This document shows positions 1 through 64,000 of a stretch of DNA of 64,000 nucleotides, piece after piece (the stretch's first letter is position 1; every line of letters begins with the position of its first letter). The translations under genes were made by a program, and so were the position numbers. This stretch comes from a virus. Below the pieces are notes generated by a model. It searched no databases, had not been told where the DNA came from, and saw only the letters and a list, made by a program, of their open reading frames with translations. The stretch is taken from IMG/VR virus record IMGVR_UViG_3300031669_000001, positions 126,001 to 190,000 of that record. The stretch is one strand, 5' to 3'.

Positions 1-1595
1 GCTACAACTTCTTTGCCGCCGCCTTCAGGTTTTTCTGTTGTTTCAGGTGCAGCTTCTTCTGTTTCACCTGGGGCTTCAGTGGACTTGGTGTGATCATCGT
101 AGCTCTCTGCAACTTTGATGTCAGGACGACCGTCCATCCACTTAGGATCGTACATCATGCGAAGATCATCCAAGGTCTCATCGATTCCATTGTCAGGGAT
201 GTTAAGCTCCTGTTTGAGTAATGCTTGGTTCTCTTGGATGTCATCTTCAGAGAATCCAAGGTAGTGCATCAACTTATAACGAGCAGATAGGTAAGGAACA
301 TCTTTAACGTTGCTGAAGTTAGAAATCATCTTCTCATCGACTTCAGCCTGCTTGTAGTCTTTGAAATTCTGTGGATCGCAAAGGCGAATCTTAAAGAGGT
401 GATCATCAATCTTGATGTCAGAAGCTTTTAGGTAAGCTTTAAAGTGATCATCGAACGTGCTGTTGATCTTAGACTGTAAACGTGAAACGTAGTTAGCAAA
501 TCGAACTTCTTCAATGTAAGCGATACCAACCTTACCATCAGAGATAGTTGCACCACCCTCTTGTCCACCACGCATGTAAGATGCTGGGATGCGGAGACCT
601 TGAAGGAACTTGTTTTGGAAGTAATTTAAGTCAGTGATCTCACCAAGGTTCTCACCTCCAGAAAGAGTCTCTACTCTTGAACCACGACCATCTGCCGTTT
701 GAGCGAAGAAGTAATCTTCGTTCATAGACATTGGGTTGTAGACAGAGTCAATCTTATCTGATCCGCCTGTTTCATTTGGAATGCGCTTCTGCTTCAACTC
801 ATTACGAATCGATTCCATGTAGGCTTTGACACGCTGAGGAGGCATGTTACCAACATCAACGAAGAACACTCTACGCTCTGGAGCGCGAACGATACGATAG
901 ATAATGACAGAATCTTCAAGCAACGATAAGTGACGGAATGCTTTAACGCAGGCCCACAGAGGAGATTCACCAAATGGACCATTTTCACCCATGGAAGATG
1001 AAAGCGTAAAGTGAACGATACCTGCAGCTGGAACGATCGTAATATCGCCAAATGCACCTTGACGATTCTTTTCACCTGTACGAATGTGGTAGTGTTCTGG
1101 CTTACCATTTTCATCTATCGTGATACCGATGATGTCGCCTGGATCGATGTACTTCCACTTCTTGAAGTCTGAGGTCTTCTGGAAGAAGCAGTCACCAAAC
1201 TTTACGGTTGTACGAGCTATATCATAAAGTGTAGTGTGAAGATCTTGAATTTCTGCCCAGTGTCTGAGAGCAGCTCTGACAGTCATCGTTATAGAAGCAG
1301 GAACTTCTTTGTTGTTCTCATTTTGATATTCGATTTCAAATGGTAAATTTGTTTTAATGTTGATCTGTGTCATTTCTTCAGCGATTGTATCTAGAGCTCT
1401 AGATACAAATACGTCGCTGTCCATGTTCTTGTACTGAGTGTACTTAGAGAACCTTGATGAAGCACCTTTCATCACCTTGGTATACCAAGAGAAATTACTA
1501 TAAAGCTTTGCAGCTTCAGTGCTTGATGCTACATAGTTTGACTTTGATGGAGCTGGTTTAACGATTCTCCAGTAGTCTGTAAAGATGCCTGCCAT
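1..1595 (-). CDS. 20: Portal protein, gp20-like (3' end outside window)
   Basis: The open frame starts at an ATG preceded by AAAGGAAACTAATC and runs off the left edge without a stop, giving at least 531 residues. It begins MAGIFTDYWRIVKP and contains stretches typical of T4 gp20: SRALDTIAEEM, FKKWKYIDPGDIIGI, FVDVGNMPPQRVKAYM, NPMSMNEDYFFAQ and GRGSRVETLSGGENLGEI. In the T4 family this protein forms the dodecameric ring at one head vertex. It nucleates prohead assembly, docks the terminase and passes DNA. The visible C-terminal part is Glu/Thr/Pro-rich. It lies downstream of the tape-measure-like gene on the same strand. Prohead protease, scaffold and capsid genes would be expected to the left of the window, by analogy with T4. 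Confidence 0.93.
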   Translation of the reverse strand, partial: MAGIFTDYWRIVKPAPSKSNYVASSTEAAKLYSNFSWYTKVMKGASSRFSKYTQYKNMDSDVFVSRALDTIAEEMTQINIKTNLPFEIEYQNENNKEVPASITMTVRAALRHWAEIQDLHTTLYDIARTTVKFGDCFFQKTSDFKKWKYIDPGDIIGITIDENGKPEHYHIRTGEKNRQGAFGDITIVPAAGIVHFTLSSSMGENGPFGESPLWACVKAFRHLSLLEDSVIIYRIVRAPERRVFFVDVGNMPPQRVKAYMESIRNELKQKRIPNETGGSDKIDSVYNPMSMNEDYFFAQTADGRGSRVETLSGGENLGEITDLNYFQNKFLQGLRIPASYMRGGQEGGATISDGKVGIAYIEEVRFANYVSRLQSKINSTFDDHFKAYLKASDIKIDDHLFKIRLCDPQNFKDYKQAEVDEKMISNFSNVKDVPYLSARYKLMHYLGFSEDDIQENQALLKQELNIPDNGIDETLDDLRMMYDPKWMDGRPDIKVAESYDDHTKSTEAPGETEEAAPETTEKPEGGGKEVV

Positions 1596-1632
1596 GATTA
1601 GTTTCCTTTTATATTTTATCTATTTACTATAG

Positions 1633-3849
1633 TCATTGGATGTTGTTTGCTACTACGCTAGGTGAGCTCTTCAACATTCTTTTATCTACTCCAGCTTTGT
1701 ATGCAATTGCTGTGTTCTGTGCAATCGTTGTCAAAAGTGAAGTTTGCTTCCTGGTTTCATCTAAGAGATTATCACTTTGTCCTAAACCAGCAGTCGAAGC
1801 TTTATGAGCATCTGTTGTAGAGCCTTTTAGATTTGCATCCAACACATTAGGTGCTTTATCCATAGCAGCCATTTCTTCAGGTGTCCATTGATCTGATCCA
1901 GGTTGTCCAGCAGGTGCTCCAAGATTTTCACTATGAAGCAATAAGCCGAGACCTGTCGCGCCTCTTGCAAAAGGCAATGCTTTACTAGCTATCTTGGAAA
2001 CCAAGCTTGTTCCGCCAGCAGCAACTCCACTAGGAATAGCTTTAGCTGCAGCGCCTCCAAAAAAACCTTCCAACATAGAACCTATGCCACCAGCGCTTGC
2101 ACCACCTTTGCTTACAATAGATCCAAGAATATCCTTGAACTTGCCAAGATTAAGAATTACAGCACCAAGTCCTTCAACCATGCCCTTCAATCCTTTTGTT
2201 ATGCTATTCTCCATTATTGCATTATAATTTTGTTGAATATCTCTTGCAATTTTCAAGCTCTTGACATACATGTCTACGTTACCAGCAACTTGATCAGCTG
2301 CCTCGGCTTTGCCTTGAGCTATCTGTCCGCTTGTAAGATTTCTTCCTTGAGCTTGTGCTTGATATATTGCGGTTCCACGAGTAGCTACGTTTTCAGCGGT
2401 ACCACCACCCATGAGACGCATTAAATTTTCAGGTATCTGCATAGCACCTGCAGCCATTATATCCCCAGGGTGTTCCATTGTTCCTGCAACTTTAGCCTGT
2501 TTCTGTGTTAATGAAGCCTGTGCGCTACCAACTGCTAAAAATTCTTTCCCCATGGTTGCTTGTGCAGCTTTGATTTGATCATCAGTTGCACCTTTTGTAT
2601 AATCTAAATACTCCATCAGCTTTGGAAGTGCAGCTTTTAATGCTTCATCTCCAGAATCTGCAGCTAATTGCTGTAGATAAGATTTAGAAACTTCAGCGCC
2701 TTTAACCTTTTCAGCTAAATTTGCTTTATGTGGATCGTAAAGCTCCGAAACTTTATCATTGAATTCTTTTATTTGCTCATTAGAAAGACCCAAATTCTTA
2801 TTGTTTTCAGTTCTTTGAATTATCTCTTCCTGTAAAGCATCTCTTCCAGCTGCATCTAATCCATTCAATCTAGTTTGAAGAGTTTCACTTTTATATTGAG
2901 CTTCAATTAGATCCGAATATGTATCATAGCTGTCACCATACAACGATGCAAATTGTGTAAAATGTTTTTGCATACCAACCATTGACTTGTTAAAATTCTT
3001 TGAATTCACAGTCGTACCCATTGTCTTCATGGACTCTATAAACTTTGCAGTTGCAAAGTTACCCTCTCTACCCATAAATTCAAGTCCTTTACCAGCTTCA
3101 TAAAGTTTAGCTGTAAAATTCTGTACGCCTTTTATACCTCCGCCCAATTGTCTAATTGAATCACGGTTCTTAGCAATTACACCGGAAAATTCATCAAATG
3201 ACATATTAAGGTGCATAGCACCTCTGTTAATTGAAAGCAAAGAATCTTGCAGACCGACAGCTGTTGCTTTGTTAAGTTCTCCGATCGCCTGGTTAGCAGC
3301 ATCTTTAAGAGTAGCGATCGCATTTGATGCGGTAAATGTGTTTGCTGCCCAGCCCTTTAAGGCCTTCATACCTCTAGAACCAGCGCTTGTAAACTTATCT
3401 AGCGAGTCTGCACTACCGATTAACTTTGCAGTCTGTTTAGATAACGCATCGTGATTTTCCTCTAGATCATTTATTTCACGAAGTTCTTGTAAGTGTCTTT
3501 TATCAGCATCTGCAATGATCTGATCTTGAATTTTTTTGTTCAGTTTATTGAAAGTCTCTGACTTGCGCATCGTTTCAATTTCTTTCTTGAAACGTTCGCG
3601 AGCAACCTTATTGAGTGCAATAACGCGCTCTTCTTGAATCTCGAGCGCGTTAGATAAATCTCTAGAAGATTTGATAACTGCAAGTTGTTCGTCTGTTAAT
3701 ACGCCGGCCTGCTTTGCAGCCTTTTTAAGATTTTCAGTTAAAACATCTATAGCTTTGCTGCCAAGAGTCTTCATTGCATCTGAGAGTTGCTGAGATGCTC
3801 TGATTTGATCTTGCATTGCTCGGTCTAGACGTGTGTCATCAGCGGCCAT
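1633..3849 (-). CDS. Tail tape-measure-like protein (gp29-like)
   Basis: 738 residues, start supported by AAAAGGTG. The N-terminal third is charged and probably coiled coil (residues about 1-150). Alanine/glycine-rich and partly hydrophobic stretches follow. One near residues 560-640 is rich in Gly, Ala and Ile, with runs such as GSMLEGFFGGAAAKAIP. This layout, the length and the position beside the portal fit a tape-measure or hub protein like T4 gp29 (590 residues), which sets tail-tube length from the baseplate hub. I see no enzymatic domain. A divergent late promoter lies 39-46 bases upstream. The role is inferred from composition and context, since sequence identity to gp29 is not evident by eye. 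Confidence 0.6.
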   Translation of the reverse strand: MAADDTRLDRAMQDQIRASQQLSDAMKTLGSKAIDVLTENLKKAAKQAGVLTDEQLAVIKSSRDLSNALEIQEERVIALNKVARERFKKEIETMRKSETFNKLNKKIQDQIIADADKRHLQELREINDLEENHDALSKQTAKLIGSADSLDKFTSAGSRGMKALKGWAANTFTASNAIATLKDAANQAIGELNKATAVGLQDSLLSINRGAMHLNMSFDEFSGVIAKNRDSIRQLGGGIKGVQNFTAKLYEAGKGLEFMGREGNFATAKFIESMKTMGTTVNSKNFNKSMVGMQKHFTQFASLYGDSYDTYSDLIEAQYKSETLQTRLNGLDAAGRDALQEEIIQRTENNKNLGLSNEQIKEFNDKVSELYDPHKANLAEKVKGAEVSKSYLQQLAADSGDEALKAALPKLMEYLDYTKGATDDQIKAAQATMGKEFLAVGSAQASLTQKQAKVAGTMEHPGDIMAAGAMQIPENLMRLMGGGTAENVATRGTAIYQAQAQGRNLTSGQIAQGKAEAADQVAGNVDMYVKSLKIARDIQQNYNAIMENSITKGLKGMVEGLGAVILNLGKFKDILGSIVSKGGASAGGIGSMLEGFFGGAAAKAIPSGVAAGGTSLVSKIASKALPFARGATGLGLLLHSENLGAPAGQPGSDQWTPEEMAAMDKAPNVLDANLKGSTTDAHKASTAGLGQSDNLLDETRKQTSLLTTIAQNTAIAYKAGVDKRMLKSSPSVVANNIQ

Positions 3850-3868
3850 TTTTCACCTTTTAATACGC

Positions 3869-3876
3869 AATAAATA
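3869..3876 (+). promoter_or_regulatory. Late promoter-like AATAAATA (plus strand)
   Basis: AATAAATA differs from the T4 late consensus TATAAATA at one base and ends 35 bases before the ATG at 3912. It would serve the plus-strand hub genes at 3912-5331. Confidence 0.5.
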
Positions 3877-3887
3877 TGTTTACATGT

Positions 3888-3895
3888 TATTTATG
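3888..3895 (-). promoter_or_regulatory. Late promoter-like CATAAATA (minus strand)
   Basis: On the minus strand this reads CATAAATA, one mismatch from the T4 late element, 38 bases before the tape-measure-like start. With the plus-strand element at 3869 it makes a compact region with two late promoters firing across each other. Confidence 0.55.
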
Positions 3896-3911
3896 TTAGG
3901 GAGAATTGTGT

Positions 3912-4289
3912 ATGTTTGATGATCTAAAAGAAGAGTGGATAACGAAAGCTTATCTATCCTATAAAGCTATTTTGATTCCATCGATCACTAAACAATTGTC
4001 TACAGCTGGATGGATGTTAGATCTTAACAGTCTTCCAACTACACCATTCCCCTTCAAAGAGCTTTTTATCAGGTGGCTCATTTCTATTAACAAGCAAAGA
4101 ATTCAGAAAAATGAACCAATTGTAGTAACTCTTTCAATCATCAAGATGTGTCCTCTCTGGAAGATAGTCAAATGTCCTATAAAGAGCATCAAGTTAACGA
4201 AAGAAAGTATGTTCAATAGGCCAAAATCTAGTACAGGATCAATAGGTTCAATAGGTCCAAATGGAACCATAGGTTCCATAAACAAATAA
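3912..4289 (+). CDS. Unknown small protein in hub cluster, Gly/Ser/Ile C-terminal repeat
   Basis: 125 residues starting MFDDLKEEW. This ATG sits 8 bases after GGGAG; an in-frame TTG six bases earlier is less likely. The body is rich in Lys, Ile, Leu and Trp. The last 20 residues form a simple Gly-Ser-Ile repeat (TGSIGSIGPNGTIGSI), encoded by a tandem array of aatagg-type units. The gene precedes the gp26-like gene by 11 bases and shares its late promoter, so it is probably a small baseplate-hub or assembly protein. T4 has gene 51 in this area, but I cannot match the sequence to it. Confidence 0.6.
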   Translation: MFDDLKEEWITKAYLSYKAILIPSITKQLSTAGWMLDLNSLPTTPFPFKELFIRWLISINKQRIQKNEPIVVTLSIIKMCPLWKIVKCPIKSIKLTKESMFNRPKSSTGSIGSIGPNGTIGSINK

Positions 4290-4300
4290 GGTAAATCATA

Positions 4301-5098
4301 ATGACAAATCCACTATTAGCAAAGATCAAACTACCAGGACGAATTTTCCAATTACCGTCTAAAGGCATATTTTACACAGAAGGGGTGTTAGCCGATCATA
4401 TAAAAGACGGTGAAATCGAAGTAAGACCGCTCTCTGCATTTGCAGAGATGAAGTTGAGATCACCTGACATGCTGTTCAGTGGACGGGCAGTCAGGGAAAT
4501 CTGTCTAGAGTGTATACCTGACATTCTGAAACCTGAAAGTCTAGTGTCAAAGGATGTAGATGCAATTTTTTGTTTTTTAAGAATAGTCACCTATGGTAGC
4601 ACAATGGATATTAAATCGATCCATGATTGCTCTAGCAGAGAAGTTCAATCTTATAAAGTGAACATTGAAGATATTATCATGAAGGCAAACAACAAGATTC
4701 TAGACCACATTGACGTTTTGTATTCTGTAACGCTTTCAAATGGTCAAGAAGTAAAACTGAAGCCTATTACGTTCCAAGATGCAATTGACATGTCCCATCT
4801 TGAATATGAAGTAGAGAAGAAATTGATTGATGGGATCACCGATCAGGAAGCTATCGAAAAATCTTTAGTTCATGACATCATGTCTGTGATAGAATCTGTT
4901 GATGGAATTACAGATCAAACAATGATCGAAGAATGGGCTAGAAGTCTTCAGCGTAAATTCTTCGACGAGATCATAGAGAAAGCTCAAGCTGCTAGTGAAT
5001 GGGGTTTCAATTTAACTGTAGAACTAACATGCAAGCAGTGTGAAAAAATCTATCAACACAATCTTGAATTGGATCCAATAAATTTTTTCTCCGGGTGA
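4301..5098 (+). CDS. 26: Baseplate hub subunit, gp26-like (T4_baseplate family)
   Basis: 265 residues. The N-terminus LPGRIFQLPSKGIFY and the following LADHIKDGEIEVRPLSAFAEMKLRSPDMLFSGRA pattern are characteristic of the T4 gp26 baseplate-hub family, which binds the hub during baseplate assembly. The C-terminus has a C-x2-C pair (LTCKQCEKIYQ). At 265 residues it is a little longer than T4 gp26 (208). Its stop overlaps the next start as GTGA, which suggests coupled translation. Confidence 0.85.
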   Translation: MTNPLLAKIKLPGRIFQLPSKGIFYTEGVLADHIKDGEIEVRPLSAFAEMKLRSPDMLFSGRAVREICLECIPDILKPESLVSKDVDAIFCFLRIVTYGSTMDIKSIHDCSSREVQSYKVNIEDIIMKANNKILDHIDVLYSVTLSNGQEVKLKPITFQDAIDMSHLEYEVEKKLIDGITDQEAIEKSLVHDIMSVIESVDGITDQTMIEEWARSLQRKFFDEIIEKAQAASEWGFNLTVELTCKQCEKIYQHNLELDPINFFSG

Positions 5099-5331
5099 TC
5101 GGTACACATAATTCGGAGACCATTTCCTCTGTGATCTCCACGTTCACCCGACAAAACGAGGCATTGCTTGATTCTATAAACCAGTTGATGTACTACTATA
5201 GAGGATCGTTGCTGAGAGATGATGCTTGGGCGTTGAGCTATCTGGAACGAGAGAAAATGGTCTCGTTCCTAAATGACAGATTCAAGGATGCGAAGGATAT
5301 GATGAAGAACAGAATTCCAGTGTTCTTATGA
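5095..5331 (+). CDS. Small protein coupled to gp26-like gene
   Basis: 78 residues, GTG start overlapping the upstream stop. Central motif YYYRGSLLRDDAWALSYLERE followed by MMKNRIPVFL at the end. This tyrosine/arginine-rich pattern followed by a helix recurs, as I recall, in small proteins after gp26 in T4-type phages. It is probably a baseplate-hub or chaperone component. It ends two bases from the converging gene at 5333, and no hairpin separates them. Confidence 0.65.
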   Translation: MIGTHNSETISSVISTFTRQNEALLDSINQLMYYYRGSLLRDDAWALSYLEREKMVSFLNDRFKDAKDMMKNRIPVFL

Positions 5332-5332
5332 G

Positions 5333-5701
5333 TTACAAGTTTTTCTTTGCTCTTTCATAATCAACAAGGAAGTTGATAGCACTTTCTGTTGTAGGTGAAC
5401 CTGAGGCTTCGTTAGCAGCAGCTTTTAATTGGCTAGCAGACGTTCCGTGAAAAATTGCTCTGATAACCATTAAGATAGTCTTCAGCATCGTTATCCAGAA
5501 TATCAGTACCATTACAGCTAGGAAGAGGAATGCAGTGATTCCGATAACGCTATCGTATTCAAAGAACATGTCTTTGAAGTAGAACAGGATGAAAGTGAGA
5601 GCTACTCCACATACTGATCCAAGGATTGTGATGATCAGCATCTGGAACCAACCAGGAAATAAAGACATGATGAACATATCGCGTACTGTGTGGTTGCTCA
5701 T
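5333..5701 (-). CDS. Small membrane protein, two transmembrane segments
   Basis: 122 residues, start supported by GGAGAATATC. Two strongly hydrophobic helices are visible at about residues 20-42 and 52-80, followed by a soluble, mildly charged tail of about 40 residues. It is not recognised. Size and topology would allow a holin, an antiholin or an inner-membrane protein, and nothing in the sequence decides among them. An early-type promoter candidate lies immediately upstream. Confidence 0.6.
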   Translation of the reverse strand: MSNHTVRDMFIMSLFPGWFQMLIITILGSVCGVALTFILFYFKDMFFEYDSVIGITAFLFLAVMVLIFWITMLKTILMVIRAIFHGTSASQLKAAANEASGSPTTESAINFLVDYERAKKNL

Positions 5702-5737
5702 GATATTCTCCTTCTATAAGTCTTATTTGATGTGATA

Positions 5738-5772
5738 ATTATATCACTTCTTGGAGAAAAGTACACACTTAT
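5738..5772 (-). promoter_or_regulatory. Putative early/middle promoter (TATAAT)
   Basis: On the minus strand, AAAATAAGTGTGTACTT is followed after 15 bases by TATAAT (5738-5743). The same AAATAAGTGT...GTACTT block lies 16 bases before a TAAAAT at 8161-8166. The match suggests a shared host-RNA-polymerase promoter type for the genes at 5333-5701 and 7875-8141. Confidence 0.45.
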
Positions 5773-6013
5773 TTTCGATCGGCTGGTATGGATGAAGAGG
5801 GGTATTCACTACAGAGATAGACCCGGTACGGGTCTCGGCAGCCCGGGCTGCCGCAGCTGGTACCAACAGCTCATCAGTACGCTGCGATCGGTATCTCTTG
5901 TAGTCAGACCAACAAAGTGAAATAAGGCGAAAGGGGCTTACTCTATCCACTTCCTTCCTTTCATTGACGATACGATCCATCCAGAAAGTGTAATAAGAAT
6001 CAAAGTCCATCAT
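5744..6013 (-). CDS. Unknown small protein
   Basis: 89 residues, beginning MMDFDSYYTFWMDRIVNERKEV; the start overlaps the upstream stop (ATGATG). Basic and aromatic, with an Ala/Arg-rich middle; not recognised. It is the last gene of a tightly packed minus-strand run (7394 down to 5744) and its 3' end doubles as the promoter block for the next gene. Confidence 0.5.
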   Translation of the reverse strand: MMDFDSYYTFWMDRIVNERKEVDRVSPFRLISLCWSDYKRYRSQRTDELLVPAAAARAAETRTGSISVVNTPLHPYQPIENKCVLFSKK

Positions 6014-6735
6014 GTTTGTAACACCAGTTCGTCACTGTACCATAGTTCCCAGAGTTTGGCCAACACTGTTCCGACGTTTTTCGAGAGACTTTTGACCTCT
6101 GATTCTCCTGAACGCCTCTGTGAAGGAGAATCACATTTTGTGATCATTCCACTATAATACATTGATGTAGTGGATACATTGGAATCCCGCAAAAAGAAAT
6201 CGTGCATAGCTCCAAGAGCCTCCTTAAGCATGGCATGCAACTGTTCACGATCACGCTTTAGAAAGCGTTGATTTATGAATGAATACAACCATTTAGCGTA
6301 CTTAAAGAATGAATATGTTGAGTTACGAGAGATCTTTTCATCGATCTTATAACCTCTGGTAATTGGACTGAACAACTTCGTAAACACCTCTCTGTAGAAG
6401 TATTGACCGCAGTCAGCTATGATGGAATTTTTTGATGGGGTTGAGAAAGCTGAACGACTGCTAAACTCGATGTTCAGTTGTTTACGAAGGATCATACCAT
6501 AGTTGACTATAGTTGCTTGCTTTCGCTCACCACTAAGGACTGCATCAAAGAATTGCTTGTGCTCTACGTATGGGTTGGCCAGAGATGATCTATGGTTGCC
6601 GCCCGCTTCAGATTGCGGAGTGAAAGGCATCGCCTCTCTACCGTTCTGCTTTGAGAATTCTTTGATAGACTTTGAGATGTCTGTAGCACGTCCTTTGAGA
6701 GCGAACTCAGACCAACCGATTAGCTTTCTCGACAT
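6010..6735 (-). CDS. Unknown protein
   Basis: 241 residues, rich in Ser, Lys, Arg and Phe, starting MSRKLIGWSEFALKGRATD. No signal peptide, membrane segment or catalytic motif is visible. It overlaps the upstream stop as TAATG and the downstream gene by four bases, so it is translated as part of the 5744-7394 small-gene run. Not recognised. Confidence 0.6.
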   Translation of the reverse strand: MSRKLIGWSEFALKGRATDISKSIKEFSKQNGREAMPFTPQSEAGGNHRSSLANPYVEHKQFFDAVLSGERKQATIVNYGMILRKQLNIEFSSRSAFSTPSKNSIIADCGQYFYREVFTKLFSPITRGYKIDEKISRNSTYSFFKYAKWLYSFINQRFLKRDREQLHAMLKEALGAMHDFFLRDSNVSTTSMYYSGMITKCDSPSQRRSGESEVKSLSKNVGTVLAKLWELWYSDELVLQT

Positions 6736-7082
6736 TAAATGATAGGTGGAGGAAGATCATCCTCGATAAATTTGGTTTGTTGCACAAGCGCTGGTTGTAC
6801 CTGCTTTATAGGTTCACCGATCTGTGGATTTGACATTGTCTTTTTGAGATGTTTGTAGAGCCCACGAACGCTTCGTTTTTCCACTGTCACCGTGCCTGCA
6901 GCGATTGGAATATTCTTGGTAACCGTGTTGCCTTCTTCATCGAGATCTTCAACGGAGATCATCTTGCGATTCTGTTTGTTCTCCGAGTATGCAACCTGAG
7001 GTAACGCTTGATCAGTCGGGTTTTGTTGAGCTTGCAGGTTCTTCAACACTCGACGGAGTGCCTTTGCTTTCTTTGAGTTCAT
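6735..7082 (-). CDS. Unknown small basic protein
   Basis: 115 residues. ATG supported by AAAGGAAAGCAC, although this start lies inside the 3' end of the preceding gene, giving a 71-base overlap. N-terminal helix is Lys/Arg/Gln-rich (MNSKKAKALRRVLKNLQAQ) and the C-terminus is proline-rich. Not recognised. Confidence 0.5.
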   Translation of the reverse strand: MNSKKAKALRRVLKNLQAQQNPTDQALPQVAYSENKQNRKMISVEDLDEEGNTVTKNIPIAAGTVTVEKRSVRGLYKHLKKTMSNPQIGEPIKQVQPALVQQTKFIEDDLPPPII

Positions 7083-7245
7083 GTGCTTTCCTTTTGTCTT
7101 CTTCTATTCTACGGGCTAGGTGTTGTCGCGCTCTTCTTACTGCCATGGCGATATCTGGCTTTCGCTGATCATCTCTTAGTAATCCATTTAGATGATCAGT
7201 CCATTCTTTTACAGATGCTGCTTGATGTGGTGAACTCAGGAACAC
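7012..7245 (-). CDS. Unknown small protein, GTG start
   Basis: 77 residues, GTG start 8 bases after GGAG, overlapping the 52-residue gene upstream by 10 bases and the gene downstream by 71. Sequence runs MFLSSPHQAASVKEW with a basic helical middle (RRARQHLARRIEEDKRKAH). Not recognised. The long overlap makes one of the two overlapping starts less certain than usual. Confidence 0.45.
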   Translation of the reverse strand: MFLSSPHQAASVKEWTDHLNGLLRDDQRKPDIAMAVRRARQHLARRIEEDKRKAHELKESKGTPSSVEEPASSTKPD

Positions 7246-7394
7246 CAGTGTGACTCCACGTTTCTCGATTCTTCTTTTCTACATCTCTTGCAACTTCTGC
7301 GTTGATGCGATACCAAATATTTCAAACCTTTGGCAGCTGTTGGAGACCATGGCATATAGTTATGGATTCCGAATAAGCAGAGAATCTTCTTCAC
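7236..7394 (-). CDS. Small zinc-ribbon-like protein, 52 residues
   Basis: GTG start in a GTGA overlap with the preceding stop, with AAGG eight to nine bases before it. It begins MKKILCLFGIHNYMPW and ends with SCKRCRKEESRNVESHWC. The CxxC plus a later His-x-Cys gives four potential zinc ligands. A leader of the type MKKILCLLGxHxW followed by a Cys-pair is, from memory, frequent in tiny phage zinc-ribbon proteins. No partner is evident. The coupling on both sides supports it being expressed. Confidence 0.6.
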   Translation of the reverse strand: MKKILCLFGIHNYMPWSPTAAKGLKYLVSHQRRSCKRCRKEESRNVESHWCS

Positions 7395-7882
7395 AGCATA
7401 GACCTTACTTCTTGCATAGCTTCGACCACCTTGTAAAGCTTAACGCTAACGTCAAGCATCTTATCAAGAGAGTCAACCACGAAGATGTTGGGATGATTCA
7501 TTTTCTTTAGGTGAGCCTTCACGATAGCCCTAGAATTTGAAGACTCTTTGGCTGCTGTTGGGTTTTCATGATGCAAAAGCTCATTGACTTTTGGATCTAT
7601 GAAGATGATCACAAATCTTTGATCATTCGCACGGATGGCACTTAGGATAGAATATCCAGTCTCTGCTAAAGAAGCTGTGCTGAAAGTTTCTGACGTTATT
7701 GGGAATAGAACGATGTCATCGTTAACCAAATGTTCAGCTTCTTCAGCTGAATCTTCCGGCTTCCAATCTGCTTTGAGGGGGTTGTAAAACTTGATGCTCT
7801 TTACTTGGTAGCGCTTGATGAACTTATCACGCCACTTGCTAGAGCCGCAGGTTCCAAATAATCCGATGCAAGGTTTAGACAT
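7391..7882 (-). CDS. Nucleoside 2-deoxyribosyltransferase-like protein
   Basis: 163 residues from MSKPCIGLFGTCGSSKWRD; this ATG overlaps the upstream stop (ATGTCTAA) and is preferred to one 18 bases earlier. Features of the Nuc_deoxyri_tr2 family are visible: GxxGxSxWR at the start, FYNPLKADWKPED, NDDIVLFPITSETFS, then SLAETGYSIL carrying the likely catalytic Glu, and FVIIFIDP. Members exchange bases on deoxynucleosides or cleave N-glycosidic bonds. In phages the role could be nucleotide salvage or base modification; I cannot tell which. About 20 residues at the C-terminus are helical. Confidence 0.7.
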   Translation of the reverse strand: MSKPCIGLFGTCGSSKWRDKFIKRYQVKSIKFYNPLKADWKPEDSAEEAEHLVNDDIVLFPITSETFSTASLAETGYSILSAIRANDQRFVIIFIDPKVNELLHHENPTAAKESSNSRAIVKAHLKKMNHPNIFVVDSLDKMLDVSVKLYKVVEAMQEVRSML

Positions 7883-8141
7883 TTCTCTTCGGCGCTCCAT
7901 GAAGTTCCATACACTGAACGCCTAAGGCGCTCACCTTTCGCACAAAGTCGAGACAGCCTTTTCCACCGTCAGGCTTGTACCATTCATTTCGAGCGTCATC
8001 TAGACACTTTTCCATGCACAGAATGAATTCGCCTGGTGTCATTGCAGGTTGCCCCTCATGTCGCTTAGCGTTTCCCTGTTGTGCGTCTTGATAATCTCTT
8101 TCGGAATCTACTGCTTGATAAACTTCGGATCTTGTTGCCAT
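7875..8141 (-). CDS. Conserved small phage protein (VDSERDYQD type)
   Basis: 88 residues from MATRSEVYQAVDSERDYQD; the ATG is preceded by AGGAGAGATC, so the 28-residue upstream extension is not used. The pattern YxAVDSERxYQDxQ followed by a helix with MEKCLDDARNEWY and DFVRKVSALGVQCME recurs in many T4-type phages as a protein of unknown function. First gene after a promoter candidate at 8161-8196. Confidence 0.7.
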   Translation of the reverse strand: MATRSEVYQAVDSERDYQDAQQGNAKRHEGQPAMTPGEFILCMEKCLDDARNEWYKPDGGKGCLDFVRKVSALGVQCMELHGAPKRNV

Positions 8142-8160
8142 GATCTCTCCTATGGATGTA

Positions 8161-8196
8161 ATTTTAACACATTGACATTTGCAAGTACACTTATTT
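8161..8196 (-). promoter_or_regulatory. Putative early/middle promoter (TAAAAT)
   Basis: Minus strand: AAAATAAGTGTACTT, 16 bases, TAAAAT (8161-8166), then a strong ribosome site and the ATG at 8141. It matches the block at 5738-5772. Confidence 0.45.
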
Positions 8197-8799
8197 TTGG
8201 GTAGTTTTCCACCACTCAAGGTCAAGCAGTGCTTCCTTCATTAGGAAGATGTCAATAATCCTTCCACTAGGAAGCGTAAGCTTCATGCTACGAGTTAAGC
8301 CTATTGGAAGTCTGTCTAACGTCTCGTGATTTGTTGCGCAAAATGTTTCTGTGTGGTTGAACTTAAAGATGAGAAGTGGTTCTTTTCCAAGCTTTAGTGA
8401 GTCGGTGTAAGCTTGCTCAAACCAAAGAGCGATCTTCGTGTTTCCAAAGAGGTGATCTAGAGTGTCACAGTTCCTGTAGAATTTGCATTCCAAAGTAAAC
8501 TTGAACTTCCATCCTTCATCGCGAAAGACGTCTGATTCATTTGTTGGTACAACATCTCCAATGAACAAGGCTTTCGCATCGCTTGAAAACTGCTCCATGA
8601 ACTTTGAATTTTTACCGCCGAGGATAGCTCCCGATGATTGAGAACGTCTGAATTGCATAGGTAAAAGAGCTACACCTAGAATCTTGCTGATCTGGCCTTC
8701 AAACCCTGATCCTTTCTTCTTACTGTTAACGCGTTTTTTCTTGATTACTTCAGGTATATCAGTGGACGGTAAATCTAATGCAGTTATAGGTTCTGTCAT
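8191..8799 (-). CDS. PD-(D/E)XK endonuclease, Holliday-resolvase-like
   Basis: 202 residues, ATG after TTGGAGATAAA. Catalytic layout of the PD-(D/E)XK fold: Glu34 in GSGFEGQIS, the basic motif FRRSQSSGAI (50-59), Asp82 in GDVV and Glu104-x-Lys106 in FTLECKFYR. The N-terminal 30 residues are a basic tail. Phage proteins with the RRSxxSGA motif are usually annotated as Holliday-junction resolvase-like or Vsr/RecU-like nucleases. Its position near gp46/gp47 fits DNA processing, but structure specificity cannot be read from sequence. Confidence 0.72.
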   Translation of the reverse strand: MTEPITALDLPSTDIPEVIKKKRVNSKKKGSGFEGQISKILGVALLPMQFRRSQSSGAILGGKNSKFMEQFSSDAKALFIGDVVPTNESDVFRDEGWKFKFTLECKFYRNCDTLDHLFGNTKIALWFEQAYTDSLKLGKEPLLIFKFNHTETFCATNHETLDRLPIGLTRSMKLTLPSGRIIDIFLMKEALLDLEWWKTTQK

Positions 8800-8819
8800 T
8801 TTATCTCCAATATGAAGCT

Positions 8820-9617
8820 TTATTTAATGTGTTGTGAATAAGTTTTATCACCCAACATTTTTGTTAACTTCTCCTGCAATGCGATCAACACTGGATAGAT
8901 TTCTTCATCTAAAGATTTGAACTCAATGCTCAAATCAATACAAAGACTTCCTCTCAGCCCTGCTAATCCTGGTAGACCGAAGTGTGGTATCATGTGACGT
9001 CTTCTATTAGAAGCTTTAAAGAGAAGCGTCGGCAAATCAGGATGAATATTCCTGATAGGTATTTCATATTCAGCCAGCGCCATTCCTGAAGTGATGCTCA
9101 ACTGACAATATAAACATTTTACTCCATCGATCATCTTCGTAGAGTAGAATCCAGTTGGATCAAATAAACGATATTCGATGTTGAAATAATCGAAATGTTG
9201 TCCATTTAGAGTTTTACATTGAACTCTAGACTGTCTCGTCCCATCTTGAACTCCATACGGAACCTTCACGTAGTAGATAGAATTTGGAATTCTTACAGTC
9301 GATCCAAACAATTCTGAGAAGTTGACGTTTACTTGGTGGAAGACTGCATTGATGTCTGGCTTCTTGGTAAAGTCTTTCCAATCCCATACAGGTGATTCAG
9401 GTTCTGGATCAGGAGTGGGTTCTACCTTCAGTTTTCTTTTATGTCTGATCTTCCATTCTTTTAGAATGAGATCGTAAGCAGCTTTAACCTCTTTAAACTT
9501 CTCACCGTTGTCATTTGACTTATCTGGGTGATGAATTTGCGCGAGTCTCTTGTAAGCTTTCTTAACTTCCGCTTTTGAACTTTGCGCAGTTACACCTAAG
9601 ATTTGATATTCATTCAT
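8820..9617 (-). CDS. J-domain (DnaJ-like) co-chaperone
   Basis: 265 residues starting MNEYQILGVTAQSSKAEVKK; the ATG overlaps the gp46 stop (ATGAATGA). Residues 1-55 are a J domain with HPD at 30-32 (QIHHPDKSND). Residues about 90-240 resemble the DnaJ C-terminal substrate-binding domain (VNVNFSELFGSTVRIP, then VKVPYGVQDGTRQSRV). There is no Gly/Phe-rich linker of normal length and no four-repeat CxxCxGxG zinc centre. A phage J protein would recruit host DnaK for folding or disassembly of its own complexes. Its translational coupling to gp46 is unusual. Confidence 0.8.
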   Translation of the reverse strand: MNEYQILGVTAQSSKAEVKKAYKRLAQIHHPDKSNDNGEKFKEVKAAYDLILKEWKIRHKRKLKVEPTPDPEPESPVWDWKDFTKKPDINAVFHQVNVNFSELFGSTVRIPNSIYYVKVPYGVQDGTRQSRVQCKTLNGQHFDYFNIEYRLFDPTGFYSTKMIDGVKCLYCQLSITSGMALAEYEIPIRNIHPDLPTLLFKASNRRRHMIPHFGLPGLAGLRGSLCIDLSIEFKSLDEEIYPVLIALQEKLTKMLGDKTYSQHIK

Positions 9618-11601
9618 CTGGTTGAAGAAGAAGAGTTGAGAACCCACCCTCTTTCCTAATGACAAGATTATTATCACACCTACCGTCAAATTCTGGTCTG
9701 TGTGAAATGATGAAGATTGAGATGTCATCATCCCAGGCCTTGCTCTTCAACATAGTGATAAGGCTATCAACATCTGGCCCAGAAATGCTGCCACCGTCAA
9801 CTTCATCCGTGAACAGTACGTTCACCTTTGAGTGTAAGTAAGTCAGCACGTCTCTAAACGCTAAGCAGAGAGACAGGTTCAGCTTCTTCTTCTCACCGTT
9901 CGAGAGGTTACCGTGATCCAAGTCTCTACCAATTTGAGTGATCTCACAGGTCATGTCAGGTTGGAACAACACTATGTGTGGAAGGTTTACGCTCTCAGTG
10001 TAGTAAGCGATCCGCTTGTTCAAGAATGGGATCGTCTTGGAGATGATGTTCTTCCTTATGAAAGAATTCTTGTCAGTGAGAAGCTTGAGAAGAAACTGTT
10101 GGTGCTCTTGAACGTGGATGAGAGCTTCCAGAGCTTCGACGTCGATCTCAACCTCACCCTCGGCGATCAAGGCTTGAAGAGCTTCGTCGTGAGGATTCGT
10201 CTCTACGTTCATTCTCTCGAAGCGTTGAGCAAGTGTACTTTGCTCATTCTTAGCCTTGAGAAGAGAGCTCAGATCCCTGTAGCTTAAAGCAGATTGATAC
10301 TCCTTGAGGGTATCTTGCAGCTCACTCAGAGGTATCGAGTGGATGCTCTGAGTCTTAGTAAGCTTGAAGGCCTTGATCTCTTCCTCGATCTGCTCGATGA
10401 TTACTCTCTTCCTGTCTGCCTCTGCTTGAGCTTCAGCCAACAGTTGATCACACTCGATCTGCTTCAAGCGTTCATCTTCTTCAAGAACTCCTCTGTGCTG
10501 GGTCAGGTCGGTGATCTTCGCGTTCGCGTCTGCGAACTGCTGCAAGCAGTAAGGGCACTTGGCATCGGAGAGGTGATCAAGCTCCTTGTCGATCTTCAAG
10601 ATCTTCGTCAAGATCTCATTCCGCTCCTTGTTCGCGATGACCGCGGGTGGGGTTCCTGTAGGAAACCGATCCTTGTTGTGAGACCACAGCTTCGTCTCAA
10701 GAGTCTTGAGAGCTGAGTCATAGATCGAAGTCTCTTCTCGGATCTTTGACTGAAGATCGGCGATGCTCTTCGTCAAGCTAGAAACTTCTCTGAACAGAGC
10801 TTCCTCGGAGTCAAAGTCGACGTTCGAGAGCAGGTGAATGCTCTCGGAGATCTTCAAGAGATCTAGCTTGTGAGTCTGATTCCACTTCATCACTCGCTCT
10901 TCAGCTTCTTGAACTCGCCGAGCATGGTTCTCATTCTGCTTCTGCTGTTGACCGATCAACACCTTCTGCATGTCGATCGTCTTGTCAAGGTCGGAGATCT
11001 TCTTCTTCAGCGCGTTGGCCTTGCGAGACAAGATCGTGATGCGAAAGAGCTCCTCGATCAACTCGCGTTGAGCCCCTACGCTGAGGTCTAGGAAGGGTCT
11101 TGAGTTCCCGTTGAAGAGGATGATCTGGGAGAAGAGGTTGTAGGAGAACCCGAGGATCTCCTCTACTCTGTTGTTGAAGCTGTCCTCGCCTCGGCTGACG
11201 CTCGCGGGAGTGACGTCTTGATCGTTCAGCAGCAACTGAACCCCTGTCGAGCCACCCCTCCAACGCCGAACTTCATAGACGTCAGCTCCCTTGGTGAAGG
11301 TCAGGTCAACCTCCATCTGGGTGCTCTTCTTGTCATTGGTTCGGTTGATGAGCTTGTCTTTGGTGACGCTTGACGGGATCTTGTCGTAGAGACAGTAGGA
11401 GATCGCGTTGATGAGCGTTGACTTACCAGCTCCAGATGAGCCACCGTCGTCGAGGTTCTCACCCATGAGTAGCGTTGTACCAGACCCTTCTAGATCAACC
11501 TCGGTGAAGATGTTACCGAAGCTCATGAAGTTCTTGAATTTAACCGTCTTGAAGACGATGCCCAACTCATTGAGGACTTTATTGTCTACTATATCTGTCA
11601 T
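9610..11601 (-). CDS. 46: Recombination endonuclease subunit gp46 (SbcC/Rad50-like ATPase)
   Basis: 663 residues from MTDIVDNK; a longer TTG start five codons upstream is possible. Walker A GAGKST sits near residue 62 of the longer form, in GENLDDGGSSGAGKST. A long coiled-coil arm has a zinc hook CPYC in the middle. Near the C-terminus are the signature LSNGEKKKLNLSL and Walker B VLFTDEVDG. With gp47 it forms the Mre11-Rad50-type complex that resects DNA ends for recombination-dependent replication. The stretch around 10300-11500 is visibly GC-richer than its flanks. A MazG-like gene and a small unknown gene separate it from gp47. Confidence 0.95.
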   Translation of the reverse strand: MTDIVDNKVLNELGIVFKTVKFKNFMSFGNIFTEVDLEGSGTTLLMGENLDDGGSSGAGKSTLINAISYCLYDKIPSSVTKDKLINRTNDKKSTQMEVDLTFTKGADVYEVRRWRGGSTGVQLLLNDQDVTPASVSRGEDSFNNRVEEILGFSYNLFSQIILFNGNSRPFLDLSVGAQRELIEELFRITILSRKANALKKKISDLDKTIDMQKVLIGQQQKQNENHARRVQEAEERVMKWNQTHKLDLLKISESIHLLSNVDFDSEEALFREVSSLTKSIADLQSKIREETSIYDSALKTLETKLWSHNKDRFPTGTPPAVIANKERNEILTKILKIDKELDHLSDAKCPYCLQQFADANAKITDLTQHRGVLEEDERLKQIECDQLLAEAQAEADRKRVIIEQIEEEIKAFKLTKTQSIHSIPLSELQDTLKEYQSALSYRDLSSLLKAKNEQSTLAQRFERMNVETNPHDEALQALIAEGEVEIDVEALEALIHVQEHQQFLLKLLTDKNSFIRKNIISKTIPFLNKRIAYYTESVNLPHIVLFQPDMTCEITQIGRDLDHGNLSNGEKKKLNLSLCLAFRDVLTYLHSKVNVLFTDEVDGGSISGPDVDSLITMLKSKAWDDDISIFIISHRPEFDGRCDNNLVIRKEGGFSTLLLQPDE

Positions 11602-11619
11602 ATTCTTTATTTTCAACCT

Positions 11620-12036
11620 TCAGGCTTGATCAAAAAGTTTGGATAATAGCCCCACATTATCTTTATGAGATGGTGGTTGCCACGTTGGTGGTTTTATCAA
11701 GTCTGGGAGACCTAAGGGGTTAGGACGAGAAGCTTTGATGCCTGGAGTCTTCGCCATGTTCTTTTCATGTACGCGATCCCATGCAAGATCAGAGTTGATC
11801 TCAAATGCATCTAACGTACCAATAGCAACAACACACAGATCGATCAACGCATCAACCACGTCATCTGCATTCTTCGCATCCTTCATCTCTGTCAGTTCTT
11901 CTTGAAGAAAGTCGATTCTAAACTTCAGGAAAGCTGCAAGCTTTTCCTTATCGAGATTACGAATGACTGGATTTACTCCAAATCGTGTGTGCATTTCTGC
12001 GATGTTTCTTACCCAAGCTGTACGTGTGTCGTTCAT
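11620..12036 (-). CDS. MazG-like nucleotide pyrophosphohydrolase
   Basis: 138 residues. All-alpha NTP-PPase hallmarks: FRIDFLQEELTEMKDA (helix with E-x2-E-type metal ligands) and DDVVDALIDLCVVAIGT. These match the phage MazG / phosphoribosyl-ATP pyrophosphatase-like group. Such enzymes hydrolyse (d)NTPs or signalling nucleotides to monophosphates. The C-terminal 45 residues are Pro-rich and lack the fold. It lies 18 bases upstream of gp46 in the same run. Confidence 0.75.
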   Translation of the reverse strand: MNDTRTAWVRNIAEMHTRFGVNPVIRNLDKEKLAAFLKFRIDFLQEELTEMKDAKNADDVVDALIDLCVVAIGTLDAFEINSDLAWDRVHEKNMAKTPGIKASRPNPLGLPDLIKPPTWQPPSHKDNVGLLSKLFDQA

Positions 12037-12054
12037 TTTTTCTCCGTTGTTATG

Positions 12055-12402
12055 TTAGTACTCATCTTTGACTTTTGTAAATTTCATCTTGCTATCGTCT
12101 GCACTCAGCATTCGTTCAGGCTCAGTCTTCCAGATAGCTCTTGACTGTTTGTCGAACTCCTGTAATGCTTCATCAGATTCAAACCAGAAACAGTACTTGA
12201 AGCCACCACCGAGATAGCCTTGTTCAGTTCGGCAATATTCTTTCATGTCATTGTACACGCCATTTACCATGATGCGCATTTCACAGTTCTCAACAAGTCG
12301 GTGAAACAAGTTCCACTTGCGAAAATCTTCTTCACAAGTTAGATCAGGTCTACCCACATCTAGCATGTGCTCCGTGCTGAAAGTTTTTGCTGGAACGATC
12401 AC
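12055..12402 (-). CDS. Unknown protein between gp47 and MazG
   Basis: 115 residues, GTG start overlapping the gp47 stop (GTGA). Rich in aromatics and acidic residues, with GYLGGGFKYCFWFESDEALQEFDK reminiscent of a small alpha/beta fold. No known motif. Conserved position in the recombination operon suggests a DNA-metabolism link, but that is only context. Confidence 0.6.
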   Translation of the reverse strand: MIVPAKTFSTEHMLDVGRPDLTCEEDFRKWNLFHRLVENCEMRIMVNGVYNDMKEYCRTEQGYLGGGFKYCFWFESDEALQEFDKQSRAIWKTEPERMLSADDSKMKFTKVKDEY

Positions 12403-13478
12403 GTTTGTTCTCCTTCTGTAGTTTCTGATGGAAGTGATTTGTAGATTTCAACGAGGATAGACCCATCTATTCTAGCCTTCTTGTCATCCTTAACTGTCTC
12501 TAACTGCTTGATAACCATGTCATCGATGCTAGAGAAGTCAATGAGTGTTTCCTCAACCTTACAGTTGTCACCTTCTAGAAGTCCCTGCTTGATAGCGCGA
12601 TCTTCTTCAAGAACAAAATCTCTAAGGTCATAAGCTTCAACCATCGCTTCGCGAAGTTCTTGAGCTTCCTGATAGCCGACATCACCATCAATGGTGCACT
12701 TCACCTTCATCTTTGGAAGAGGGGTCCACTTTTCAGCGATAACATTTGAGAGTGTTGTTTTGTAATACTTTGGACAGTCGCTCCAGTTTGTGAACGTAAC
12801 CTTATCTTCAGCTACATAGTAGGTGCACATTCCACGGTCGTAGTCAGCAGCGTCACCAAAGTCCATAGGGAACGCATTGCCGATGTAGAACACGTTGTCC
12901 TGTTCTTGGCGTTTGTGGAAGTGGCCTGAGAATATCTTCTTGGGACCTGCAAACAGTTTGTGATCAGGACCATGCTCTGCAACCTTTGAATGACCTGTCA
13001 GGATGAAGTTCCTAAATTCAAAGTGCCCCATCCAGGCCCAAAGGTTTGTATGCTCGATCAACTTTGCATACTCCTCTTCGAAAAGGAATGGAGAGAACAG
13101 CATGTTGTCTACAACTGTAGGCTTGTCGATCACTACAAAATTGCTCATCTCGTTAAACATTCTAACTGAATGAACTTCGCGCGTAGTGCGACGGTGTAAA
13201 TCATGGTTACCCACGCAGAAGTATACAGGAAGACCCATGTCATTAAGCATCTTGAGAGCTCGATAGGAATATTCCATCGTCTCAATGTTGATCGCTGATC
13301 TACTCTCGAACCAATCCCCGAGAAATGCTATGTGCGTGTAGTCCCCGCCCTTAACTTGCAGGCAGAACCAACTAACAAAATCAAGGCAGTCTTGGTTGTG
13401 GATCTTTGAGTTGCTCCGACGTCCAAAGTGAATGTCAGTGAACATGGCGATCTTCCCGAAGGAAGATGGCTTCTGCAT
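12399..13478 (-). CDS. 47: Recombination endonuclease subunit gp47 (Mre11/SbcD-like)
   Basis: 359 residues. Calcineurin-type metallophosphoesterase motifs in order: FTDIHFGRR (motif I), FLGDWFE (II), CVGNHDLH (III), WMGHFEF and FSGHFHKRQ (IV/V). The length is close to T4 gp47 (339). It provides the nuclease activity of the gp46/47 complex. The start overlaps the upstream stop as TAATG. Confidence 0.95.
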   Translation of the reverse strand: MQKPSSFGKIAMFTDIHFGRRSNSKIHNQDCLDFVSWFCLQVKGGDYTHIAFLGDWFESRSAINIETMEYSYRALKMLNDMGLPVYFCVGNHDLHRRTTREVHSVRMFNEMSNFVVIDKPTVVDNMLFSPFLFEEEYAKLIEHTNLWAWMGHFEFRNFILTGHSKVAEHGPDHKLFAGPKKIFSGHFHKRQEQDNVFYIGNAFPMDFGDAADYDRGMCTYYVAEDKVTFTNWSDCPKYYKTTLSNVIAEKWTPLPKMKVKCTIDGDVGYQEAQELREAMVEAYDLRDFVLEEDRAIKQGLLEGDNCKVEETLIDFSSIDDMVIKQLETVKDDKKARIDGSILVEIYKSLPSETTEGEQT

Positions 13479-13693
13479 TAGATTACCCTGATGATCTCAG
13501 ATCCTGCGCTCATTGAACCTGGGTCAGAGCGACGTGGGAAGATGATGACTTCACCATACTTCTTGTCAAATTTCATCTTCTTGAACATCTTCGCGACATT
13601 CTTACAATGATCTTTAGCGCGCCGCGGAGGCAAGTTGCCTACATCAACGTTGACTTGAAACAATCCTTTTGCTTTTTTATTCTTTGTCTTCAT
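13478..13693 (-). CDS. Small protein resembling a segment of the portal
   Basis: 71 residues from MKTKNKKAKGLFQVNVDVGN; the ATG follows AAGGAGAAGATA, so the ATG 15 bases earlier is not used. The stretch FQVNVDVGNLPPRRAKDHCKN resembles FFVDVGNMPPQRVKAYMES in the gp20-like portal of this phage (about 790-870). The rest (FDKKYGEVIIFPRRSD) is not recognised. It sits between gp55 and gp47, where no portal function is expected. It may derive from a shared small fold or mimic a portal surface. Confidence 0.6.
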   Translation of the reverse strand: MKTKNKKAKGLFQVNVDVGNLPPRRAKDHCKNVAKMFKKMKFDKKYGEVIIFPRRSDPGSMSAGSEIIRVI

Positions 13694-14378
13694 TATCTTC
13701 TCCTTCAAAATCTAGAAGCGCTAGGTTAGGTATTAGTTCGGCTTCTAGTTCGGGGTCAATATCGTCCATTTCAGTGACGTGTTTGCCCCCATTTTGTTCA
13801 TCCATCAACTTTTGCATGATCGCAGCGATGGTCGCAGCTTTTGCAGCTGCGTGGATAGCATCCATGTCCATGCGAACTTTTGCTTCTTCAATGTTTGTTT
13901 TGAGCTCAGCGAAATCATCTCTGTATTCGCTGTCTTGATGGTTCCTCGACTCTTCTTGGAAGTTGAAGCTTGGGTTTTCACCCATGTCGATGAGTAGTTG
14001 ATCGCGTGTTCTGCGATGCTTCTTCTCTACATTAAGGAAATGTAGGAAGGAGTTGTTGATGCAGGTCGTGTAGAACGAAAACGGATTTGATGACTTTTCT
14101 GGTTTGAACTTCAGCGCGTTCTTGCATAGATTAGCAAGAGCTTCTGAGATCATATCCTCTTTGTATGTGTAGTTAGAGAAGCACGGTCTTTGAGCGTACT
14201 TGCGAGTTAACATCATCAACATCCGTGCTAACTCGGGGGAGATCTGACCTTTTTCTTTTGACTTAATCACCTCTGGCAACATCTTGCCATTTGTTACGTA
14301 GTACTTTGATGTAAATTCAGGGGTGTCAGGATTTTTATCTCTCTTGGTTTTTGTTGGTTTTGGAGGAGTTGTAGTCAT
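13677..14378 (-). CDS. 55: Late-transcription sigma factor gp55
   Basis: 233 residues. A sigma-region-2-like core is visible: ARMLMMLTRKYAQRPCFSNYTYKEDMISEALANL, then FKPEKSSNPFSFYTTCINNSFLHFLNVEKKHRRTRDQL. This aligns in pattern with T4 gp55 ([20 protein letters not shown]... NPHAYITQACFNAF). The last residues, NLALLDFEGEDNEDKE, match the hydrophobic-acidic tail that in T4 gp55 binds the gp45 sliding clamp. It directs host RNA polymerase to TATAAATA-type promoters, several of which occur here. Confidence 0.9.
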   Translation of the reverse strand: MTTTPPKPTKTKRDKNPDTPEFTSKYYVTNGKMLPEVIKSKEKGQISPELARMLMMLTRKYAQRPCFSNYTYKEDMISEALANLCKNALKFKPEKSSNPFSFYTTCINNSFLHFLNVEKKHRRTRDQLLIDMGENPSFNFQEESRNHQDSEYRDDFAELKTNIEEAKVRMDMDAIHAAAKAATIAAIMQKLMDEQNGGKHVTEMDDIDPELEAELIPNLALLDFEGEDNEDKE

Positions 14379-14514
14379 TTAATCTTTCTTCGTGGGTATC
14401 ACCTGCGTTAGTAAAATCAGATGATCATATTAACATAAAACTCGTAGAATAGTAATTTTCACGAGTTGCTATTAGTTCACGGATCATAAATAGATATTTA
14501 AGATAGGTAAACGT
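14379..14514. other. Divergent intergenic region gp55 / nucleotidyltransferase
   Basis: 136 bases with no gene. On the plus strand it carries a late promoter (14485-14492). On the minus strand, towards gp55, a TATGAT -10-like element lies around 14430, consistent with earlier transcription of gp55. No hairpin terminator was seen. Confidence 0.4.
14485..14492 (+). promoter_or_regulatory. Late promoter CATAAATA
   Basis: CATAAATAGAT, one base from the T4 late consensus, 22 bases before the ATG at 14515. It opens the main plus-strand structural block. Confidence 0.65.
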
Positions 14515-15147
14515 ATGAAACTTAGTCAAATTTTTGAAGCAAGCGATTCAAAAAGGCTTGTAGTCGTTTTTGGTGGTCGATTTCAACCGTTCCATCGTGG
14601 ACATTATGAAGCTTATAAGTGGCTGTGCAAAAAGTTTGGTGAAGAGAACGTCTGGATCGCCACTTCGAACAAGACAAATTTTAACGCAGCTAATGGTGAA
14701 GTTTCTCCATTTACGTTCAAGGAAAAGAAAGAGATCATCGTTTCACTTTATGGCATAAATCAAAGAAGAATCATCCAATGTAAGAATCCTGCGTTCAAAC
14801 CGAGTGAGATATTTGACCTTTACAAAGGTTATCCTATTATTTATATCACCGCTGTAGGTAAGAAAGATGAGGAGCGTTATCGCACAGGTACATTCTTCAA
14901 ACCTCTACCTCTGCCATTCGTTTTAAAAGATGCTGACGCACTCGCCACTCTTGATGATGATGTAGGATATTATACAGAAGTCCCAATGGTTATCAAGGAC
15001 ATCTCAGGATCTCAGGTTAGAGCTGAATTGAAAGCTGCAAAAGGCGATGATCGTGAGAAGCTGTTTAAGAAGTTTTTCGGCAAGTACGATTCAATCATCG
15101 ATGCACTTGTCATTGCTAAGCTTAAAGACGTTAAGGAAATAGAGTGA
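14515..15147 (+). CDS. Nucleotidyltransferase (cytidylyltransferase / NMNAT-like) with putative capsid-targeting leader
   Basis: 210 residues. The HxGH-type motif is GGRFQPFHRGH (20-30) and the second signature is ISGSQVR (162-168), both defining the nucleotidylyltransferase family that makes NAD, CDP-sugars or CoA precursors. The substrate cannot be read directly; GRFxPxHxGH with ISGxxVR is common in NMN adenylyltransferase-like proteins. The N-terminus MKLSQIFEAS contains I-F-E-A, fitting the T4 gp21 protease consensus (L/I-x-E before a small residue). It is late-expressed as the first gene of the structural block and overlaps the next start by four bases. Confidence 0.8.
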   Translation: MKLSQIFEASDSKRLVVVFGGRFQPFHRGHYEAYKWLCKKFGEENVWIATSNKTNFNAANGEVSPFTFKEKKEIIVSLYGINQRRIIQCKNPAFKPSEIFDLYKGYPIIYITAVGKKDEERYRTGTFFKPLPLPFVLKDADALATLDDDVGYYTEVPMVIKDISGSQVRAELKAAKGDDREKLFKKFFGKYDSIIDALVIAKLKDVKEIE

Positions 15148-16268
15148 GCGTACCAGATTTCAACGATCCATTTAATTCGTTCTACGATCAGTTCTCGATT
15201 CACGAGGCAGACTTTAGTCTGCCTACTCACTTCAATCGGTACGTGCCAGATAATCAAGGTGATTATCAATGTGTAAACGTTATAGTTCCTAGCATCAGCA
15301 AAGGAGCTATTTCCTGGACGATAGGTGGTAAGTGGATTACGATTGGAATCTATAGAGATGAAGGTAGACCAGCTACACAGAGACCTGCACAAACTGGACT
15401 TACATGGTCAAGAGTTAATCGAACGATAACGATCACGGATCCTAATGGACATAAATTGCATGCTGGAGATACTGTTAACGTCAACAACATAAATTTACCA
15501 CTTGTTGACGTTCCAGTTACAATCATCGATCCTAATACTTTTACCGTTCAGGGCTTTATAACAGGTGCATCCTCTGGTTCTACGGCATCCTATCAAGATA
15601 ACTTTGTCACAGACTTTTACGAAAATTACAGAGTGTTCAGATTACTTCCATCGTTCAAGTTGATTCCAATTTCTTTGGTTCTTCAGATCTTTGATCAAAC
15701 AAAACCTGTTCCAGCAGTAGCTCAACCGACTCTGTACAGCGTGACTGCAGGCAAAATGGTTACCGTACCGGTCGGGAATAATGCTGACTTCAATTATCAA
15801 TTACCAACTGCCACCCAGTCTAGCAAAGATTTGTTACCACTTCTTCGTCGATTTGGTCAAGTCTATGATTCAACTGGCCAACCATTAGAACTGACTTACA
15901 TGAGCAATGGTTATCCAATCTCAATTAACAATGTTGATTCGTCTTACAAGAATCAACAGATATTTTACAACGTTCCAGTCAACCAAATATCAGACCCATT
16001 CATATATGCTTATGATTATTATGGTCTTCTTATGAATGACGCTTCACGTGCACCAACCTATTCTACTTCTAATGTTGTGATAAATTCATTTGCAGTTGAT
16101 GTAAATAATATCATGGTTAATCCAGCTACCGGATATGTCAGCACGATAAATGACTTCTATGGCAACCTTGCCATTGGAGTTCAAACAAACAATGCATTAG
16201 TTGTAAGAAAGCAGATTTTGCCGTTAACGCTAGATGCGTTTAACTTGCCAGTTAAAGTGCCTGTATGA
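15144..16268 (+). CDS. Virion structural protein, unknown
   Basis: 374 residues, rich in Asn, Thr, Val, Pro and Tyr, typical of beta-rich tail or baseplate proteins. An internal stretch (about 88-155) resembles a beta-sandwich insert (TITDPNGHKLHAGDTVNVNN ... NTFTVQGFITGASSGS). No motif for a named T4 gene was recognised. GTG/ATGA-type coupling to the nucleotidyltransferase and location before the tail-tube cap-like, gp53-like and gp5-like genes suggest a baseplate or tail role. Confidence 0.6.
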   Translation: MSVPDFNDPFNSFYDQFSIHEADFSLPTHFNRYVPDNQGDYQCVNVIVPSISKGAISWTIGGKWITIGIYRDEGRPATQRPAQTGLTWSRVNRTITITDPNGHKLHAGDTVNVNNINLPLVDVPVTIIDPNTFTVQGFITGASSGSTASYQDNFVTDFYENYRVFRLLPSFKLIPISLVLQIFDQTKPVPAVAQPTLYSVTAGKMVTVPVGNNADFNYQLPTATQSSKDLLPLLRRFGQVYDSTGQPLELTYMSNGYPISINNVDSSYKNQQIFYNVPVNQISDPFIYAYDYYGLLMNDASRAPTYSTSNVVINSFAVDVNNIMVNPATGYVSTINDFYGNLAIGVQTNNALVVRKQILPLTLDAFNLPVKVPV

Positions 16269-16278
16269 GGAGAACGTT

Positions 16279-17232
16279 ATGAGTTATAAAGTAACTATCG
16301 TGAGTGGAAAAGATGCTGTTTGGTTCGAAGCCTCTGCGCCGATAACAGAAAGCAGAAGTGCAAATTATACAGGTCACGACATTATTCACTTGCCAACAGA
16401 TATTTGGGCTTATAAGAATACTACAGCTCGTTCATTCCAAATAACAGCGAAGATTGTATCAAGAAATGCCGATGAAGCAAAAGCAAATTCTCGTTATCTA
16501 GATTTGATAAGAAGCTGGGTTTTACCAGATTTTGGTAACTCTGGAGCTACACCACCAATCGTAAAATTGTCAGCTTTTTATAACACAAACATTGATAAAG
16601 TTCCATGCATTATCAAATCATATTCTTTTGGTTATCCAGAAGATGTAGATTGGATTTATGCAGGAGCAGAATTGAACGCTGGAACTGGAAGGAATAAAAA
16701 GGTCGGTTCAAGCGCGATGCCTGTCATCATGTCTATAACTGTTGATTTAAGTGAAGCTTACACCCCTGCACAGATAACAGCAAGATACTGGAAGATGAGT
16801 CTTTCAAAAGGTGGTGGGTTTGTTTTAGGCGGAGCAAATGATGATGTAACGTCATCTGGCGGAGGTAAGCAACAGATAGGTGAAGGAACTCTTACACCAA
16901 ACATGATTGACTTGACAGGAGATTCTAGTTTTACAGGCATAGCATCATCTAAATATTCTCACGTAAAATCTTCAGTGAGCGTTGTAGCAAATGGAAATAA
17001 TGCATCTACTTATGGAATAAAAAATAGTCAATCCATAACTAAAGTTGTTGCAGCTACTACACCAACACCAACTACACAAACTACACCTATTTCAACCGGC
17101 ATATTTCCGACAGGATTGTCAGCAACAACACAAAATAATGCATTAAGCACCTTTGGTAGAAATGCATTACCGTCTCAAGCTCCTTCATTCATTACAGACA
17201 CCTTCTTGGCAGTTGGAGAGGGAGGTGCATAA
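16279..17232 (+). CDS. Baseplate tail-tube-cap-like protein (gp48/gp54-type), tentative
   Basis: 317 residues from MSYKVTIVSGKDAVWFEAS; this ATG follows AGGAGAACGTT, so the upstream in-frame codon is not used. The sequence PCIIKSYSFGYPEDVDWI followed by MPVIMSITVDLSEAYTPAQ, a beta-sheet pattern with a conserved proline, recalls the tail-tube-like domain of T4 gp48/gp54. The last 110 residues are Ser/Thr/Asn-rich, low complexity and probably flexible. Position directly before gp53 supports a baseplate inner-tube role. Confidence 0.5.
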   Translation: MSYKVTIVSGKDAVWFEASAPITESRSANYTGHDIIHLPTDIWAYKNTTARSFQITAKIVSRNADEAKANSRYLDLIRSWVLPDFGNSGATPPIVKLSAFYNTNIDKVPCIIKSYSFGYPEDVDWIYAGAELNAGTGRNKKVGSSAMPVIMSITVDLSEAYTPAQITARYWKMSLSKGGGFVLGGANDDVTSSGGGKQQIGEGTLTPNMIDLTGDSSFTGIASSKYSHVKSSVSVVANGNNASTYGIKNSQSITKVVAATTPTPTTQTTPISTGIFPTGLSATTQNNALSTFGRNALPSQAPSFITDTFLAVGEGGA

Positions 17233-17615
17233 TGGCAACTACAACAACTGACAATACTGATCCAACAGTAATCAATTCAACCTATAATTTGAAGAATGGT
17301 AGGTATGTTTTAGGTGGTACTACTGAAGTTTCACCTTCAGCTGTAGAGATGTGGGACGCAAATACTCTCTTATCTGACCCGTCTGACATAGCTTATTATG
17401 TTGAGAAAAAGTATGAAGGTAAACCTCATCTTCTAGGATATGTATTTTATGGCGACATTGGATTGTGGTGGGTTATCTGTCAATTCAATGGAATCATCGA
17501 TCCAATGCAGGAAATAGTGGAGGGTAAACTTCTTATGATCCCCACAATTGAAAGAGTTACGGCCGAGATTTTTACAAACAATACAACAGGTGGAATTCCA
17601 TCTACAAGAATATAA
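17232..17615 (+). CDS. 53: Baseplate wedge protein gp53-like
   Basis: 127 residues, start overlapping the previous stop. Family signature: PSDIAYYVEKKYEGKPHLLGYVFYGDIGLWWVICQFNGIIDPMQEIVEGKLLMIPT, matching the gp53 pattern of tyrosine/tryptophan-rich WWxIxxxNxIxDPxxxIxxGxxLxIP, related to a LysM-like fold. Shorter than T4 gp53 (196). In the T4 baseplate it joins adjacent wedges around the hub. Confidence 0.8.
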   Translation: MATTTTDNTDPTVINSTYNLKNGRYVLGGTTEVSPSAVEMWDANTLLSDPSDIAYYVEKKYEGKPHLLGYVFYGDIGLWWVICQFNGIIDPMQEIVEGKLLMIPTIERVTAEIFTNNTTGGIPSTRI

Positions 17616-19303
17616 TGTCAAAACCTGCAAATCCATTAGACGTTTTTACAACGTACACATATCACTTTGAGTTACACGCAGCTTATGATTGGCAAGATAT
17701 TATCTTGCTTGAGAGCACAGATCAGAATTTATCAACGACTGCAACTTTACAATCAAAAACAACACTGATCAATACTCGGAAGGATGCTCATCAATCGATT
17801 GATGATGTAGTATTTAGCTACATCGGTGGATCAGCAAATCGTAATGGACTGTATGTTCCTGGCGGATCATTAACTCTTAAAGTTGTAGAACCTAACAAGA
17901 TATTCTTTGTAGAAAAGATAGCAAATGCGATGAAAACATACAACGTGTCATCGCTTGGAAGTCTTCATTGGGCGCTAAAGATTTTCTTTGTAGGTAGAAA
18001 AGAAGATAATTCCATCCACACTCTTCCTTACCCTGGAGTTGGAGTTGTAATTCCAATCGCATTTGTAGATATGGATTCTACTTTTACATATCAAGGTGGT
18101 GAATACAATCTAAATTTTGTCACTTTATCAGGATTTGCTGGTGCAGATGATTCAAATGATTCTTTATCAAACTCACTGCTTGCAGGATATTGTAACAAGA
18201 ACATCAGCGTTACAGCGAAGAGTGTTAAAGAAGCCTTCGTTGAACTGGCTAAACAACTCAATAGCAATTATAAAGAGACATATGCAACTGAATTGCTGAA
18301 TGATAAAGGTTCCAGACCTTTAAAATATTACATCAACGTCGATCCAGAGATTGATGGGACTTTGGACCTTAGCGTGGGTGCTGAATCTTTTGCTCCTGGT
18401 GGTTACCTTAAGATGCAATTCGATGCATCTCAAACTATTCTATCTTGGATCTTTCACATTCTAAGAGCAAGCAATTCATTAAATGCGATCGTAGGTAAAT
18501 CATTAGATGCAATTAGAAAAGATGGACAACCAGGTGTAAACATCCTTTCTGTTTATCCTGCTTTCATAGAGACATCAACAGAATGTCAAGTCATCTACAA
18601 CGTTGCATTTTACAAAGGCGATAACACTCAAATAAAAGGCCTCAAGAATAATACCATGGAATTTGATTTCTTATTTTCTGATCCCGGTAAGAACATAGAT
18701 GTCTTATCATTCGACATTCACATGAAATCTGCATTAAATTGGTTCTCTAATAACACTCAGGCTAGCGTTGACGCTGCAGCAAACATATCTTCTACCAACG
18801 TCAAAAATCCTGACTTCACTAAGAACACGTTGGTGCCTAATCAAACTAAAAACACGATATCGACTAGCAACAATACAGTCAGATATCGCATACCTACAAA
18901 GAAAGGCGATCCTGCTTATCTGAATTCATCTCCTCAATCAGAATCATCAGGTCAAATAAAGTATAGAGAAGGTGCTGTTGAAAATGCAAAGTTAATGTTC
19001 AATTCTTTAACCCAAATGCATGGAGCTTTTGACCCAATGTTTACATTTACGATTCGTGGACATTTAGATCTTCTAACCGCAGGTATATTTTTCCCACAGA
19101 ATGAAGTTGGTAAAGCTCAAGACGTGCCATTTGGTATTAGAGCTCCACTTTGGATAAAGGTGAACATCAAATCTCCAAATGATCATAAAAGCCCCTTCTT
19201 CTATACGGGTAGATACAACGTGCTTAGCATTGAAAATCGCTTTAGTCAAGGTCATTTCGTTCAGACACTAGGTGTAATTATGATGAATGAGAGTGGTGTA
19301 TGA
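17615..19303 (+). CDS. Probable baseplate hub protein (gp27-position)
   Basis: 562 residues, beta-rich and Asn/Ser/Thr-heavy. It opens with MSKPANPLDVFTTYTYHFEL and contains PLWIKVNIKSPNDH and FFYTGRYNVLSIENRFSQGHFVQTLGVIMMNE near the end. A C-terminal yxvxxVxhxFxxGxFxqxL pattern is shared by many hub proteins of the gp27/gpD type, where it caps the spike trimer. Located immediately 5' of the gp5-like spike and overlapping it by four bases, as expected for the trimeric hub partner. Assignment is from pattern and context. Confidence 0.6.
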   Translation: MSKPANPLDVFTTYTYHFELHAAYDWQDIILLESTDQNLSTTATLQSKTTLINTRKDAHQSIDDVVFSYIGGSANRNGLYVPGGSLTLKVVEPNKIFFVEKIANAMKTYNVSSLGSLHWALKIFFVGRKEDNSIHTLPYPGVGVVIPIAFVDMDSTFTYQGGEYNLNFVTLSGFAGADDSNDSLSNSLLAGYCNKNISVTAKSVKEAFVELAKQLNSNYKETYATELLNDKGSRPLKYYINVDPEIDGTLDLSVGAESFAPGGYLKMQFDASQTILSWIFHILRASNSLNAIVGKSLDAIRKDGQPGVNILSVYPAFIETSTECQVIYNVAFYKGDNTQIKGLKNNTMEFDFLFSDPGKNIDVLSFDIHMKSALNWFSNNTQASVDAAANISSTNVKNPDFTKNTLVPNQTKNTISTSNNTVRYRIPTKKGDPAYLNSSPQSESSGQIKYREGAVENAKLMFNSLTQMHGAFDPMFTFTIRGHLDLLTAGIFFPQNEVGKAQDVPFGIRAPLWIKVNIKSPNDHKSPFFYTGRYNVLSIENRFSQGHFVQTLGVIMMNESGV

Positions 19304-20736
19304 GGAAAGTTCCAGGACAAACCAACTACAATAGCACCTTAACGCTGTCTTTAGGTATCGTCAAAAACAACGCAGATGCTGCACAGCATGGTAGATTACA
19401 GATCTATATTCCATCGATCGACTCAAAATTTTATACTCTTGATGAACTTCCATGGGCAATGTACATAGCTCCATTCGGTGGAACAACTGCAAACATTAAA
19501 GTAGGTAGATCTAAAAGTCCAATCAAAGGTGTTACATCTTATGGCTTTTGGGCGGTTCCTAAGATAGGCGGACAAGTACTTTGTGGTTTCTTAGAAGGTG
19601 ATCCTAATGTTCGTTTTTGGATGGGTGGAATCTACATGCCTGAATTGAATCGAACTCTTCCACAGTCAATAGACGGTGGATTAACTGAGTTAGATGAGAC
19701 TGGGGTTTATCCTCAAAGCGTTGTAGAATTTCAGCAGGCAAATTTAACTAAAGCCGGGCTTCAACCTGGAAGTATTCACTATAAGACTCGTGGAGGATAT
19801 GAGAGATCAGTTTCTTACCCTTCAAATGGCACCACAAACAAGCCAACTACAAATGGTTATGCACCGAACCCTCTTCAGCCTGAGATTGCAGATCCTCAAA
19901 CTATCTGCTTGACTTCTCCAGGCCGTCATTACTTTGTAATGTCAGACGTAGACGAGTATTGCAGGATCAGACTCAAGACAACAGAAGGATCGCAGATCAT
20001 CTTTGATGACACCAACGAAAGAATCTACATCTCCACAGCTCAAGGTAAAAACTGGGTAGAGCTGGATGAAGGTAATGGAAAGATCTACCTCTACTCTGAT
20101 TCCAAGATCTCGATCCGATCTAAGAATGACATCAACATGTACTCAGATGAGAACATAAACATCGTCGCTAACAAGCGCGTGAACATAAAGTCTGAGACCA
20201 GATCTGTAAATCTAGAAGCTGTCCAAGATGTTAGATTACTGTCAACTCAAGCTGACGTCATGGCAACTGCGTCTCGTGACATTCAGCTTAAGACTACAAA
20301 TGGTCCTAAGGCAGCTCCCGTTTCCGAGAAAGCTCTATGCTCTACTGGAAAGGTAGGCTACATCTATGAGTGGGCGGAAAAAGGTGGATCTAACACTAGC
20401 AGCATCAGATTAGATTCTGCGAATGATGTAACGACGATTGCACAGTTAAATATCAATGTCTCTGCGAAGCAAGGTTTGAACCTTCGTTCAATGTCGTCGA
20501 GTGTTAATGTACAGGGAGCGTCAATCAATTTGAACGCATCATCTGTAGTCAACGTCTTTGGTTCATCGATTGCGCTTCCAGGTTCACCTGTTTCAGCTGA
20601 ACCAGCTGGATCTGCGGCTGCAACCTCGTCGGTCACGGTCACCGACCACATGATTAGACCTGAACATGAGCCTTGGGTTCGAGATGAAGATGAGTCAAAG
20701 TGCAAGACTCCAAGAAATAAGAGCTACCAAGGATGA
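19300..20736 (+). CDS. 5: Baseplate central spike, gp5/VgrG-like, no lysozyme domain
   Basis: 478 residues. An OB-fold domain occupies about 10-125 (LGIVKNNADAAQHGRLQIYIPSID, KIGGQVLCGFLEGDPNVRFWMGG). After a linker, residues about 205-420 form a repeating beta-helix rich in the pattern I-x-I/V-x-S (SDSKISIRSKNDINMYSDENINI). The T4 gp5 lysozyme domain, normally between these, is absent. The C-terminus VRDEDESKCKTPRNKSYQG may hold metal ligands or a tip-binding tail. The protein pierces the outer membrane; wall degradation must come from another protein. Confidence 0.82.
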   Translation: MRKVPGQTNYNSTLTLSLGIVKNNADAAQHGRLQIYIPSIDSKFYTLDELPWAMYIAPFGGTTANIKVGRSKSPIKGVTSYGFWAVPKIGGQVLCGFLEGDPNVRFWMGGIYMPELNRTLPQSIDGGLTELDETGVYPQSVVEFQQANLTKAGLQPGSIHYKTRGGYERSVSYPSNGTTNKPTTNGYAPNPLQPEIADPQTICLTSPGRHYFVMSDVDEYCRIRLKTTEGSQIIFDDTNERIYISTAQGKNWVELDEGNGKIYLYSDSKISIRSKNDINMYSDENINIVANKRVNIKSETRSVNLEAVQDVRLLSTQADVMATASRDIQLKTTNGPKAAPVSEKALCSTGKVGYIYEWAEKGGSNTSSIRLDSANDVTTIAQLNINVSAKQGLNLRSMSSSVNVQGASINLNASSVVNVFGSSIALPGSPVSAEPAGSAAATSSVTVTDHMIRPEHEPWVRDEDESKCKTPRNKSYQG

Positions 20737-21566
20737 GTTGCCTCAGCCAAATACTTCCTACATTTCCTGACATCCAGGTTGGGTTTGCTGGCATCAATCT
20801 TCCTGGGTTACCCACCTTCCCAAAGCCCTTCTATGGAACTGTACTTATTCCCTCGGTAGTTCTACCTCACTGGATCGTTGAACTTCAAAACACCTTCTAT
20901 GCAGGGTTGACTACCCAGATCTTGGCAAAGATCGCTGGGTTGCTAGGGTTGAACTATGCTTCTCTCATCCCAGCGATCCCAGGACTCAGCGTCACGATCC
21001 TCGACTTTATCGCTGGAGACATCGCCAAGATCAAAGCCGCGATCATGGTAGCAGGTCCGGCTTTCACGTCTCTGTTCCCAAAACCACTGTTCGGAATAGT
21101 AAGTGCACCAGACATCGAGATCGCTCACCTGATTCAAGCTACTTATACAACTGCGGTAAAGTCAGTCGTTGACGTCATCACCTCACTAGTCTCAACCGTC
21201 ACCAGCTTCATCAGCAACACCTTTCACGTTTCGATTCCCGGAGTCACTCTCCCTACGTTCCCAACGACGACAGCGATCGTTGCTGCGATCGAAGCTGCGA
21301 TTCCCACGATCCCTAAGATCCCATCTGCTTCATTCATGATGCCTTCATTGACGTTCCCAGGGTTTCCACCGATCACCATTCCTTCATTTGGGGTCATCTA
21401 TGCTCCGGGCATTCAAGCAATCAAGATGGTACCGATGATCATGATCGCGCTAGTCATCGGTTTGCTCAACCCGATCGTATCCTTCGTGAACAGCATCGCT
21501 TCTTACATCGGTGGTTTTACTTGGCCCAAACTTTGTGTTGATCAGAGCGGATTCTCACTAGGCTAA
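20733..21566 (+). CDS. Hydrophobic triple-repeat protein behind the spike
   Basis: 277 residues, overlapping the gp5-like stop as ATGA. It is strikingly rich in Pro, Ile, Phe, Ala and Thr, with several long hydrophobic helices. A unit of the type P-x-P/S-[FL]-[FY]-G-x-[VI]-x-x-[PA]-x-[VI]-x-[LA] occurs three times: KPFYGTVLIPSVVLP (about residue 32), KPLFGIVSAPDIEIAH (about 117) and PSFGVIYAPGIQAIKM (about 221). This suggests triplication of a membrane-interacting or tube-lining module. It might be a protein ejected with the spike to cross the inner membrane. Not recognised in T4. Base composition is GC-richer than its upstream neighbours. Confidence 0.65.
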   Translation: MSCLSQILPTFPDIQVGFAGINLPGLPTFPKPFYGTVLIPSVVLPHWIVELQNTFYAGLTTQILAKIAGLLGLNYASLIPAIPGLSVTILDFIAGDIAKIKAAIMVAGPAFTSLFPKPLFGIVSAPDIEIAHLIQATYTTAVKSVVDVITSLVSTVTSFISNTFHVSIPGVTLPTFPTTTAIVAAIEAAIPTIPKIPSASFMMPSLTFPGFPPITIPSFGVIYAPGIQAIKMVPMIMIALVIGLLNPIVSFVNSIASYIGGFTWPKLCVDQSGFSLG

Positions 21567-21576
21567 CGATCATTAC

Positions 21577-21584
21577 ATTAAATA
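21577..21584 (+). promoter_or_regulatory. Late promoter-like ATTAAATA
   Basis: CATTAAATAGAGATAGATA, two mismatches from the T4 late element, 28 bases before the ATG at 21613. The downstream AGAGATAGA resembles that after the 55178 promoter. Confidence 0.4.
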
Positions 21585-21612
21585 GAGATAGATAACTAAC
21601 TAGGAGTAAAGA

Positions 21613-22012
21613 ATGTTTGCGTTTAAGACTTTTCTATTTGAGAGCATGCTGCTTGAGGACAAGGTAGACTTCATCCTCAAGACGCTTGCTGACTGGTCTG
21701 AGAAGAACCTCCAGTGGTTGGTCAACATGTACATCAAGGGACAGTTCTCTCTTGAGGATAAGGCTCGCATCCTCAACGTCATCACCGACTTCAACAAGGA
21801 GAAGAAGGGTCTCGAGAAGAAGGATCTCAACCAGTACAAGACGATCGATGAGATCGAAACAACCGTCAAGCAACACACCGAGGAGAACCAGAAGAGATCT
21901 CATCGACAAGGACCCAGACCTTCTCAAGAAGTTCGAGAAGCCGACGAACAAGATGAAGCAGCAAGCTCAGTGGGCAACCGATCGCATCAAGCGTCAGAGA
22001 AGAGGCTTCTGA
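21613..22012 (+). pseudogene. Small leader-bearing protein with a +1 frame change near 21890
   Basis: Starts MFAFKTFLFESMLLEDK after TAGGAGTAAAGA. L-F-E-S fits the prohead-protease consensus. The zero frame is convincing to about residue 94 (VKQHTEENQ). The +1 frame then continues as RDLIDKDPDLLKKFEKPTN ... QQAQWATDRIKRQRRGF. That frame has the same biased codon use and stops at 22012 in a TGATG overlap with the next gene. Without a shift the zero frame runs unnaturally (SHRQGPRPSQE) into the next protein as a 302-residue fusion. Explanations are a single-base indel (real or an assembly error) or +1 frameshifting. A shifted product would have 132 residues. Function unknown. Confidence 0.6.
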
Positions 22013-22521
22013 TGAAGCTGAACGAGATCCTCAACGAAGGACTGCTTGACAAGATCAAGCAAAAGCTGGGTGAGTTCAAGGGAAAGGTGATGTCATCGGT
22101 TGAGTCACTGCTCCAACACTTCAAGAAGCACCCAGATGAGAGGCTGACGACGATCGAGACGTTCAAGGTCAAGGAGATCTCAAAGTCCTACGAGTCTCGG
22201 GTTGACACCGGAGCAGCGATCTGTGCGTTTCATGCTGAGGATATCGAAATTGATAAGGACAAAGGGGAAGTTTCATTTAAGCATGCAGGGACAACTTACA
22301 AGTTAAAGATGACTAGAATCAGAAACACGAAGAGCGCTAGCGGCGTAACTGATAGACCAGTTGTAAAGCTATCTTATGTTTGGAACAAAAAGACTTACAG
22401 TGGTATAGATACAAGTCTCATAGATCGCTCAAAGTTGAAGTTTAAGATCTTGGTAGGACGTAACTTAATAGCTGAGTTAAAGCTTCCAGTCTACGTTGCA
22501 GACAATGACGAGAAAGAATAA
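22012..22521 (+). CDS. RimB-type (COG4067) aspartyl-protease-like protein with capsid-targeting-like leader
   Basis: 169 residues. The ATG lies 8 bases after GAGG in a TGATG overlap. N-terminus MKLNEILNEG contains L-N-E-G, a gp21-type cleavage pattern. The C-terminal domain (about 50-169) has the retropepsin-like signature SRVDTGAAICAFHAEDI (DTG 65-67, His74). Later comes DRPVVKLSYV and LKFKILVGRNLI, the order seen in RimB proteins. RimB homologues cleave glutamate tails added by RimK. A related domain ends the RimK-like protein at 47506-49002. GC content drops sharply near 22240, inside the gene. Its late position suggests a virion component; substrate unknown. Confidence 0.75.
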   Translation: MKLNEILNEGLLDKIKQKLGEFKGKVMSSVESLLQHFKKHPDERLTTIETFKVKEISKSYESRVDTGAAICAFHAEDIEIDKDKGEVSFKHAGTTYKLKMTRIRNTKSASGVTDRPVVKLSYVWNKKTYSGIDTSLIDRSKLKFKILVGRNLIAELKLPVYVADNDEKE

Positions 22522-22901
22522 TGGCATCCATCAAAACATTCTACAAAGGATTTTCAACTCGTAATTATGAGGAGAAAGGTGGCACGTTTGATCTCTACAA
22601 TTTGGACTGCGTGAAGGAAGATCTATTGAATGAAATCTTTACAGAACGCGGTACTAGGTTGTACATGCCAACGTTCGGTACTCGCATACCAACTCTCACT
22701 TTTGAACCAAACGACGCAGAAACGATGGATGTAATTCGTGAAGATATTACAACAGTCATTGATAATGATCCACGCTTAATCTTGCAAGCTCTGTCAATTG
22801 AACAGATACCTAACAGTTACTCGTTGATAGCAGTTGCAAAGATAACATACCTAGAATTTAACGTTACGTCTGATCTCTACATCGAGATCAATTCGAGATG
22901 A
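22521..22901 (+). CDS. 25: Baseplate wedge protein gp25
   Basis: 126 residues, start overlapping the previous stop (TAATG). Strong family pattern: YKGFSTRNYEEKGGTFDLYNLDCVKEDLLNEIFTERGTRLYMPTFGTRIPTL. This is the conserved lysozyme-like but non-catalytic gp25 fold of contractile machines, which clamps wedges and nucleates the sheath. Length matches T4 gp25 (132). Confidence 0.95.
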   Translation: MASIKTFYKGFSTRNYEEKGGTFDLYNLDCVKEDLLNEIFTERGTRLYMPTFGTRIPTLTFEPNDAETMDVIREDITTVIDNDPRLILQALSIEQIPNSYSLIAVAKITYLEFNVTSDLYIEINSR

Positions 22902-22923
22902 TTTTGCACCTAATTTTTTGTAA

Positions 22924-22931
22924 GATAAATA
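22924..22931 (+). promoter_or_regulatory. Late promoter-like GATAAATA just before homing endonuclease
   Basis: GATAAATA ends five bases before the endonuclease ATG. A late start would leave little or no leader, and no Shine-Dalgarno is present. The same arrangement recurs at 27183. Confidence 0.4.
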
Positions 22932-22935
22932 AAAG

Positions 22936-23655
22936 ATGATATTTCAACCTACTTATCTTTACGTTAAACAGCACTCAGTTACCAATTTAAAGTATCTTGG
23001 TAAAACTATCAAGAAAAATCCTGAAAAATATCTTGGATCGGGAAAGTATTGGTCTCCACATCGTAAAAAACATGGTAATCAGCATGTAGAGACTCCCTGG
23101 TATTGCTTGTTTACAGAAGAAGCGGAACTTGTTAAATTTGCGCTAATGATCTCTGCTCAATGGGACATAGTGAATTCAGATGAATGGGCAAATTTGATAC
23201 CTGAAAATGGATTAGATGGTGGTGGAAATGGTGGGGCTTTGAAAGGCAGAAAATTATCTATTGAGCATAAAAAGAAACTTTCAATAGTTGGGCTTGGTCG
23301 TAAGAATTCCTCAGAACATATTGAGAAGACTCGTCAAGGACATCTTGGATCTAAGAGATCGAATAAAACTAAAGAAAACATTAGGCTTGCTTTAAAAGGC
23401 AGAAAATGTTCTCCAATAGCAGTAGAAAAATCTGCAGCCGGACATAGAGGTTTAAAACGTTCTATAGAAGCAATTGAAAAAACAGCTGCTGCTAATAGAG
23501 GTAGAAAACATTCTCCGGAAGCAAAAGTAAAAATAGTTGCAGCTGTTGCAAAATCGAGATTAAAGGTTGTATGTACTCATTGTAAAATTGAAGGCGGAGC
23601 TAATTTGATGAAAAGATGGCATTTTGATAATTGTAAAAATAGAGGTACAAAATGA
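22936..23655 (+). CDS. GIY-YIG homing endonuclease with NUMOD3 repeats (SegE-like)
   Basis: 239 residues. The N-terminal GIY-YIG-like domain reads TYLYVKQHSVTNLKYLGKT with KYLGSGKYWSPHRKKHG, then WDIVNSDEWANLIPENGLDGG. Residues about 105-205 hold four to five NUMOD3-type DNA-binding repeats (GRKLSIEHKKKLS, GRKNSSEHIEKTR, GRKCSPIAVEKSA, GRKHSPEAKVKIV). The end has CTHC ... HFDNC, a possible zinc finger. These are selfish genes that copy themselves into alleles lacking them. It is inserted between gp25 and gp6 and its stop overlaps the gp6 start by four bases. The codon use is more AT-rich than its neighbours. Confidence 0.85.
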   Translation: MIFQPTYLYVKQHSVTNLKYLGKTIKKNPEKYLGSGKYWSPHRKKHGNQHVETPWYCLFTEEAELVKFALMISAQWDIVNSDEWANLIPENGLDGGGNGGALKGRKLSIEHKKKLSIVGLGRKNSSEHIEKTRQGHLGSKRSNKTKENIRLALKGRKCSPIAVEKSAAGHRGLKRSIEAIEKTAAANRGRKHSPEAKVKIVAAVAKSRLKVVCTHCKIEGGANLMKRWHFDNCKNRGTK

Positions 23656-26600
23656 CCACAACATCCTTGTTATCAGCTGCAGAATCATGGGAAAAAGTTT
23701 ATACTGCCTTTGAACAGGTCAACTTTACGGCGTATGATTACGACGCCGTTAAACAATCTCTCCTAGATTATCTCAAGCTTCAATATCCAGAGAACTTTAA
23801 CGATTACATTGAATCCGGGCAACTTGTAGCTATCATAGAAACGTTCGCCTACGTGGCAGAACTTTTGGCTTATCGTGTTGACCTTTCTATCCATGAAAGC
23901 TTGATGCCTACGGCAACTCGTAAACAAAGCATCTTACGTCTTGCAAAGCTTATCTCTTATACAGCGTCCCGCAACCTTCCACTTCGTGGTCTAGTGAAGA
24001 TCACCTCTATCTCCACGTCAGAAAGCTTGACAGATTCTCAAGGCAACTCACTTACAAACAGAGTTATCAATTGGGATGATCAGAATAATTCTCTATGGCG
24101 CGAACAATTCTTCGCTGTCATGAATAAAGTTTTGACGCAAAGCTATGGCAACCCATTTAAGTCTTTTCAGATTGACGATACAGTCTTCCAGCAATATGAA
24201 GTTCAAAATTTATTGGAAACTGTAGATAACGGAAGTTCATTCCAAAATGGAGTTATCAAGACTGCAGTGTCTATCAATGGTCAAGATCTGCCTTTTGAAC
24301 TCGTGCCATCTGATGTCGATCAAAACGGAGTGTTTGAGAGAGATCCAAACCCTAACGCATATTTCACATTACTCTACGCTGACGATGGCTACGGTGACGC
24401 TTCTGATACAACCGGGTTCATGATGTACATAAAGCAAGGAACGCTTCAGAACCTTCCCTACGTCTTTGACATCAACTTACCTAATCAGACTGTAGACGTT
24501 ACGATACCCAACATCAATGACTCTGACGTTTGGGTTCAACAGGTCGATCAAAATGGTGTCATAACAAGTACTTGGCAAGCAGTTCCAAACGTCGCTGGCG
24601 TAAATTTGATCTTCAACAGCGTCCAGAACATGAACAAGTATGAGATCGAAACATTGGAGAATGATCAGATCAGGATCATATTTGGTGACGGTGACTTTGC
24701 AGCGATGCCAGCGGGCATCTTTAACATTTGGGTCAGAGCATCTGCATCGGGTAATCTAACAGTTCCTAAGAGCCTCATCGTAGATGATGCGATGACGTTT
24801 GGTTATACTTCAAAAACTGGAATGAATGAAAGTTGCACCTTCACATATTCTCTAGCTGGAGCTTTACAAAATGCCGCTACGTCAGAAGATGCAAATCACA
24901 TCAAGAGCACAGCTCCATCTGTTTACTATTCTCAAAACAGGATGGTTAACGGTCAGGATTATAACTCCTACCTTCTACAAGATCCATCGATACTGCGTTT
25001 AAATGCAGTCAACAGAACTTTTGCAGGTCAGCCAAAGTACATAGATTGGAATGATGCATCAGGCGCTTACCAAAACATCAAGATGTTTGGTGATGATCTT
25101 CGCATGTACTACGACATTGCAGCTGTCTCAGATGTTTCTACGATTTCTGCTCGTTCACTTATAGATGAAGTTTTAGAACCTGCTCTTTCAAACCCTGGCA
25201 TCTACAACATGCTGATCTACGCTTTCTACAATATCCCTAGCGTAAATCCCCTCTTCACGATCTCTATCAACACGATAACTGGAATAAAAACCGTCGTCGT
25301 AAGACCGTACGTTAAGCCTAGAATTAAGTTCATCGAGGATGCAGTTCAAGGTATCTTTGAAAAGACGATGATTCAAGGTTATCTAGATAGACATTGGTAT
25401 GGTGAACCTGATAGCCAAGTTCAATTAGATTCAAATCTGTCTGATTCTTCTACTCTGCCTAAATCATCTTACGCCTTAGTTAACACAGACGCAGACAGTT
25501 TAATTTGGAACTCTACGATAAAGTGCGTATTACAAGATGCTACAGGACTTTACACTCTGATACCAACTCCAACAGGCATATCAGGAATTCAAGAGACTGT
25601 CATTAGACAGAAAAAGTTTGGAATAAGTTTTAACCCGAATCGTAATATTTCCTCGACAATTGCTATCGGCACCGTAAGCATTGCGCCTAACTTGATGACT
25701 GTAGATGATGTCTACACTATCGAAATTACAGATACTTCTGGAACGTTTAGCGTTCATAGTTCAAATTTAGGTTATCGTTCAACAGGCATCGCTGGAACTC
25801 CATATTCAGATGGAATCATCAGCTTCACTATCACTGTTAGTGCAGCAGAAGCTATCATTGGTGACGCGTATGTTATATCTGTTAACAAAGACATTAGCGG
25901 TTTGTTTGTACCACAAACTCCTATTCCAGTAAACTTAATGGGAGGCTTTAACCTCATCGATGATGCAACCCTTGCATCTGTAAACGCGTTAAATCTTGAA
26001 TATAATGTGGCAGATCCTATAGCATCATGGATCATGATCGTAGAACGTACTGATGATTCTAGTGGCAACGTTCTGTATTGGACTGTGACTTATCGCAACT
26101 TCAGCTTGATCGTTGACAGCTTAACCACAAAATTCTGGTATAATAGCAACATGGCGTTGGTTGATCCTATCACGCAAAATCCAGTTACTGATATGGTTAG
26201 GATCTTGAAGTCAAATTTGACTGTAGATGGTCTGGCACCAATCGGTCAAGATCAGATCTACAACGTGGTGTCAGATGTCAAATATTCTTCGACAGGTTTG
26301 ATCAATTATTCTGCTCTGTCTATCACCCCATCAAATGTGTTCTCGACAATCAATACTTCAACATCAGGTAAGTCTCAAGATCCACTGGAATTCTTGAGTT
26401 TTGTTGGTAGCAGCGCGTACGTTTACTTCTCAATCGATCAGACAAATGGTAACTTACTGCCGATGGCGTACAGTGATTATTTGGCAAGTTTGACATACGT
26501 AAATGGAGTCACATCAGATAACTTATACGCTCGTAAGTTGGGTAGAGATGGTCTTGATTTCATGTGGCAACACTTTACTCCTAATGATAATCTTATCGAT

Positions 26601-27167
26601 CCGTCGACGTCTAACATCATAGACATCTACGCTCTAACAAGCGGCTATTATTCTCAGATCCAAGAATACATCAGCGGAATAATTCCAATTGAACCTACAC
26701 CACCTAGCTCTCTTGATCTTCGCAACTCTTACAGAACGCTGTTAGAGAATAAGATGATCTCTGACACTGTCATCATGCACAGTGGTAAGGTCAAGTTTAT
26801 CTTTGGATCACACGCAATTCCAGAGCTTCGAGTTACCTTTAGAGTTGTTCTATCTCCAACTGCAACGTTGACTGGTGATCAAGTTAGAGCTGGAGTCTTG
26901 AGCGTCATCAATCAATATTTTGTCATTGACAATTGGGATTTTGGACAAAGTTTCTACGCTACTGAATTGTGTGCTGTCATCCATCAACAGATGTCATCTC
27001 AAATTTCTTCTGTAGTTATGGTTCCTCAGTTCCCAACTAATTACTTTGGTGATCTGTTCTACCTCCAAAGCGCTCCAAATGAGGTCTTTGTATCATGCGC
27101 GACCATCGATAACATAGAAATCGTCACTAGCATCGATCGCATTACCCTCAAACAGCGCCCAGGCTAA
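23652..27167 (+). CDS. 6: Baseplate wedge protein gp6
   Basis: 1171 residues versus 660 in T4. N-terminal pattern YTAFEQVNFTAYDYDAVKQSLLDYLKLQYPENFNDYIESGQLVAIIETFAYVAELLAYRVD is diagnostic of the gp6/gpJ-type wedge family. A second conserved part near the C-terminus (SLDLRNSYRTLLENKMISDTVIMHSGKVKFIFGSHAIPELRV) resembles the dimerisation domain. About 500 extra residues in the middle look like beta-sandwich insertions. In the assembled baseplate gp6 dimers form the continuous inner ring. It lies between two homing endonucleases. Confidence 0.93.
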   Translation: MTTTSLLSAAESWEKVYTAFEQVNFTAYDYDAVKQSLLDYLKLQYPENFNDYIESGQLVAIIETFAYVAELLAYRVDLSIHESLMPTATRKQSILRLAKLISYTASRNLPLRGLVKITSISTSESLTDSQGNSLTNRVINWDDQNNSLWREQFFAVMNKVLTQSYGNPFKSFQIDDTVFQQYEVQNLLETVDNGSSFQNGVIKTAVSINGQDLPFELVPSDVDQNGVFERDPNPNAYFTLLYADDGYGDASDTTGFMMYIKQGTLQNLPYVFDINLPNQTVDVTIPNINDSDVWVQQVDQNGVITSTWQAVPNVAGVNLIFNSVQNMNKYEIETLENDQIRIIFGDGDFAAMPAGIFNIWVRASASGNLTVPKSLIVDDAMTFGYTSKTGMNESCTFTYSLAGALQNAATSEDANHIKSTAPSVYYSQNRMVNGQDYNSYLLQDPSILRLNAVNRTFAGQPKYIDWNDASGAYQNIKMFGDDLRMYYDIAAVSDVSTISARSLIDEVLEPALSNPGIYNMLIYAFYNIPSVNPLFTISINTITGIKTVVVRPYVKPRIKFIEDAVQGIFEKTMIQGYLDRHWYGEPDSQVQLDSNLSDSSTLPKSSYALVNTDADSLIWNSTIKCVLQDATGLYTLIPTPTGISGIQETVIRQKKFGISFNPNRNISSTIAIGTVSIAPNLMTVDDVYTIEITDTSGTFSVHSSNLGYRSTGIAGTPYSDGIISFTITVSAAEAIIGDAYVISVNKDISGLFVPQTPIPVNLMGGFNLIDDATLASVNALNLEYNVADPIASWIMIVERTDDSSGNVLYWTVTYRNFSLIVDSLTTKFWYNSNMALVDPITQNPVTDMVRILKSNLTVDGLAPIGQDQIYNVVSDVKYSSTGLINYSALSITPSNVFSTINTSTSGKSQDPLEFLSFVGSSAYVYFSIDQTNGNLLPMAYSDYLASLTYVNGVTSDNLYARKLGRDGLDFMWQHFTPNDNLIDPSTSNIIDIYALTSGYYSQIQEYISGIIPIEPTPPSSLDLRNSYRTLLENKMISDTVIMHSGKVKFIFGSHAIPELRVTFRVVLSPTATLTGDQVRAGVLSVINQYFVIDNWDFGQSFYATELCAVIHQQMSSQISSVVMVPQFPTNYFGDLFYLQSAPNEVFVSCATIDNIEIVTSIDRITLKQRPG

Positions 27168-27182
27168 TATCTTGTGATAATT

Positions 27183-27190
27183 CATAAATA
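27183..27190 (+). promoter_or_regulatory. Late promoter-like CATAAATA just before second homing endonuclease
   Basis: CATAAATA ends five bases before the ATG at 27196, the same spacing as at 22924-22936. No Shine-Dalgarno lies between. Confidence 0.4.
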
Positions 27191-27195
27191 TCTTT

Positions 27196-27888
27196 ATGGA
27201 TTTTCTACCAACTTATCTGTACATTAAGCGACATGCCATCACTGGCAAGTGCTATTTTGGTAAAACAAATAGTAAAAATCCTTACAAATATCTTGGATCT
27301 GGAATTCATTGGAAGAGACATATTAAACTACACGGAGTTGAGCATGTTGAAACATTGTGGTGTAAATTATTCATAGATCAAATTGAATGTACTCGTGTTG
27401 CCTTACTTTTTTCAGAGCAACAAGACATCATTAAATCAGATCGGTGGCTTAATTTGGTGATAGAAAATGGAATTGATGGAGGAAGTCATGGTAAACTTTC
27501 TGCTGAAACTCGTGCTAAGATGTCTGCATCAAGAGTTGGAAAAAAGCGTAAACCTCTTTCTCCAGAACATAAAGCAAAAATTTCAGCTACAAAGAAAGGT
27601 AAAACAACAAATCCTCGTTCTTTAGAAACTAAGATTAAGATTGCAAATAGTTTGAGGGGAAAAAAGCTTTCTTCAGAACATAAAAAGAAGCTGTCTCAAT
27701 CACATAAAGATATTACCCCTTCATCGGAAACAAAAGCTAAAATGTCTGCAACAAGAAAAAATAAAAAACTTGGACCACAATCCCAAGAACACAGAAATAA
27801 AATATCTATTGCTAAAAGAGGAAAGAATCTTTCTCAAGAACATAGAGCAAAGATATCAGCGGGATTATTAAATCGTAATCAAAACTAA
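27196..27888 (+). CDS. GIY-YIG homing endonuclease with NUMOD3 repeats, second copy
   Basis: 230 residues, paralogous to the protein at 22936: TYLYIKRHAITGKCYFGKTNSKNPYKYLGSGIHWKRH, then SDRWLNLVIENGIDGG. It is followed by about six NUMOD3-type repeats (LSAETRAKMSASRVGKKRK, LSPEHKAKISATKKGK, LSSEHKKKLSQSH, LSQEHRAKIS). There is no C-terminal cysteine finger. It is lodged between gp6 and gp7, three bases before gp7. AT-rich, with high Lys. Probably a lateral arrival independent of, or a duplication of, the first copy. Confidence 0.85.
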   Translation: MDFLPTYLYIKRHAITGKCYFGKTNSKNPYKYLGSGIHWKRHIKLHGVEHVETLWCKLFIDQIECTRVALLFSEQQDIIKSDRWLNLVIENGIDGGSHGKLSAETRAKMSASRVGKKRKPLSPEHKAKISATKKGKTTNPRSLETKIKIANSLRGKKLSSEHKKKLSQSHKDITPSSETKAKMSATRKNKKLGPQSQEHRNKISIAKRGKNLSQEHRAKISAGLLNRNQN

Positions 27889-27890
27889 AT

Positions 27891-30800
27891 ATGGCATCCT
27901 CTTTAGATCTTAGAACATTACTCGCTAATCGCTATCGCGATAAAACTATCGACACGCTTCTGTTGAATTTGTTCAACAGACACCTGAGCAAGACAGACAC
28001 GGTACCGCTGTTTGGCTACATTGGAGATCAAATAAATCTTCAAGCTGGTGAAGTTCAGATCACCGAAGCTACACTCGAACGTCAAATCAATCAGCTGACT
28101 CCATTCATCTACGCTAAGCACGCGTCTGAAGATCTGATGTTTTCTTGGTACGACATAATTCAAAAGCTTTACACCTTGGGGGTAGACTACACCACCATCC
28201 AAGATTGGTTTAAGTCATCAAGTTATAACTTTGCACCACCTATCGACCTAGACAAATTCTGTAACTTCCAGGATTACTTTTGGATAGGAACGTGGATGCT
28301 TACCAATCCAACGATTGATTATTCAACGCTTGGAATTCCTAAATTAGCACCAACTCAAGCAAACCCAACGAGAACTATCTCTGAGGCGTTTAGCAGTTGG
28401 AATAACTCCATCATCAACCAAGAGTATTACGTAATCTCTCGCGCGACGTTAGATGGAAGTGGGTTACCAGTTTCACCTCAACCATTAACGTTCCCAGCTC
28501 AAACATGGTCTGATTGGTCTTACACAAATCTTTGGGTTCATCGTGACGACGTCTTAAATTTCATTCAGTCCAATGGAATAACTTTTAACTCTGCCGCCAT
28601 AATCCAAGCAACTAGACCGATCATTGAGTACTCTTGCTACGTCGGTTTGAATACCGCTCAAGCTGTAGATGGATCACCGATCTACACTGGAGCAGTTGGT
28701 ACTCTTCCAACGAAGGTATTCACTAATCAACTTCCACTATTTGACCTTTATCACTATGATGGAAATCACGCTGGTATTACCAGCTCAACATTCTACTATC
28801 TTGAAGGTCAAGAGTATTCGATAGATCCTATCATAGGTAGGCGCATTGCAGTAGATGCAAATGGAGATTACATCTTTGCTCATGCATTTGTAAATCAGAC
28901 AGATCAGTCCTTATACTTTTACAGGTTATATGATCCCGTTAACGCAGAAACTTTCCAAACTATTTGGAGAAAAGGCGCAACCGTAGCACCTCAGTACTCC
29001 AAGCTTAACACCGCGGGAACGATCATCAACCAAGATATGTTCGTCAACTACGCCAATTACTACTGGACTGGCGTGGATGCAGTTGCGCCCGCTTACAATC
29101 CAACAGGCCTACCAGAATATTATGTGATAGAAAAATCAGCAGCGAATGCATCTGATTGGTCAATCTACAACTATTGGACGCACGTAAGTAACCTAAAGCG
29201 CAACGAACTTTCTCTGTATGTTCAGGCTACAAAGCCTATCATTGAATTTAACTATAGTCTCGAGAGTGAGTTGATAGGATCTAAGACAAGTTATGGACAG
29301 CTTCCAAAATTCAAACAGTACATCTACGATCAAGATGATTCAAAGTATCAGCTTATTCCCTACGTTGATGACATCACCGACAACGATGCGTATCTAACGG
29401 GACACCTCTTCGCAAGACTTTCAGATCTTGATGAACAGGTTCAAGTTGCTATCACCACAAATTCTGTTATCCTGAGTAACAATACTTTCCAATACGGCGG
29501 AGTTACATACGTTCAAGGTCTTTACAATGGAGCGTACTATGCTGCAGATCAATCTGGAAACAACTATGGGTTCAAAGCTCGAAATGTAACTTACAACGGT
29601 ATAGGAGATGGTACTTTAAACATCTCTGACGTTACAAATACAATTCCAGAGCTTATCACATTCACCTTTAACGGTACAAACTTTGACGTTAATGGAAGCG
29701 TCACAGGTTGGATGCCTCCTGTAGACGTTGGAACTATCTCATTGGTAGGTCCTTACTATCCAACATCTGGATGCACTGTAAACATCAACAGAGGTGCAAC
29801 TGACTTCCAGCTGGGTGATAAGTTCATGATTGAAGTTTCAAGTTACGTTTTCAATCAACGTAACATGTACGTTAACATCTCTAACATCTACAGAACTGTA
29901 ACATCACCAGGTGAAATCATAACTGAGGTTCAGAATCTTGTTGTCGTCCCATCTAACCCGGCATTAAAAGATGGAGTTTGGTCACCAGCACCACAGGTGG
30001 AATGGAATCTAATCAATGAAACTAGAACACAGATCAGCGAAGGTGATCTCTATTACCACTTCACATCAATAATCGCCTCTCAACCAAATCTTGTAGGTTC
30101 ATCTACAGGTGATAATAATTGGAGAAAGTTGCAGCAAAATGTCGGTCTTGGTGGAACTATAAAGCAATTTGATGGTGATGCCGCACTGTTAATCTCAACC
30201 TTGATTCAACAGGGTCTATCAATTTCTGCTTTAATCGATTTCGCTAAATCTTCTTATGAGTCGTTGTCAACATCGATCTCTCAGTTTGTAACTGACGTTA
30301 TTCCTGACCTGTTAGTCAATGGACAATTTACTCCACCGACGGGCACAGACACTACTATCGATCAGTCGGTGATCGATGCATTTAAGACTTATTTTGCAGC
30401 ACAGAATTCTGTTGTCATTGCATCTCCATCTGTCGTGGATGATTACGTATCATCTCCATTCTACGATACAACATCATCATTGTTTAATCTTGTAGTAACG
30501 CTTCCTTACATTGGTTTAGCTCCGAAGGTTCTGCCTAAGAAGTATCTTGACCCTGATCTAAATCTTAACATGTTGATTCACCATGACGGTCATGAAACGC
30601 AGCTTTCATCTGATCTGAGCAACATCGCAAAGCAGATCGTTAAGAAGCTTTATCTAAGATCTCCAGGACAAGAAACTCCAGGAATCGTAAGCGGTTTCAA
30701 CTGGCCTTCAAAGCCATACGCTGGTCAATTTTGGTTTAAAACTACAACAAGTCAGCTTTTCATGTACGATGCAGTTTGTGATGACGCCGTTGTAGTAACA

Positions 30801-33800
30801 AATGATCCTACTTTAACTATATGGGCTAGCCCAAGTGATCCAACGTACGTGATAGCTGGACAAAGTGCAGCTCCTTATGGATCTTATGCATATAATCGTT
30901 CGTCTGGAGAGATATTCCAAAACAATGGAGTTGATAGCTGGGCTTACATGGGAACAGATTTAGCAGACTTAATTCTTCCATGGAAAGAGATCCAACTGGA
31001 TTTGATAGCTCAAAATTTAGAGCTTGCTATTGAAACAGAACTCTATAACAAGTGCCCAACTCTTCAAGAGCGTCTTGATGTTGTAACCTTGAAGGCTGAC
31101 ATTCACTATAACTCTCTGATGACATCTGAATTTAAGAAGTTTGGAGTTATTCATGGAGTTGTGGATGTAGGAACGTATGGTGATCTCACGAATCAAATCT
31201 ATGTATTTTGGACCAAGACACTCGATTATCTTTATTCTCAACAGAGAACATACTTTAGGATCGATCCATTACAATACGTTCGTGAAACATGGGGAACTAA
31301 ACATTCAACAGTTGGAGATTACACATTTGCCCCACTGTTAGGCAGAAAAGAAGCTCCTTCTGACTTTACGTTACATCAATCTGCATTGACTGCGGTCGCT
31401 CAACCAGGTTGGGTTACAGCTTCAAGTAACAATAATAACGATCAAACATTCACCTTCGATTACACGTTCACGTGTGTAAATCGTCAAGAGGGAATCTTCT
31501 CATTGGTGATCTCAAATGATTTTGCTGCTTCGATAGTTTATCCTGGATCGCCTCCAACTGTTGCAAATCCTATGTTTGTACAGGCAACAAGCCCACTGTT
31601 CAATGTCTTGAACTACGTCGATCCTTTTATAAATGTCAACATCAGTTCAAGTCTTAGAGGCTTCTTCTGGGGTGACTCATTCACAGTTTCGATGGATGTG
31701 AATGGAGTTTGCACAGTTTCTATTCAACCTCAAACGTACTTTAAAGCTGAAGGTTTCAATCAACTCTTCGTTCAGTACGGTCGAATCTACGGTGAAGATG
31801 TTCAAATCTCTATCAACTCCACTCTTCTGACTGACTGGGAAGTTAAGCTTGGCTACAGGTTTAGTAGCCTCACAAACACCGACACTTTGTTGGTCGACGT
31901 TCAAGATACAGCAATAGCATCAAGCGCGTACAACATTTACGTCAAGGAAAATGACTTTTATAACAGCTCTTGGATCGACGCTCTAAGAGTTCAATTAGTC
32001 CAGCGTGGAAGTACCGCTTACAAAGATGGAATCAACATTCCTGCTATTGGACCTAATGGAACTCCAGGAGAAGATTGGATCTTTAGAGTAGACAACTTCA
32101 ATAAAAATAAACCCTCGTTAAGTTGGTATTCTTACGATATGACAGGTCCTTCTACTACGTTCATCGCTGTTGATGGTAAAGTTACAGCTTTTCCTTGGAC
32201 GCGTTACAAGACTCTTGGCACCGTTCAGACTTTCAGTTCACCATTCTTGATAACAGGAATCCAAAACTTCATCAACTTCATCGAAGGTTACTCTGACAAG
32301 ATGTACGCTGATGGCTGGAGATTTACCGATCCTAATGATCCACTTCCAAATGATACCGGGGTTTCAAATTTAGGTTACCAACCACTGATTGAACAGTTTA
32401 TTGTCCAGCAATTTTCAGGTGTTACAGCTGGTTCTGCATTCTTGTTCAACCCGTTTAATAGAAAAGTTTGGTACGATGTTCCGCATGGAATGCTGTCGAA
32501 CATCTTCAACGTTCTAGGCTTCGATACAGAGACAACTTGCGCGATCCTTGATGAAAATGGTAAGCAGGTTCCTAATGGATCTATCAGAGCATTTAGACAA
32601 GATGAACTTACAGAGCTTATATTTGATGATCCTGTTTACACATTACACGTTTTGACTTCAGAATTTGAACATGTGATGCTGTTTGAAAATTATTCTACAA
32701 ATACGTTGTTGATCTACGATCCATTCTTAGGCCAAAGATCTACCAGAGTTTTCTTAGAAGGACAAAAACAAGCGAACTTTACTGGTAAGATTGATTTTGG
32801 AGGTCACTTCCTATTAGGTGATGAGATGAAGAAGAACCTTGAGAATTCTGTAGATGGAATCCTCGGTCTCTACGATACAAGTGCAAAAGATGTAGACGCA
32901 ACGTCATTGAACATGTCTAGAAGTTTGTTAGGTTATCAAAAGAAAAATTATTTCAAGAACAGAAACTCAACAGATGCTACTCAGTTCAGGTTCTGGCAAG
33001 GGATGATCGCGAACAAAGGCACAAACTTTTCTATCAACGCTTACATAAACTCTGCATCTTACCAAGATGCACAGCTTCAAGAATATTGGGCGTATAAGAT
33101 AGCCGAGTATGGTGATTCACGTTCGATAGTGAAAGCTGAGATGATAGTTCAACCGGATGATTGTACTGGAGAATACGCCAACTACATCTTTATGGAAGCA
33201 GATGACATACAGAGCAATCAATCTTCTAATGACATCTCTGATTTTTACGATTACGTTCCATACGATTATAGCGGTTATAGTTCAAGTACCTTGGTCGATA
33301 CAAGCGGCTTGACGCAAATCATTCCTGGAGATGAAGCTCGTTGGTATTCCTATTCTGACTTGAATAAAATTTCTTACCTTGAAGCCGCCACAATAGGACC
33401 TCTCTATAATGACGGTTACCTTAACAGTGGTAGCTTATCAACTATCTCTGTTGGTGATTGTTTCGTGATTCGTGATTTTAATGGAAAGCCGGTTAATGCA
33501 GATTGCTTTGAGATTTTAAATTCTAACTCAACGTCAGCAAGCGCTCAGGTATTCCGTGAATCAGGTGACTACATTGTAGGCAGCAACCCACCACAATTTA
33601 TGTTCCCAAGATTCACAAGATTAAATCGGTCGACTATCAAGATCTTAGATCTGGGTGGAATTTCCACCAATCCAGGTTCATTCTTGACGGGTGTACAATA
33701 CACTATCTTGTCGCTGGGTGACACTAATTGGACAGCGTGTGGTTTTGTAGGCGTGGCGGCTGTCGGCGCAAGCTTCACCGCAACAAGCGTTGGATCTGGT

Positions 33801-36446
33801 ACAGGAACTGCTGAAACTACTCGCGTTACTGGAACTCTTCAAGTTGTTGCCTATGGACCAGCAACACATCAATACAGTCCTAACCTTCTATACGACTATG
33901 TTGACAACGTGTTAGTTGATAAATCGATCATTTGGTGGGATCCTGCTAGAGGAATTCACAACCCTAGAGCTGCAGCGTCTATAAGTTTTGATGATGAGAA
34001 AGATCCAGCTCTCTACACAAACTCCATCTGTCAATTTAAGAATGCAAATACACAAAAGTATAAGCCTTGGGGATCAAAGCAGGTAGGAAAAATCTGGTGG
34101 AACACCAAGAACCTTAGCTGGCAACCATATTCAGATGAACGAGAATTTCAACTCCTATTTGATCGTATCAATGGTTGGGGTGCGTTGTCTGATGAATCAA
34201 GCATTGAAGTTTATGAGTGGGTAGAATCTAGTACTCCTCCTAGCACAGCAGCGACTGGTACTAGCATGACTGGAGAACCAGCCATCGCAAATTACGTGCA
34301 ACGCAATCGCACTTGGTGGCAGCGCCCTATAGCTTGGCGTTATTCATCTAACCCAGATTTGATCTCTCGTCTGTTCTTGGCTTATCAGCCTTATAGGTTG
34401 CAAATCTTGGCTAGCAATGGAACAGGTCAAGCAGTGTTACAATCAGGAAGCTTTGATGATCTTGGAATAACAATCGGTACAAAGATCACTGGCGCAAATT
34501 ATTCATCGGTCAACAAGCAAGATTCTAACTTGACTTCTATATTCGGTCTTGCAACAATTTCGTCAGATTCTTCAGTGGTGGTTGGAAGTCAAACGGGTTA
34601 TGCTGATGGGGCTTTGATGCAAGCAAATACAATTATCAGCAACTTGACAGTTACAGTTGACGTTAACGTTCTTCGCTTTAGAGATTCGTATCTTTCATCT
34701 TACGTCTTAACAAATCCTTCTGGCAACAATCTTTTATTGACTCACGTTGCATCTGGAATAAGTCAGCAGTTACTTGTTATTGATGTTGCAAGTAATCAAA
34801 ATCCAATCGTGTATTATGATTTCGATCAACTTGGTATCAAGCTAGCTTGTACTTTGTTCACTACACCTACAACTGCAGTTGACGTGATTGCTAGCTTATT
34901 ACCTACACAAATTTACCTTCGCTCTACTGTAAACGTTGATGTACCTATCATTTTCAGCTCAGATGGAATTTTACCTGCTACAACAGTGTTCTCATCTAAC
35001 GCAGACGCGCAGACTCTTGGTTGGGTAGCTTGGAACGATCCTACATCCAATCCAAACCAAGGAGTTAAACCTCCACTTAATCAATACTCTCCATTAGCTG
35101 GAAACTGGACGCAAGTAGGTACCTACTTGCACGATGTATCTGATGACATCGTATTAAGAATATCTGATCCATGGACTTGGTTTGATGGAAGTGATTTCAC
35201 TCCATATAAATCTTCTTGGACTCCATGGGCGGTTATGGAATCCACAATCATAGAAGAATTCTATGAATTTGTTCAATCAAATCCAAGTGATATCGAGTAC
35301 ACAGTAAACACAAGTGGAACATCTTTCTCAAACCTGTTTACTTTTGTTGGAGTTAGTGCTGTTACGCTACTCAGTAGATGCTCAGTGTACCTCAATGGTA
35401 AGAAACTAACATCATCTGAATGGTCGATAGGAACAAATGGTTCTAATCCTACAATCATTATCACTTCGGCTCTTCTGAAACAAGGCGACATAGTTAGAGC
35501 GGTTCTTGCAGCTTACGTTCCAACTGTAACTGATCTTGCATTTGATCCATCTGTAAGCGATACAGATCCATTCCAACTCGTTCAATATGCATTGGACATT
35601 CCATACGTGATGGAAGTTTCAAGAGATTCAAATGACAATCTTACCATCAACAATTACTACTACTGGGCAAAGAACAAAACTACGATAGGTGCACCAAATC
35701 AGCTTTCAACTACGTCTGTTACTCAGTTATTGACAGCAACCGATGGAATCTATGCTATCCCACAAAGGTTAAAGTACTACAACCAACTCGATAATAGACC
35801 TAACAGATATTCTATCTTGTCTATCAAAGGTTTAGGCAGTGAAGTTAGAGCAGTAGATAGGTATAAACTCCGCTTTGACAAGGATCCTACGCTGCGTGAT
35901 AGAGATGAAAATATCTCTCTCAAACCAGTCTTTACAGAATGGAAACTTTTGAGACAAGGTCAGTTGGACTTAATACCAATCGCGCTGTGGAACACCTTGA
36001 CTGATACTCTTTGTGGAAGCACAAAGCTGAATCAGCCTTTACCATACGTATCGCTTGCGTTGTATGATAACAAAAATGGAACATCAGTCAGCTACGGCAT
36101 AGATGATGGTCAGATAATGGATAAAGCAAGCTCTGCGATAGCCACCGTTAAGTACACAATCCTTAATACCCAAGTTGATAAATATCAGAATGGAGTTTTA
36201 GTGCCTGATTATATCTCCTACGCAGGATTCGACATCTCAAAACTTGATTCTTACTTCGTCAGCGTTTCCAGCATCAGACAATTTATGTCAGATCTTTGGA
36301 GGTACGCTAAGGCTACTCAAGTTAATGAGATCTTCTTTGCAGCTTTGCAAGACATGGCGGCAAATGACCTCGAGATAGATAATTTCTTCAAGACCTCATT
36401 CATATCATTGTCTGACGTTAAAACAATAATCTCAACAATAAATTAA
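27891..36446 (+). CDS. 7: Giant baseplate wedge protein gp7-like
   Basis: 2851 residues against 1032 in T4. The N-terminus (LDLRTLLANRYRDKTIDTLLLNLFNRHLSKTDTVPLFGYIGDQ) and position straight after gp6 fit gp7, the wedge initiator linking the inner ring to peripheral proteins. Much of the body is Asp/Asn/Tyr/Trp-rich beta structure. Around residues 1925-1980 there is one copy of the GTTDFT-IGA-type module (PGSFLTGVQYTILSLGDTNW ... GSGTGTAE). The extra mass may form an enlarged peripheral baseplate or receptor-binding surface. A single uninterrupted frame over 8.5 kb argues for strong selection. Confidence 0.78.
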   Translation: MASSLDLRTLLANRYRDKTIDTLLLNLFNRHLSKTDTVPLFGYIGDQINLQAGEVQITEATLERQINQLTPFIYAKHASEDLMFSWYDIIQKLYTLGVDYTTIQDWFKSSSYNFAPPIDLDKFCNFQDYFWIGTWMLTNPTIDYSTLGIPKLAPTQANPTRTISEAFSSWNNSIINQEYYVISRATLDGSGLPVSPQPLTFPAQTWSDWSYTNLWVHRDDVLNFIQSNGITFNSAAIIQATRPIIEYSCYVGLNTAQAVDGSPIYTGAVGTLPTKVFTNQLPLFDLYHYDGNHAGITSSTFYYLEGQEYSIDPIIGRRIAVDANGDYIFAHAFVNQTDQSLYFYRLYDPVNAETFQTIWRKGATVAPQYSKLNTAGTIINQDMFVNYANYYWTGVDAVAPAYNPTGLPEYYVIEKSAANASDWSIYNYWTHVSNLKRNELSLYVQATKPIIEFNYSLESELIGSKTSYGQLPKFKQYIYDQDDSKYQLIPYVDDITDNDAYLTGHLFARLSDLDEQVQVAITTNSVILSNNTFQYGGVTYVQGLYNGAYYAADQSGNNYGFKARNVTYNGIGDGTLNISDVTNTIPELITFTFNGTNFDVNGSVTGWMPPVDVGTISLVGPYYPTSGCTVNINRGATDFQLGDKFMIEVSSYVFNQRNMYVNISNIYRTVTSPGEIITEVQNLVVVPSNPALKDGVWSPAPQVEWNLINETRTQISEGDLYYHFTSIIASQPNLVGSSTGDNNWRKLQQNVGLGGTIKQFDGDAALLISTLIQQGLSISALIDFAKSSYESLSTSISQFVTDVIPDLLVNGQFTPPTGTDTTIDQSVIDAFKTYFAAQNSVVIASPSVVDDYVSSPFYDTTSSLFNLVVTLPYIGLAPKVLPKKYLDPDLNLNMLIHHDGHETQLSSDLSNIAKQIVKKLYLRSPGQETPGIVSGFNWPSKPYAGQFWFKTTTSQLFMYDAVCDDAVVVTNDPTLTIWASPSDPTYVIAGQSAAPYGSYAYNRSSGEIFQNNGVDSWAYMGTDLADLILPWKEIQLDLIAQNLELAIETELYNKCPTLQERLDVVTLKADIHYNSLMTSEFKKFGVIHGVVDVGTYGDLTNQIYVFWTKTLDYLYSQQRTYFRIDPLQYVRETWGTKHSTVGDYTFAPLLGRKEAPSDFTLHQSALTAVAQPGWVTASSNNNNDQTFTFDYTFTCVNRQEGIFSLVISNDFAASIVYPGSPPTVANPMFVQATSPLFNVLNYVDPFINVNISSSLRGFFWGDSFTVSMDVNGVCTVSIQPQTYFKAEGFNQLFVQYGRIYGEDVQISINSTLLTDWEVKLGYRFSSLTNTDTLLVDVQDTAIASSAYNIYVKENDFYNSSWIDALRVQLVQRGSTAYKDGINIPAIGPNGTPGEDWIFRVDNFNKNKPSLSWYSYDMTGPSTTFIAVDGKVTAFPWTRYKTLGTVQTFSSPFLITGIQNFINFIEGYSDKMYADGWRFTDPNDPLPNDTGVSNLGYQPLIEQFIVQQFSGVTAGSAFLFNPFNRKVWYDVPHGMLSNIFNVLGFDTETTCAILDENGKQVPNGSIRAFRQDELTELIFDDPVYTLHVLTSEFEHVMLFENYSTNTLLIYDPFLGQRSTRVFLEGQKQANFTGKIDFGGHFLLGDEMKKNLENSVDGILGLYDTSAKDVDATSLNMSRSLLGYQKKNYFKNRNSTDATQFRFWQGMIANKGTNFSINAYINSASYQDAQLQEYWAYKIAEYGDSRSIVKAEMIVQPDDCTGEYANYIFMEADDIQSNQSSNDISDFYDYVPYDYSGYSSSTLVDTSGLTQIIPGDEARWYSYSDLNKISYLEAATIGPLYNDGYLNSGSLSTISVGDCFVIRDFNGKPVNADCFEILNSNSTSASAQVFRESGDYIVGSNPPQFMFPRFTRLNRSTIKILDLGGISTNPGSFLTGVQYTILSLGDTNWTACGFVGVAAVGASFTATSVGSGTGTAETTRVTGTLQVVAYGPATHQYSPNLLYDYVDNVLVDKSIIWWDPARGIHNPRAAASISFDDEKDPALYTNSICQFKNANTQKYKPWGSKQVGKIWWNTKNLSWQPYSDEREFQLLFDRINGWGALSDESSIEVYEWVESSTPPSTAATGTSMTGEPAIANYVQRNRTWWQRPIAWRYSSNPDLISRLFLAYQPYRLQILASNGTGQAVLQSGSFDDLGITIGTKITGANYSSVNKQDSNLTSIFGLATISSDSSVVVGSQTGYADGALMQANTIISNLTVTVDVNVLRFRDSYLSSYVLTNPSGNNLLLTHVASGISQQLLVIDVASNQNPIVYYDFDQLGIKLACTLFTTPTTAVDVIASLLPTQIYLRSTVNVDVPIIFSSDGILPATTVFSSNADAQTLGWVAWNDPTSNPNQGVKPPLNQYSPLAGNWTQVGTYLHDVSDDIVLRISDPWTWFDGSDFTPYKSSWTPWAVMESTIIEEFYEFVQSNPSDIEYTVNTSGTSFSNLFTFVGVSAVTLLSRCSVYLNGKKLTSSEWSIGTNGSNPTIIITSALLKQGDIVRAVLAAYVPTVTDLAFDPSVSDTDPFQLVQYALDIPYVMEVSRDSNDNLTINNYYYWAKNKTTIGAPNQLSTTSVTQLLTATDGIYAIPQRLKYYNQLDNRPNRYSILSIKGLGSEVRAVDRYKLRFDKDPTLRDRDENISLKPVFTEWKLLRQGQLDLIPIALWNTLTDTLCGSTKLNQPLPYVSLALYDNKNGTSVSYGIDDGQIMDKASSAIATVKYTILNTQVDKYQNGVLVPDYISYAGFDISKLDSYFVSVSSIRQFMSDLWRYAKATQVNEIFFAALQDMAANDLEIDNFFKTSFISLSDVKTIISTIN

Positions 36447-36447
36447 G

Positions 36448-39400
36448 ATGACAAGTAAATCTGATACCTTAACACAGTCTCTCATCGATTATATCAATGA
36501 CGTAAAGCCATATCACACGAAGTTTCGTGACGTTAGTTCACAGATATTCTTTTCTGATTCATTCAACGTTAACGTAAAAGATGATCACTCTATCAATTAC
36601 TACCTACAGAATGTTTGGGGAAGAGATGATGTAGGTGGTTATCTTCTTACGAATCTTTCAGAAGGCGATGTTTCAGATCAAACTTATCATTTACCAGATA
36701 CGATCTTCCCACGATTCAGTCTTACAGACTATCCTAATCAAACCCCTCCTGGAGATGATCCATCAACTGCAACTCTCATTGATCCATGGTTGACTGTTGC
36801 AGGAGATTTTGTGCCAGGAAACGCTTACACTATAGTCTCAATGGGACCAACAGGCCCCTACACAGATTTCTCACTCGTAGGAGCTACTGGGCCAACAGGT
36901 CCAGTGATTGGTGACACCTTCATAGCTTCATGGCCGCTATCTACAGACATAGCACATTGGTCACCAACGGTAGATCCTGATCCAACTACAGGCACAACTG
37001 GAACTGCAAGTCTCAAAACAGAATCACACCAAATAGGTGTCTATGATCAGATTCCCGTTGAACCTCCAATCATATCTTTCTCCCAGATAGGTACCAACTT
37101 TACTATCGTGATCGATAACATTGATGAAACAAGATATGGATTCGTTGAGACTAACATGCAAGTCACCGTTACCGTCAATGCAGGTTACTTCACGATTGGA
37201 ACTACGTATGAAATCTCAGATGTAGGAACAACCGATTTTACTCTGATAGGTGCGTCAAACAATCTTGTTGGAACAACATTTACAGCCACAGGCGTTGGCG
37301 CTGGAGATGGTAAGGCAAAATTCACTCTTGAATCGGGCTCTTTCATAAAAAATGGTAATACGATAGAGATAGCCACTGAAGTTTATGACTTGAGTTGTGT
37401 TGTAGAAGTTTTGTATCTAACGACAGGCCGTTATGCTGTTCCATATCATCAAGGCTCTAGAGTTCGAGTAAATGGAAATGATCAGATTTTAGGCACAAAC
37501 TACATCGTCGATCACTCTAGAAGCTTCATTCAATTTTTACCTCAGCACGATCAATATGGTGTCACGATAGGAAGTTCGTGGCCTACAGCAGGCGTTAACG
37601 TTGACATTAACATCTACCGATCAGATAAGTTGTACATCTGCTGGCAAGATCCATTTGCGTTTGGAACAAATGCAGATAAATTTACGATCATTGCTTCTGC
37701 AGCTCCTAGCATCACAACAGCTGGATCTTTTGTAATTGGAGAAACTTATAAAATCTTAGAAACTGGCACTACCGATTTCACTCTAATTGGAGCTACAAGC
37801 AACACCGTTGGATTGATCTTCACAGCTTCTAATCCAGTTTACAATATGCCTGTCTACGCAGGTTCATTTGTCATCGGTCAGACATACGTTATAGAATTGT
37901 TAGGAAGTACAGATTTTACCTTGCTTGGAGCTGCAAGCAATAATTTAGGAGTTTCTTTCGTTGCAACAGGCACCGGTACAAGTATAGGGGCAGGAACTGG
38001 CGCTGCATCTCTGGCATACAATAGTGGAGCGTTAGTAGGAACTGGTACAGGTACTGCAGCTTCTTCCAAACTGTTAGCCTTGTCAATGTTCACAGCTGAG
38101 ATAGTAGCTGGAAGACAGTATACGATCCTAACGAGTGATTCGAATTTTACATTCATAGGATCGGCAGATACAAAACCAGGAACTGTATTTACAGCAACAT
38201 CGTCAGGTACTTCAACTCCAAGCGGTCTAGTGATCGATGCTTACTATCAAATTGTTAAACCTGGAAATACGGATTTTGTAGCTTTGGGTGCAGCTGACAA
38301 CAACGTTGGAACAGCATTTACAGTTACGAGTGGTATCGTTAACACTGGAAGCTTTGTAACGGGAATGTATTACCAGATTACTTCTACTGGCACAACAAAC
38401 TTTACTTTGATTGGTGCGCCAACTAATGCAGTTGGAACATTCTTTACAGCTAACTTCGTTGGAGTAGATCCAACGACTGGGACAGGAACTGCAACAGCAA
38501 AGGTTGGAACTGGGGTGGCATCTTTGTGGTCAATCTATACGCCAGGGATAGTAGCTCCAACCGTTCAATGTGATGTTACGTTTTCTAACACACAACCACA
38601 GACGCACAAAGCTATCTTAACAGATGCCATTGTAACAGATCTAAGCCATGTAGGCACTTGGACAGTTACAGCAACGAGTCATTGGAACTTCAAAGTTGAA
38701 GGTCCTACGATAGGTACCGCAAAGTTCAAAAGCGCTTATGATGATGGAATTCTTTCCTTCTTGATTGATCGCACCTGGGCAAATTACTACATGACTCCAA
38801 CGGTAGATTTTGTAGCCTATTACATCGAACAGGATGTAAACAGCTACATATCCTACGATCTATCTGTGCTGGGAACTTCTGATGGTTATGATGCAACTGA
38901 GTTTTTCTCTGACTTGAGCATTACGTCTGAGCATGGAGACTCAACATCTGCATTGATGCATCCAGTAAGATTTGAACCTTTTGGTATCGTGAAGAAAGAT
39001 TATCAAGGACATGATTACGTCTTTGAATTTGATTCAATTCCACCTCCATATACTTACATAGAATTTAGAGTTGAAGAAGCCGATCAATATAACAATTGGG
39101 TGTCAACTCGCATAGTCGATGAAGCATTTATCAAGGTTACTTACCAAGGGATAGTTTATATTCCTCTAATTCCTGGAAATACTTATCAGATCTTGACTCA
39201 AGGTACAACAGATTTTACAACTGTAGGAGCTAACAGTAATCTTCCAGGTACTGTGTTTGTTGCAACTGACATCGGAACAGGAACAGGAACAGTGTTAGCA
39301 GTTGATTATGTCATCGTCAGCGGTCCTGCACTTTACGTTCCACCGGTCGTTCCTGTTGCGCCTAACGCACCGAACAACGTTGTAGCAGCTCTCTACGGCA

Positions 39401-40674
39401 CAGGTTATACTACTGCAACGTTGACTATAACGCCTGGTTACAGCGGTGGAAGTCCAACGCTAAGTTACACAGTTACAAATCTACCATTTGGAGCTACAGA
39501 TGCTCAAGCGGGAACTCCAAATCTGATTCGTGATTTGAGTGGCTTGACTCCAGGAAGTACTTACACTTTTGATGTTACAGCTACAAACATCGTAGGCACC
39601 AGCCTACCGTTTACAAGCAATCCAATTACGATGAACGTTATGCCACCAAGCGCGCCAAGCGTCTCAAGTACCTTGGGTGCATGTGGAACAACAGTCTCAA
39701 CTCTTACAATCACTCCACCTGTTACTGGTGCTCCAATCTTGGGTTACAACGTAACAATTTCACCGCCTGGACCGATTGACACTAACGCAGGATCGGCAAG
39801 CACTACACACTTGATTACAGGATTGTCATTGAGCACAGGTTACTACGTCACGGTTACAGCAACAAACGTTGCAGGCACAGGCCCAGCAGGCGATGTAGGC
39901 TTCACTACACGCGGCTTGCCAACTGCACCATCTTCCGTAACAGTAACTGTTGGAGTTTCTGGTCAAGCAACAATTAACATTGGCGCTGCAAATGGTAATG
40001 GATGTAGCATTACAGAATATGTAGTAACTTGGAACGGTGCTGGAACTGATACAAATGCTGGTACAGCAAACTTGAATCACGTGATCACGGGGCTGACAAA
40101 TGGAAATACTTATACGTTTACAGTGTACGCGGTCAACGCGTATGGTGCAGGCCCAAGCGTATCAAGCGCTATCACAACTATACCAACGTGGGAATGTATC
40201 ATTGGATTCCAATGGGATCTTTACGCTTGGACAGCTTATTACAAAGGTACAAGCAATTTGCCATTAGTAACCAATAACTACGAACAGTCGAACAACGTCG
40301 GTGCCGCTCCATATATGAGCTTTGCAGGTTATGGAGTGACGGAACAAGAAGCTTTTGATAATGCTACTCAACTTGTGTTAAACGAGGGACCTAACTTCCA
40401 GATAAAAGCATCTAGCTCTGGTCAATATTTGACTTACGATCACTACGCGGCACCTGTTCAAACATCATTCACGTCACCGCTGGCATTTGGAAATTATGTA
40501 CATAATACAGGTTATGATTTCTGGTGGTTAGGACCAGGTACCTTATACATTGGTGGTTATTCTTCAGGTGCAGCCCCAGAAAACGTTGGAGACGTAATGT
40601 ATATTACGCAAATAGGATTCATCAACTTGAACCTGCCATTAGGCTCACCAGGTTCTTATTACACCGCAACATAA
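36448..40674 (+). CDS. Large modular baseplate/tail protein with GTTDFT modules and three FN3 domains
   Basis: 1408 residues. The N-terminal segment LTQSLIDYINDVKPYHTKFRDV is, from memory, shared with baseplate proteins of several large myophages. It lies in the gp8 position, though no gp8 similarity is clear. Residues about 115-950 hold about eight copies of a module ending in GxTDFTxIGA...GTxFxATGxGxGTGTA. Residues about 968-1245 form three fibronectin-III domains with boundaries at Pro-rich linkers (PPSAPSV, GLPTAPSSV). The last 160 residues (WECIIGFQWDLYAWTAYYKG) look like an independent C-terminal head. FN3 and repeat modules on virions are thought to bind sugars on cells. Confidence 0.75.
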   Translation: MTSKSDTLTQSLIDYINDVKPYHTKFRDVSSQIFFSDSFNVNVKDDHSINYYLQNVWGRDDVGGYLLTNLSEGDVSDQTYHLPDTIFPRFSLTDYPNQTPPGDDPSTATLIDPWLTVAGDFVPGNAYTIVSMGPTGPYTDFSLVGATGPTGPVIGDTFIASWPLSTDIAHWSPTVDPDPTTGTTGTASLKTESHQIGVYDQIPVEPPIISFSQIGTNFTIVIDNIDETRYGFVETNMQVTVTVNAGYFTIGTTYEISDVGTTDFTLIGASNNLVGTTFTATGVGAGDGKAKFTLESGSFIKNGNTIEIATEVYDLSCVVEVLYLTTGRYAVPYHQGSRVRVNGNDQILGTNYIVDHSRSFIQFLPQHDQYGVTIGSSWPTAGVNVDINIYRSDKLYICWQDPFAFGTNADKFTIIASAAPSITTAGSFVIGETYKILETGTTDFTLIGATSNTVGLIFTASNPVYNMPVYAGSFVIGQTYVIELLGSTDFTLLGAASNNLGVSFVATGTGTSIGAGTGAASLAYNSGALVGTGTGTAASSKLLALSMFTAEIVAGRQYTILTSDSNFTFIGSADTKPGTVFTATSSGTSTPSGLVIDAYYQIVKPGNTDFVALGAADNNVGTAFTVTSGIVNTGSFVTGMYYQITSTGTTNFTLIGAPTNAVGTFFTANFVGVDPTTGTGTATAKVGTGVASLWSIYTPGIVAPTVQCDVTFSNTQPQTHKAILTDAIVTDLSHVGTWTVTATSHWNFKVEGPTIGTAKFKSAYDDGILSFLIDRTWANYYMTPTVDFVAYYIEQDVNSYISYDLSVLGTSDGYDATEFFSDLSITSEHGDSTSALMHPVRFEPFGIVKKDYQGHDYVFEFDSIPPPYTYIEFRVEEADQYNNWVSTRIVDEAFIKVTYQGIVYIPLIPGNTYQILTQGTTDFTTVGANSNLPGTVFVATDIGTGTGTVLAVDYVIVSGPALYVPPVVPVAPNAPNNVVAALYGTGYTTATLTITPGYSGGSPTLSYTVTNLPFGATDAQAGTPNLIRDLSGLTPGSTYTFDVTATNIVGTSLPFTSNPITMNVMPPSAPSVSSTLGACGTTVSTLTITPPVTGAPILGYNVTISPPGPIDTNAGSASTTHLITGLSLSTGYYVTVTATNVAGTGPAGDVGFTTRGLPTAPSSVTVTVGVSGQATINIGAANGNGCSITEYVVTWNGAGTDTNAGTANLNHVITGLTNGNTYTFTVYAVNAYGAGPSVSSAITTIPTWECIIGFQWDLYAWTAYYKGTSNLPLVTNNYEQSNNVGAAPYMSFAGYGVTEQEAFDNATQLVLNEGPNFQIKASSSGQYLTYDHYAAPVQTSFTSPLAFGNYVHNTGYDFWWLGPGTLYIGGYSSGAAPENVGDVMYITQIGFINLNLPLGSPGSYYTAT
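36799..39297 (+). repeat. About eight divergent copies of a GTTDFT-IGA module
   Basis: Coding repeats of about 45-60 residues, for example starting near 37180, 37720, 37855, 38340 and 39170. The core pattern is G-S-F-x-[IV]-G-x-x-Y-x-I-x-x-x-G-T-T-D-F-T-x-I-G-A. Spacing is irregular because other segments lie between. Single copies also occur in gp7 (near 33675) and at the start of the fibre at 42912. Confidence 0.8.
39350..40185 (+). repeat. Three tandem fibronectin type III domains
   Basis: Coding repeat of three FN3 units of about 92 residues each. Each ends in the pattern L-x-x-G-x-x-Y-x-[FV]-x-V-x-A-x-N-x-x-G, for example TYTFDVTATNIVG, YYVTVTATNVAG and TYTFTVYAVNAYG. Confidence 0.85.
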
Positions 40675-40686
40675 AGGAAAATCAAC

Positions 40687-40767
40687 ATGTTTAACATTTC
40701 TTATGAAGCCTTTGTGTATACCGCTGATCTTACAAGTGGCACTATCACGATGTTTAAGAAAAATTGA
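40687..40767 (+). CDS. Tiny peptide, 26 residues
   Basis: ATG preceded by AAAGGAAAATCAAC, a clear ribosome site. The peptide is MFNISYEAFVYTADLTSGTI plus six residues. It lies 12 bases after the modular tail protein and before the next late promoter. Could be a real microprotein or the remnant of a longer gene. Confidence 0.4.
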   Translation: MFNISYEAFVYTADLTSGTITMFKKN

Positions 40768-40788
40768 TTATGAAAGATATGTCTAAAT

Positions 40789-40796
40789 CATAAATA
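40789..40796 (+). promoter_or_regulatory. Late promoter CATAAATA
   Basis: CATAAATAGAC, 19 bases before the ATG at 40816, which also has AAAAGGAAAAATA as ribosome site. It would start a transcript for the fibre genes 40816-46320. Confidence 0.6.
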
Positions 40797-40815
40797 GACT
40801 TGAAAAGGAAAAATA

Positions 40816-41394
40816 ATGAAAGAACGGTTTCAAGTTAAAGTTAAAGGTCACGTCACAGTTCGTGATCTAGAAACAGATAAGATCCTAGTAGATCAGCATA
40901 ACGCCATTCATCCTCAAAACATGGCTATCGTTATCGCAAGATCCCTCGCTAGAGATACGGTAAACACCCCTGGAATTTATTCCATGTCATTTGGAAATGG
41001 TGGAACGTTTTTTAATTCCAGCAACGTCCTCATTTATCGTCCACCTAACACTATAGGTCAGAGCGCTTCACTTTACAATGAAACTTATAGCGTCGTTGTA
41101 GATGATCAAGCCGTCGGTCATCCACCAGCAAACTCAGTGACTTACGCACAATCAACAAATCCAGCTATCACTTCTATCGTAACGGTGATCGCTGAACTCG
41201 GTGCTGGAGAACCTTATGGTCAAGCTCCCGCTGATAACCTTACAGTAGATCCAAATGCTCCATTCATGTTTGATGAAATAGGTCTAAAATCCTCTGATGG
41301 ATTGTTGTTATCACACCTAGTCTTTAGTCCATTTGAAAAAACTGCTAATCGCGCCTTTCAAATTACATACACACTAACAATAAGCGTAAGCTAA
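40816..41394 (+). CDS. Virion structural protein upstream of fibres
   Basis: 192 residues. It opens MKERFQVKVKGHVTVRDLETDKILVDQHNAIHPQNMA and ends with a beta-rich portion containing FMFDEIGLKSSDGLLLSHLVF and AFQITYTLTIS. This pattern (ligand-like beta domain with N-terminal V-x-V-x-D, then FDEIGLK) is, from memory, common in marine and soil phages next to tail fibre genes. It probably attaches fibres or forms a baseplate-proximal adaptor. Not matched to a T4 gene. Confidence 0.65.
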   Translation: MKERFQVKVKGHVTVRDLETDKILVDQHNAIHPQNMAIVIARSLARDTVNTPGIYSMSFGNGGTFFNSSNVLIYRPPNTIGQSASLYNETYSVVVDDQAVGHPPANSVTYAQSTNPAITSIVTVIAELGAGEPYGQAPADNLTVDPNAPFMFDEIGLKSSDGLLLSHLVFSPFEKTANRAFQITYTLTISVS

Positions 41395-41405
41395 TAAGGA
41401 TAAAA

Positions 41406-41621
41406 ATGGAACTCTCAACAACAGACATTGTGTTAGCTGCTTACTTAAAGGTAAAAGGCTACAAGATGGTAGAAATTCTCAAGAATGGAAACAAAGGAAC
41501 TTTCATCTTTGAAAATGTCCCAGATGACATCATCAATGAATACGACCTAGGTGAATCTCAGATCGAACCTAAGGCGTTGAACTATGAAATTAAAGCTCTA
41601 ACAACGGCAGCTCGCAGGTAA
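41406..41621 (+). CDS. Small DUF5659-like protein
   Basis: 71 residues. Pattern STTDIVLAAYLKVKGYKMVEILKNGNKGTFIFEN resembles the DUF5659 family (D-x-x-L-A-A-x-L-x-x-K-G-Y at the start, short beta-hairpin, acidic end). These small proteins are found in phages among structural genes, function unknown. Confidence 0.65.
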   Translation: MELSTTDIVLAAYLKVKGYKMVEILKNGNKGTFIFENVPDDIINEYDLGESQIEPKALNYEIKALTTAARR

Positions 41622-41628
41622 ACAGACG

Positions 41629-42903
41629 ATGACCTATTCTTTATCATGGACAAGCTCACCTGGTGTAACAAGTGCTATTATTATACCAGACGGTACGAAG
41701 AATGATCCATTAGCAAGCGGAACTACATCCCTTACGTTGACTGGAAAAGGATTTCAGGGCTGGGGTGAACCTCTCCAACAAAATCTGCTTGATATGCTTC
41801 AAAATTTTGCAAGCAGCACAGGTCCAGTAAATCCGATTTTAGGTCAAGTATGGTTCAACTCTGATCCAACTCAACTTAGACTATCTGTAGACGTAGGTAC
41901 GGGTTGGCCTGGAAATCAATTAGCTTGGCGCGACATTACAACGCGTCTTGCACCATATATCACAGGTGATCTTTATTTTTCAAATGATTTGTTACAGGTT
42001 TATGATGGTGCTGCTTGGAGCGCACTTGCATTTCAATCTCAAGTACAGGGGAATTATTCTGTAACAACAGGACTCGTTAATCACTACGTGGTAGTTTTGA
42101 GCCCAGCGATAACGGCGTATACTTCTAACTTCGCAGGAACATTCAAGGTTGGAATCACTAATACAGGTTCATGCACTTTGGATGCAGGCGCTGGAGCTGT
42201 TGCTCTAGTAACAAATAAAGGTAATGCTCTTCAACCTGGAGATCTTGTTCAAAATGACATCATTTCCTATCTCTTCGTTGAATCAGATAACGTTGCTTAC
42301 ATTACAAACATCATCAAGTCAGATTCTACATTCGCAAACACAAGTGGTGATTCGAATCAGAATTTCAACGTCAAGTATGCATTGAACTCTTCAGAGGCTA
42401 CACCACTGTCACAGGTTCAATTGATGACTCAAGGTTCTGGTGTTCCAACAGGAACGATCATCGACTTTGCTGGCCCACCATCAAACATTCCAACAGGATA
42501 CATCCAATGTCCTAATGCTCCACACATCGTCAACTTGACAGATCTGGTTCCAGGTGATCCTAATGGGGTAACCTACGCAGCTCTTGGTGCAGCTGTCAGC
42601 ACCAACTGGGGTACAAGTGGACCTGGTACATTTGGTATTCCTTACTTTCCAGTTGATTATGCTGCAGTTCAATCTGATGTCAGTACACCTGACGTAGGTT
42701 CTCTAAGTACCGGTGCTGTTAAGGCTCACACTCACAGCGCACCAGTACCATACGTTACTAGCAACACTTCTTACTCTGGTGGTGGACAAGGTTCATTCGG
42801 TGGTGGTGCTGGTACGTTGACAACAAATACACAATCTCCAGCAGGTAATGCAGCAAACTTGGCAGCAGGTATGCGAGTTTTGAAATGTGTTAAGTACATC
42901 TAG
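41629..42903 (+). CDS. Short tail fibre with tail-collar domain
   Basis: 424 residues. The N-terminal adaptor (about 20-75) reads TTSLTLTGKGFQGWGEPLQQN...LGQVWFNS and is shared with the next protein. A phage tail-collar-like domain follows at about 275-350 (PTGTIIDFAGPPSNIPTGYIQCPN ... GPGTFGIPYF). The C-terminus is Gly/Ser/Asn-rich with AHTHSAP, a His-x-His metal-binding motif like those in T4 gp12 tips. This is most likely a receptor-binding short fibre. Confidence 0.75.
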   Translation: MTYSLSWTSSPGVTSAIIIPDGTKNDPLASGTTSLTLTGKGFQGWGEPLQQNLLDMLQNFASSTGPVNPILGQVWFNSDPTQLRLSVDVGTGWPGNQLAWRDITTRLAPYITGDLYFSNDLLQVYDGAAWSALAFQSQVQGNYSVTTGLVNHYVVVLSPAITAYTSNFAGTFKVGITNTGSCTLDAGAGAVALVTNKGNALQPGDLVQNDIISYLFVESDNVAYITNIIKSDSTFANTSGDSNQNFNVKYALNSSEATPLSQVQLMTQGSGVPTGTIIDFAGPPSNIPTGYIQCPNAPHIVNLTDLVPGDPNGVTYAALGAAVSTNWGTSGPGTFGIPYFPVDYAAVQSDVSTPDVGSLSTGAVKAHTHSAPVPYVTSNTSYSGGGQGSFGGGAGTLTTNTQSPAGNAANLAAGMRVLKCVKYI

Positions 42904-42911
42904 GAATTTAA

Positions 42912-45578
42912 ATGACGATTGATTACACCTTCACAGTTCGATCTATAAACGCTGGTTCATTCATCGTTGGTCAGACGTACACCATTCAAAATATAGGCAC
43001 AACCGATTTCACTTCTATCGGCGCAAGTGCGAATAATAATGGCGTAACATTCGTTGCATCAGGCGTTGGAACTGGAACAGGTACAGCATTTTCTACGATT
43101 ATCGTACCTGAGGATGGCACAGACATAACAAGCACTTCGCTTACATTGTCAGGTAGAGGATCTCTTAATTGGGGAGAAGCTGTTCAACAAAATTCTATCT
43201 CGATGTTGGAAAATTTCGCAGGACCTACAAGTCCTCTAAATCCGATCTTAGGTCAAGCCTGGTTTGATACAACGACTGGAAATTTAACGATCAATGATAG
43301 TTCCATCCCAACTGGGCCTCATTGGAATGAAGTTGCATATACTGCAGACGTCGCATCAAACACTGGTGTAACAGGACCATTTACCGTTGGTAATCCAATC
43401 GCTCCTACAGATGCTGTAAATCTGGGATATTTAGAAACTTTCCCAGGTGTATCAGGTCCATTCTTAGTCGGTGATCCTACTAACCCTCTCGACGCAACTA
43501 ACGTACAGTATGTAAACACATACTTTGCGCCTATCGGTGGAGTACTGAATAGCTTCACAGTAGGTGCTCCAATTGGACCTACCGATGCAGTTCAACTTCA
43601 GACTTTAAATCAATATGCATTCATAAACGGCAGCACTTCAGAAATCTTTGACGTTCAAGCCCCGACCGGTCCGACAGGTTTTGCAGGCCCTGCTATTCCA
43701 TTGGCATTTGCCGATGCAAGATACATCTTAGCAGCCAGTGGTACCGTACGTGCAGAGCTCAAGAGCATTATAGCAACCGTTGCCTCTAATTCCCTTACAT
43801 TTGGAATTAAGACTGGTCAAACTGTAGATTTCCGTTCAACGAATTATGATGATGGTACTATCACTCTGCTCAGCGCTGCATCAAATATCGTCGCTACTGT
43901 TCCATACACCGCAACTTTAGGAGCTGCAAATGGTTTTAACAGATTGTTCATAGGCGCTATCAACAATGGTGGTGTGATGGAAGTTGCAATTTGTAACACT
44001 ACAAATCCAGAATTGTTAGATGAAGATGAGTTGATCTCAACGCAAGCTTTGCTTGGAACACACTCGATAAACACTTTTAACGCTCCTATATCTGGAAGTG
44101 GATATACTTCTAACTATTATCCAAATGTTCCACTCTCTGGTGGATCTGGAACTGGAGCATTAGCAAATATAACAGTTTCAGATATATCAGCAGGTTATTC
44201 AACTATTGCTTTTTCTCCAGCAATAGCCCCGACGACAGCTTTAAACTTGCAAGCTGGTCTTTATTCGATTGAGATTTCTGTAAATGGTGGAGCCTCTACG
44301 GCATACTCGGTAAATGCGACAGGTGGAGCTGCTTCTGGACTGTCTCTAACTAGTGGTGGATCTCTTTACACTCCAGGAACTTACAGCAATGTACCTCTTG
44401 TTTATGTTACTCAACCAACTTCACCGAAGATCGGTGGTACAGGTATAACTGCTACAATCGTAGTTGGAGGTACAGGTGTAGTCACAGGCATAAATGTAAT
44501 ATCAACGCCAGGTTCTGGCTATGCTGCTGGTGATGTTTTAACTGCACCAAGTTTACCTCCAATTGGCACAGGCAGTGGATTCACGGCTACCATCACATCT
44601 GTAACAGGAAGCGATACTATGACAAGTCTAGTCGCTTTGATGAATGCTCAACTCGGAGCTGCTGCTGCTGCTGCTACCACAACATCAAGTGGATTCAAAG
44701 TTACTAGCCCAACGTTAGGAACTAACAGTTCTTTATCTATAATTGTTCCAGCTTCATTAGGTGCTGGAGCCGATTTAATTGCATCGATTGAAGCTTCAAA
44801 AACCGTTACATACACCAATGTTCAAACTGCTGGAATAACAGGTGTATCTAGCGTTTTGATTTCACCACAGACAACAGGCGGAAATCAAGGTTCGGGTTAT
44901 GCAATTGGAAATTCACTGACAACAGCTGCAGCTAACATTGGTGGAACAGGTGCAGGATTTAGCGTCACTGTTGCATCTGTTAATACAGGCTCAAATGTTG
45001 CAAATACATGGTACTCAGCTACTGCAAGAACTAATGTAGCATATAGAATAGTTGGGTTTATAGAACTCACTGAATCTCCAGGCGTATGGTCTTCAAACCC
45101 ATCATTAATTCAAGGTGCTGGTGGTTTGAATATGATACCGTACGCTACACCAGTGATTGTGCCAAATCAGCTATTGGTTCAACCTGGTGGTTACGCGGTA
45201 GCTAATAGCGGTGCTATACAAGGCCATGCAAATGTGATGGCTGAGTTGGCTAATTTTAGAATTGGTCAAAGCGGTACTTATACGATTGAAAGCGCATTGG
45301 CTTCTACTGCCCACACTGTTACATCACAGATTTATAAGAATGGTGTAGCGTACGGCAATTACAACACTTTAACAGGTGCAGGCGCTGGTAATTATAGAAG
45401 TGCAGTGTTTTATGAAAATTTGCTATTTTCTCTCGGAGATACAATTCAAATATTCGGTGAAGATCATTCAGGCGGTGATTACACCTATTACACTGCAACA
45501 GCTCAAATGATCATTTATGCTCTCAATTCATCAATATTAGCATTTCCTAGTGCGTTAAGTGTTGGAGTACGTTTATGA
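42912..45578 (+). CDS. Tail fibre, 888 residues, paralogous N-terminal adaptor
   Basis: Residues about 10-58 are a GTTDFT-IGA module (FIVGQTYTIQNIGTTDFTSIGA). Residues about 63-120 match the adaptor of the neighbouring fibre (STSLTLSGRGSLNWGEAVQQN ... LGQAWFDT). Three F-x-V-G-x-P-x-x-P-T-D-A-V repeats follow (about 156-236). The rest is Gly/Thr/Ser/Ala-rich beta repeat, and the C-terminal 200 residues look like a jelly-roll tip. The two-fibre arrangement with a common adaptor suggests competition for, or stacking at, one baseplate site. Confidence 0.72.
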   Translation: MTIDYTFTVRSINAGSFIVGQTYTIQNIGTTDFTSIGASANNNGVTFVASGVGTGTGTAFSTIIVPEDGTDITSTSLTLSGRGSLNWGEAVQQNSISMLENFAGPTSPLNPILGQAWFDTTTGNLTINDSSIPTGPHWNEVAYTADVASNTGVTGPFTVGNPIAPTDAVNLGYLETFPGVSGPFLVGDPTNPLDATNVQYVNTYFAPIGGVLNSFTVGAPIGPTDAVQLQTLNQYAFINGSTSEIFDVQAPTGPTGFAGPAIPLAFADARYILAASGTVRAELKSIIATVASNSLTFGIKTGQTVDFRSTNYDDGTITLLSAASNIVATVPYTATLGAANGFNRLFIGAINNGGVMEVAICNTTNPELLDEDELISTQALLGTHSINTFNAPISGSGYTSNYYPNVPLSGGSGTGALANITVSDISAGYSTIAFSPAIAPTTALNLQAGLYSIEISVNGGASTAYSVNATGGAASGLSLTSGGSLYTPGTYSNVPLVYVTQPTSPKIGGTGITATIVVGGTGVVTGINVISTPGSGYAAGDVLTAPSLPPIGTGSGFTATITSVTGSDTMTSLVALMNAQLGAAAAAATTTSSGFKVTSPTLGTNSSLSIIVPASLGAGADLIASIEASKTVTYTNVQTAGITGVSSVLISPQTTGGNQGSGYAIGNSLTTAAANIGGTGAGFSVTVASVNTGSNVANTWYSATARTNVAYRIVGFIELTESPGVWSSNPSLIQGAGGLNMIPYATPVIVPNQLLVQPGGYAVANSGAIQGHANVMAELANFRIGQSGTYTIESALASTAHTVTSQIYKNGVAYGNYNTLTGAGAGNYRSAVFYENLLFSLGDTIQIFGEDHSGGDYTYYTATAQMIIYALNSSILAFPSALSVGVRL

Positions 45579-45919
45579 GTTATTATATCTTAGTTGATTC
45601 AAGTTCAAATCAAATAAATGGACTTTATTCTGATCTGCCGGGTTATCCTTTAATTCCTGCTGACGCTATCAAAATCAGCGACGCTGATGCAAAGACACTT
45701 ACTGCTGGTTTTTCTAATTACAAATTTGTAAATGGAAGCATCATTGAATCTCCACTTGGACCAACTCCAGGTAATTATAATCGTGATAGAGCAGCGGCTT
45801 ATCCACCAATCACAGATTATCTGGATGGAATAGTTAAGGGAGACGCAGCTCAAGTTAAAGCTTACATCGATGCTTGCCTGGCAGTGAAGGCAAAATTTCC
45901 TAAACCAACAGGAGCTTAA
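45575..45919 (+). CDS. Tail-fibre-associated small protein
   Basis: 114 residues, ATGA overlap with the fibre. The C-terminal half has RAAAYPPITDYLDGIVKGDAAQVKAYIDACLAVKAKFPKP. The pattern R-x-x-x-Y-P-P-x-x-D-x-L-D, with K-x-[KR]-[YF]-P-K at the end, is a frequent tail of phage fibre or fibre-assembly proteins. N-terminal half MSYYILVDSSSNQINGLYS has the usual Y/N-rich start of such proteins. Likely chaperone or fibre tip partner. Confidence 0.65.
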   Translation: MSYYILVDSSSNQINGLYSDLPGYPLIPADAIKISDADAKTLTAGFSNYKFVNGSIIESPLGPTPGNYNRDRAAAYPPITDYLDGIVKGDAAQVKAYIDACLAVKAKFPKPTGA

Positions 45920-45921
45920 AC

Positions 45922-46320
45922 ATGGATCATATCTTTATAGAGATGGCTAACGGTTCAAATTGGTTGATAAACAATATGTCTCTTGGTTTAGCAGGCAAAT
46001 GTTTCTCTCTTCTTCTGATAGTGTGGATGATCATTGAATTCATCAAAGCACAGCGAGATCCAAAGAGTCCTATCGACCTGAATGATTTATTTGTAGATTC
46101 CTCTGGCAAAATTGGTGGTAGCAAGATGCGCCTTAACATGGCATTTATCGTGACTACTTGGGTTCTCATCTACTATACCTTGCAAGGTCAACTGTCAGAA
46201 TGGTTGTTTGGCGCATATCTTGCAGCGTTTGTTTACGATAGATTGAATTCAAGAAACACTGCAGTTTCTTCAAATTCTTCACCTGATCCGACTACACCAG
46301 CACAACCACCAGCTCAATAA
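45922..46320 (+). CDS. Small membrane protein, possible holin
   Basis: 132 residues with three hydrophobic helices at about 20-41, 71-88 and 92-107. An acidic/Gly loop lies between the first two (IDLNDLFVDSSGKIGGSK) and the C-terminus is Pro/Ser/Thr-rich. The segment DLFVDSSGKIGGSKMRLNMAFIVTTWVLIYYT resembles a phage family of small membrane proteins often placed near lysis genes. Location at the end of the late fibre operon fits lysis timing, but the endolysin is elsewhere (58515-59231). Confidence 0.5.
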   Translation: MDHIFIEMANGSNWLINNMSLGLAGKCFSLLLIVWMIIEFIKAQRDPKSPIDLNDLFVDSSGKIGGSKMRLNMAFIVTTWVLIYYTLQGQLSEWLFGAYLAAFVYDRLNSRNTAVSSNSSPDPTTPAQPPAQ

Positions 46321-46323
46321 ATA
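46316..46323 (+). promoter_or_regulatory. Late promoter-like AATAAATA
   Basis: AATAAATAACG, overlapping the previous stop codon, 22 bases before the ATG at 46346. Confidence 0.45.
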
Positions 46324-46345
46324 ACGTATCACAATATAAACCTAT

Positions 46346-46978
46346 ATGACACCCAATAAATCTCCCTTTTTAGTATTTCAACATCTCATAGAGCCAGAAG
46401 TTAGCGATCAGATCGCAGCAGAAGTAAGAGTAGAACCGCTCAAGAACGATGATGGAGTGCTTCAAGCAACTGAGCGATTTCATTCAGAGGCTGAGAAGAT
46501 TCTCTTTGAGAAGTTTCAGCCTCTTATCCCTGAGCTTGAAAAACACTATACAGGTTTTAAGTATCGTGGAACAGAACATCTTCTTTTCCAACAATTCCCC
46601 GTGACAAATGGAAAACCTGCTGAAGAACCTCACTGTGAGAACGCTGTCTTCAAGAGAAAGCGCTGGTTGAGAGTTAAAGACCGTGATCTGACTGGAGTTC
46701 TATGGCTTAAAGATTATCATGAGACGCCTCCATTTGATCTGAAGACTCAAGTGTTAGGTGGGAAGCTTGAATTTCCAGTCTATAACTTTGGATTCCAAGC
46801 TCAAAAGGGAACGTTGGTAGTCTATCCGGCGTGTGAACGCTTCATATCTCTGACATCTGCGATCTTAGTTGGTGAACTTCAATGTGTTCGATTCCACATC
46901 TGTGGTGAAGGTATCTGGCTTTATCAGCCAGAAGGATACCCAGGAGACTTCAGAACTTGGTTCACAGACATAGTTTAA
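46346..46978 (+). CDS. 2OG-Fe(II) oxygenase-like double-stranded beta-helix protein, active site degenerate
   Basis: 210 residues. The order of elements follows prolyl-4-hydroxylase-like 2OG oxygenases: PHCEN (94-98) where H-x-D is expected, LTGVLWLKDYHETPPFD, LGGKLEFPVYNFGFQAQKGTLVVYP, then CERFISLTSAILVGELQCVRFHI. His96 is present but Asp is Glu98, the distal His position holds Ser168, and the usual Gly-x-Arg is Gly-Glu-Leu. It may therefore have lost classical activity or use another metal arrangement. 2OG enzymes are common in T4-type environmental phages. The function of this one is unclear. Confidence 0.55.
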   Translation: MTPNKSPFLVFQHLIEPEVSDQIAAEVRVEPLKNDDGVLQATERFHSEAEKILFEKFQPLIPELEKHYTGFKYRGTEHLLFQQFPVTNGKPAEEPHCENAVFKRKRWLRVKDRDLTGVLWLKDYHETPPFDLKTQVLGGKLEFPVYNFGFQAQKGTLVVYPACERFISLTSAILVGELQCVRFHICGEGIWLYQPEGYPGDFRTWFTDIV

Positions 46979-47003
46979 TCGAATTTCTACAGATGGATGC
47001 TAA

Positions 47004-47033
47004 AAAGAGGAAACATTTTGATGTTTCCTCTTT
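47004..47033. terminator. Two-way transcription terminator
   Basis: A perfect 13-bp stem (AAAGAGGAAACAT / ATGTTTCCTCTTT) with a TTTG loop, a T-rich tail on the plus strand (CGTTTT) and a run of A before the stem, giving U residues on the minus strand. It lies between converging operons ending at 46978 and 47074. Confidence 0.85.
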
Positions 47034-47073
47034 CGTTTTGGAGCTAATTTCTTGGACTAATATAAGCAGCTTC

Positions 47074-47297
47074 TCACTTCACTCTACCTAACTTATCCGT
47101 CAATTTTTGAAGAGCCTTGCTGATGATCTGATAGTTGGCATAGATCTTGTTAGCATGTTTTAAGCGCATAGTTGGATCTCTCATTGTTTTGAGGATTGAA
47201 AGCCCACGATGAACGCCAGCTAACATCTTCATGATGTCATCGATGCCTGCAAATTTGCAGGGACGACAGTTTCTTCGTTGAGTTCAGAGAATTTCAT
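47074..47297 (-). CDS. Small leader-bearing paralog read across a -1 frame shift
   Basis: ATG overlaps the previous stop (ATGA). In the zero frame it stops after 22 residues (MKFSELNEETVVPANLQASM). A -1 shift at A_AAT_TTG (near 47250) instead gives 74 residues continuing AGIDDIMKMLAGVHRGLSIL ... ANYQIISKALQKLTDKL. That product aligns along its whole length with the neighbour at 47294-47509: DDIMKMLAGVHRGLSIL matches DEILKMFDAARRGISLL, and DPTMRLKHANKIYAN matches DPVQRKKHASAIFKN. The heptamer is the centre of the palindrome CCTGCAAATTTGCAGG. Either programmed frameshifting or a disabling/assembly indel. L-N-E fits the prohead-protease pattern. Confidence 0.6.
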
Positions 47298-47509
47298 TCT
47301 TCCACAGGCTCCGTAAGTCTCATCAACATACCTTTGATCTTATTCAGATTTTTGAAGATCGCTGACGCATGCTTCTTACGTTGAACAGGATCTTTGATCC
47401 TGTTTAAAAGAGAGATACCTCTACGAGCTGCATCAAACATCTTAAGGATCTCGTCGACTGTCACATCTTTTGGAATCTCTGTCGTTTCCATAATGTCATT
47501 AAATTTCAT
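47294..47509 (-). CDS. Small leader-bearing helical protein
   Basis: 71 residues, MKFNDIMETTEIPKDVTVDE, then a helical hairpin (ILKMFDAARRGISLLNRIKD, KKHASAIFKNLNKIKGMLMRL). I-M-E-T matches a gp21-type cut site. It overlaps both neighbours by ATGA. Not recognised. Paralogous to the gene at 47074-47297, so the pair arose by tandem duplication. Possibly an abundant internal head protein or a small injected effector. Confidence 0.7.
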   Translation of the reverse strand: MKFNDIMETTEIPKDVTVDEILKMFDAARRGISLLNRIKDPVQRKKHASAIFKNLNKIKGMLMRLTEPVEE

Positions 47510-49002
47510 TCCTCATCCACCTCTTCAATATCGTAGATCTCACTTTCAGGGCGATCTCCGTGGTTTGTGTTATCGTCATCTCTAGGAACTATAACTGGAA
47601 GACCTAAAGCTTGTAGCGCATTTCTACCAATCAATACTTCATACTTCATGCTTGATCGATTATTTAAGGTGAATTCGATTTGGTTGAGTCTAATGTCGCG
47701 CATCGTTACGTCAAGCTTGACGACAGGTCTGCGAACAGATTCACCGATGCTTGCGTGGCGGATCTTAACCGTCTTGAAGACGGGCACCTTGTAAGTAACG
47801 TCTCCGCGTGTAAACTTTACCCAGTTGCCTTCAACATCAACGCTGTCAACGTGAAGAGAGCAATATTTTGCACCTGTATCGATACGAGCTTCTACCTCGC
47901 CTGTAATGCGATTGATAGACACCATCTCTGTTTCACCAATCGTGTCTTGAGATATTGTAGGTTGAGTTGTAGGTGCTTCATCCTTAACAGGCTCAACAAC
48001 AGATTCATCTCCATTTACTACTGGAGCTTCGGGTGCTTTTTCTGCTGAAGTTCCAGCGACGTATTGAATTATCATCTTTGCTAGATCTCTGTCAGGCCAA
48101 TTCAATTGGATGTTCTCAAGACCGGGCGATCCGTTAACCTCAAGTACGATGATCTCTTTATCTTCTGTGATGAGGTAGTCAATAGCGCAGAAGTTACAAC
48201 CAAACAGTTCAACGATGCGTCTAGCGATCGCCATCTCATCTTCAGACGGTTCATATTTTTCTGTTTCAGAACCTAGGTGAGAGTTTGTTCTAAATTCATC
48301 CTTTGTCTTTGGCTGACCACGCAAGTTTGCAGCTAACATTTCATTGCCGATCATGATGATTCGAGCAGAACGTTCATGCTTGCAGAATGCCTGAAGCATA
48401 AAGTCAAGTCCTTCTTTAGACAAAAGCTGAGCGACTGATACCAAGGATGAACGACTGTCAACCTTCATGACACCAATGCCGTGTGTACCGCGAAGAGTTT
48501 TGATAACGAATGGATAGGTTATCTTTTTTGCTGCCTCAAGATTGTTGACTACGGTTTCTATCTCTTCTAAGCCTTGAATCATGACGCTGTATGGAGTCTT
48601 GATGCCAGCAGAGTTAAGTAAGATTTGAGTCATCAACTTGTCATTGCAGAGCTCCATGCTTTCTGGACTGTTGACCATGTAAGCACCTTGCTTCTCAAGT
48701 CTCTTGAGAATTCCAAGCTTGATGAGTACGTGATATTCATTGAGACGTGGAATGATTGCTGTCTCTCTGTCAACGACTACGGGTACTAACTTTCTTTCCT
48801 CGGCGTCAAGCTTCTCAACGATGTAAACTGAGCTTAACAATTCAAAATTTTCTGGTTGACTTCCTTGAAGATCTTCTACCAAAACAGCTTTCTTGATGTC
48901 TAGGATTTGAACTTCAATGCCGAGCACAGCGCCAGCTTCTTTCAATTTAACTGGAACAAAATTCTTAGGTTCAGCCGTAACGATAATAACTTTCTTGATC
49001 AT
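47506..49002 (-). CDS. RimK-like ATP-grasp ligase fused to RimB-like protease domain
   Basis: 498 residues. About 1-317 is a RimK-type ATP-grasp enzyme: NSPESMELCNDKLMTQ, YPFVIKTLRGTHGIGVMKV with Lys168, GCNFCAIDYLI and IIVLEVNGSPGLE (Glu288, Asn290). RimK adds glutamates to the ribosomal protein S6 C-terminus. A Pro/Glu/Ala-rich linker (about 318-358) joins to a COG4067/RimB-type aspartyl-protease-like domain: EARIDTGAKYCSLHVDSV (DTG 375-377), RRPVVKLDV and MKYEVLIGRNAL. Ligase and protease of opposite effect in one chain is unusual. Possible roles are a polyglutamate tag on a host or virion protein. The start overlaps the upstream stop by four bases. Confidence 0.88.
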   Translation of the reverse strand: MIKKVIIVTAEPKNFVPVKLKEAGAVLGIEVQILDIKKAVLVEDLQGSQPENFELLSSVYIVEKLDAEERKLVPVVVDRETAIIPRLNEYHVLIKLGILKRLEKQGAYMVNSPESMELCNDKLMTQILLNSAGIKTPYSVMIQGLEEIETVVNNLEAAKKITYPFVIKTLRGTHGIGVMKVDSRSSLVSVAQLLSKEGLDFMLQAFCKHERSARIIMIGNEMLAANLRGQPKTKDEFRTNSHLGSETEKYEPSEDEMAIARRIVELFGCNFCAIDYLITEDKEIIVLEVNGSPGLENIQLNWPDRDLAKMIIQYVAGTSAEKAPEAPVVNGDESVVEPVKDEAPTTQPTISQDTIGETEMVSINRITGEVEARIDTGAKYCSLHVDSVDVEGNWVKFTRGDVTYKVPVFKTVKIRHASIGESVRRPVVKLDVTMRDIRLNQIEFTLNNRSSMKYEVLIGRNALQALGLPVIVPRDDDNTNHGDRPESEIYDIEEVDEE

Positions 49003-49829
49003 AGTAAACCCCGTTTATTCATCTCGATGTATGCAGATCTTTTTATCAATAAGCAAGGCTTGTCGATCCATATTTCATGATCGCCTGTGCCTTTTGAGAA
49101 TGATTCTATTCTGATAGAGTGAAAACCATTTGCTTCTGGTTCTAACTTTTCCTCTATGTAACGCTCAGTGCTTACAACGTGTCTAGCCAAAAGATCTTTC
49201 ATGATCTTTGCCTGTTCTACAGATAGTGATTCTCCAGAAGAAAGATTCTTTTCTAAAACTTTTCTGTCTGACTCTAAAACTTTATCGATCTGTCCAAGAG
49301 CCCTCTTAAATTCACCAAAAGTTTTTGGCTCGTGCTTCTTGATCTTTGTGTCTGTGATTTGAGCTAAACCTTCTTGAACATTTTCTAACCATTCAATGAA
49401 GGTTTTGTTATCGACCCTATCGAAGCCTAAGCTCTTCTCAATGTCTTTGAAACTTCTATAGAAGGAGGGACCTGGAGCGATACCAATCCTAGTTCCATCA
49501 AATGGTATCATGACGTAAACGTCATCACCGCCGAAAGTGCGATCATAATTTGTGTAAGCTTTGATAAAGCGTGATCTACTAGGCATCTTTCCCCATGAAG
49601 GAATTTCCTTGATCATCTTGTCAACCCAGAACTTTGAACGTTCTTCCTTTATTTCAGGAGTGACCATCATCATGTCAGGACCAGAATCTTGCCTGAAGAA
49701 TGGATTTTTCTTGGCGACAACGTAAGAATTTTTAGCTTTACTTTTTAACAGCTCAAGGAACTTACTCTCAGTAAGTTCCTTGCGATGCTCTATTGGTGCA
49801 GCTTCTTCAATAAGAGACCTTAATTTCAC
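48999..49829 (-). CDS. Leader-bearing protein, possible ADP-ribosyltransferase
   Basis: 276 residues. N-terminus MKLRSLIEEA resembles T4 Alt/IP capsid-targeting leaders (MKTYQEFIAEA) and holds I-E-E-A. Downstream are KNPFFRQDSG (Arg46), PSWGKMPSRSRFIKAYTNYD (Ser84/Ser86), DDVYVMIPFDGTRIGIAPGP and near the end GTGDHEIWIDKPCLLI (Glu252). The order Arg...Ser...Glu, with PSW..xPxRSxx and a V-x-x-P-F-D-G strand, recalls R-S-E type ADP-ribosyltransferase-like proteins of large myophages. This is a pattern judgement, not a demonstrated homology. T4 Alt is a packaged ART, so the combination is suggestive. Confidence 0.5.
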   Translation of the reverse strand: MKLRSLIEEAAPIEHRKELTESKFLELLKSKAKNSYVVAKKNPFFRQDSGPDMMMVTPEIKEERSKFWVDKMIKEIPSWGKMPSRSRFIKAYTNYDRTFGGDDVYVMIPFDGTRIGIAPGPSFYRSFKDIEKSLGFDRVDNKTFIEWLENVQEGLAQITDTKIKKHEPKTFGEFKRALGQIDKVLESDRKVLEKNLSSGESLSVEQAKIMKDLLARHVVSTERYIEEKLEPEANGFHSIRIESFSKGTGDHEIWIDKPCLLIKRSAYIEMNKRGLL

Positions 49830-50344
49830 TTTTTAGCTTTCTTGTCTTTAGCCTTCTTTGCTTCGTTTAAGTACCACGTTCCGGCCAATCGTTGCATCTG
49901 TTCACCGACTGACATCTTCGGTGGTGCGTAGAGTGGAGAGCTTTGTGCAGGTGGAACTGTTGGGTTTGGTGCGCCTGACGGAGAGATTAAAGGCGCCTCA
50001 GGTTCTGCTAGATTCACTGTAGGCTTTGGAATTTCTGGTGGAACATCTTGCTTCATCTCTGTAGATCCATCTGGCGCTACTGCTGGATGAGCTGTATCAT
50101 TGTTTATTTCAATGTCTATCAATTGAATTTCATTCTTCAATTGAGCGATGATTGCCAATTTATTTCTGTAAGAAATGACGGTTGTATTCAGAGCACGCAG
50201 CTTACCAATCATCTCAGCCCAGTATGCTAACACTGACATTTTCTCTTGATCTGTTCCAACAAAGTCGGGCGTAACCAATGGGTGTTCCATCTCAACTATC
50301 GGTTCCATCTCAACTATCGGTTCAATCTCGATCATCGGATCCAT
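49826..50344 (-). CDS. Unknown acidic/proline-rich protein
   Basis: 172 residues from MDPMIEIEPIVEMEPIVEME, the ATG preceded by GAGAAGATA after the upstream stop. The opening is a tandem repeat of the unit I-E-P-I-V-E-M-E, encoded by near-identical 24-base units (about 50285-50335). A helical middle (50-95) and a Pro/Ala-rich linker follow, then a Lys-rich end (NEAKKAKDKKAKK). Not recognised. An extended scaffold or internal head role is possible. Confidence 0.5.
   Translation of the reverse strand: MDPMIEIEPIVEMEPIVEMEHPLVTPDFVGTDQEKMSVLAYWAEMIGKLRALNTTVISYRNKLAIIAQLKNEIQLIDIEINNDTAHPAVAPDGSTEMKQDVPPEIPKPTVNLAEPEAPLISPSGAPNPTVPPAQSSPLYAPPKMSVGEQMQRLAGTWYLNEAKKAKDKKAKK
50285..50335. repeat. 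Tandem 24-base coding repeat
   Basis: Two nearly identical 24-base units with a third partial unit (core AACTATCGGTTCCATCTC) encode I-E-P-I-V-E-M-E. They can change copy number by slippage. Confidence 0.7.
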
Positions 50345-50351
50345 TATCTTC

Positions 50352-51026
50352 TCACAATTTGTCATAAAATTCACAAGCCCTTTCTGATAATTTCAACAGC
50401 AATTCGTCATCCAAGGTCTTTCTAAAGATCATCGGCAGGTGATTTTCGACGCCCATCATGATGACCAGCTTTTCAATATTTGTTCCAAACATTTCATTGT
50501 GAGCTGTCGCGTAGAATGCAGCTTGAATCCAATAGTCACCAATTTCATCGGCAGATTTAACTCTACTCGAAGTCTTGTAATCGACTATCGCAAGGTTCCC
50601 CTGATATTCTGCTACTAAATCACATCTACCAGCTATGCCTAAAACGTCAGAATAGAGTACTACCTCTTGTCCGAATACTTTATTTATCTTCCTGACCTCA
50701 AGGCGTAGACTACTGAAGATTTTAACGTGTTCAGGTGGAAATGTTTCAAGCTGTGGATCTTCATTTCGAAGGTACCGTTCAAGCATTAAGTGAGTATTTG
50801 TTCCGCGATTACAAGCTGCTGCAGAAATTTCATTTGCTTTCTTATTACCAACTCGTGCCTTCCAAGCGTTCAAGACGTCCTTCTTTTCTGTCTGGAGCGT
50901 ATGTCCGAGCACAGTGGTGATGCTTGGATAGTAACGATCGCCAGGAATTTGATAGACCCTTTTCCCCTCAACGCTGAGAGTTTCAGCTTCTTGATAGTTA
51001 AAGGTGTCTAACGCAAGTTCAATCAT
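50352..51026 (-). CDS. Cas4/RecB-like PD-(D/E)XK exonuclease
   Basis: 224 residues. PYPSITTVLG-like start (YYPSITTVLGH, about 32-42). Nuclease motifs are RGTNTHLMLERYL (His79), IAGRCDLVAEYQGNLAIVDYKTSS (Asp136, Asp149-x-Lys151) and a downstream Gln/Tyr motif YWIQAAFYATA. This is the RecB-nuclease type shared by Cas4 and phage exonucleases, although the four-cysteine iron-sulphur ligands of Cas4 are absent. It is expressed in the late operon, which is unusual for a replication enzyme. A role in DNA maturation, packaging clean-up or host DNA attack after injection is possible. Confidence 0.8.
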   Translation of the reverse strand: MIELALDTFNYQEAETLSVEGKRVYQIPGDRYYPSITTVLGHTLQTEKKDVLNAWKARVGNKKANEISAAACNRGTNTHLMLERYLRNEDPQLETFPPEHVKIFSSLRLEVRKINKVFGQEVVLYSDVLGIAGRCDLVAEYQGNLAIVDYKTSSRVKSADEIGDYWIQAAFYATAHNEMFGTNIEKLVIMMGVENHLPMIFRKTLDDELLLKLSERACEFYDKL

Positions 51027-52372
51027 TCTTTATCGTCGCTCGACTCAATTTTCCTGATACCTTTTACCTTGATGTCGTCTTCATTCTTATCGTGCCACTT
51101 TTCATATTCAGCTTGATTCTTGAAAGTTTTACGCCATGGAATTGATTTAGGACCTTTTACGCCGTATGCTTCAACTCTTCCTTTGATTGTCTCTTTCACA
51201 TCTTTTGATTCTTTGACTTCTTCATCATCAGCCGCAGGCTTTCTTTCTGGCGCTGCTGTACCGATCAATTCTTTGACGTCAGTTGAGAGCATAAGCACAC
51301 CATCTGGAGAGCCTACAGCCTTAACTAGAATGCTAGAACCGCGCGGTGAGAACACATACTTTTTAGCTGGATCTTCTGTTTCATCACGAACTACTGTGAT
51401 CGAGTGATTGTTGATTCCCTTGATCAGCTTTTCTGTTTCTTCTGAACCAAGAGTAATGGTAAGTCCCTTTGAGCTGATTGTTAAATTTTCTTTGTCAGAA
51501 GAGAATGTCCAGTCTGCATGCTCCTCATTGATGTTGATCTTCATTTCTTCTTTCACCCCTTTGTCAAGTTCTGTTTTTGGTGTTTCATGTCCCGCTTTTT
51601 CCGTTGCTGCATTCTGTTCTGCTTGCTTTTCAAAGTCACTCGCTCTACGAATGAACATCTTGAGAGCACTTTTCATCGTTGCGTTCTTCTGCATGGCTTC
51701 TGCAGCTGACTTGATTCCCTTGATTATTTCATTTCTATTTGCATTACGAGCCAATGCGATCTCTGGTACGCCAAGATCAATGATGGCGTGATAAACCATA
51801 AGTTGAGTAGGTGTTGTAAAGCGACTTTCAATGCTTGTCGTACTTTCAAGAAGTTCAAGCGTAACAAGTTCGCCGTAGCTCAACGATTCACTTCCTTGAA
51901 ACTGACGATCGGGAATATCTTCAACCTCTTCTTTGCCGTGTTTGGGTCCATATACACGTTGATCGAGTGAAGATGAACCATCATCTTGTTCATCTTCAGG
52001 ATTTTTTTCATCTCCACCTTCTTCTGGCCATTCAACATCAACGATTTCATACTCCTTCGATAGCTCATTTAGAACTTCTTCGATGTCATCTATCTCACCA
52101 AGCTTCGTAGCTAATGCCTTTTCAAAAGCTTCTGCTTGTTCTGCATTCACATAGACTTTAACTATCTTACCATCATCTGTCTCTAGACCGAAGGTAACAG
52201 TATCTACCTCGTCAAATTTGACAGAGCGATCAAGCTTATTGATTACAGCAGTTTCATCGGCGGCAAGATTGTCAGATTCATCAGATGCGTTAGGAACATT
52301 TGTATTTGTTCCACCGTCGCCCTCCAATAATTTAAAGTCTTTAGCGATTTTAGTTAGGGAATTATACAGCAT
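51023..52372 (-). CDS. Large acidic protein with leader, unknown
   Basis: 449 residues from MLYNSLTKIAKDFKLLEG; the ATG follows AGGAGACAAAAG. L-L-E-G fits prohead-protease cleavage. Three parts are visible: an acidic first third, a helical middle (about 170-265, QLMVYHAIIDLGVPEIALARN...) and a C-terminal beta-rich half with two similar stretches (DWTFSSDKENLTISSKGLTITLGSEE and KYVFSPRGSSILVKAVGS). No known family was recognised. The acidity and leader fit a scaffold-core or internal head protein. Confidence 0.6.
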   Translation of the reverse strand: MLYNSLTKIAKDFKLLEGDGGTNTNVPNASDESDNLAADETAVINKLDRSVKFDEVDTVTFGLETDDGKIVKVYVNAEQAEAFEKALATKLGEIDDIEEVLNELSKEYEIVDVEWPEEGGDEKNPEDEQDDGSSSLDQRVYGPKHGKEEVEDIPDRQFQGSESLSYGELVTLELLESTTSIESRFTTPTQLMVYHAIIDLGVPEIALARNANRNEIIKGIKSAAEAMQKNATMKSALKMFIRRASDFEKQAEQNAATEKAGHETPKTELDKGVKEEMKININEEHADWTFSSDKENLTISSKGLTITLGSEETEKLIKGINNHSITVVRDETEDPAKKYVFSPRGSSILVKAVGSPDGVLMLSTDVKELIGTAAPERKPAADDEEVKESKDVKETIKGRVEAYGVKGPKSIPWRKTFKNQAEYEKWHDKNEDDIKVKGIRKIESSDDKE

Positions 52373-53648
52373 CTTTTGTCTCCTCATCTTTGTTCACTTC
52401 TTGTTTCTTTGGTTTCATCCATTCAGGTTCTTTGAATCTTTTTGGTGAAAAGTCCTTCACCTTCTTCTTGATCAACTTACCATTTCTGATGGTGAATCGA
52501 CCCTTCTTCGTAATTTGATTTGGTGCCATCTTATTCAGCTTGTACAATCCACCCAAAGCGTTGGAAATATCTTGCGCTGTATTTGGATGGCCAGATTGAG
52601 AGTTGATGTTTGGACCACTAGGATTCAAGATAGCATTGCCACCTGTGGCAACTGCTCCAGTTCCTACTGCTCCTCCATCTGCAGTCTCGTGAATCGATCC
52701 AGTTCTTGCAAATCCAATGACTCTTTGGGAAACGCTACCTAATCTATTCACCATCACTAAGTTAGACAGCCTTCTAAGGTGAGGGATAAGCTTTGATCCA
52801 GGATCACTTTGCATCATAAACATCAACGCGTCATTGATAGCTTTCTGTTTAGCGGAGATGTTGATCGAGTCCCACTTATAAAGAGTACGAAGAATGCTGA
52901 CGAAGTAACTGCTCTGTAGACCAAATGTATGTTGTAATAAAAGAACATTAGCAATCACATCATGCCAATTTACAGCTTCAGGTGTTGTAATTGGAACTTG
53001 CATGGTTTTTTGAACTCTTGAAGAAGATACTCTTGAAGACATCTTTGCCAAAAGCTTTGCATCTTCAGCTTTCATTCTCTGCTTGATTTCAGAGTCATTT
53101 GAATAAAATAAGATGCGACCCCAGAAATTAAGATCACTCATGCTCGATGAGAATTTTGTAAGCTTTGAATGATTGTGATCGTTAATCAACATCAAACCCT
53201 TTATATCTTGAACCTTTAACATCACCAACGCCGCAAGATAATTTGCAAAGAAGGCATTTCTAACATCAACATAAGTGATATTGTTTATCTTGTTTAGGTT
53301 AATTCCCTCTTCAAGAGAAGCTAAGAATTTGTGTTCTTTAACGTTTAAAGTTCCGACTTTAGCACCTTTACCTATCTCTATCTCTACCTGTTCTTTTCCA
53401 CGATTATCTTTTGGAGCGTTCATTCTTGCTGAAGAAACGTAGTGCGCGTTCGGTTCAGTCATCAGCTTTCCGTCTCTTAATTGATTGACGGATACTCTGT
53501 CTGGGTTTAATTGATTATCCATAGCGTACTGATGCGCTGCAGCTCTAAGCTCATTTTGTGTAAAAGGCGTCTTCTTTGAAACTGAAAGTATCTTCTTTTG
53601 AGAACCTTTCAGACCAACTTCTATTTGAAGAGTATATCTGTCTGTCAT
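52362..53648 (-). CDS. Unknown protein with basic C-terminus
   Basis: 428 residues. N-terminal alpha/beta part (MTDRYTLQIEVGLKGSQKKI...) and a central helical part (about 110-310) with VRNAFFANYLAALVMLKVQD and WHDVIANVLLLQHTFGLQSS. A Gly/Asn/Ala-rich linker is followed by a strongly basic tail (ITKKGRFTIRNGKLIKKKVKDF). Not recognised, and it has no leader. Its start overlaps the ligase-like stop by four bases. Confidence 0.6.
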   Translation of the reverse strand: MTDRYTLQIEVGLKGSQKKILSVSKKTPFTQNELRAAAHQYAMDNQLNPDRVSVNQLRDGKLMTEPNAHYVSSARMNAPKDNRGKEQVEIEIGKGAKVGTLNVKEHKFLASLEEGINLNKINNITYVDVRNAFFANYLAALVMLKVQDIKGLMLINDHNHSKLTKFSSSMSDLNFWGRILFYSNDSEIKQRMKAEDAKLLAKMSSRVSSSRVQKTMQVPITTPEAVNWHDVIANVLLLQHTFGLQSSYFVSILRTLYKWDSINISAKQKAINDALMFMMQSDPGSKLIPHLRRLSNLVMVNRLGSVSQRVIGFARTGSIHETADGGAVGTGAVATGGNAILNPSGPNINSQSGHPNTAQDISNALGGLYKLNKMAPNQITKKGRFTIRNGKLIKKKVKDFSPKRFKEPEWMKPKKQEVNKDEETKDAV

Positions 53649-55150
53649 TTTCCTTCTCCGAACATCGTATCTAATTGCTTCTTGAAGAAAATTTCAACAA
53701 GATCGTACATGTCTGTTGCTCTACGAACGTCGTTTAACATCTCTATCAACGATCTACGGGCTTCAGCGAAGACCATGAGAGTGCGCCTTTTGATTTCTTG
53801 TGTGTACTTGATGGTTTGACCATTCTTTAATTCTAAGTGATAATCATCTGCACCGGATTTAAACGCGTCAAGCGCCTCCTCAACATCATCTATAGCTGCA
53901 ATGTAGATCGCTTGAATCTTGCGTCTAACGCTAGCAAATTGGAGTTGATTTAAACTTTTCGTAACCTTGTTGATCGTGTCTTCTCTGTCATCACCTTTAA
54001 ACTTTTCAAGAACCTTCTTTGTCTGTGAAGGCATGTCTGCGTTTTCAAGACCGAATAATTGAATTGACCTGAGTCTAGCTTCACCGACTATACCACCTCT
54101 AGCTTCGATCGGCATGTTAGGATCTGCTGTAGTGATTCTTCCAGAGATTGCTTTTCTTGCTTGGTAATTAAATTTGTTGATCTCAAGAAATACATCCTTA
54201 TCAACGATCTTGAACTTTTCACCAGTCTTAGGATCTGTAAAGATGATGCCTTCTATTCCCTTGTAAACGCCTTCATCATCGCTAGTCATTCCACGAAGAG
54301 ATGGTTTTTGCTTGTAGATCAATTCTAGCAGCTTTTTCTTGATAGGAAGTTTGAAGTCAGTCATGATGTTTTCTTCAACTTCTTTCTTAGCGTCGGAAAG
54401 ATCTCTACTACGATCTTTCATCAACTCAAAGTTAGTAAGGTCTCTTCCCTCAGCTCTAGCGGTTTCATTTTCTTTCTTCAAGAAAGCTTTTAGCTCTCCG
54501 AGTTCCTTAACGAAATTTACCTTCTTGATCTCAGACGATGGAACTACGTCAGATACAGTGAACTTCCACTCGGATACGTTGGGGGTTCTAACGATTGTTA
54601 TTCCATCTGTTGTATCCGAGAAGACAGTTCTGACTGTGAAGGTCTTATCACCAATCATCTTCATGAGAGTTGCAAGCTTCTTTTGATCAGGTTCAACCGA
54701 TGGATCATCGCCTGGAAGCATCTCTAGCAACGCGATGTAGTTGAGATTGTCTTTACCGTAGAACACAGTATTAGGTTGAGGGCCATAGATAATTTCCAGA
54801 TTGATCGATTCACCTGGAACTAAGACTTCTAGAAAGTAACCTTCTGCTTTTTCAAGAACAGCATGAGCAGCTCTGAACCCATCGTACGCTGAATTTTTAG
54901 GAAAGTCTGATTCTTTGTAGAATCTGCGTCCACCCTTCTGTTCACGAGATGTAAACAGTTCACCATCTTCATCTAGGCCAACTCGCAAGTTAGCACCATC
55001 CAGCTTTTGAACGGCTTCTAATTCATGTAATTTTTCAATGACGCGAAGAAAAGCCTCGATGTCAAGATCTTCAAGATGAGCGATCCCGTAATCGGATGTT
55101 CCTTCTGCTAGAAAGAATTTTGAGGAGTAACGTTTAAAATTGAGCTTCAT
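53645..55150 (-). CDS. RNA/DNA ligase-like covalent nucleotidyltransferase with capsid-targeting-like leader
   Basis: 501 residues. Nucleotidyltransferase motifs in order: AVQKLDGANLRVGLD (Lys49 of KxDG, motif I), INLEIIYGPQ (Glu119, motif III), KGIEGIIFTD (motif IV, about 300) and GEKFKIVDKDVF (motif V, about 312). This is the ligase / mRNA-capping nucleotidyltransferase superfamily. The C-terminal 170 residues are helical and unlike known ligase OB domains. N-terminus MKLNFKRYSSKFFLAEG carries L-A-E-G, a gp21-type cut site. First gene behind a late promoter. A late, perhaps packaged ligase may repair host RNA or DNA breaks at infection onset; the real substrate is unknown. Confidence 0.8.
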   Translation of the reverse strand: MKLNFKRYSSKFFLAEGTSDYGIAHLEDLDIEAFLRVIEKLHELEAVQKLDGANLRVGLDEDGELFTSREQKGGRRFYKESDFPKNSAYDGFRAAHAVLEKAEGYFLEVLVPGESINLEIIYGPQPNTVFYGKDNLNYIALLEMLPGDDPSVEPDQKKLATLMKMIGDKTFTVRTVFSDTTDGITIVRTPNVSEWKFTVSDVVPSSEIKKVNFVKELGELKAFLKKENETARAEGRDLTNFELMKDRSRDLSDAKKEVEENIMTDFKLPIKKKLLELIYKQKPSLRGMTSDDEGVYKGIEGIIFTDPKTGEKFKIVDKDVFLEINKFNYQARKAISGRITTADPNMPIEARGGIVGEARLRSIQLFGLENADMPSQTKKVLEKFKGDDREDTINKVTKSLNQLQFASVRRKIQAIYIAAIDDVEEALDAFKSGADDYHLELKNGQTIKYTQEIKRRTLMVFAEARRSLIEMLNDVRRATDMYDLVEIFFKKQLDTMFGEGK

Positions 55151-55177
55151 CTGTTATAACCATAGAGATTCTATCTC

Positions 55178-55185
55178 TATTTATG
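55178..55185 (-). promoter_or_regulatory. Late promoter CATAAATA
   Basis: Minus strand CATAAATAGAGATAG, 27 bases before the ATG at 55150. It drives the whole operon down to the terminator at 47004. Confidence 0.65.
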
Positions 55186-55206
55186 TAATACAGCCAAAGC
55201 TCAATC

Positions 55207-55518
55207 CTAGATATGCTTTAACGCAGCTGGTGGTGCAGCCGGGGTGTCGAATGCTTTGAACCTATTTTCAAGCTCAGACAGCAATCCACGGATGGCTGCT
55301 TCATACTTGAAAACTTCTTCTCTGGCTTCACCTATTTTGACTGTCCACTTTTGATGGATGTTTACGAGCTCTCTGATGTCACTAGGTAGATCCTTTGCAA
55401 CATACGTTTTGTTGTTGAAAGTGATTGTTGGTTCTGGTTGGACAGCTTCAGCAACCTTCTGCTTTTTAACTGCAGGCTTTTTAACTACTGGCTTTTCAAC
55501 TTGTGTTTCTTTTTTCAT
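55207..55518 (-). CDS. Small Lys/Val-rich protein
   Basis: 103 residues. A repetitive start (VEKPVVKKPAVKKQK) is followed by TITFNNKTYVAKDLPSDIRELVNIHQKW and a coiled-coil-like end. The pattern I-x-[FY]-[ND]-[NG]-K-x-Y-x-x-x-D-L-[PS] then a helix recurs in small phage proteins related to DUF6447. No function is known. It lies 22 bases downstream of the helicase, so it belongs to the replication run and not the late operon. Confidence 0.55.
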   Translation of the reverse strand: MKKETQVEKPVVKKPAVKKQKVAEAVQPEPTITFNNKTYVAKDLPSDIRELVNIHQKWTVKIGEAREEVFKYEAAIRGLLSELENRFKAFDTPAAPPAALKHI

Positions 55519-55539
55519 TTATCTTCCTTGTGGTTATGG

Positions 55540-56916
55540 TTAAACTTGAAACGGTAAATTATTTATATCGAGTTTAGGTGACTTTGGGCCTGATGGTTTT
55601 GGAGCAGTTGCATTTTCTGGGCTTTGAATGTCACCGTCACCTTTTTTCTTGATATAAGAAGAGATAGACTTTGATAATCTTGCAGGACTGTTTTCCTCTT
55701 CAAGATTTTCCAGACAGAGGTTCTTCTGATTAAATTTGAGCATGTAGAAGTTTCCTACACCATTTGAAGAACGAGTCTTCAATAGCTTGAACATCATCTC
55801 TCCACGAGCCTTCATCTGTTCATTTTGGATGATGGCTACCAGGTTATCTGTCGTGTTGATCTTGGAGATACCACCTGCAATGTTAGCTTGACCGATGTCT
55901 TGAATGTTCTCAACTTGAAGAGCACTTCTGTTCAACTGTGAAGCTGTGATCATAATGAGGTTGAATTCATTGGCGATAGAACGAAGCTCTTCAGAAATGA
56001 ATTTGTCACGAATAAAGGTGTTCTCTGCAGAGATAGATTGAACCGAACACATCAGATCCAAGTAATCAACGACGATGAAGTCAGGCAAGTAACCATTGAC
56101 GATCTCGAACTCTTTCAGGTACGCCCTGATGTGATTTGCATTTGTCGAGGATTCTGGCATCCGCTTGATGTGAAGAGCACCGTGATCTGCTTTTTGCTGA
56201 TTGATCTTGACTGTTGCTTCTGTGATATTCCTCATCAATTCCATTTGTTGGAGCCCAGAGAACATCGAGTCAAATCGTTTTGCCACAACTTCTTCAGCGA
56301 GCTCCAACGTAATGAACACACCATTGAGGTGCTGCTTCATCAAGTTCTTGGCTAGGTTACCCATCGTAAGAGACTTACCGACACCAGGCGGTGCCGCGAA
56401 GATGATCATCTCTTTCCGATTCAATCCTCCACCGAGATACTCATCGAGCTTGAACCAACCAGTGGAGACGGCATTGTTGATAGTCAGAAGTCTAAGACGA
56501 GCTTCTGGATCAAAGAAGTAATCCAGACCGATGTTACGAGACAAACCGACCGTGATTGCATCCTTGATGAGTTTCTCTATCTCACCGTACTTTCCTTCAT
56601 CAAGAAGTTTTGGTGAAGCGTAGATCGCTTCTTCGATAGCTTTTTCACGGCAGAATCGTTCTAGCTGATTCTCCGCGTAGGTTATCTCTTGACGAGTCAG
56701 AGATGGTCTAAGCTCTACCTTCTGACCCGTCTCAGCAGAGATTTGATCAATTGTAGGTGGAGTCTTATACTCATCAAAATAATTCTTGACGAACGTGACT
56801 ACCTTCTTTATCTTATCATCGAAGTACCGGGTTTGTAGAATTGGTGATACCTTCACAAACAGCTCTTGAGAACTGACGAGGTAGGACACCAACAAGCGTT
56901 GTTTTTCTAATTCCAT
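55540..56916 (-). CDS. 41: Replicative DNA helicase gp41 (DnaB-like)
   Basis: 458 residues versus 475 in T4. RecA-type core: STGWFKLDEYLGGGLNRKEMIIFAAPPGVGKSLT (Walker A APPGVGKS, 175-182), LELAEEVVAKRFDS, DFIVVDYLDLM (Walker B), LIMITASQLNRSAL and QANIAGGISKINTTDNLVAI. The N-terminal domain is helical as in other DnaB-type enzymes. It unwinds the fork with the gp61 primase and clamp. The start overlaps the macro-domain gene by one base. Confidence 0.93.
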   Translation of the reverse strand: MELEKQRLLVSYLVSSQELFVKVSPILQTRYFDDKIKKVVTFVKNYFDEYKTPPTIDQISAETGQKVELRPSLTRQEITYAENQLERFCREKAIEEAIYASPKLLDEGKYGEIEKLIKDAITVGLSRNIGLDYFFDPEARLRLLTINNAVSTGWFKLDEYLGGGLNRKEMIIFAAPPGVGKSLTMGNLAKNLMKQHLNGVFITLELAEEVVAKRFDSMFSGLQQMELMRNITEATVKINQQKADHGALHIKRMPESSTNANHIRAYLKEFEIVNGYLPDFIVVDYLDLMCSVQSISAENTFIRDKFISEELRSIANEFNLIMITASQLNRSALQVENIQDIGQANIAGGISKINTTDNLVAIIQNEQMKARGEMMFKLLKTRSSNGVGNFYMLKFNQKNLCLENLEEENSPARLSKSISSYIKKKGDGDIQSPENATAPKPSGPKSPKLDINNLPFQV

Positions 56917-57524
56917 TATACGTTTCCAATTTGTTGTAGGTCTCTTGGTGGTTCTTTACATAGAGCCAAGTGACGTGATTGAGCTTCTTGCCAAGTTTTC
57001 GGTTCAGAATAATTGATGAAAACGTGGTCATAAGCTTGGCGCATTTGATGTGCGCAGATTCTTGGAGGTACTTTGCCGACTCCAGTTCCCAGACCAGAGA
57101 CGACTATGGATGAAATGTTAGGATTGCTTAATAGTTCATTGAAGATTGCAAGAGATGCCAGGTAGACATTCACAGAGTTGCTTCCCAAGATCATGGGCAC
57201 TCTCATGGTAGGTGCAGAGATTAGATAAGGCCAGCGCTCTGATAGAGTAGGTAGCGTCAAAACTTTACCGACTAAAAGTTCTTTTTCAGGAAGTTCGTCA
57301 ATCATCTCACGTAGTCTCTCCTGAACGTGCCAACCTAACACCATTGAAATGGAATAGTCTAAGCCTCCATCCATAAATCCAAAGCTGTTGGCGGGGCTTA
57401 CCATTGCATCTGCTGGATAATTGAAGATTGAATCACATTGAATCTCAACATTTTTGTAACCTTCAAATTCTATCTTCCATGCATCTATTAAGTCTGCGTT
57501 GAAGTCTGCCAATATAATTTTCAT
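56916..57524 (-). CDS. Macro-domain (ADP-ribose-binding) protein
   Basis: 202 residues. Macro-domain elements: an initial beta strand (KIILADFNADLIDAW), DAMVSPANSFGFMDGGLDYSIS (about 39-60) and SSIVVSGLGTGVGKVPP with the phosphate-binding loop. The set resembles macro domains that bind or hydrolyse ADP-ribose. The GLGTGVGKVPP loop differs from classical GxGxGxFG loops, with Lys in place of the usual aromatic. Lies between helicase and primase, with overlaps on both sides. Possible functions are removal of ADP-ribose from proteins or DNA, or sensing of NAD-derived signals. Confidence 0.82.
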   Translation of the reverse strand: MKIILADFNADLIDAWKIEFEGYKNVEIQCDSIFNYPADAMVSPANSFGFMDGGLDYSISMVLGWHVQERLREMIDELPEKELLVGKVLTLPTLSERWPYLISAPTMRVPMILGSNSVNVYLASLAIFNELLSNPNISSIVVSGLGTGVGKVPPRICAHQMRQAYDHVFINYSEPKTWQEAQSRHLALCKEPPRDLQQIGNV

Positions 57525-58525
57525 CTACATTTACCGTTTAATTGAAGTCGTCCGCTGAAGCCCTTTACCGCTGTTGTAGTAACATGGTTCACTAACCAAA
57601 TTCTACCGTACTTTTTAAGAGCGTCATTTGAATCTTCGACGTTATCTGGAAACATCGTTACGTACCATTCTAGAGCTTCGTCTTTCAAGACTTCATTACC
57701 AAGCTTAAAGCCGTTCATGTTCTTGTCGATGACGAATATTACCTTCCGATGAGAAGCTACTTTACGTAGCTCATTTATCTTGAATTCGGTAAGGGTGCTG
57801 CCTAGAAGTGATATTGCATTTTTTCCGATCGAGATGGCATCAAGCGCACCTTCGGTTACAAACAGTGGTTCGTTTGTGTACCTATAAATTTCATCCGCGT
57901 TGAAGAAGATGTTATCCTTTTCAACGAGTGGGTTCTTGTAGCGAGGCAGGATCGTTTCATCATCCATCGATCTTGCTTGCCAATAAACTATTCGACTCTT
58001 GAATGTATGTGGGATCAAGAGTCTGCCGGCGTATGCTGGAGTATCTGATACGTACCAGTCATAATCCGTCGGCTTCAACGCACGAGCGCTGAGATATTGT
58101 TCAGCTACCTCGCACCATGGCGACGCACCTGAGGTTACTAAAACTGAATCTCTGGGAAGAGGAACTTCCTTTGTAGGTAATTCCATCCCTACAGGTTTTG
58201 AGGCTACCTTGACTGTTTCCTTTCGCTCCTTGAAGAAGTTAAAGCCTACAGTTCTCGTAATCTCTGCTTCGGGGATTCCAAATGCAAGTAGAACCTCCTT
58301 AAATTTTGCTGTGACCGAGTGCTTGGTCTTTTCAGGATCATAGCCAGCTTTGATGCTGCAGTTGAAGCATGAATAAAAGATGGTGTCTCCATCAAATTTA
58401 AATCCACCTCGAACTTTATAATCATGGCATACTTCACATTTAACTACCTCAAATCCCTTCGCCGAAGGAGGTCCAAGGACAACATATCGGCGAATTAAGG
58501 ATTCAAGATTTTCGTTAGGGATCAC
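57521..58525 (-). CDS. 61: DNA primase gp61-like
   Basis: 334 residues; T4 gp61 has 342. Zinc-binding domain with Cys30, Cys33, Cys53 and Cys56 (CEVC ... CFNC), followed by a TOPRIM core: LLIPHTFKSRIVYWQARS, then LFVTEGALDAISIGKNAISLLGS and KVIFVIDKNMNG. It makes RNA primers for lagging-strand synthesis with the gp41-like helicase. The start overlaps the lytic-transglycosylase 3' end. Confidence 0.88.
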   Translation of the reverse strand: MIPNENLESLIRRYVVLGPPSAKGFEVVKCEVCHDYKVRGGFKFDGDTIFYSCFNCSIKAGYDPEKTKHSVTAKFKEVLLAFGIPEAEITRTVGFNFFKERKETVKVASKPVGMELPTKEVPLPRDSVLVTSGASPWCEVAEQYLSARALKPTDYDWYVSDTPAYAGRLLIPHTFKSRIVYWQARSMDDETILPRYKNPLVEKDNIFFNADEIYRYTNEPLFVTEGALDAISIGKNAISLLGSTLTEFKINELRKVASHRKVIFVIDKNMNGFKLGNEVLKDEALEWYVTMFPDNVEDSNDALKKYGRIWLVNHVTTTAVKGFSGRLQLNGKCR

Positions 58526-59231
58526 GTGCGAGTAATGTATGATGGTTGTAGTGGTGTTTATATTTTGATTGTACTACAACAGCTTTCGCTTGTATATTTT
58601 CCTTGTGCATCTTCTCCGAGAAGCTTTTTACACCTTTCGTATATGCAAAATTCTTCATGTCATCGACGCTCTTGACAGCACCTGGCCCTACATTGTAGGC
58701 TGTGATAGCTCGATTTGGATTATTGTTGATCCCCATCATGAGAAGATACTTGCTAGAGATTCGTATGTTGAATTCATCGTCAAGGATCAAGCGAGCTTGA
58801 ATCTCTTCATCAGTTCCAGATTCAATGTACTTCCACATTTCTGGATATTGTTTTAGGACGGCTTTAGCTGCCGCCAGTTTTACTTGACCACAACCAAAGT
58901 ATCTATCGTTTGGTTTATTTGTGAGGCCTGCTACTCTGAAGTTTGTGCTTATCTTGCAACCTCTAGATTCCTGCATCAAGATGCCTTGAAGATAAGCTGG
59001 ATGTTTGAAGCCGTCTGCCTTTGCAGTTTCGTATGCAAAGTTTAGAAGGTGTTGTTGACGTGGTGTAAAGTTCTTTGGGACTGCTGCGTAGGGATTATTT
59101 CCCTTGGTGCCATTTGGTGATAGGCTGTAGATTACTGCTGTTCCCTTTGAAAAAAGCGGTGTTGAAAGCGTTAGCGCGGTTAATGCAAACGCAATGGAAA
59201 GCGTGATGCAAATTAAATTGATCTTTTTCAT
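58515..59231 (-). CDS. Lytic transglycosylase with N-terminal signal/anchor
   Basis: 238 residues, ATG preceded by AAGGGAGTCTAGA. N-terminal hydrophobic segment (about 6-27: LICITLSIAFALTALTLSTPLF), compatible with a cleaved signal or signal-anchor-release element. SLT fold: GILMQESRGC with catalytic Glu88, YFGCGQVKLAAAKAVL and AITAYNVGPGAVKSV (175-190). It cleaves peptidoglycan glycan strands. Since the spike gp5-like protein lacks a lysozyme domain, this may be the endolysin, or an early exclusion or periplasmic protein. The location among replication genes is uncommon. Confidence 0.82.
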   Translation of the reverse strand: MKKINLICITLSIAFALTALTLSTPLFSKGTAVIYSLSPNGTKGNNPYAAVPKNFTPRQQHLLNFAYETAKADGFKHPAYLQGILMQESRGCKISTNFRVAGLTNKPNDRYFGCGQVKLAAAKAVLKQYPEMWKYIESGTDEEIQARLILDDEFNIRISSKYLLMMGINNNPNRAITAYNVGPGAVKSVDDMKNFAYTKGVKSFSEKMHKENIQAKAVVVQSKYKHHYNHHTLLARDP

Positions 59232-59333
59232 TCTAGACTCCCTTAAGTTACGCAGGCATAAATCATACCTACTATGCTTCTGAGATCATCTCGGTGTACG
59301 GCCCTTTCCTTCGGTTAAAGTGAGATGACACAA

Positions 59334-59362
59334 TTTGGGGATCATAAAATTATGATCCCCAA
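59334..59362. terminator. Hairpin between unknown late gene and transglycosylase
   Basis: Inverted repeat of about 13 bp (TTGGGGATCATAA / TTATGATCCCCAA), 24 bases after the minus-strand stop at 59386. The 3' tail on the minus strand is only AAATTG, so termination may be weak. Boundaries are approximate. The rest of 59232-59385 holds no gene. Confidence 0.6.
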
Positions 59363-59385
59363 GATTTAGTTGCTACAGGTTTTTC

Positions 59386-59898
59386 TTACGCTGGCTGACC
59401 GTCAAGAGATGCGGAATCTGGAGGTGAGAATTCAGATCCGATCATTGAGCTGCTTTCTGCTCGTGCACTAGCGATACCGCCGCCAGCTCCACCGGTAACT
59501 GCTCCTACGCCGTGTGTAACACGTGTAAGTTGATGGAAGTAATCCAACGCGTTCTTACCGTTGCTAAGAGTTTGCTGAGACAGCAGATCCCAAAGCTGAT
59601 ACTTGTCTGCGTGACCGTTTGTAACGATCGACTTCAGACGACCTTTATCGATGTTGTCAAGCAGTGCAACGTCGATGTAGTAAACGGAGCGTACTGTTCC
59701 GTCTTGGTTCTTGTCCATCTTTACGAGAGCGACTTCACGAAGACGACCGTCATCATTGATGTCGAAGTAAACGATGTGGTTCATACCGGTCGGCTTGATG
59801 CGTGCCTCAAGACCAGGTACTTTCTTTGGTGCTTTAGGTGCCGCTGGTGCACCGAGAGCTGCTGCTTTTTCCTGCTTAGCGACTAAATCTTTTGCCAT
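59386..59898 (-). CDS. Late-expressed unknown protein, Ala/Gly/Ser-rich C-terminus
   Basis: 170 residues from MAKDLVAKQEKAAALGAP; the ATG follows AGGAGTAGTTAAA, so a 15-residue upstream extension is excluded. The N-terminus is Ala/Lys/Pro-rich. The core (about 34-115) is GMNHIVYFDINDDGRLREVALVKMDKNQDGTVRSVYYIDVALLDN. The C-terminus is Gly/Ser-rich and flexible. No known domain; no convincing calcium EF-hand despite DxNDDG and DxNQDG. It is preceded by the only perfect TATAAATA in the window, so expression is probably strong and late. Structural or scaffold role likely. Confidence 0.65.
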   Translation of the reverse strand: MAKDLVAKQEKAAALGAPAAPKAPKKVPGLEARIKPTGMNHIVYFDINDDGRLREVALVKMDKNQDGTVRSVYYIDVALLDNIDKGRLKSIVTNGHADKYQLWDLLSQQTLSNGKNALDYFHQLTRVTHGVGAVTGGAGGGIASARAESSSMIGSEFSPPDSASLDGQPA

Positions 59899-60017
59899 TT
59901 TAACTACTCCTATGTTATGTTGTGAAAGAATATCATCTTCCATGTTTTATTGATAATTTATTTATAGCGGCCCGCTGAGAAAAATTTATCAAAAAGCGAT
60001 AAATATAAGCTGGTCCT
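59899..60017. other. Intergenic leader upstream of 59898
   Basis: 119 bases with no gene. It contains the TATAAATA promoter and a long, AT-rich leader for the gene at 59386-59898. On the plus strand a GATAAATA (59998-60005) has no gene in front of it. Confidence 0.4.
59959..59966 (-). promoter_or_regulatory. Perfect late promoter TATAAATA
   Basis: Minus strand reads GCTATAAATAAATT, an exact T4 late consensus, 60 bases before the ATG at 59898. It marks a late transcript inside an otherwise early or middle replication region. Confidence 0.75.
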
Positions 60018-60497
60018 TTATATCGCGCTTCTCAATGTATCTCTTGCTCTGTTGATTGCCTCTCCAAGCCAATTTGTACCCTTCCACTTCGACTTATCAA
60101 GAGCATCTGCGTCATCTTCGTGAAGACCAATACCCCAGATGTTGTCAACTGGAGAAGCTTCAACAAATTCTACGTCACCAAAGCTCATCAGCTTTTCTTC
60201 TAGAACTGGATCACTGAATTTTGCTAAGTTGGCGCGATATACTACATCTCTACAAACTTTATTCCATTCCGTAGCATCAAAGTTCTTGATCAGCCTACCT
60301 AGTCGTTTTTGATCTCTTGGCGTCTTAGCTTCCATGATCAACGCTAAAGCTTCTTCGTCGTTGAAGAGTCGAGCCTTCTCAGCCATCATGTACTGCTCAC
60401 AACAGTTGTACTTAATTCCATCGATGACCATGTCGTGCATGTGCCACTGACTGAAGATTCCACTCCAAAAGAGCACCATTCCATTTGCTTGTTTCAT
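60018..60497 (-). CDS. NADAR (YbiA-like) N-glycosidase family protein
   Basis: 159 residues. Family signature: FWSGIFSQWHMHDMVIDGIKYNCCEQYMMAEKARLF, then MEAKTPRDQKRLGRLI, SPVDNIWGIGL and WKGTNWLGEAINRARDTL. These residues form the NADAR fold, first linked to riboflavin metabolism. Some members are reported to remove ADP-ribose from guanine in DNA, as a counter to DarT-type toxins. It overlaps the preceding gene by four bases. A plausible role is reversing host ADP-ribosylation. Confidence 0.9.
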   Translation of the reverse strand: MKQANGMVLFWSGIFSQWHMHDMVIDGIKYNCCEQYMMAEKARLFNDEEALALIMEAKTPRDQKRLGRLIKNFDATEWNKVCRDVVYRANLAKFSDPVLEEKLMSFGDVEFVEASPVDNIWGIGLHEDDADALDKSKWKGTNWLGEAINRARDTLRSAI

Positions 60498-60799
60498 ACT
60501 TCTATCCTCTCTATTACCTTCATGTCTTTACCGAGATACCACAGTCCACCTTGACTCTCTGGTCTAACGATGGTATCTAACAAATTGAACTCTACCTTAC
60601 ACCAAACTCTATCCTTCTTTGAAAGATGTGGCGCTTCAGGCTTGCTACAAATGTGCCAACCTGGACGGAATGCAAAACCTTTGGTACGATGTTCTTCCAT
60701 CTTGTACCAATGACCTTGAGTTATCCTTAACTTACGATTGATAAACAACGGCCCGAATGTACCATCCTTACGAAGTCTGAAAAGTTTGTAGCCAATCAT
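60494..60799 (-). CDS. Conserved phage protein of unknown function
   Basis: 101 residues: MIGYKLFRLRKDGTFGPLFINR, FAFRPGWHICSKPEAPHLSKKDRVWCKVEF. The GPLFINR ... RPGWHxxxxPxAPHLxxxxRVW pattern is recurrent in phages. No domain is assigned. It couples to RNase H on one side and NADAR on the other. Confidence 0.75.
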   Translation of the reverse strand: MIGYKLFRLRKDGTFGPLFINRKLRITQGHWYKMEEHRTKGFAFRPGWHICSKPEAPHLSKKDRVWCKVEFNLLDTIVRPESQGGLWYLGKDMKVIERIEV

Positions 60800-61857
60800 C
60801 AGAATTGTAGTAGGTTACTAGTTTGCTTTGGCTCTTCAACGATAACTTTCTGCTCTTCCTTCGGCTTCTCGCCTTTTAGGAATCGTTGATTGTTCGCAAA
60901 CATCTCAACGAAGCGCATCGCTTCTTCACTAACCTTCTGAAGCTTGTATTCACCGAGGAATCGAAGGAAGTGGAAATGCGAGTATGTACCTGTTATCTCA
61001 ACCTGCTGCTTAACGGTTTCTTCAAGAGTTTTCCTCAGATCTGGCGGTTGCTTGGTGAGGTCCATCAAGATGATGTTCTTTTCAAAGAGATCACCAACTC
61101 GATGAGTGATGGTCTCCGTAACATTCTGACCACTTGCATCTTCTCTTAGAACATCCTGCTTCCATACCTCATTCATGAAGTTGAGGCGTTCGTATTGATC
61201 TTCGTACGCCTTCTTGATGCGAGTCTCTCTAACTCGTGGATACGCGGATGGAACGCTGTCACCAGCATCTCCACGAACACACTTCTTGAACATCCAATAC
61301 TCCAGGTCAGGCTCATACTGCTTGTCATTTGGAGTGTTGCGTGGAACTCCATTGTCAGGGTTGATCAGTTGAACGTTCGGAAGACTTAACAATTGCGTAA
61401 AGTCCCTGTCACCAGAGATGATGATGATCTCATGTTCAGGCGAGGCGTAAAGTTGACAGTAAGCTGCGATACAATCATCCGCTTCCATCTTCTCTACGCA
61501 GAGGCAACAGATGGAAGTGTGTGAGGTGATCGTGTGTCTGAAAGCTTCAATGAGTTGATAGAAGTGCTTCATCTCAGGATCGATGATTCGACCGCTCTTG
61601 TAATTGACGACGGCATTTTCTTCTCTCGTGAATGTCTTACGCCAATTGTTAGCACCTTCAAACGCAAAGACTACGAAGTCAGGCTTGAACTTGTTGTACC
61701 ACTTGAAGATAGAGTAGAGCGAAATGTGCATGCACAGTCCGACAAGTTCATCAGTAGAAGAATCTCTAGCGTATGGACTACCCTTCTGCATAGCTGACAC
61801 TCGAAATAGAATGTTCGATACATCGACTACCAGCGATTTATTCGGGATTTTTTTCAT
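60799..61857 (-). CDS. rnh: RNase H / 5'-3' flap exonuclease (FEN-like)
   Basis: 352 residues. FEN/5'-nuclease acidic motifs: LVVDVSNILFRV, KMEADDCIAAY, IIISGDRDFTQLL and VRGDAGDSVPSAYP. T4 RNase H (305 residues) has the same arrangement and removes primers on the lagging strand. The last residues, EEPKQTSNLLQF, resemble a clamp-binding C-terminal peptide. Starts next to a small unknown gene with an ATGA overlap. Confidence 0.9.
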   Translation of the reverse strand: MKKIPNKSLVVDVSNILFRVSAMQKGSPYARDSSTDELVGLCMHISLYSIFKWYNKFKPDFVVFAFEGANNWRKTFTREENAVVNYKSGRIIDPEMKHFYQLIEAFRHTITSHTSICCLCVEKMEADDCIAAYCQLYASPEHEIIIISGDRDFTQLLSLPNVQLINPDNGVPRNTPNDKQYEPDLEYWMFKKCVRGDAGDSVPSAYPRVRETRIKKAYEDQYERLNFMNEVWKQDVLREDASGQNVTETITHRVGDLFEKNIILMDLTKQPPDLRKTLEETVKQQVEITGTYSHFHFLRFLGEYKLQKVSEEAMRFVEMFANNQRFLKGEKPKEEQKVIVEEPKQTSNLLQF

Positions 61858-62105
61858 TTTGCTGCATAACCTCTAATCACGATAAAATTACAATCCTCTG
61901 GTTCATGAACTTGATAAAATGCAAATTCTTTCCAATCAGTTTTTTCTAATATGATTTTTAGGTCTTCGACGTTCATCTTAGATTTTTCTAACTTGAAAGA
62001 TGACGCTATAATAGGGTGCCCTCTATGTCTGCCTACAGGCATGGTCATATCAGGCAAAATTTTCAACCCGCTTTCTTCGAAGAGCTTTTTAATTTTTGAG
62101 ATCAT
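61854..62105 (-). CDS. Small unknown protein
   Basis: 83 residues from MISKIKKLFEESGLKIL; this ATG overlaps the preceding stop (ATGA), which excludes an upstream start. Alpha/beta pattern: a helix, a basic loop (GRHRGHPIIASS), a helix (NVEDLKIILEKTDW) and a final strand. Not recognised. Confidence 0.65.
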   Translation of the reverse strand: MISKIKKLFEESGLKILPDMTMPVGRHRGHPIIASSFKLEKSKMNVEDLKIILEKTDWKEFAFYQVHEPEDCNFIVIRGYAAK

Positions 62106-62272
62106 ATTCCAACAACGCATTCAGTGATTATCTTCAGTTTGATGGCTATGATTTCTGTAATTGGAATTCCACTATTCAAGATTGCGCTGTTGATGTCAAA
62201 CGCTTGAACTTCAAATTGTTGAATTTTAGGGATGCTGTAAGGCGTAAGCTTGTAAATTATCCAAGTTTCCAT
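62102..62272 (-). CDS. Small unknown protein, 56 residues
   Basis: METWIIYKLTPYSIPKIQQF, then an Ile/Ala-rich continuation ending VVGI. TAATG start overlap with the upstream stop and ATGA overlap with the downstream start support expression. Not recognised. Confidence 0.55.
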   Translation of the reverse strand: METWIIYKLTPYSIPKIQQFEVQAFDINSAILNSGIPITEIIAIKLKIITECVVGI

Positions 62273-62445
62273 TATTTGATCACTAGCTCTGCGCGCTTCT
62301 CTTTAACCCATTTGACTTTTGCTTCATCCCAACCTTTAGCCCAATCCAAATAAGATATAGAAAATTGGGTGAAGGGGTTTGATGATCTCGGTTTTCCGAG
62401 TATGAATGCATTACGACCCATAACTAGTGAAGAAACGTTTAGCAT
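62272..62445 (-). CDS. Small RMF/CrpP-like protein
   Basis: 57 residues, MLNVSSLVMGRNAFILG, then SSNPFTQFSISYLDWAKGWDEA. The spacing G-x2-A-x3-G...[NC]-P-[FY]-x7-W-x2-G-W-x-E-A matches the ribosome modulation factor pattern (in E. coli RMF: GYQAGIAGRS, CPYQ, QWLGGWREA) and the related CrpP-like small proteins of phages. RMF binds 30S and dimerises ribosomes. This protein has N-P in place of C-P. It may act on ribosomes or on nucleotides; the pattern alone cannot tell. It starts one base after the preceding stop. Confidence 0.6.
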   Translation of the reverse strand: MLNVSSLVMGRNAFILGKPRSSNPFTQFSISYLDWAKGWDEAKVKWVKEKRAELVIK

Positions 62446-62446
62446 T

Positions 62447-62605
62447 TTAGTCAATCAGGATTTGTGGTGTTTGTTGAGATTCAACGATGCGTTTCTTGAA
62501 AGCTTCAACGATCTCTTTGATTTGATCTGGCGTCAAGTTGTCATCGACTTCTATATTGAACACTTTCCTACCATCCTTGGTGTCCATCTTGATTTCTTTC
62601 TTCAT
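62447..62605 (-). CDS. Small acidic/basic helical protein, 52 residues
   Basis: MKKEIKMDTKDGRKVFNIEV, then NLTPDQIKEIVEAFKKRI. ATG after AAGGGATTAACT, a clear ribosome site. A beta hairpin followed by a helix. Not recognised. First of four very short genes packed between 62102 and 62605. Confidence 0.55.
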   Translation of the reverse strand: MKKEIKMDTKDGRKVFNIEVDDNLTPDQIKEIVEAFKKRIVESQQTPQILID

Positions 62606-62607
62606 AG

Positions 62608-63174
62608 TTAATCCCTTTGTGTACTTTTAGTTGTGCGACGACGAGGAACCTTACGACTCTTCTTGATCGCAGTTGCACGCTCTTCAACCTGTCTTGCAGC
62701 TTCTGCAAGTTCAGCTGCAGCTTCATCGTCAAGATCATGGAATGCAGCGTCAACATCTTCCTTTGAAAGCATCGCTGGAGTGATGTCATCTGCAGCTTGA
62801 TGCGTGAGCAGTGATAGATACATCTGAACTGCTTCCTCTTCTGACTCTGCTTCGATTCCATTCTCAGCTAAGTGCCGAATGAAAGCCGTGTTCCAATCTA
62901 ACTCCATCTTGATGCGACCATCGTTGTCTATTCCAGAGTGAACCACGTCTAGACGTGGTTCTTCAAGCTCAACGTTTTCACGACCGCTGAAGAGGTCAAC
63001 GACAGCTTGATCATTCAGACCGTCTGTCAGGTCACCCATCTTCAACTTTATATTTTCAACGAAAGCTTTATTGTAGGATTTAACTTGAATCTTACCTGAA
63101 ATGATGTTGACATCTGCCCAAGGTTCTTTCTTACCACCTAGATATTTGTGCCAAAGTGAAGTAAAGAAGCTCAT
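62608..63174 (-). CDS. Unknown protein in clamp operon
   Basis: 188 residues, MSFFTSLWHKYLGGKKEPWAD. The central part is acidic. A helix-rich region DEAAAELAEAARQVEERATAIKK is followed by a basic tail (SRKVPRRRTTK). Conserved position behind the clamp suggests a replication-accessory role, but no motif was recognised. ATGA overlap with the preceding gene. Confidence 0.6.
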   Translation of the reverse strand: MSFFTSLWHKYLGGKKEPWADVNIISGKIQVKSYNKAFVENIKLKMGDLTDGLNDQAVVDLFSGRENVELEEPRLDVVHSGIDNDGRIKMELDWNTAFIRHLAENGIEAESEEEAVQMYLSLLTHQAADDITPAMLSKEDVDAAFHDLDDEAAAELAEAARQVEERATAIKKSRKVPRRRTTKSTQRD

Positions 63175-63320
63175 TCAGCTTTCTCCTTTTGAAGAACTTG
63201 TGCTACAATTTCCATCGCCCAATAGACAACATCAACAACTTTCTCTGCTGTCTCGTCATCCACTTTGAGAGCTTTGATCTTGAGCATCAGATTAAGATTG
63301 AAGTCGACTGGCATGTTCAT
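63171..63320 (-). CDS. Small acidic protein, 49 residues
   Basis: MNMPVDFNLNLMLKIKALKV, then DDETAEKVVDVVYWAMEIVA. Starts within the clamp stop (ATGA) and ends in the start of the next gene (ATGA), a double coupling typical of expressed phage genes. Mostly helical; function unknown. Confidence 0.6.
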   Translation of the reverse strand: MNMPVDFNLNLMLKIKALKVDDETAEKVVDVVYWAMEIVAQVLQKEKAE

Positions 63321-64000
63321 TGTGTCGGGAGGATGAAAAAGTCAAGGCCATTGACCTTGAAGGAGAAGATTCCACCTTCACCTAATTGCATTGGAAGAGG
63401 ATCGCAAGTCTTGAGAGCTTCTTTGAGAAGTGACACCAACGTTTTAGCTGGATACTTGTGACAGAAGGAACCATTGACAGAAGGTGCTTCTTCACCAATC
63501 CAAAGCGCATCATCTGGAAGTTCTGTAGAGAATACGTCTCTGTTTGCATCAACGAGTTCAATAGAAACGGTTGTACCATTCTTTGAAGCTATCGTTACTG
63601 CTTCTGCACCCATGGCGCTTACAGCTTGGTTGATGATGGGCAAACTTGCAGCACCGACCTTGATTTCCCAAACTAATGTGTCTGCGACATTCTTCGGAAC
63701 ACCTTTGACTGCTTCAACAGAAGCGCACCTGAATTGTGCCTTGACCTTGCCAGAAGACAGATCTAGAAGAGAGATGTCAGTGTTATTTGCAGCTTCAGTT
63801 GCAACGATGTCCAAAGTACCTTGATTCTTTACAAGGTTAAGACGCTGTCCGAGCTGATCGATTCGATTGATACCGATTTGTTTGCCGCCGAAGTCAGGAA
63901 CGTTTGCAGTTGTGATTATGACGACTTGTTGCTTCTCATCTATACCGCGGATCTTGCCGCCTTCGATGACAAGCTTCTTGATTCCTGCAACCATCGCGGT
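63317..64000 (-). CDS. 45: DNA polymerase sliding clamp gp45-like (5' end outside window)
   Basis: At least 227 residues. The frame stays open to the right edge, so the true start probably lies outside; an internal ATG is at 63994. Compared with T4 gp45 (228 residues) the pattern of short strands begins about 20 residues into the protein. Clamp-like pieces: VIEGGKIRGIDEKQQVVIITTANVPDF, DTLVWEIKVGAASLPIINQ, AVTIASKNGTTVSIELVDAN and the C-terminus GIFSFKVNGLDFFILPTQ. The trimeric ring tethers polymerase and, with gp55 and gp33, activates late transcription. Divergent enough that identity rests on pattern and operon context. Confidence 0.8.
   Translation of the reverse strand, partial: TAMVAGIKKLVIEGGKIRGIDEKQQVVIITTANVPDFGGKQIGINRIDQLGQRLNLVKNQGTLDIVATEAANNTDISLLDLSSGKVKAQFRCASVEAVKGVPKNVADTLVWEIKVGAASLPIINQAVSAMGAEAVTIASKNGTTVSIELVDANRDVFSTELPDDALWIGEEAPSVNGSFCHKYPAKTLVSLLKEALKTCDPLPMQLGEGGIFSFKVNGLDFFILPTQ

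Follow-up and report, generated by a model that had tools for sequence, protein, structure and literature searches.

In bacteriophage T4 the cleavage motif of gp21 is L/I-X-E; for packaging, residues 1-10 of IPIII suffice (PMC9026906, available portion). The genes described here resemble the T4 system of IPI-III, Alt and gp21 in having short N-terminal leaders, an L/I-x-E site, an S77-type protease gene and late-promoter-like cores; they differ in that the predicted cargo is larger and of another kind, including an RNA-ligase-like enzyme, and in that relatives encode polyproteins with internal sites. The leader register is also usually shorter, M-K-phi-x-x-phi-phi-E as against positions 4, 7, 8 and 10 of T4 IPIII (same portion of PMC9026906). 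Another likeness is to the ejection (inner-body) proteins of phiKZ and SPN3US, since these too are jumbo phages in which a prohead protease matures head cargo; that text gives the phiKZ motif as S/A-x-E, unlike the [LI]-x-E found here, and the cargo here belongs to the T4-type (gp23/gp21) lineage. The part of PMC9503650 available proposes virion-associated ADP-ribosyltransferases (ARTs), NUDIX and macro proteins, and so shares the idea that myoviruses package NAD-related enzymes, but argues from fusion and neighbourhood, whereas the evidence here is a predicted cleavable leader. In Atu_ph07, 29 proteins of the cluster CDS 31-76 were detected in virions (PMC6102473, in part). This cluster occupies the same locus, after the helicase, and includes gp054-gp062, nine genes in a row whose N-termini read M[RK]WxQL[TNI]E; the figure of 29 is a count over the whole cluster, and five of the nine run against Pfam gave no ART match. 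In contrast to the present phage, the ligase homologues of Atu_ph07 and Phosso start without a recognisable leader.

The window analysed, a stretch of 64,000 nucleotides, is part of the 345-kb genome of a T4-type jumbo phage; megablast of its positions 40000-60000 against phages gave zero matches. A preliminary description had interpreted eight N-termini of the window as T4-type capsid-targeting leaders and had named a gp21-type protease as something to look for. Such an S77-type gene is present 147 bases left of the window, beside head genes (own-genome match E 8e-28). Among 14 relative contigs picked from 56 loci the protease was present in 11, including 9/9 contigs of at least 200 kb, and the three without a match are contigs of 134-190 kb. 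From the sequence comparisons that follow, T4-type capsid-targeting propeptides on large virion cargo are very probably the best reading of these leaders.

All eight N-termini (starts 14515, 21613, 22012, 47297, 47509, 49829, 52372 and 55150) were confirmed at these positions. The leader said to be common to them is found in strict MK form at 14515, 22012, 47297, 47509 and 49829, while the remaining three have [LI]-x-E alone in common. A strict MK pattern, written after the leaders had been seen, matched 5/59 window genes against 0.07 expected by shuffling, a count reached in 0/500 shuffles. [LI]-x-E ending at residues 7-20 was found in 15/59 window genes against 6.9 expected, and one shuffle in 500 reached 15; the site near the N-terminus is enriched in the window, yet frequent by chance. 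Seven of these 15 genes were absent from the preliminary list. A leader motif trained solely on 16 N-termini from outside the window, chosen by eye, flagged 3/62 window ORFs; the hand-scored starts 22012 and 47297 were also above its threshold, and 21613, 52372 and 55150 fell below it. Left of the window (L002 and L003), 17/58 ORFs passed the threshold, partly the motif's own training set, and the leader-bearing proteins there include ADP-ribosyltransferase-domain, NUDIX and transglycosylase-domain (SLT) proteins. These leader-like N-termini were not in the earlier list; nor were 49826-50374 and 52362-53648, which bear sites by comparison with relatives. The features are as follows, a slash marking the predicted cleavage position.

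14515-15147, plus: cytidylyltransferase-like enzyme, leader MKLSQIFE/A (14515-14538); CATAAATAG upstream, core at -28
21613-22011, plus: gene with N-terminus MFAFKTFLFE/S, frameshifted in this assembly, ending before 22012; motif score below threshold
22012-22521, plus: stand-alone retropepsin-like (PF05618) protein, leader MKLNEILNE/G (22012-22038); MKLKIISE/G in a relative
47074-47297, minus: frameshifted tandem copy of 47294-47509, leader MKFSELNE (47274-47297)
47294-47509, minus: 71-aa protein, leader MKFNDIME/T (47486-47509); MKFNELIE/A in a relative
47506-49002, minus: RimK-like ATP-grasp plus retropepsin-like PF05618 domain, no leader
48999-49829, minus: protein with weak ART-like hints (phrog_12810), leader MKLRSLIE/E (49806-49829); residues 1-8 below pLDDT 50
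49826-50374, minus: small protein, site IVE/MEHPLVTP, leader 50291-50374; 5/5 distinct sequences, the window's own included, have [LI]xE at the corresponding place
50352-51026, minus: PD-(D/E)XK exonuclease, no leader (control family); [LI]xE in 5/32 against 6.1 expected
51023-52372, minus: partner protein, leader MLYNSLTKIAKDFKLLE/G (52322-52372); site in residues 2-30 in 17/20
52362-53648, minus: partner protein, site LEE/G (residues 112-114, 53307-53315) after an N-terminal extension and before the conserved core, as judged from relatives
53645-55150, minus: RNA-ligase-superfamily-like enzyme, N-terminal leader MKLNFKRYSSKFFLAE/G (55103-55150), from the relatives' site, a model and fold comparisons
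55177-55185, minus: T4-type late-promoter-like core CATAAATAG upstream of the ligase gene
55207-55518, minus: small protein heading the block, no leader (control family); [LI]xE in residues 2-30 in 1/19
55560-55567, minus: late-promoter-like TATAAATA upstream of 55207-55518, in only 4/26 relatives

Of the 45 distinct N-termini in the ligase-like family, 38 have [LI]xE no more than 8 residues from the conserved core; in 24 of these the site stands exactly 3 residues ahead of the core His and in the others 4-8. Some lineages are without a leader, and their proteins begin at the core. The 45 were obtained from 57 rows by merging identical 16-residue ends plus core, with start codons chosen by the analyst; one row (L014) failed the boundary pattern and was dropped from the count, though it bears LLE/G. 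At the 38 sites P3 is L in 33 and I in 5, P2 takes 11 kinds of residue, and P1' is G in 28, S in 5, A in 2, D in 2 and V in 1. A rough independent-trial calculation for this conservation gives 2e-41, which greatly understates the true probability, the sequences being related. Leaders varying freely among relatives had been named earlier as evidence against capsid targeting; the ligase leaders are indeed hypervariable, but the [LI]xE site is mostly kept. Free leader variation is the wrong test of the capsid-targeting reading. Leader residues were below 50 pLDDT in both models (the ligase-like protein and 48999-49829), as expected of any unalignable N-terminus.

Similar sites were seen elsewhere in the operon. 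The cores of 49826, 51023 and 52362 each follow an [LI]-x-E, which is present again at the junctions in relatives that fuse these proteins. For 52362-53648, split forms have LDE, LEE or LQE (one has LNQ), and fused forms have internal sites. A leader-like heptad directly follows the ligase core in 10/12 distinct fused chains (14 loci, 2 duplicates), a count that includes both exceptions: L042, dropped by a filter and then re-examined, is without a heptad, and L037, which runs off its contig, has none directly after the ligase and one at residue 577.

The core of the T4-type late promoter is TATAAATA. Sequences like it, predicted late-promoter cores, lie upstream of several of these genes. Twenty-seven relatives were taken from the 56 ligase loci; 20 of them have such a core before the ligase gene, against a background of 0.036 per 120 bp, and the three leaderless ligase relatives tested all retain it. 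Across the whole window the exact octamer TATAAATA is not enriched (3 found, 2.2 expected) and a stricter late-promoter pattern was not found; the informative promoter tests are the position-specific ones with NATAAATA/TAAATA only.

The preliminary description had assigned enzymatic roles to several of these proteins. The ligase-like assignment is supported: 53645-55150 models as an RNA-ligase fold and is a predicted RNA-ligase-like enzyme, the model aligning in VIA with Naegleria RNA ligase at Z 10.4 (rmsd 3.3 over 191 residues) and with T4 Rnl1 and Rnl2 at Z about 9. RNA ligases make up the top Foldseek rows, none below E 0.001. Pfam RNA_ligase matches 22/33 family members at E<=0.1 (best 2e-6) and gives no match to the window protein itself, which we therefore call RNA-ligase-like. 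K49, D51, G52, E119, E300, G301 and K314 are invariant in 33 family sequences; we take these to be the catalytic KxDG lysine and motifs III, IV and V. Helical VIA rows over the C-terminal part of the protein reach Z 9.7 without kinship. A solved-structure profile search with query A4 returned a single match, an augmin subunit, taken as coincidence. The protease-like domain was likewise recovered, as a retropepsin-like PF05618 match. The ART identity proposed for 48999 was not established, as Pfam gave no match and Foldseek no significant one; its model (pLDDT 86) had its best VIA score, Z 5.2, with a protein of unknown function, and some ART-fold rows appeared at just Z 2.5-3. A profile of this protein, whose start codon at 49829 is GTG, finds relatives in Atu_ph07. 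Neither the macro protein nor the NADAR protein of the window has a leader.

We infer from these comparisons that docking, cleavage, packaging and injection would follow the T4 pattern. Each late protein, once made, would be docked on the prohead core by its short N-terminal leader, and the phage's own S77 (gp21-type) protease would cut after [LI]-x-E during head maturation; the mature protein, often beginning with Gly, Ser or Ala, would as a result of the cut remain in the head and could reach the next host along with the DNA. The candidate cargo would comprise the RNA-ligase-like enzyme and two partners, the cytidylyltransferase-like enzyme and a retropepsin-like protein, plus the ART-domain, NUDIX and transglycosylase-domain proteins left of the window. 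In several relatives the ligase is joined to its partners in a single polyprotein, which would be split at the internal leader-like sites. More tentatively, and with somewhat less than even confidence, we suggest that the capsids of a lineage of T4-type jumbo phages carry a preloaded RNA-repair complex: a late-made ligase-like enzyme and two partners, separate or as a polyprotein, would be docked, cut apart and delivered with the DNA to repair nuclease-cut host or phage RNA at time zero, the leader being a portable address tag spread over many unrelated proteins. If the capsid-targeting reading is true, a sequence rule (a leader that is hypervariable, an [LI]-x-E that is kept, a core that begins with Gly, Ser or Ala, and a late-promoter core) would help to predict T4-type injected cargo without proteomics. 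The ligase would be a candidate for a new cargo class, a late-made repair enzyme apparently intended for the next infection, and the polyprotein forms would mean that the prohead protease goes beyond trimming and makes several cargo enzymes out of a single chain.

An alternative is that the leaders do send proteins to the prohead core, for assembly or DNA condensation and without delivery to the host. There is T4 precedent, as certain proteins of the core have a role in assembly and are largely eliminated once cleaved (available portion of PMC9026906), and 47294-47509 and 49826-50374 are small and have no family match. We consider this alternative unlikely, since several leader proteins have enzyme-family matches (RNA ligase fold, ART, NUDIX, PRTase, SLT) for which assembly has no obvious need.

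The leader motif and the bare site were also compared with other phages and with control families. Of the 78 annotated features of a T4 stretch, 64 were scored (those that were cut, joined or non-coding or had an internal start were excluded, and the IPs lie outside the stretch); gp24 and Alt ranked 1 and 2 of the 64, alt.-1, uvsY and gene 30 were also flagged, and the known substrates gp21, gp22, gp23, gp67 and gp68 fell below threshold. In PA5oct bare [LI]xE did not separate mass-spectrometry-labelled proteins (13/89) from other ORFs (48/333; p = 0.54), whereas an MK leader with site, the second of three patterns tried, was present in 5/89 against 2/333 (p = 0.006); in these two tests neither class includes four MS genes that span pieces, and here and below the "other" proteins are ORFs from the analyst's own caller rather than annotated genes. 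The motif score separates PA5oct virion proteins weakly: 4/86 against 2/337 with the first start (p = 0.017) and 5/86 against 7/337 with the best start (p = 0.07), with no rank shift of labelled proteins (MWU p = 0.83 and 0.75). By hand counts, 12/17 genes of the PA5oct block taken as syntenic are annotated ESI-MS/MS, against 93/445 overall (p = 9e-6). Only the ligase and the exonuclease are demonstrably common to that block and the window. The PA5oct ligase homologue has no recognised leader and no MS annotation. The T4 analogy is supported by most of the sequence tests, among them the protease gene, the conserved boundary site, the gp24 and Alt matches and the late-promoter-like cores; bare [LI]-x-E, the criterion of the preliminary description, fails to predict PA5oct virion proteins and also picks out the seven window genes outside its list, and is rejected as a predictor.

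Within the operon, the five leader families have the site in residues 2-30 in 68/80 sequences against 36.4 expected (9/9 against 5.5 for 48999-49829), and eight control families in 47/184 against 45.7, without joint excess, two of them being above the shuffled expectation (primase 17/37, 46346 10/14); these counts cover residues 1-30 of the longest ORF, fused forms excluded. That these are N-termini of an ordinary kind, amphipathic helices or peptides that dock to some other partner, with [LI]xE coincidental, would fit its occurrence near the N-terminus of about one in seven PA5oct proteins (61/422), but is very improbable given that the ligase site is kept amid a changing leader, adjoining the fold boundary, and that the control families jointly show no excess. 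The least probable reading, that the leaders are a relic of a packaged ancestor and functionless now in some lineages, is in keeping with the leaderless ligases of L028-L031, L039, L058 and L068 and with two frameshifted window genes, but in L013-L016 and L019, which are close relatives, the ligase site persists under diverged leaders, which indicates current constraint.

The 47297 frame ends after 22 codons and its paralogy to 47294-47509 continues in another frame; it is therefore regarded as a frameshifted tandem copy. On the plus strand, relatives of 14515 have LFE/K or LLE/A, the site being absent from one of four distinct sequences (2 loci). Position 22012 is an in-frame Met within the ORF 21613-22521. 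In the sole relative found (L081), a separate gene stands at the 22012 position and the upstream gene ends in another frame at a TGATG overlap; 22012 is therefore probably a separate gene, as the preliminary description had it, and the 21613 gene is probably frameshifted.

The ligase-like protein (53645-55150, minus strand) was compared with its relatives by means of a profile, which found 56 loci in viral contigs. The folded core of the family begins near [GSA]-[IL]-x-H-[LI]-E-D. The preliminary description had proposed that this and seven other N-termini are T4-type leaders cut after [LI]-x-E, and had expected that leaders would not vary freely among relatives; this did not hold for the ligase leader itself, which is hypervariable and almost unalignable, but it did hold for the site, kept at the core boundary in 38 of 45 distinct forms. 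In 24 of these the distance from the site to the His is exactly three residues, and in the remaining 14 it is four to eight (LAE, LTE, LLE, LSE, LFE, LHE, LME, LNE, LKE, LRE, IFE, ILE, IRE, ISE and IVE were seen). P3 was Leu in 33 and Ile in five, though the pattern permitted Val and Met as well; P2 was occupied by 11 different residues, and P1' by Gly, Ser or Ala in 35/38. Of the seven forms lacking the site, L028, L029/L030, L031, L039 and L068 begin directly with the core, and the ends of L058 and of L063 (LMD) are altered; the leaderless relatives L028-L031, L039, L058 and L068 form a natural set for probing the leader's role. A removable add-on carrying a protease site would be expected to evolve in this way. 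In the AlphaFold model of the ligase, residues 1-20 fall below pLDDT 50 and the fold begins after residue 20, while in that of 48999 the low-confidence part is residues 1-8, the last being the Glu; both models lend weak support to the boundary, because any unalignable N-terminus is expected to show low confidence.

The site was also found ahead of the core in other members of the same minus-strand operon: 51023 (LLE, LLE, LFE; LFE, LAE, LNE and LGE in more distant relatives), 49826 (IVE, LLE, LKE, LIE and LKE ahead of xxH[PA]L[VI]TP, in 5/5 sequences), 47294 in comparison with relatives, 48999 in close relatives, and 52362 (LEE, LDE, LQE; LNQ in one). Outside the operon, the 22012 gene has LNE followed by GLLDK, and the single relative found has ISE at the same place. 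Across five leader families the site fell within residues 2-30 in 68 of 80 sequences, compared to 36.4 by shuffling; in eight control families, mostly replication genes and neighbours, it did so in 47 of 184, compared to 45.7 expected (individually, primase and 46346 were above expectation, helicase and 55207 below).

Many relatives have the ligase and either the 52362 or the 51023 core joined in one chain, of about 770 to 1,304 residues. The ligase/52362 junction, read by eye in 12 fused forms, carries [LI]-x-E in nine and V-x-E at about the same place in three. In ligase/51023 chains a leader-like heptad (e.g. LIKSISE) occurs about 22 residues past the ligase core in 10 of 12 distinct proteins, and in four of these ten a second heptad stands ahead of the 51023 core; no heptad was found in the L042 chain, and L037 has one, later. 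Of the 15 heptads in these ten chains, 14 fall between the two cores, compared to 4.1 expected over the whole length. These junction motifs may be internal prohead protease sites.

The gp21-type protease called for by the T4 analogy was located as an S77-type gene (L003:19213-19854, in a stretch left of the window), ending 147 bases ahead of the window start. The 345,069-base virus record, of which the window takes bases 126001-190000, also holds T4-type tail and replication genes and, left of the window, a gp23-type major capsid protein (E 8e-94). The nearest annotated relatives found share only ~20-35% protein identity: Pseudomonas phage PA5oct and kin, Sinorhizobium phage Phosso, Agrobacterium phage Atu_ph07, Salicola phage SCTP-2, a Microcystis phage and an uncultured phage.

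All eight proposed N-termini are present, with the qualification that the strict MK form is common to only five. This form (MK[LFVI]xx[ILF], then E within two residues), composed after the leaders had been seen, occurs in 5 of 59 window genes compared to 0.07 in shuffles. Two of the leader-bearing genes, 21613-22011 and 47074-47297, are frameshifted in the assembly, by either sequencing error or decay. A motif built from 16 N-termini left of the window matched 13/29 ORFs of L002 and 4/29 of L003 (counts that partly include its own training set), 0/29 of L004, and 3/62 window ORFs, none of which had been used for training. Across the whole genome, a pair of DNA patterns for the MK form matched 9 and 8 times, at 16 distinct places, and the reversed patterns 2 and 0 times; MK-type leaders are dense left of the window. 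Trained on this phage alone and scored on 64 T4 genes, the motif put gp24 (MAKINELLRES) at the top and Alt (MELITELFDED) next. According to the T4 annotation, gp21 cleaves gp24, and Alt is found in the capsid and enters the host; PMC9026906 describes removal of the Alt N-terminal propeptide by gp21. In this scoring alt.-1, uvsY and gene 30 were likewise above threshold, and the substrates gp21, gp22, gp23, gp67 and gp68 were below it.

Virion data were available for two relatives. In PA5oct, 12 of 17 genes in the block after the helicase (gp259 to gp243; chosen by us, with notes counted by hand) are noted ESI-MS/MS, compared to 93 of 445 genome-wide (p = 9e-6). An MK leader with site, one of three patterns tried, occurs in 5/89 MS-labelled proteins vs 2/333 other ORFs (p = 0.006), e.g. 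gp246 (GTG start; MKIKDILVE, with the putative cut ahead of S); bare [LI]-x-E did not separate the two groups (p = 0.54), and the PA5oct ligase homologue lacks both a recognised leader and an MS note. The same locus of Atu_ph07 holds nine consecutive genes, gp054-gp062:

L071:15694-23357 (Atu_ph07 bases 41,844-49,507): nine genes starting M[RK]WxQL[TNI]E, with a YRG[MI] motif within the first 60 residues

Pfam gave no ART match for five of the nine. They sit inside the cluster CDS 31-76 (numbering agrees at gp70), for which PMC6102473 reports 29 proteins found in virions, a cluster-level figure.

The proposal that the leader-bearing set includes a ligase-like enzyme was upheld: the closest folds to the predicted model were Naegleria RNA ligase (Z 10.4, rmsd 3.3 over 191 residues), Trypanosoma editing ligase (Z 9.8) and T4 Rnl1 and Rnl2 (Z ~9), and all 33 sequences compared share the same catalytic residues. 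Foldseek placed RNA ligases on top, none below E 0.001, and we term the protein RNA-ligase-like because the window protein itself has no match to Pfam RNA_ligase. It may serve to repair RNA that host nucleases have cut. The T4-type late-promoter core is TATAAATA, and the pattern searched was NATAAATA. Of 27 relatives examined, 20 have a late-promoter-like core in the 120 bases upstream of the ligase gene (0.036 expected each); in the window, a TAAATA core lies within 90 bases upstream of 11/59 genes (~1 expected), 14515, 21613, 55150 and 55518 among them. Late production would suit an RNA-ligase-like enzyme destined for the next cell better than one at work in the current cell. The core is also kept in three tested leaderless relatives (L028, L029, L058), and the same phage genome has two further RNA-ligase matches, one of them (L003:2801-3898) without a leader. 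A candidate sigma-like gene was also noted:

13677-14378: weak sigma-region-2 match, below the curated cut-off

Other proteins of this phage, with and without leaders (L002, L003: stretches of its genome, G000, left of the window)
L002:15618-16160 (G000:101618-102160): MHLFKELLEM leader; PF03496 ADP-ribosyltransferase exoenzyme domain, E 4e-12
L002:7878-8276: NUDIX protein, leader-like N-terminus
L002:16147-16827: transglycosylase protein, leader-like N-terminus
L003:6703-7509: phosphoribosyltransferase-domain protein, leader-like N-terminus
L003:11868-12608: Sel1-repeat protein, leader-like N-terminus
22012-22521: separate PF05618 protein, with leader
47506-49002: RimK-like ATP-grasp fused to retropepsin-like PF05618 domain, without leader
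56916-57524 and 60018-60497: macro and NADAR domain proteins, both without leader

The first of these is a likelier Alt analogue than 48999. The macro and NADAR proteins have no leaders, so the NAD-related enzymes of this phage are not all tagged.

Leaders of this kind are already known as the T4 capsid-targeting sequences. Among the open-licence papers listed for that term, titles and abstract openings showed no survey of them in jumbo phages, and those listed for packaged or injected RNA ligases likewise named none; within the reach of these searches, four things are new: the polyprotein forms, the boundary rule, how broad the cargo is, and its RNA-ligase-like member.

Similar Y-x-GK start regions, homing-endonuclease-like by eye, were seen at 22936-23655 (no Pfam match), 27196-27888 (NUMOD3 match), L002:3138-3950 and L003:15727-16272. 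Repeats of the SFVIGQTY..GTTDFT type occur in the long tail-fibre-like proteins 36448-40674 and 42912-45578, and also in L002:14578-15621.

Follow-up and report, generated by a model that had tools for sequence, protein, structure and literature searches.

Locus and gene neighbourhood

The window, that is, the whole stretch of DNA that was analysed, comprises 64,000 nucleotides, namely positions 126001-190000 of a virus record that is 345,069 bases long. The open reading frame listing of the window gives a ligase-like gene at 53645-55150 on the minus strand, exactly where an earlier reading of the letters (hereafter the sequence-only reading) had placed it; the gene starts with ATG and encodes 501 amino acids. 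On its 5′ side lie, in order, a primase gene, a gene for a macro-domain protein, a DnaB-type helicase gene and a small gene. On its 3′ side the minus strand continues with a partner gene, a gene for a third protein, a PD-(D/E)XK exonuclease gene and others, mostly overlapping or abutting. Since the upstream neighbours are primase and helicase, a point that the sequence-only reading does not raise, the ligase-like gene starts a late unit directly downstream of the replication genes. The macro-domain protein gene (56916-57524, minus strand) sits between those for primase and helicase.

Leader-type sequences are also found on both genes directly downstream. The partner gene (52362-53648, minus strand) encodes 428 amino acids and holds FLASLEE/G, where the slash marks the putative cleavage site; in six relatives the N-terminus of its product reads MNFLATLEE/S or similar. 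In one contig (L017:5749-8118) the ligase and the downstream partner form a single 790-residue protein. The predicted model of the partner protein is poor (pTM 0.48), and a fold search with it gave no match. The third gene (51023-52387, minus strand, likely start 52372) carries the leader MLYNSLTKIAKDFKLLE/G. Further members of the unit, all on the minus strand, are the Cas4-like PD-(D/E)XK exonuclease gene (50352-51026), a leader-bearing gene (48999-49829, MKLRSLIEEA) and a small leader-bearing gene (47294-47509, MKFNDIMET). At the end of the unit, a gene at 47506-49002 (minus strand) encodes a RimK-type ATP-grasp fused to a putative zinc-protease domain.

Relatives of the ligase-like protein occur in PA5oct-like Pseudomonas phages, Sinorhizobium phage Phosso, Agrobacterium phage Atu_ph07 and IMG/VR contigs, and helicase and primase genes adjoin the ligase-like gene in all well-annotated relatives. 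PA5oct gp256, Phosso 446 and Atu_ph07 gp066 share with the window gene the orthologous core and the position after the DnaB-type helicase but, unlike it, have neither leader nor late motif. Just downstream of the Atu_ph07 homologue, about eight consecutive genes of ~255 codons each (gp055-gp062; L002, 15685-21874) may be tandem paralogues.

Late promoter

A T4-like late-promoter motif, CATAAATA, was found 35 nt upstream of the ATG (55178-55185, minus strand). A second one, TATAAATA, lies at the 3′ end of the helicase gene (55560-55567, minus strand), upstream of the small gene at 55207-55518. In the whole genome NATAAATA occurs at 74 sites on both strands and stands 10-75 nt upstream of 48 genes; stretches at this distance account for 5% of the bases, which amounts to a ~13-fold enrichment. 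The genes so marked include those for the tail sheath, a tail-tube-like protein and the gp21-type protease. Within one stretch of PA5oct, each of the six motif-bearing genes is annotated as encoding a virion protein (p 0.007). The motif is kept in 11/11 leader-bearing orthologues examined, 12-49 nt upstream, and none was found upstream of the leaderless orthologues of PA5oct (gp256), Phosso and Atu_ph07. Several orthologues have a hairpin between the late promoter and the upstream gene.

Taken together, this pattern argues that the ligase-like gene is very probably transcribed late, although transcripts of the replication genes upstream may also run on into it. The sequence-only reading had called the gene late, a property not visible to its author, and the motif at -35 supports this. 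Its premise that known phage RNA ligases are early enzymes turned out not to be absolute, given that T4 Rnl1 (gp63) additionally promotes tail-fibre attachment. The late regulon of this genome (G000:C1), with NATAAATA ~30-60 nt upstream, comprises tail, head and many unknown genes. Several of its genes, judged by eye, are homing-endonuclease-like.

Predicted catalytic domain

In the RNA ligase superfamily a KxDG lysine nucleophile is followed by motifs III, IV and V in order, and this is what the window protein contains. On the minus strand, motif I is KLDG with the predicted nucleophile K49 (54995-55006), motif Ia is TSRE with R69 (54941-54952), motif III is LEIIYG with E119 (54782-54799), motif IV is EGIIF with E300 (54239-54253) and motif V is KFKIVDK with K314 (54197-54217). 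Residues K49, D51, G52, E119, N127, Y131, E300, G301, K314 and F321 are invariant among 17 homologues, far beyond chance. The arginine of motif Ia is present in most, not all, homologues, and in the KxK of motif V the second lysine is invariant and the first (K312) variable.

The assignment to RNA ligases was yielded only by divergent members of the family and by fold comparison. The Pfam RNA_ligase model PF09414 is matched by 9/17 members (best 1.2e-6), the window sequence scoring 13.5 bits, below the curated cut-off of 27 bits; the sole member above it, a fused protein from G003, scores 28.7 bits. Scanned as a single sequence against Pfam and PHROG, the window protein gave nothing useful and no family above threshold, and profile searches against PDB sequences were of no more help. 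NCBIfam had no match for the family, PADLOC had none for the two members scanned, and the Rnl2-like and DNA ligases of the genome itself gave no significant score when compared by profile.

The AlphaFold model (mean pLDDT 83.6) reveals the expected strand order, with helices inserted ahead of motif IV and again in the C-terminal region (residues 318-501; 53648-54199, minus strand), where they span residues 318-497. At the C-terminus these helices take the place where an OB fold, a trait of DNA ligases and capping enzymes, was sought, and no sign of one was seen. A Foldseek search of the PDB gave T4 Rnl2 as the best match (2hvr, E 6.8e-4, probability 0.99), the leading matches being T4 Rnl2, an archaeal RNA ligase, Rnl1 and fungal tRNA ligases. 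The top viral fold matches include the PA5oct and Atu_ph07 homologues. Overall TM-scores are low because of the helical insert and the C-terminus. The sequence-only reading fared well here: its four core motifs (KLDG, EIIYG, EGIIF, KFKIVDK) are all present, its helical C-terminus reappears in the model, and the fold comparison with T4 Rnl1 and Rnl2 that it had proposed placed RNA ligases in the lead.

Both sequence and model thus indicate that the protein is a divergent nucleotidyltransferase of the RNA ligase superfamily, and it is likely to prove an active one. With T4 RNA ligase 2 and PF09414 it shares the motif order I-Ia-III-IIIa-IV-V and the nucleophilic lysine. In contrast to T4 RNA ligase 2, it has a long helical insert before motif IV, a different C-terminus, a first lysine of motif V that is not conserved, an N-terminal leader and a late promoter. 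Jumbo-phage RNA ligases have been reviewed as Rnl1, Rnl2 and RtcB types (PMC7824862).

N-terminal leader and probable head targeting

The N-terminus, MKLNFKRYSSKFFLAE (55103-55150, minus strand), resembles a prohead leader with predicted cleavage at E16/G17; residues 1-20 have pLDDT <50 in the model. The sequence-only reading had described a gp21-type leader, and as a pattern MKLNFKRYSSKFFLAE/G holds, the site [LM]xE/G being present in 10/10 distinct intact leaders. The leader residues before the site have a mean identity of 45%, vs. 57% in the body of the protein, yet [LM]xE/G recurs. Across the genome, the leader type MK...LxE[AGST] is found in 9/48 genes with the late motif and 10/467 without it (Fisher p ~1e-5, with a leader expression refined after examples had been inspected); a loose leader motif alone showed a weak association with late promoters (p 0.04). 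The MK...LxE[AGST] type also occurs on the major capsid protein and on other members of the ligase late unit, and the genome encodes a gp21-family protease (S77, PF03420, E 8e-28).

In T4, leaders of 10-19 residues target internal head proteins to the prohead core and are removed by gp21 (PMC9026906). T4 IPIII and Alt have a short N-terminal leader cut after Glu by the gp21-type protease, as predicted here (PMC9026906), and Alt is a packaged enzyme, as we propose for the ligase-like protein. Unlike the window phage, the T4 head proteins listed in that source include no ligase-type enzyme, and no report of a head-targeted ligase was found in the literature searched. Packaging of NAD/ADP-ribose enzymes in myovirus heads is widely proposed (PMC9503650).

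In the tree, the members with leader and late motif form one clade (support 97/97), which indicates that leader and late promoter arose once. The leaderless PA5oct gp256 is not among the proteins annotated from mass spectrometry, though many of its neighbours are; both for gp256 and for Atu_ph07 gp066, absence from virions is a matter of annotation. The two relatives with checkable virion lists, both leaderless (PA5oct gp256 and the S-SZBM1 DUF6267 protein), do not appear among the reported virion proteins, in keeping with a leader gained once together with the late promoter.

Late expression combined with a T4-style head-loading tag suggests that the ligase-like protein is probably packaged in the head and injected with the DNA. 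It is rather unlikely that the N-terminal segment is amphipathic by chance and that the enzyme acts, unpackaged, late in the infected cell: leaderless orthologues do exist, that of PA5oct with a weak sigma-70-like promoter match, but the conservation of the cleavage site, the like leader on the capsid protein and in genes of the same transcript, and the encoded gp21-type protease speak against it. The coincidence of late motif and LxE leader would offer a simple sequence rule for predicting injected proteins in this group of giant phages.

Proposed role and substrate

We regard it as reasonably probable that the gene encodes a late-expressed, prohead-targeted covalent nucleotidyltransferase of the RNA ligase superfamily. 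Transcription would start late from CATAAATA at 55185, as comparative evidence suggests. By analogy with T4, the 16-residue leader would bring the protein into the prohead core, where the gp21-type protease, whose gene is present, may cleave after LAE to leave a mature enzyme of ~485 amino acids (G17-K501). Packaging of the enzyme together with its operon partners would follow, and then ejection along with the DNA. In the new cell K49 would be charged with a nucleotide, most likely AMP, and the enzyme could seal 3′-OH/5′-phosphate ends, most likely of RNA cut by host defences, before phage gene expression. If the protein is in the head, repair of RNA or DNA ends would be available from time zero of infection and not after early transcription, which would change the view of how defences such as anticodon nucleases are beaten. 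The interpretation offered by the sequence-only reading is partly supported: the superfamily, the late motif, the leader with its conserved cleavage site and the matching gp21-family protease agree with it, while delivery with DNA to repair cleaved tRNA or genome nicks at entry stays a proposal.

Whether the substrate is RNA, rather than DNA or something else, we judge to be evenly balanced, and of the two nucleic acids RNA is the likelier. The genome (G000) encodes two further RNA-ligase-family proteins (4459-5142 and 108801-109898) and an ATP DNA ligase (15195-16631). With other RNA and DNA ligases encoded, the late leader-bearing copy is unlikely to be an ordinary repair ligase, and this inventory suits a separate job for it. 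We also abandoned the view that the protein stands in for a DNA ligase of the phage, as the genome encodes one. It seems improbable that the protein is a packaged sealer of DNA ends or nicks that completes or mends the phage genome, inside the head or on entry, together with the exonuclease of the late unit. That exonuclease and the adjacency of helicase and primase genes would suit such a sealer; against it stand the normal ATP DNA ligase, the RNA ligases as nearest folds and the modelled helices in place of the OB fold of DNA ligases.

DUF6267 and the cytidylyltransferase-like protein

In profile comparison the ligase-like family matched DUF6267 (PF19782), a family of cyanophage and Pelagibacter phage proteins, over motifs I to III with 96% probability and E 2.4e-9, and the family profile also picks up the Syn9 member in its motif IV/V region. 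The homology comes from profile-profile comparison only, PF19782 itself having no match in the phage's own genome. Members from cyanophages and HTVC008M share with the window protein the features HLED...K-x-DG...PNT(I/V)xY...EG...K(I/L)VD, and the DUF6267 gene lies downstream of a gp41-type helicase gene, a position that resembles that of the window gene. Unlike the window protein, the aligned members have another residue in place of the motif III glutamate; no late motif was found directly upstream of the DUF6267 gene. These profile matches indicate that DUF6267 (L077, L078, L083) is a diverged relative within the ligase superfamily, which ties this family of unknown function to it. One DUF6267 member has relatives in 471 phage records.

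A second leader-bearing protein of interest is cytidylyltransferase-like (14515-15147, plus strand), has the leader MKLSQIFEA and its own late motif at 14485. In Syn9 and S-SM1 the DUF6267 gene stands directly upstream of a cytidylyltransferase gene, and LR756508, an uncultured phage, has a homologue of the cytidylyltransferase-like gene of the window that is fused to a ligase-like domain. The cytidylyltransferase encoded beside DUF6267 in cyanophages has been detected in virions of S-SM1, S-SZBM1 and S-CREM2 (PMC3037559, PMC9146016, PMC10665884); the DUF6267 protein of S-SZBM1 is absent from the published virion list of that phage. The N-terminal domain fused in L019 had no match among the structural proteins of PA5oct.

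From the fusion and the gene order in these cyanophages one could argue that the enzyme works with the cytidylyltransferase-like (NMNAT-like) protein in a nucleotide- or NAD-linked transfer, for instance tagging an RNA end or a protein instead of joining ends. Matches of other leader-bearing or leader-like proteins to NUDIX and phosphoribosyltransferase models point the same way, but the two genes are far apart in the window phage, and we consider such a transfer improbable too. If the protein were a core or structural component of the prohead that uses a ligase fold and needs no catalysis, this would account for the leader, the late promoter and the L017 fusion to a partner that is itself likely a core protein, but such a role is quite unlikely given that K49, E119, E300 and K314 are invariant in 17/17.

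Returning to the packaged end-sealing enzyme, we consider only tentatively that it belongs to a head-loaded nucleotidyl-transfer kit, injected together, that undoes tRNA-cleaving or NAD-consuming defences before phage gene expression. The candidate members, namely the ligase-like enzyme, the cytidylyltransferase-like protein and several other enzymes, have a common leader type, and most have late promoters or lie in late units. If such a kit exists, the ligase/cytidylyltransferase pair would be an ancient module common to cyanophages and jumbo phages. Leader-like N-termini were also noted on four proteins elsewhere: a phosphoribosyltransferase (L038:6703-7509), a NUDIX protein (L044:13878-14276), a zinc-protease-like protein (window, 21613-22521) and a Sel1-repeat protein (L038:11868-12608).
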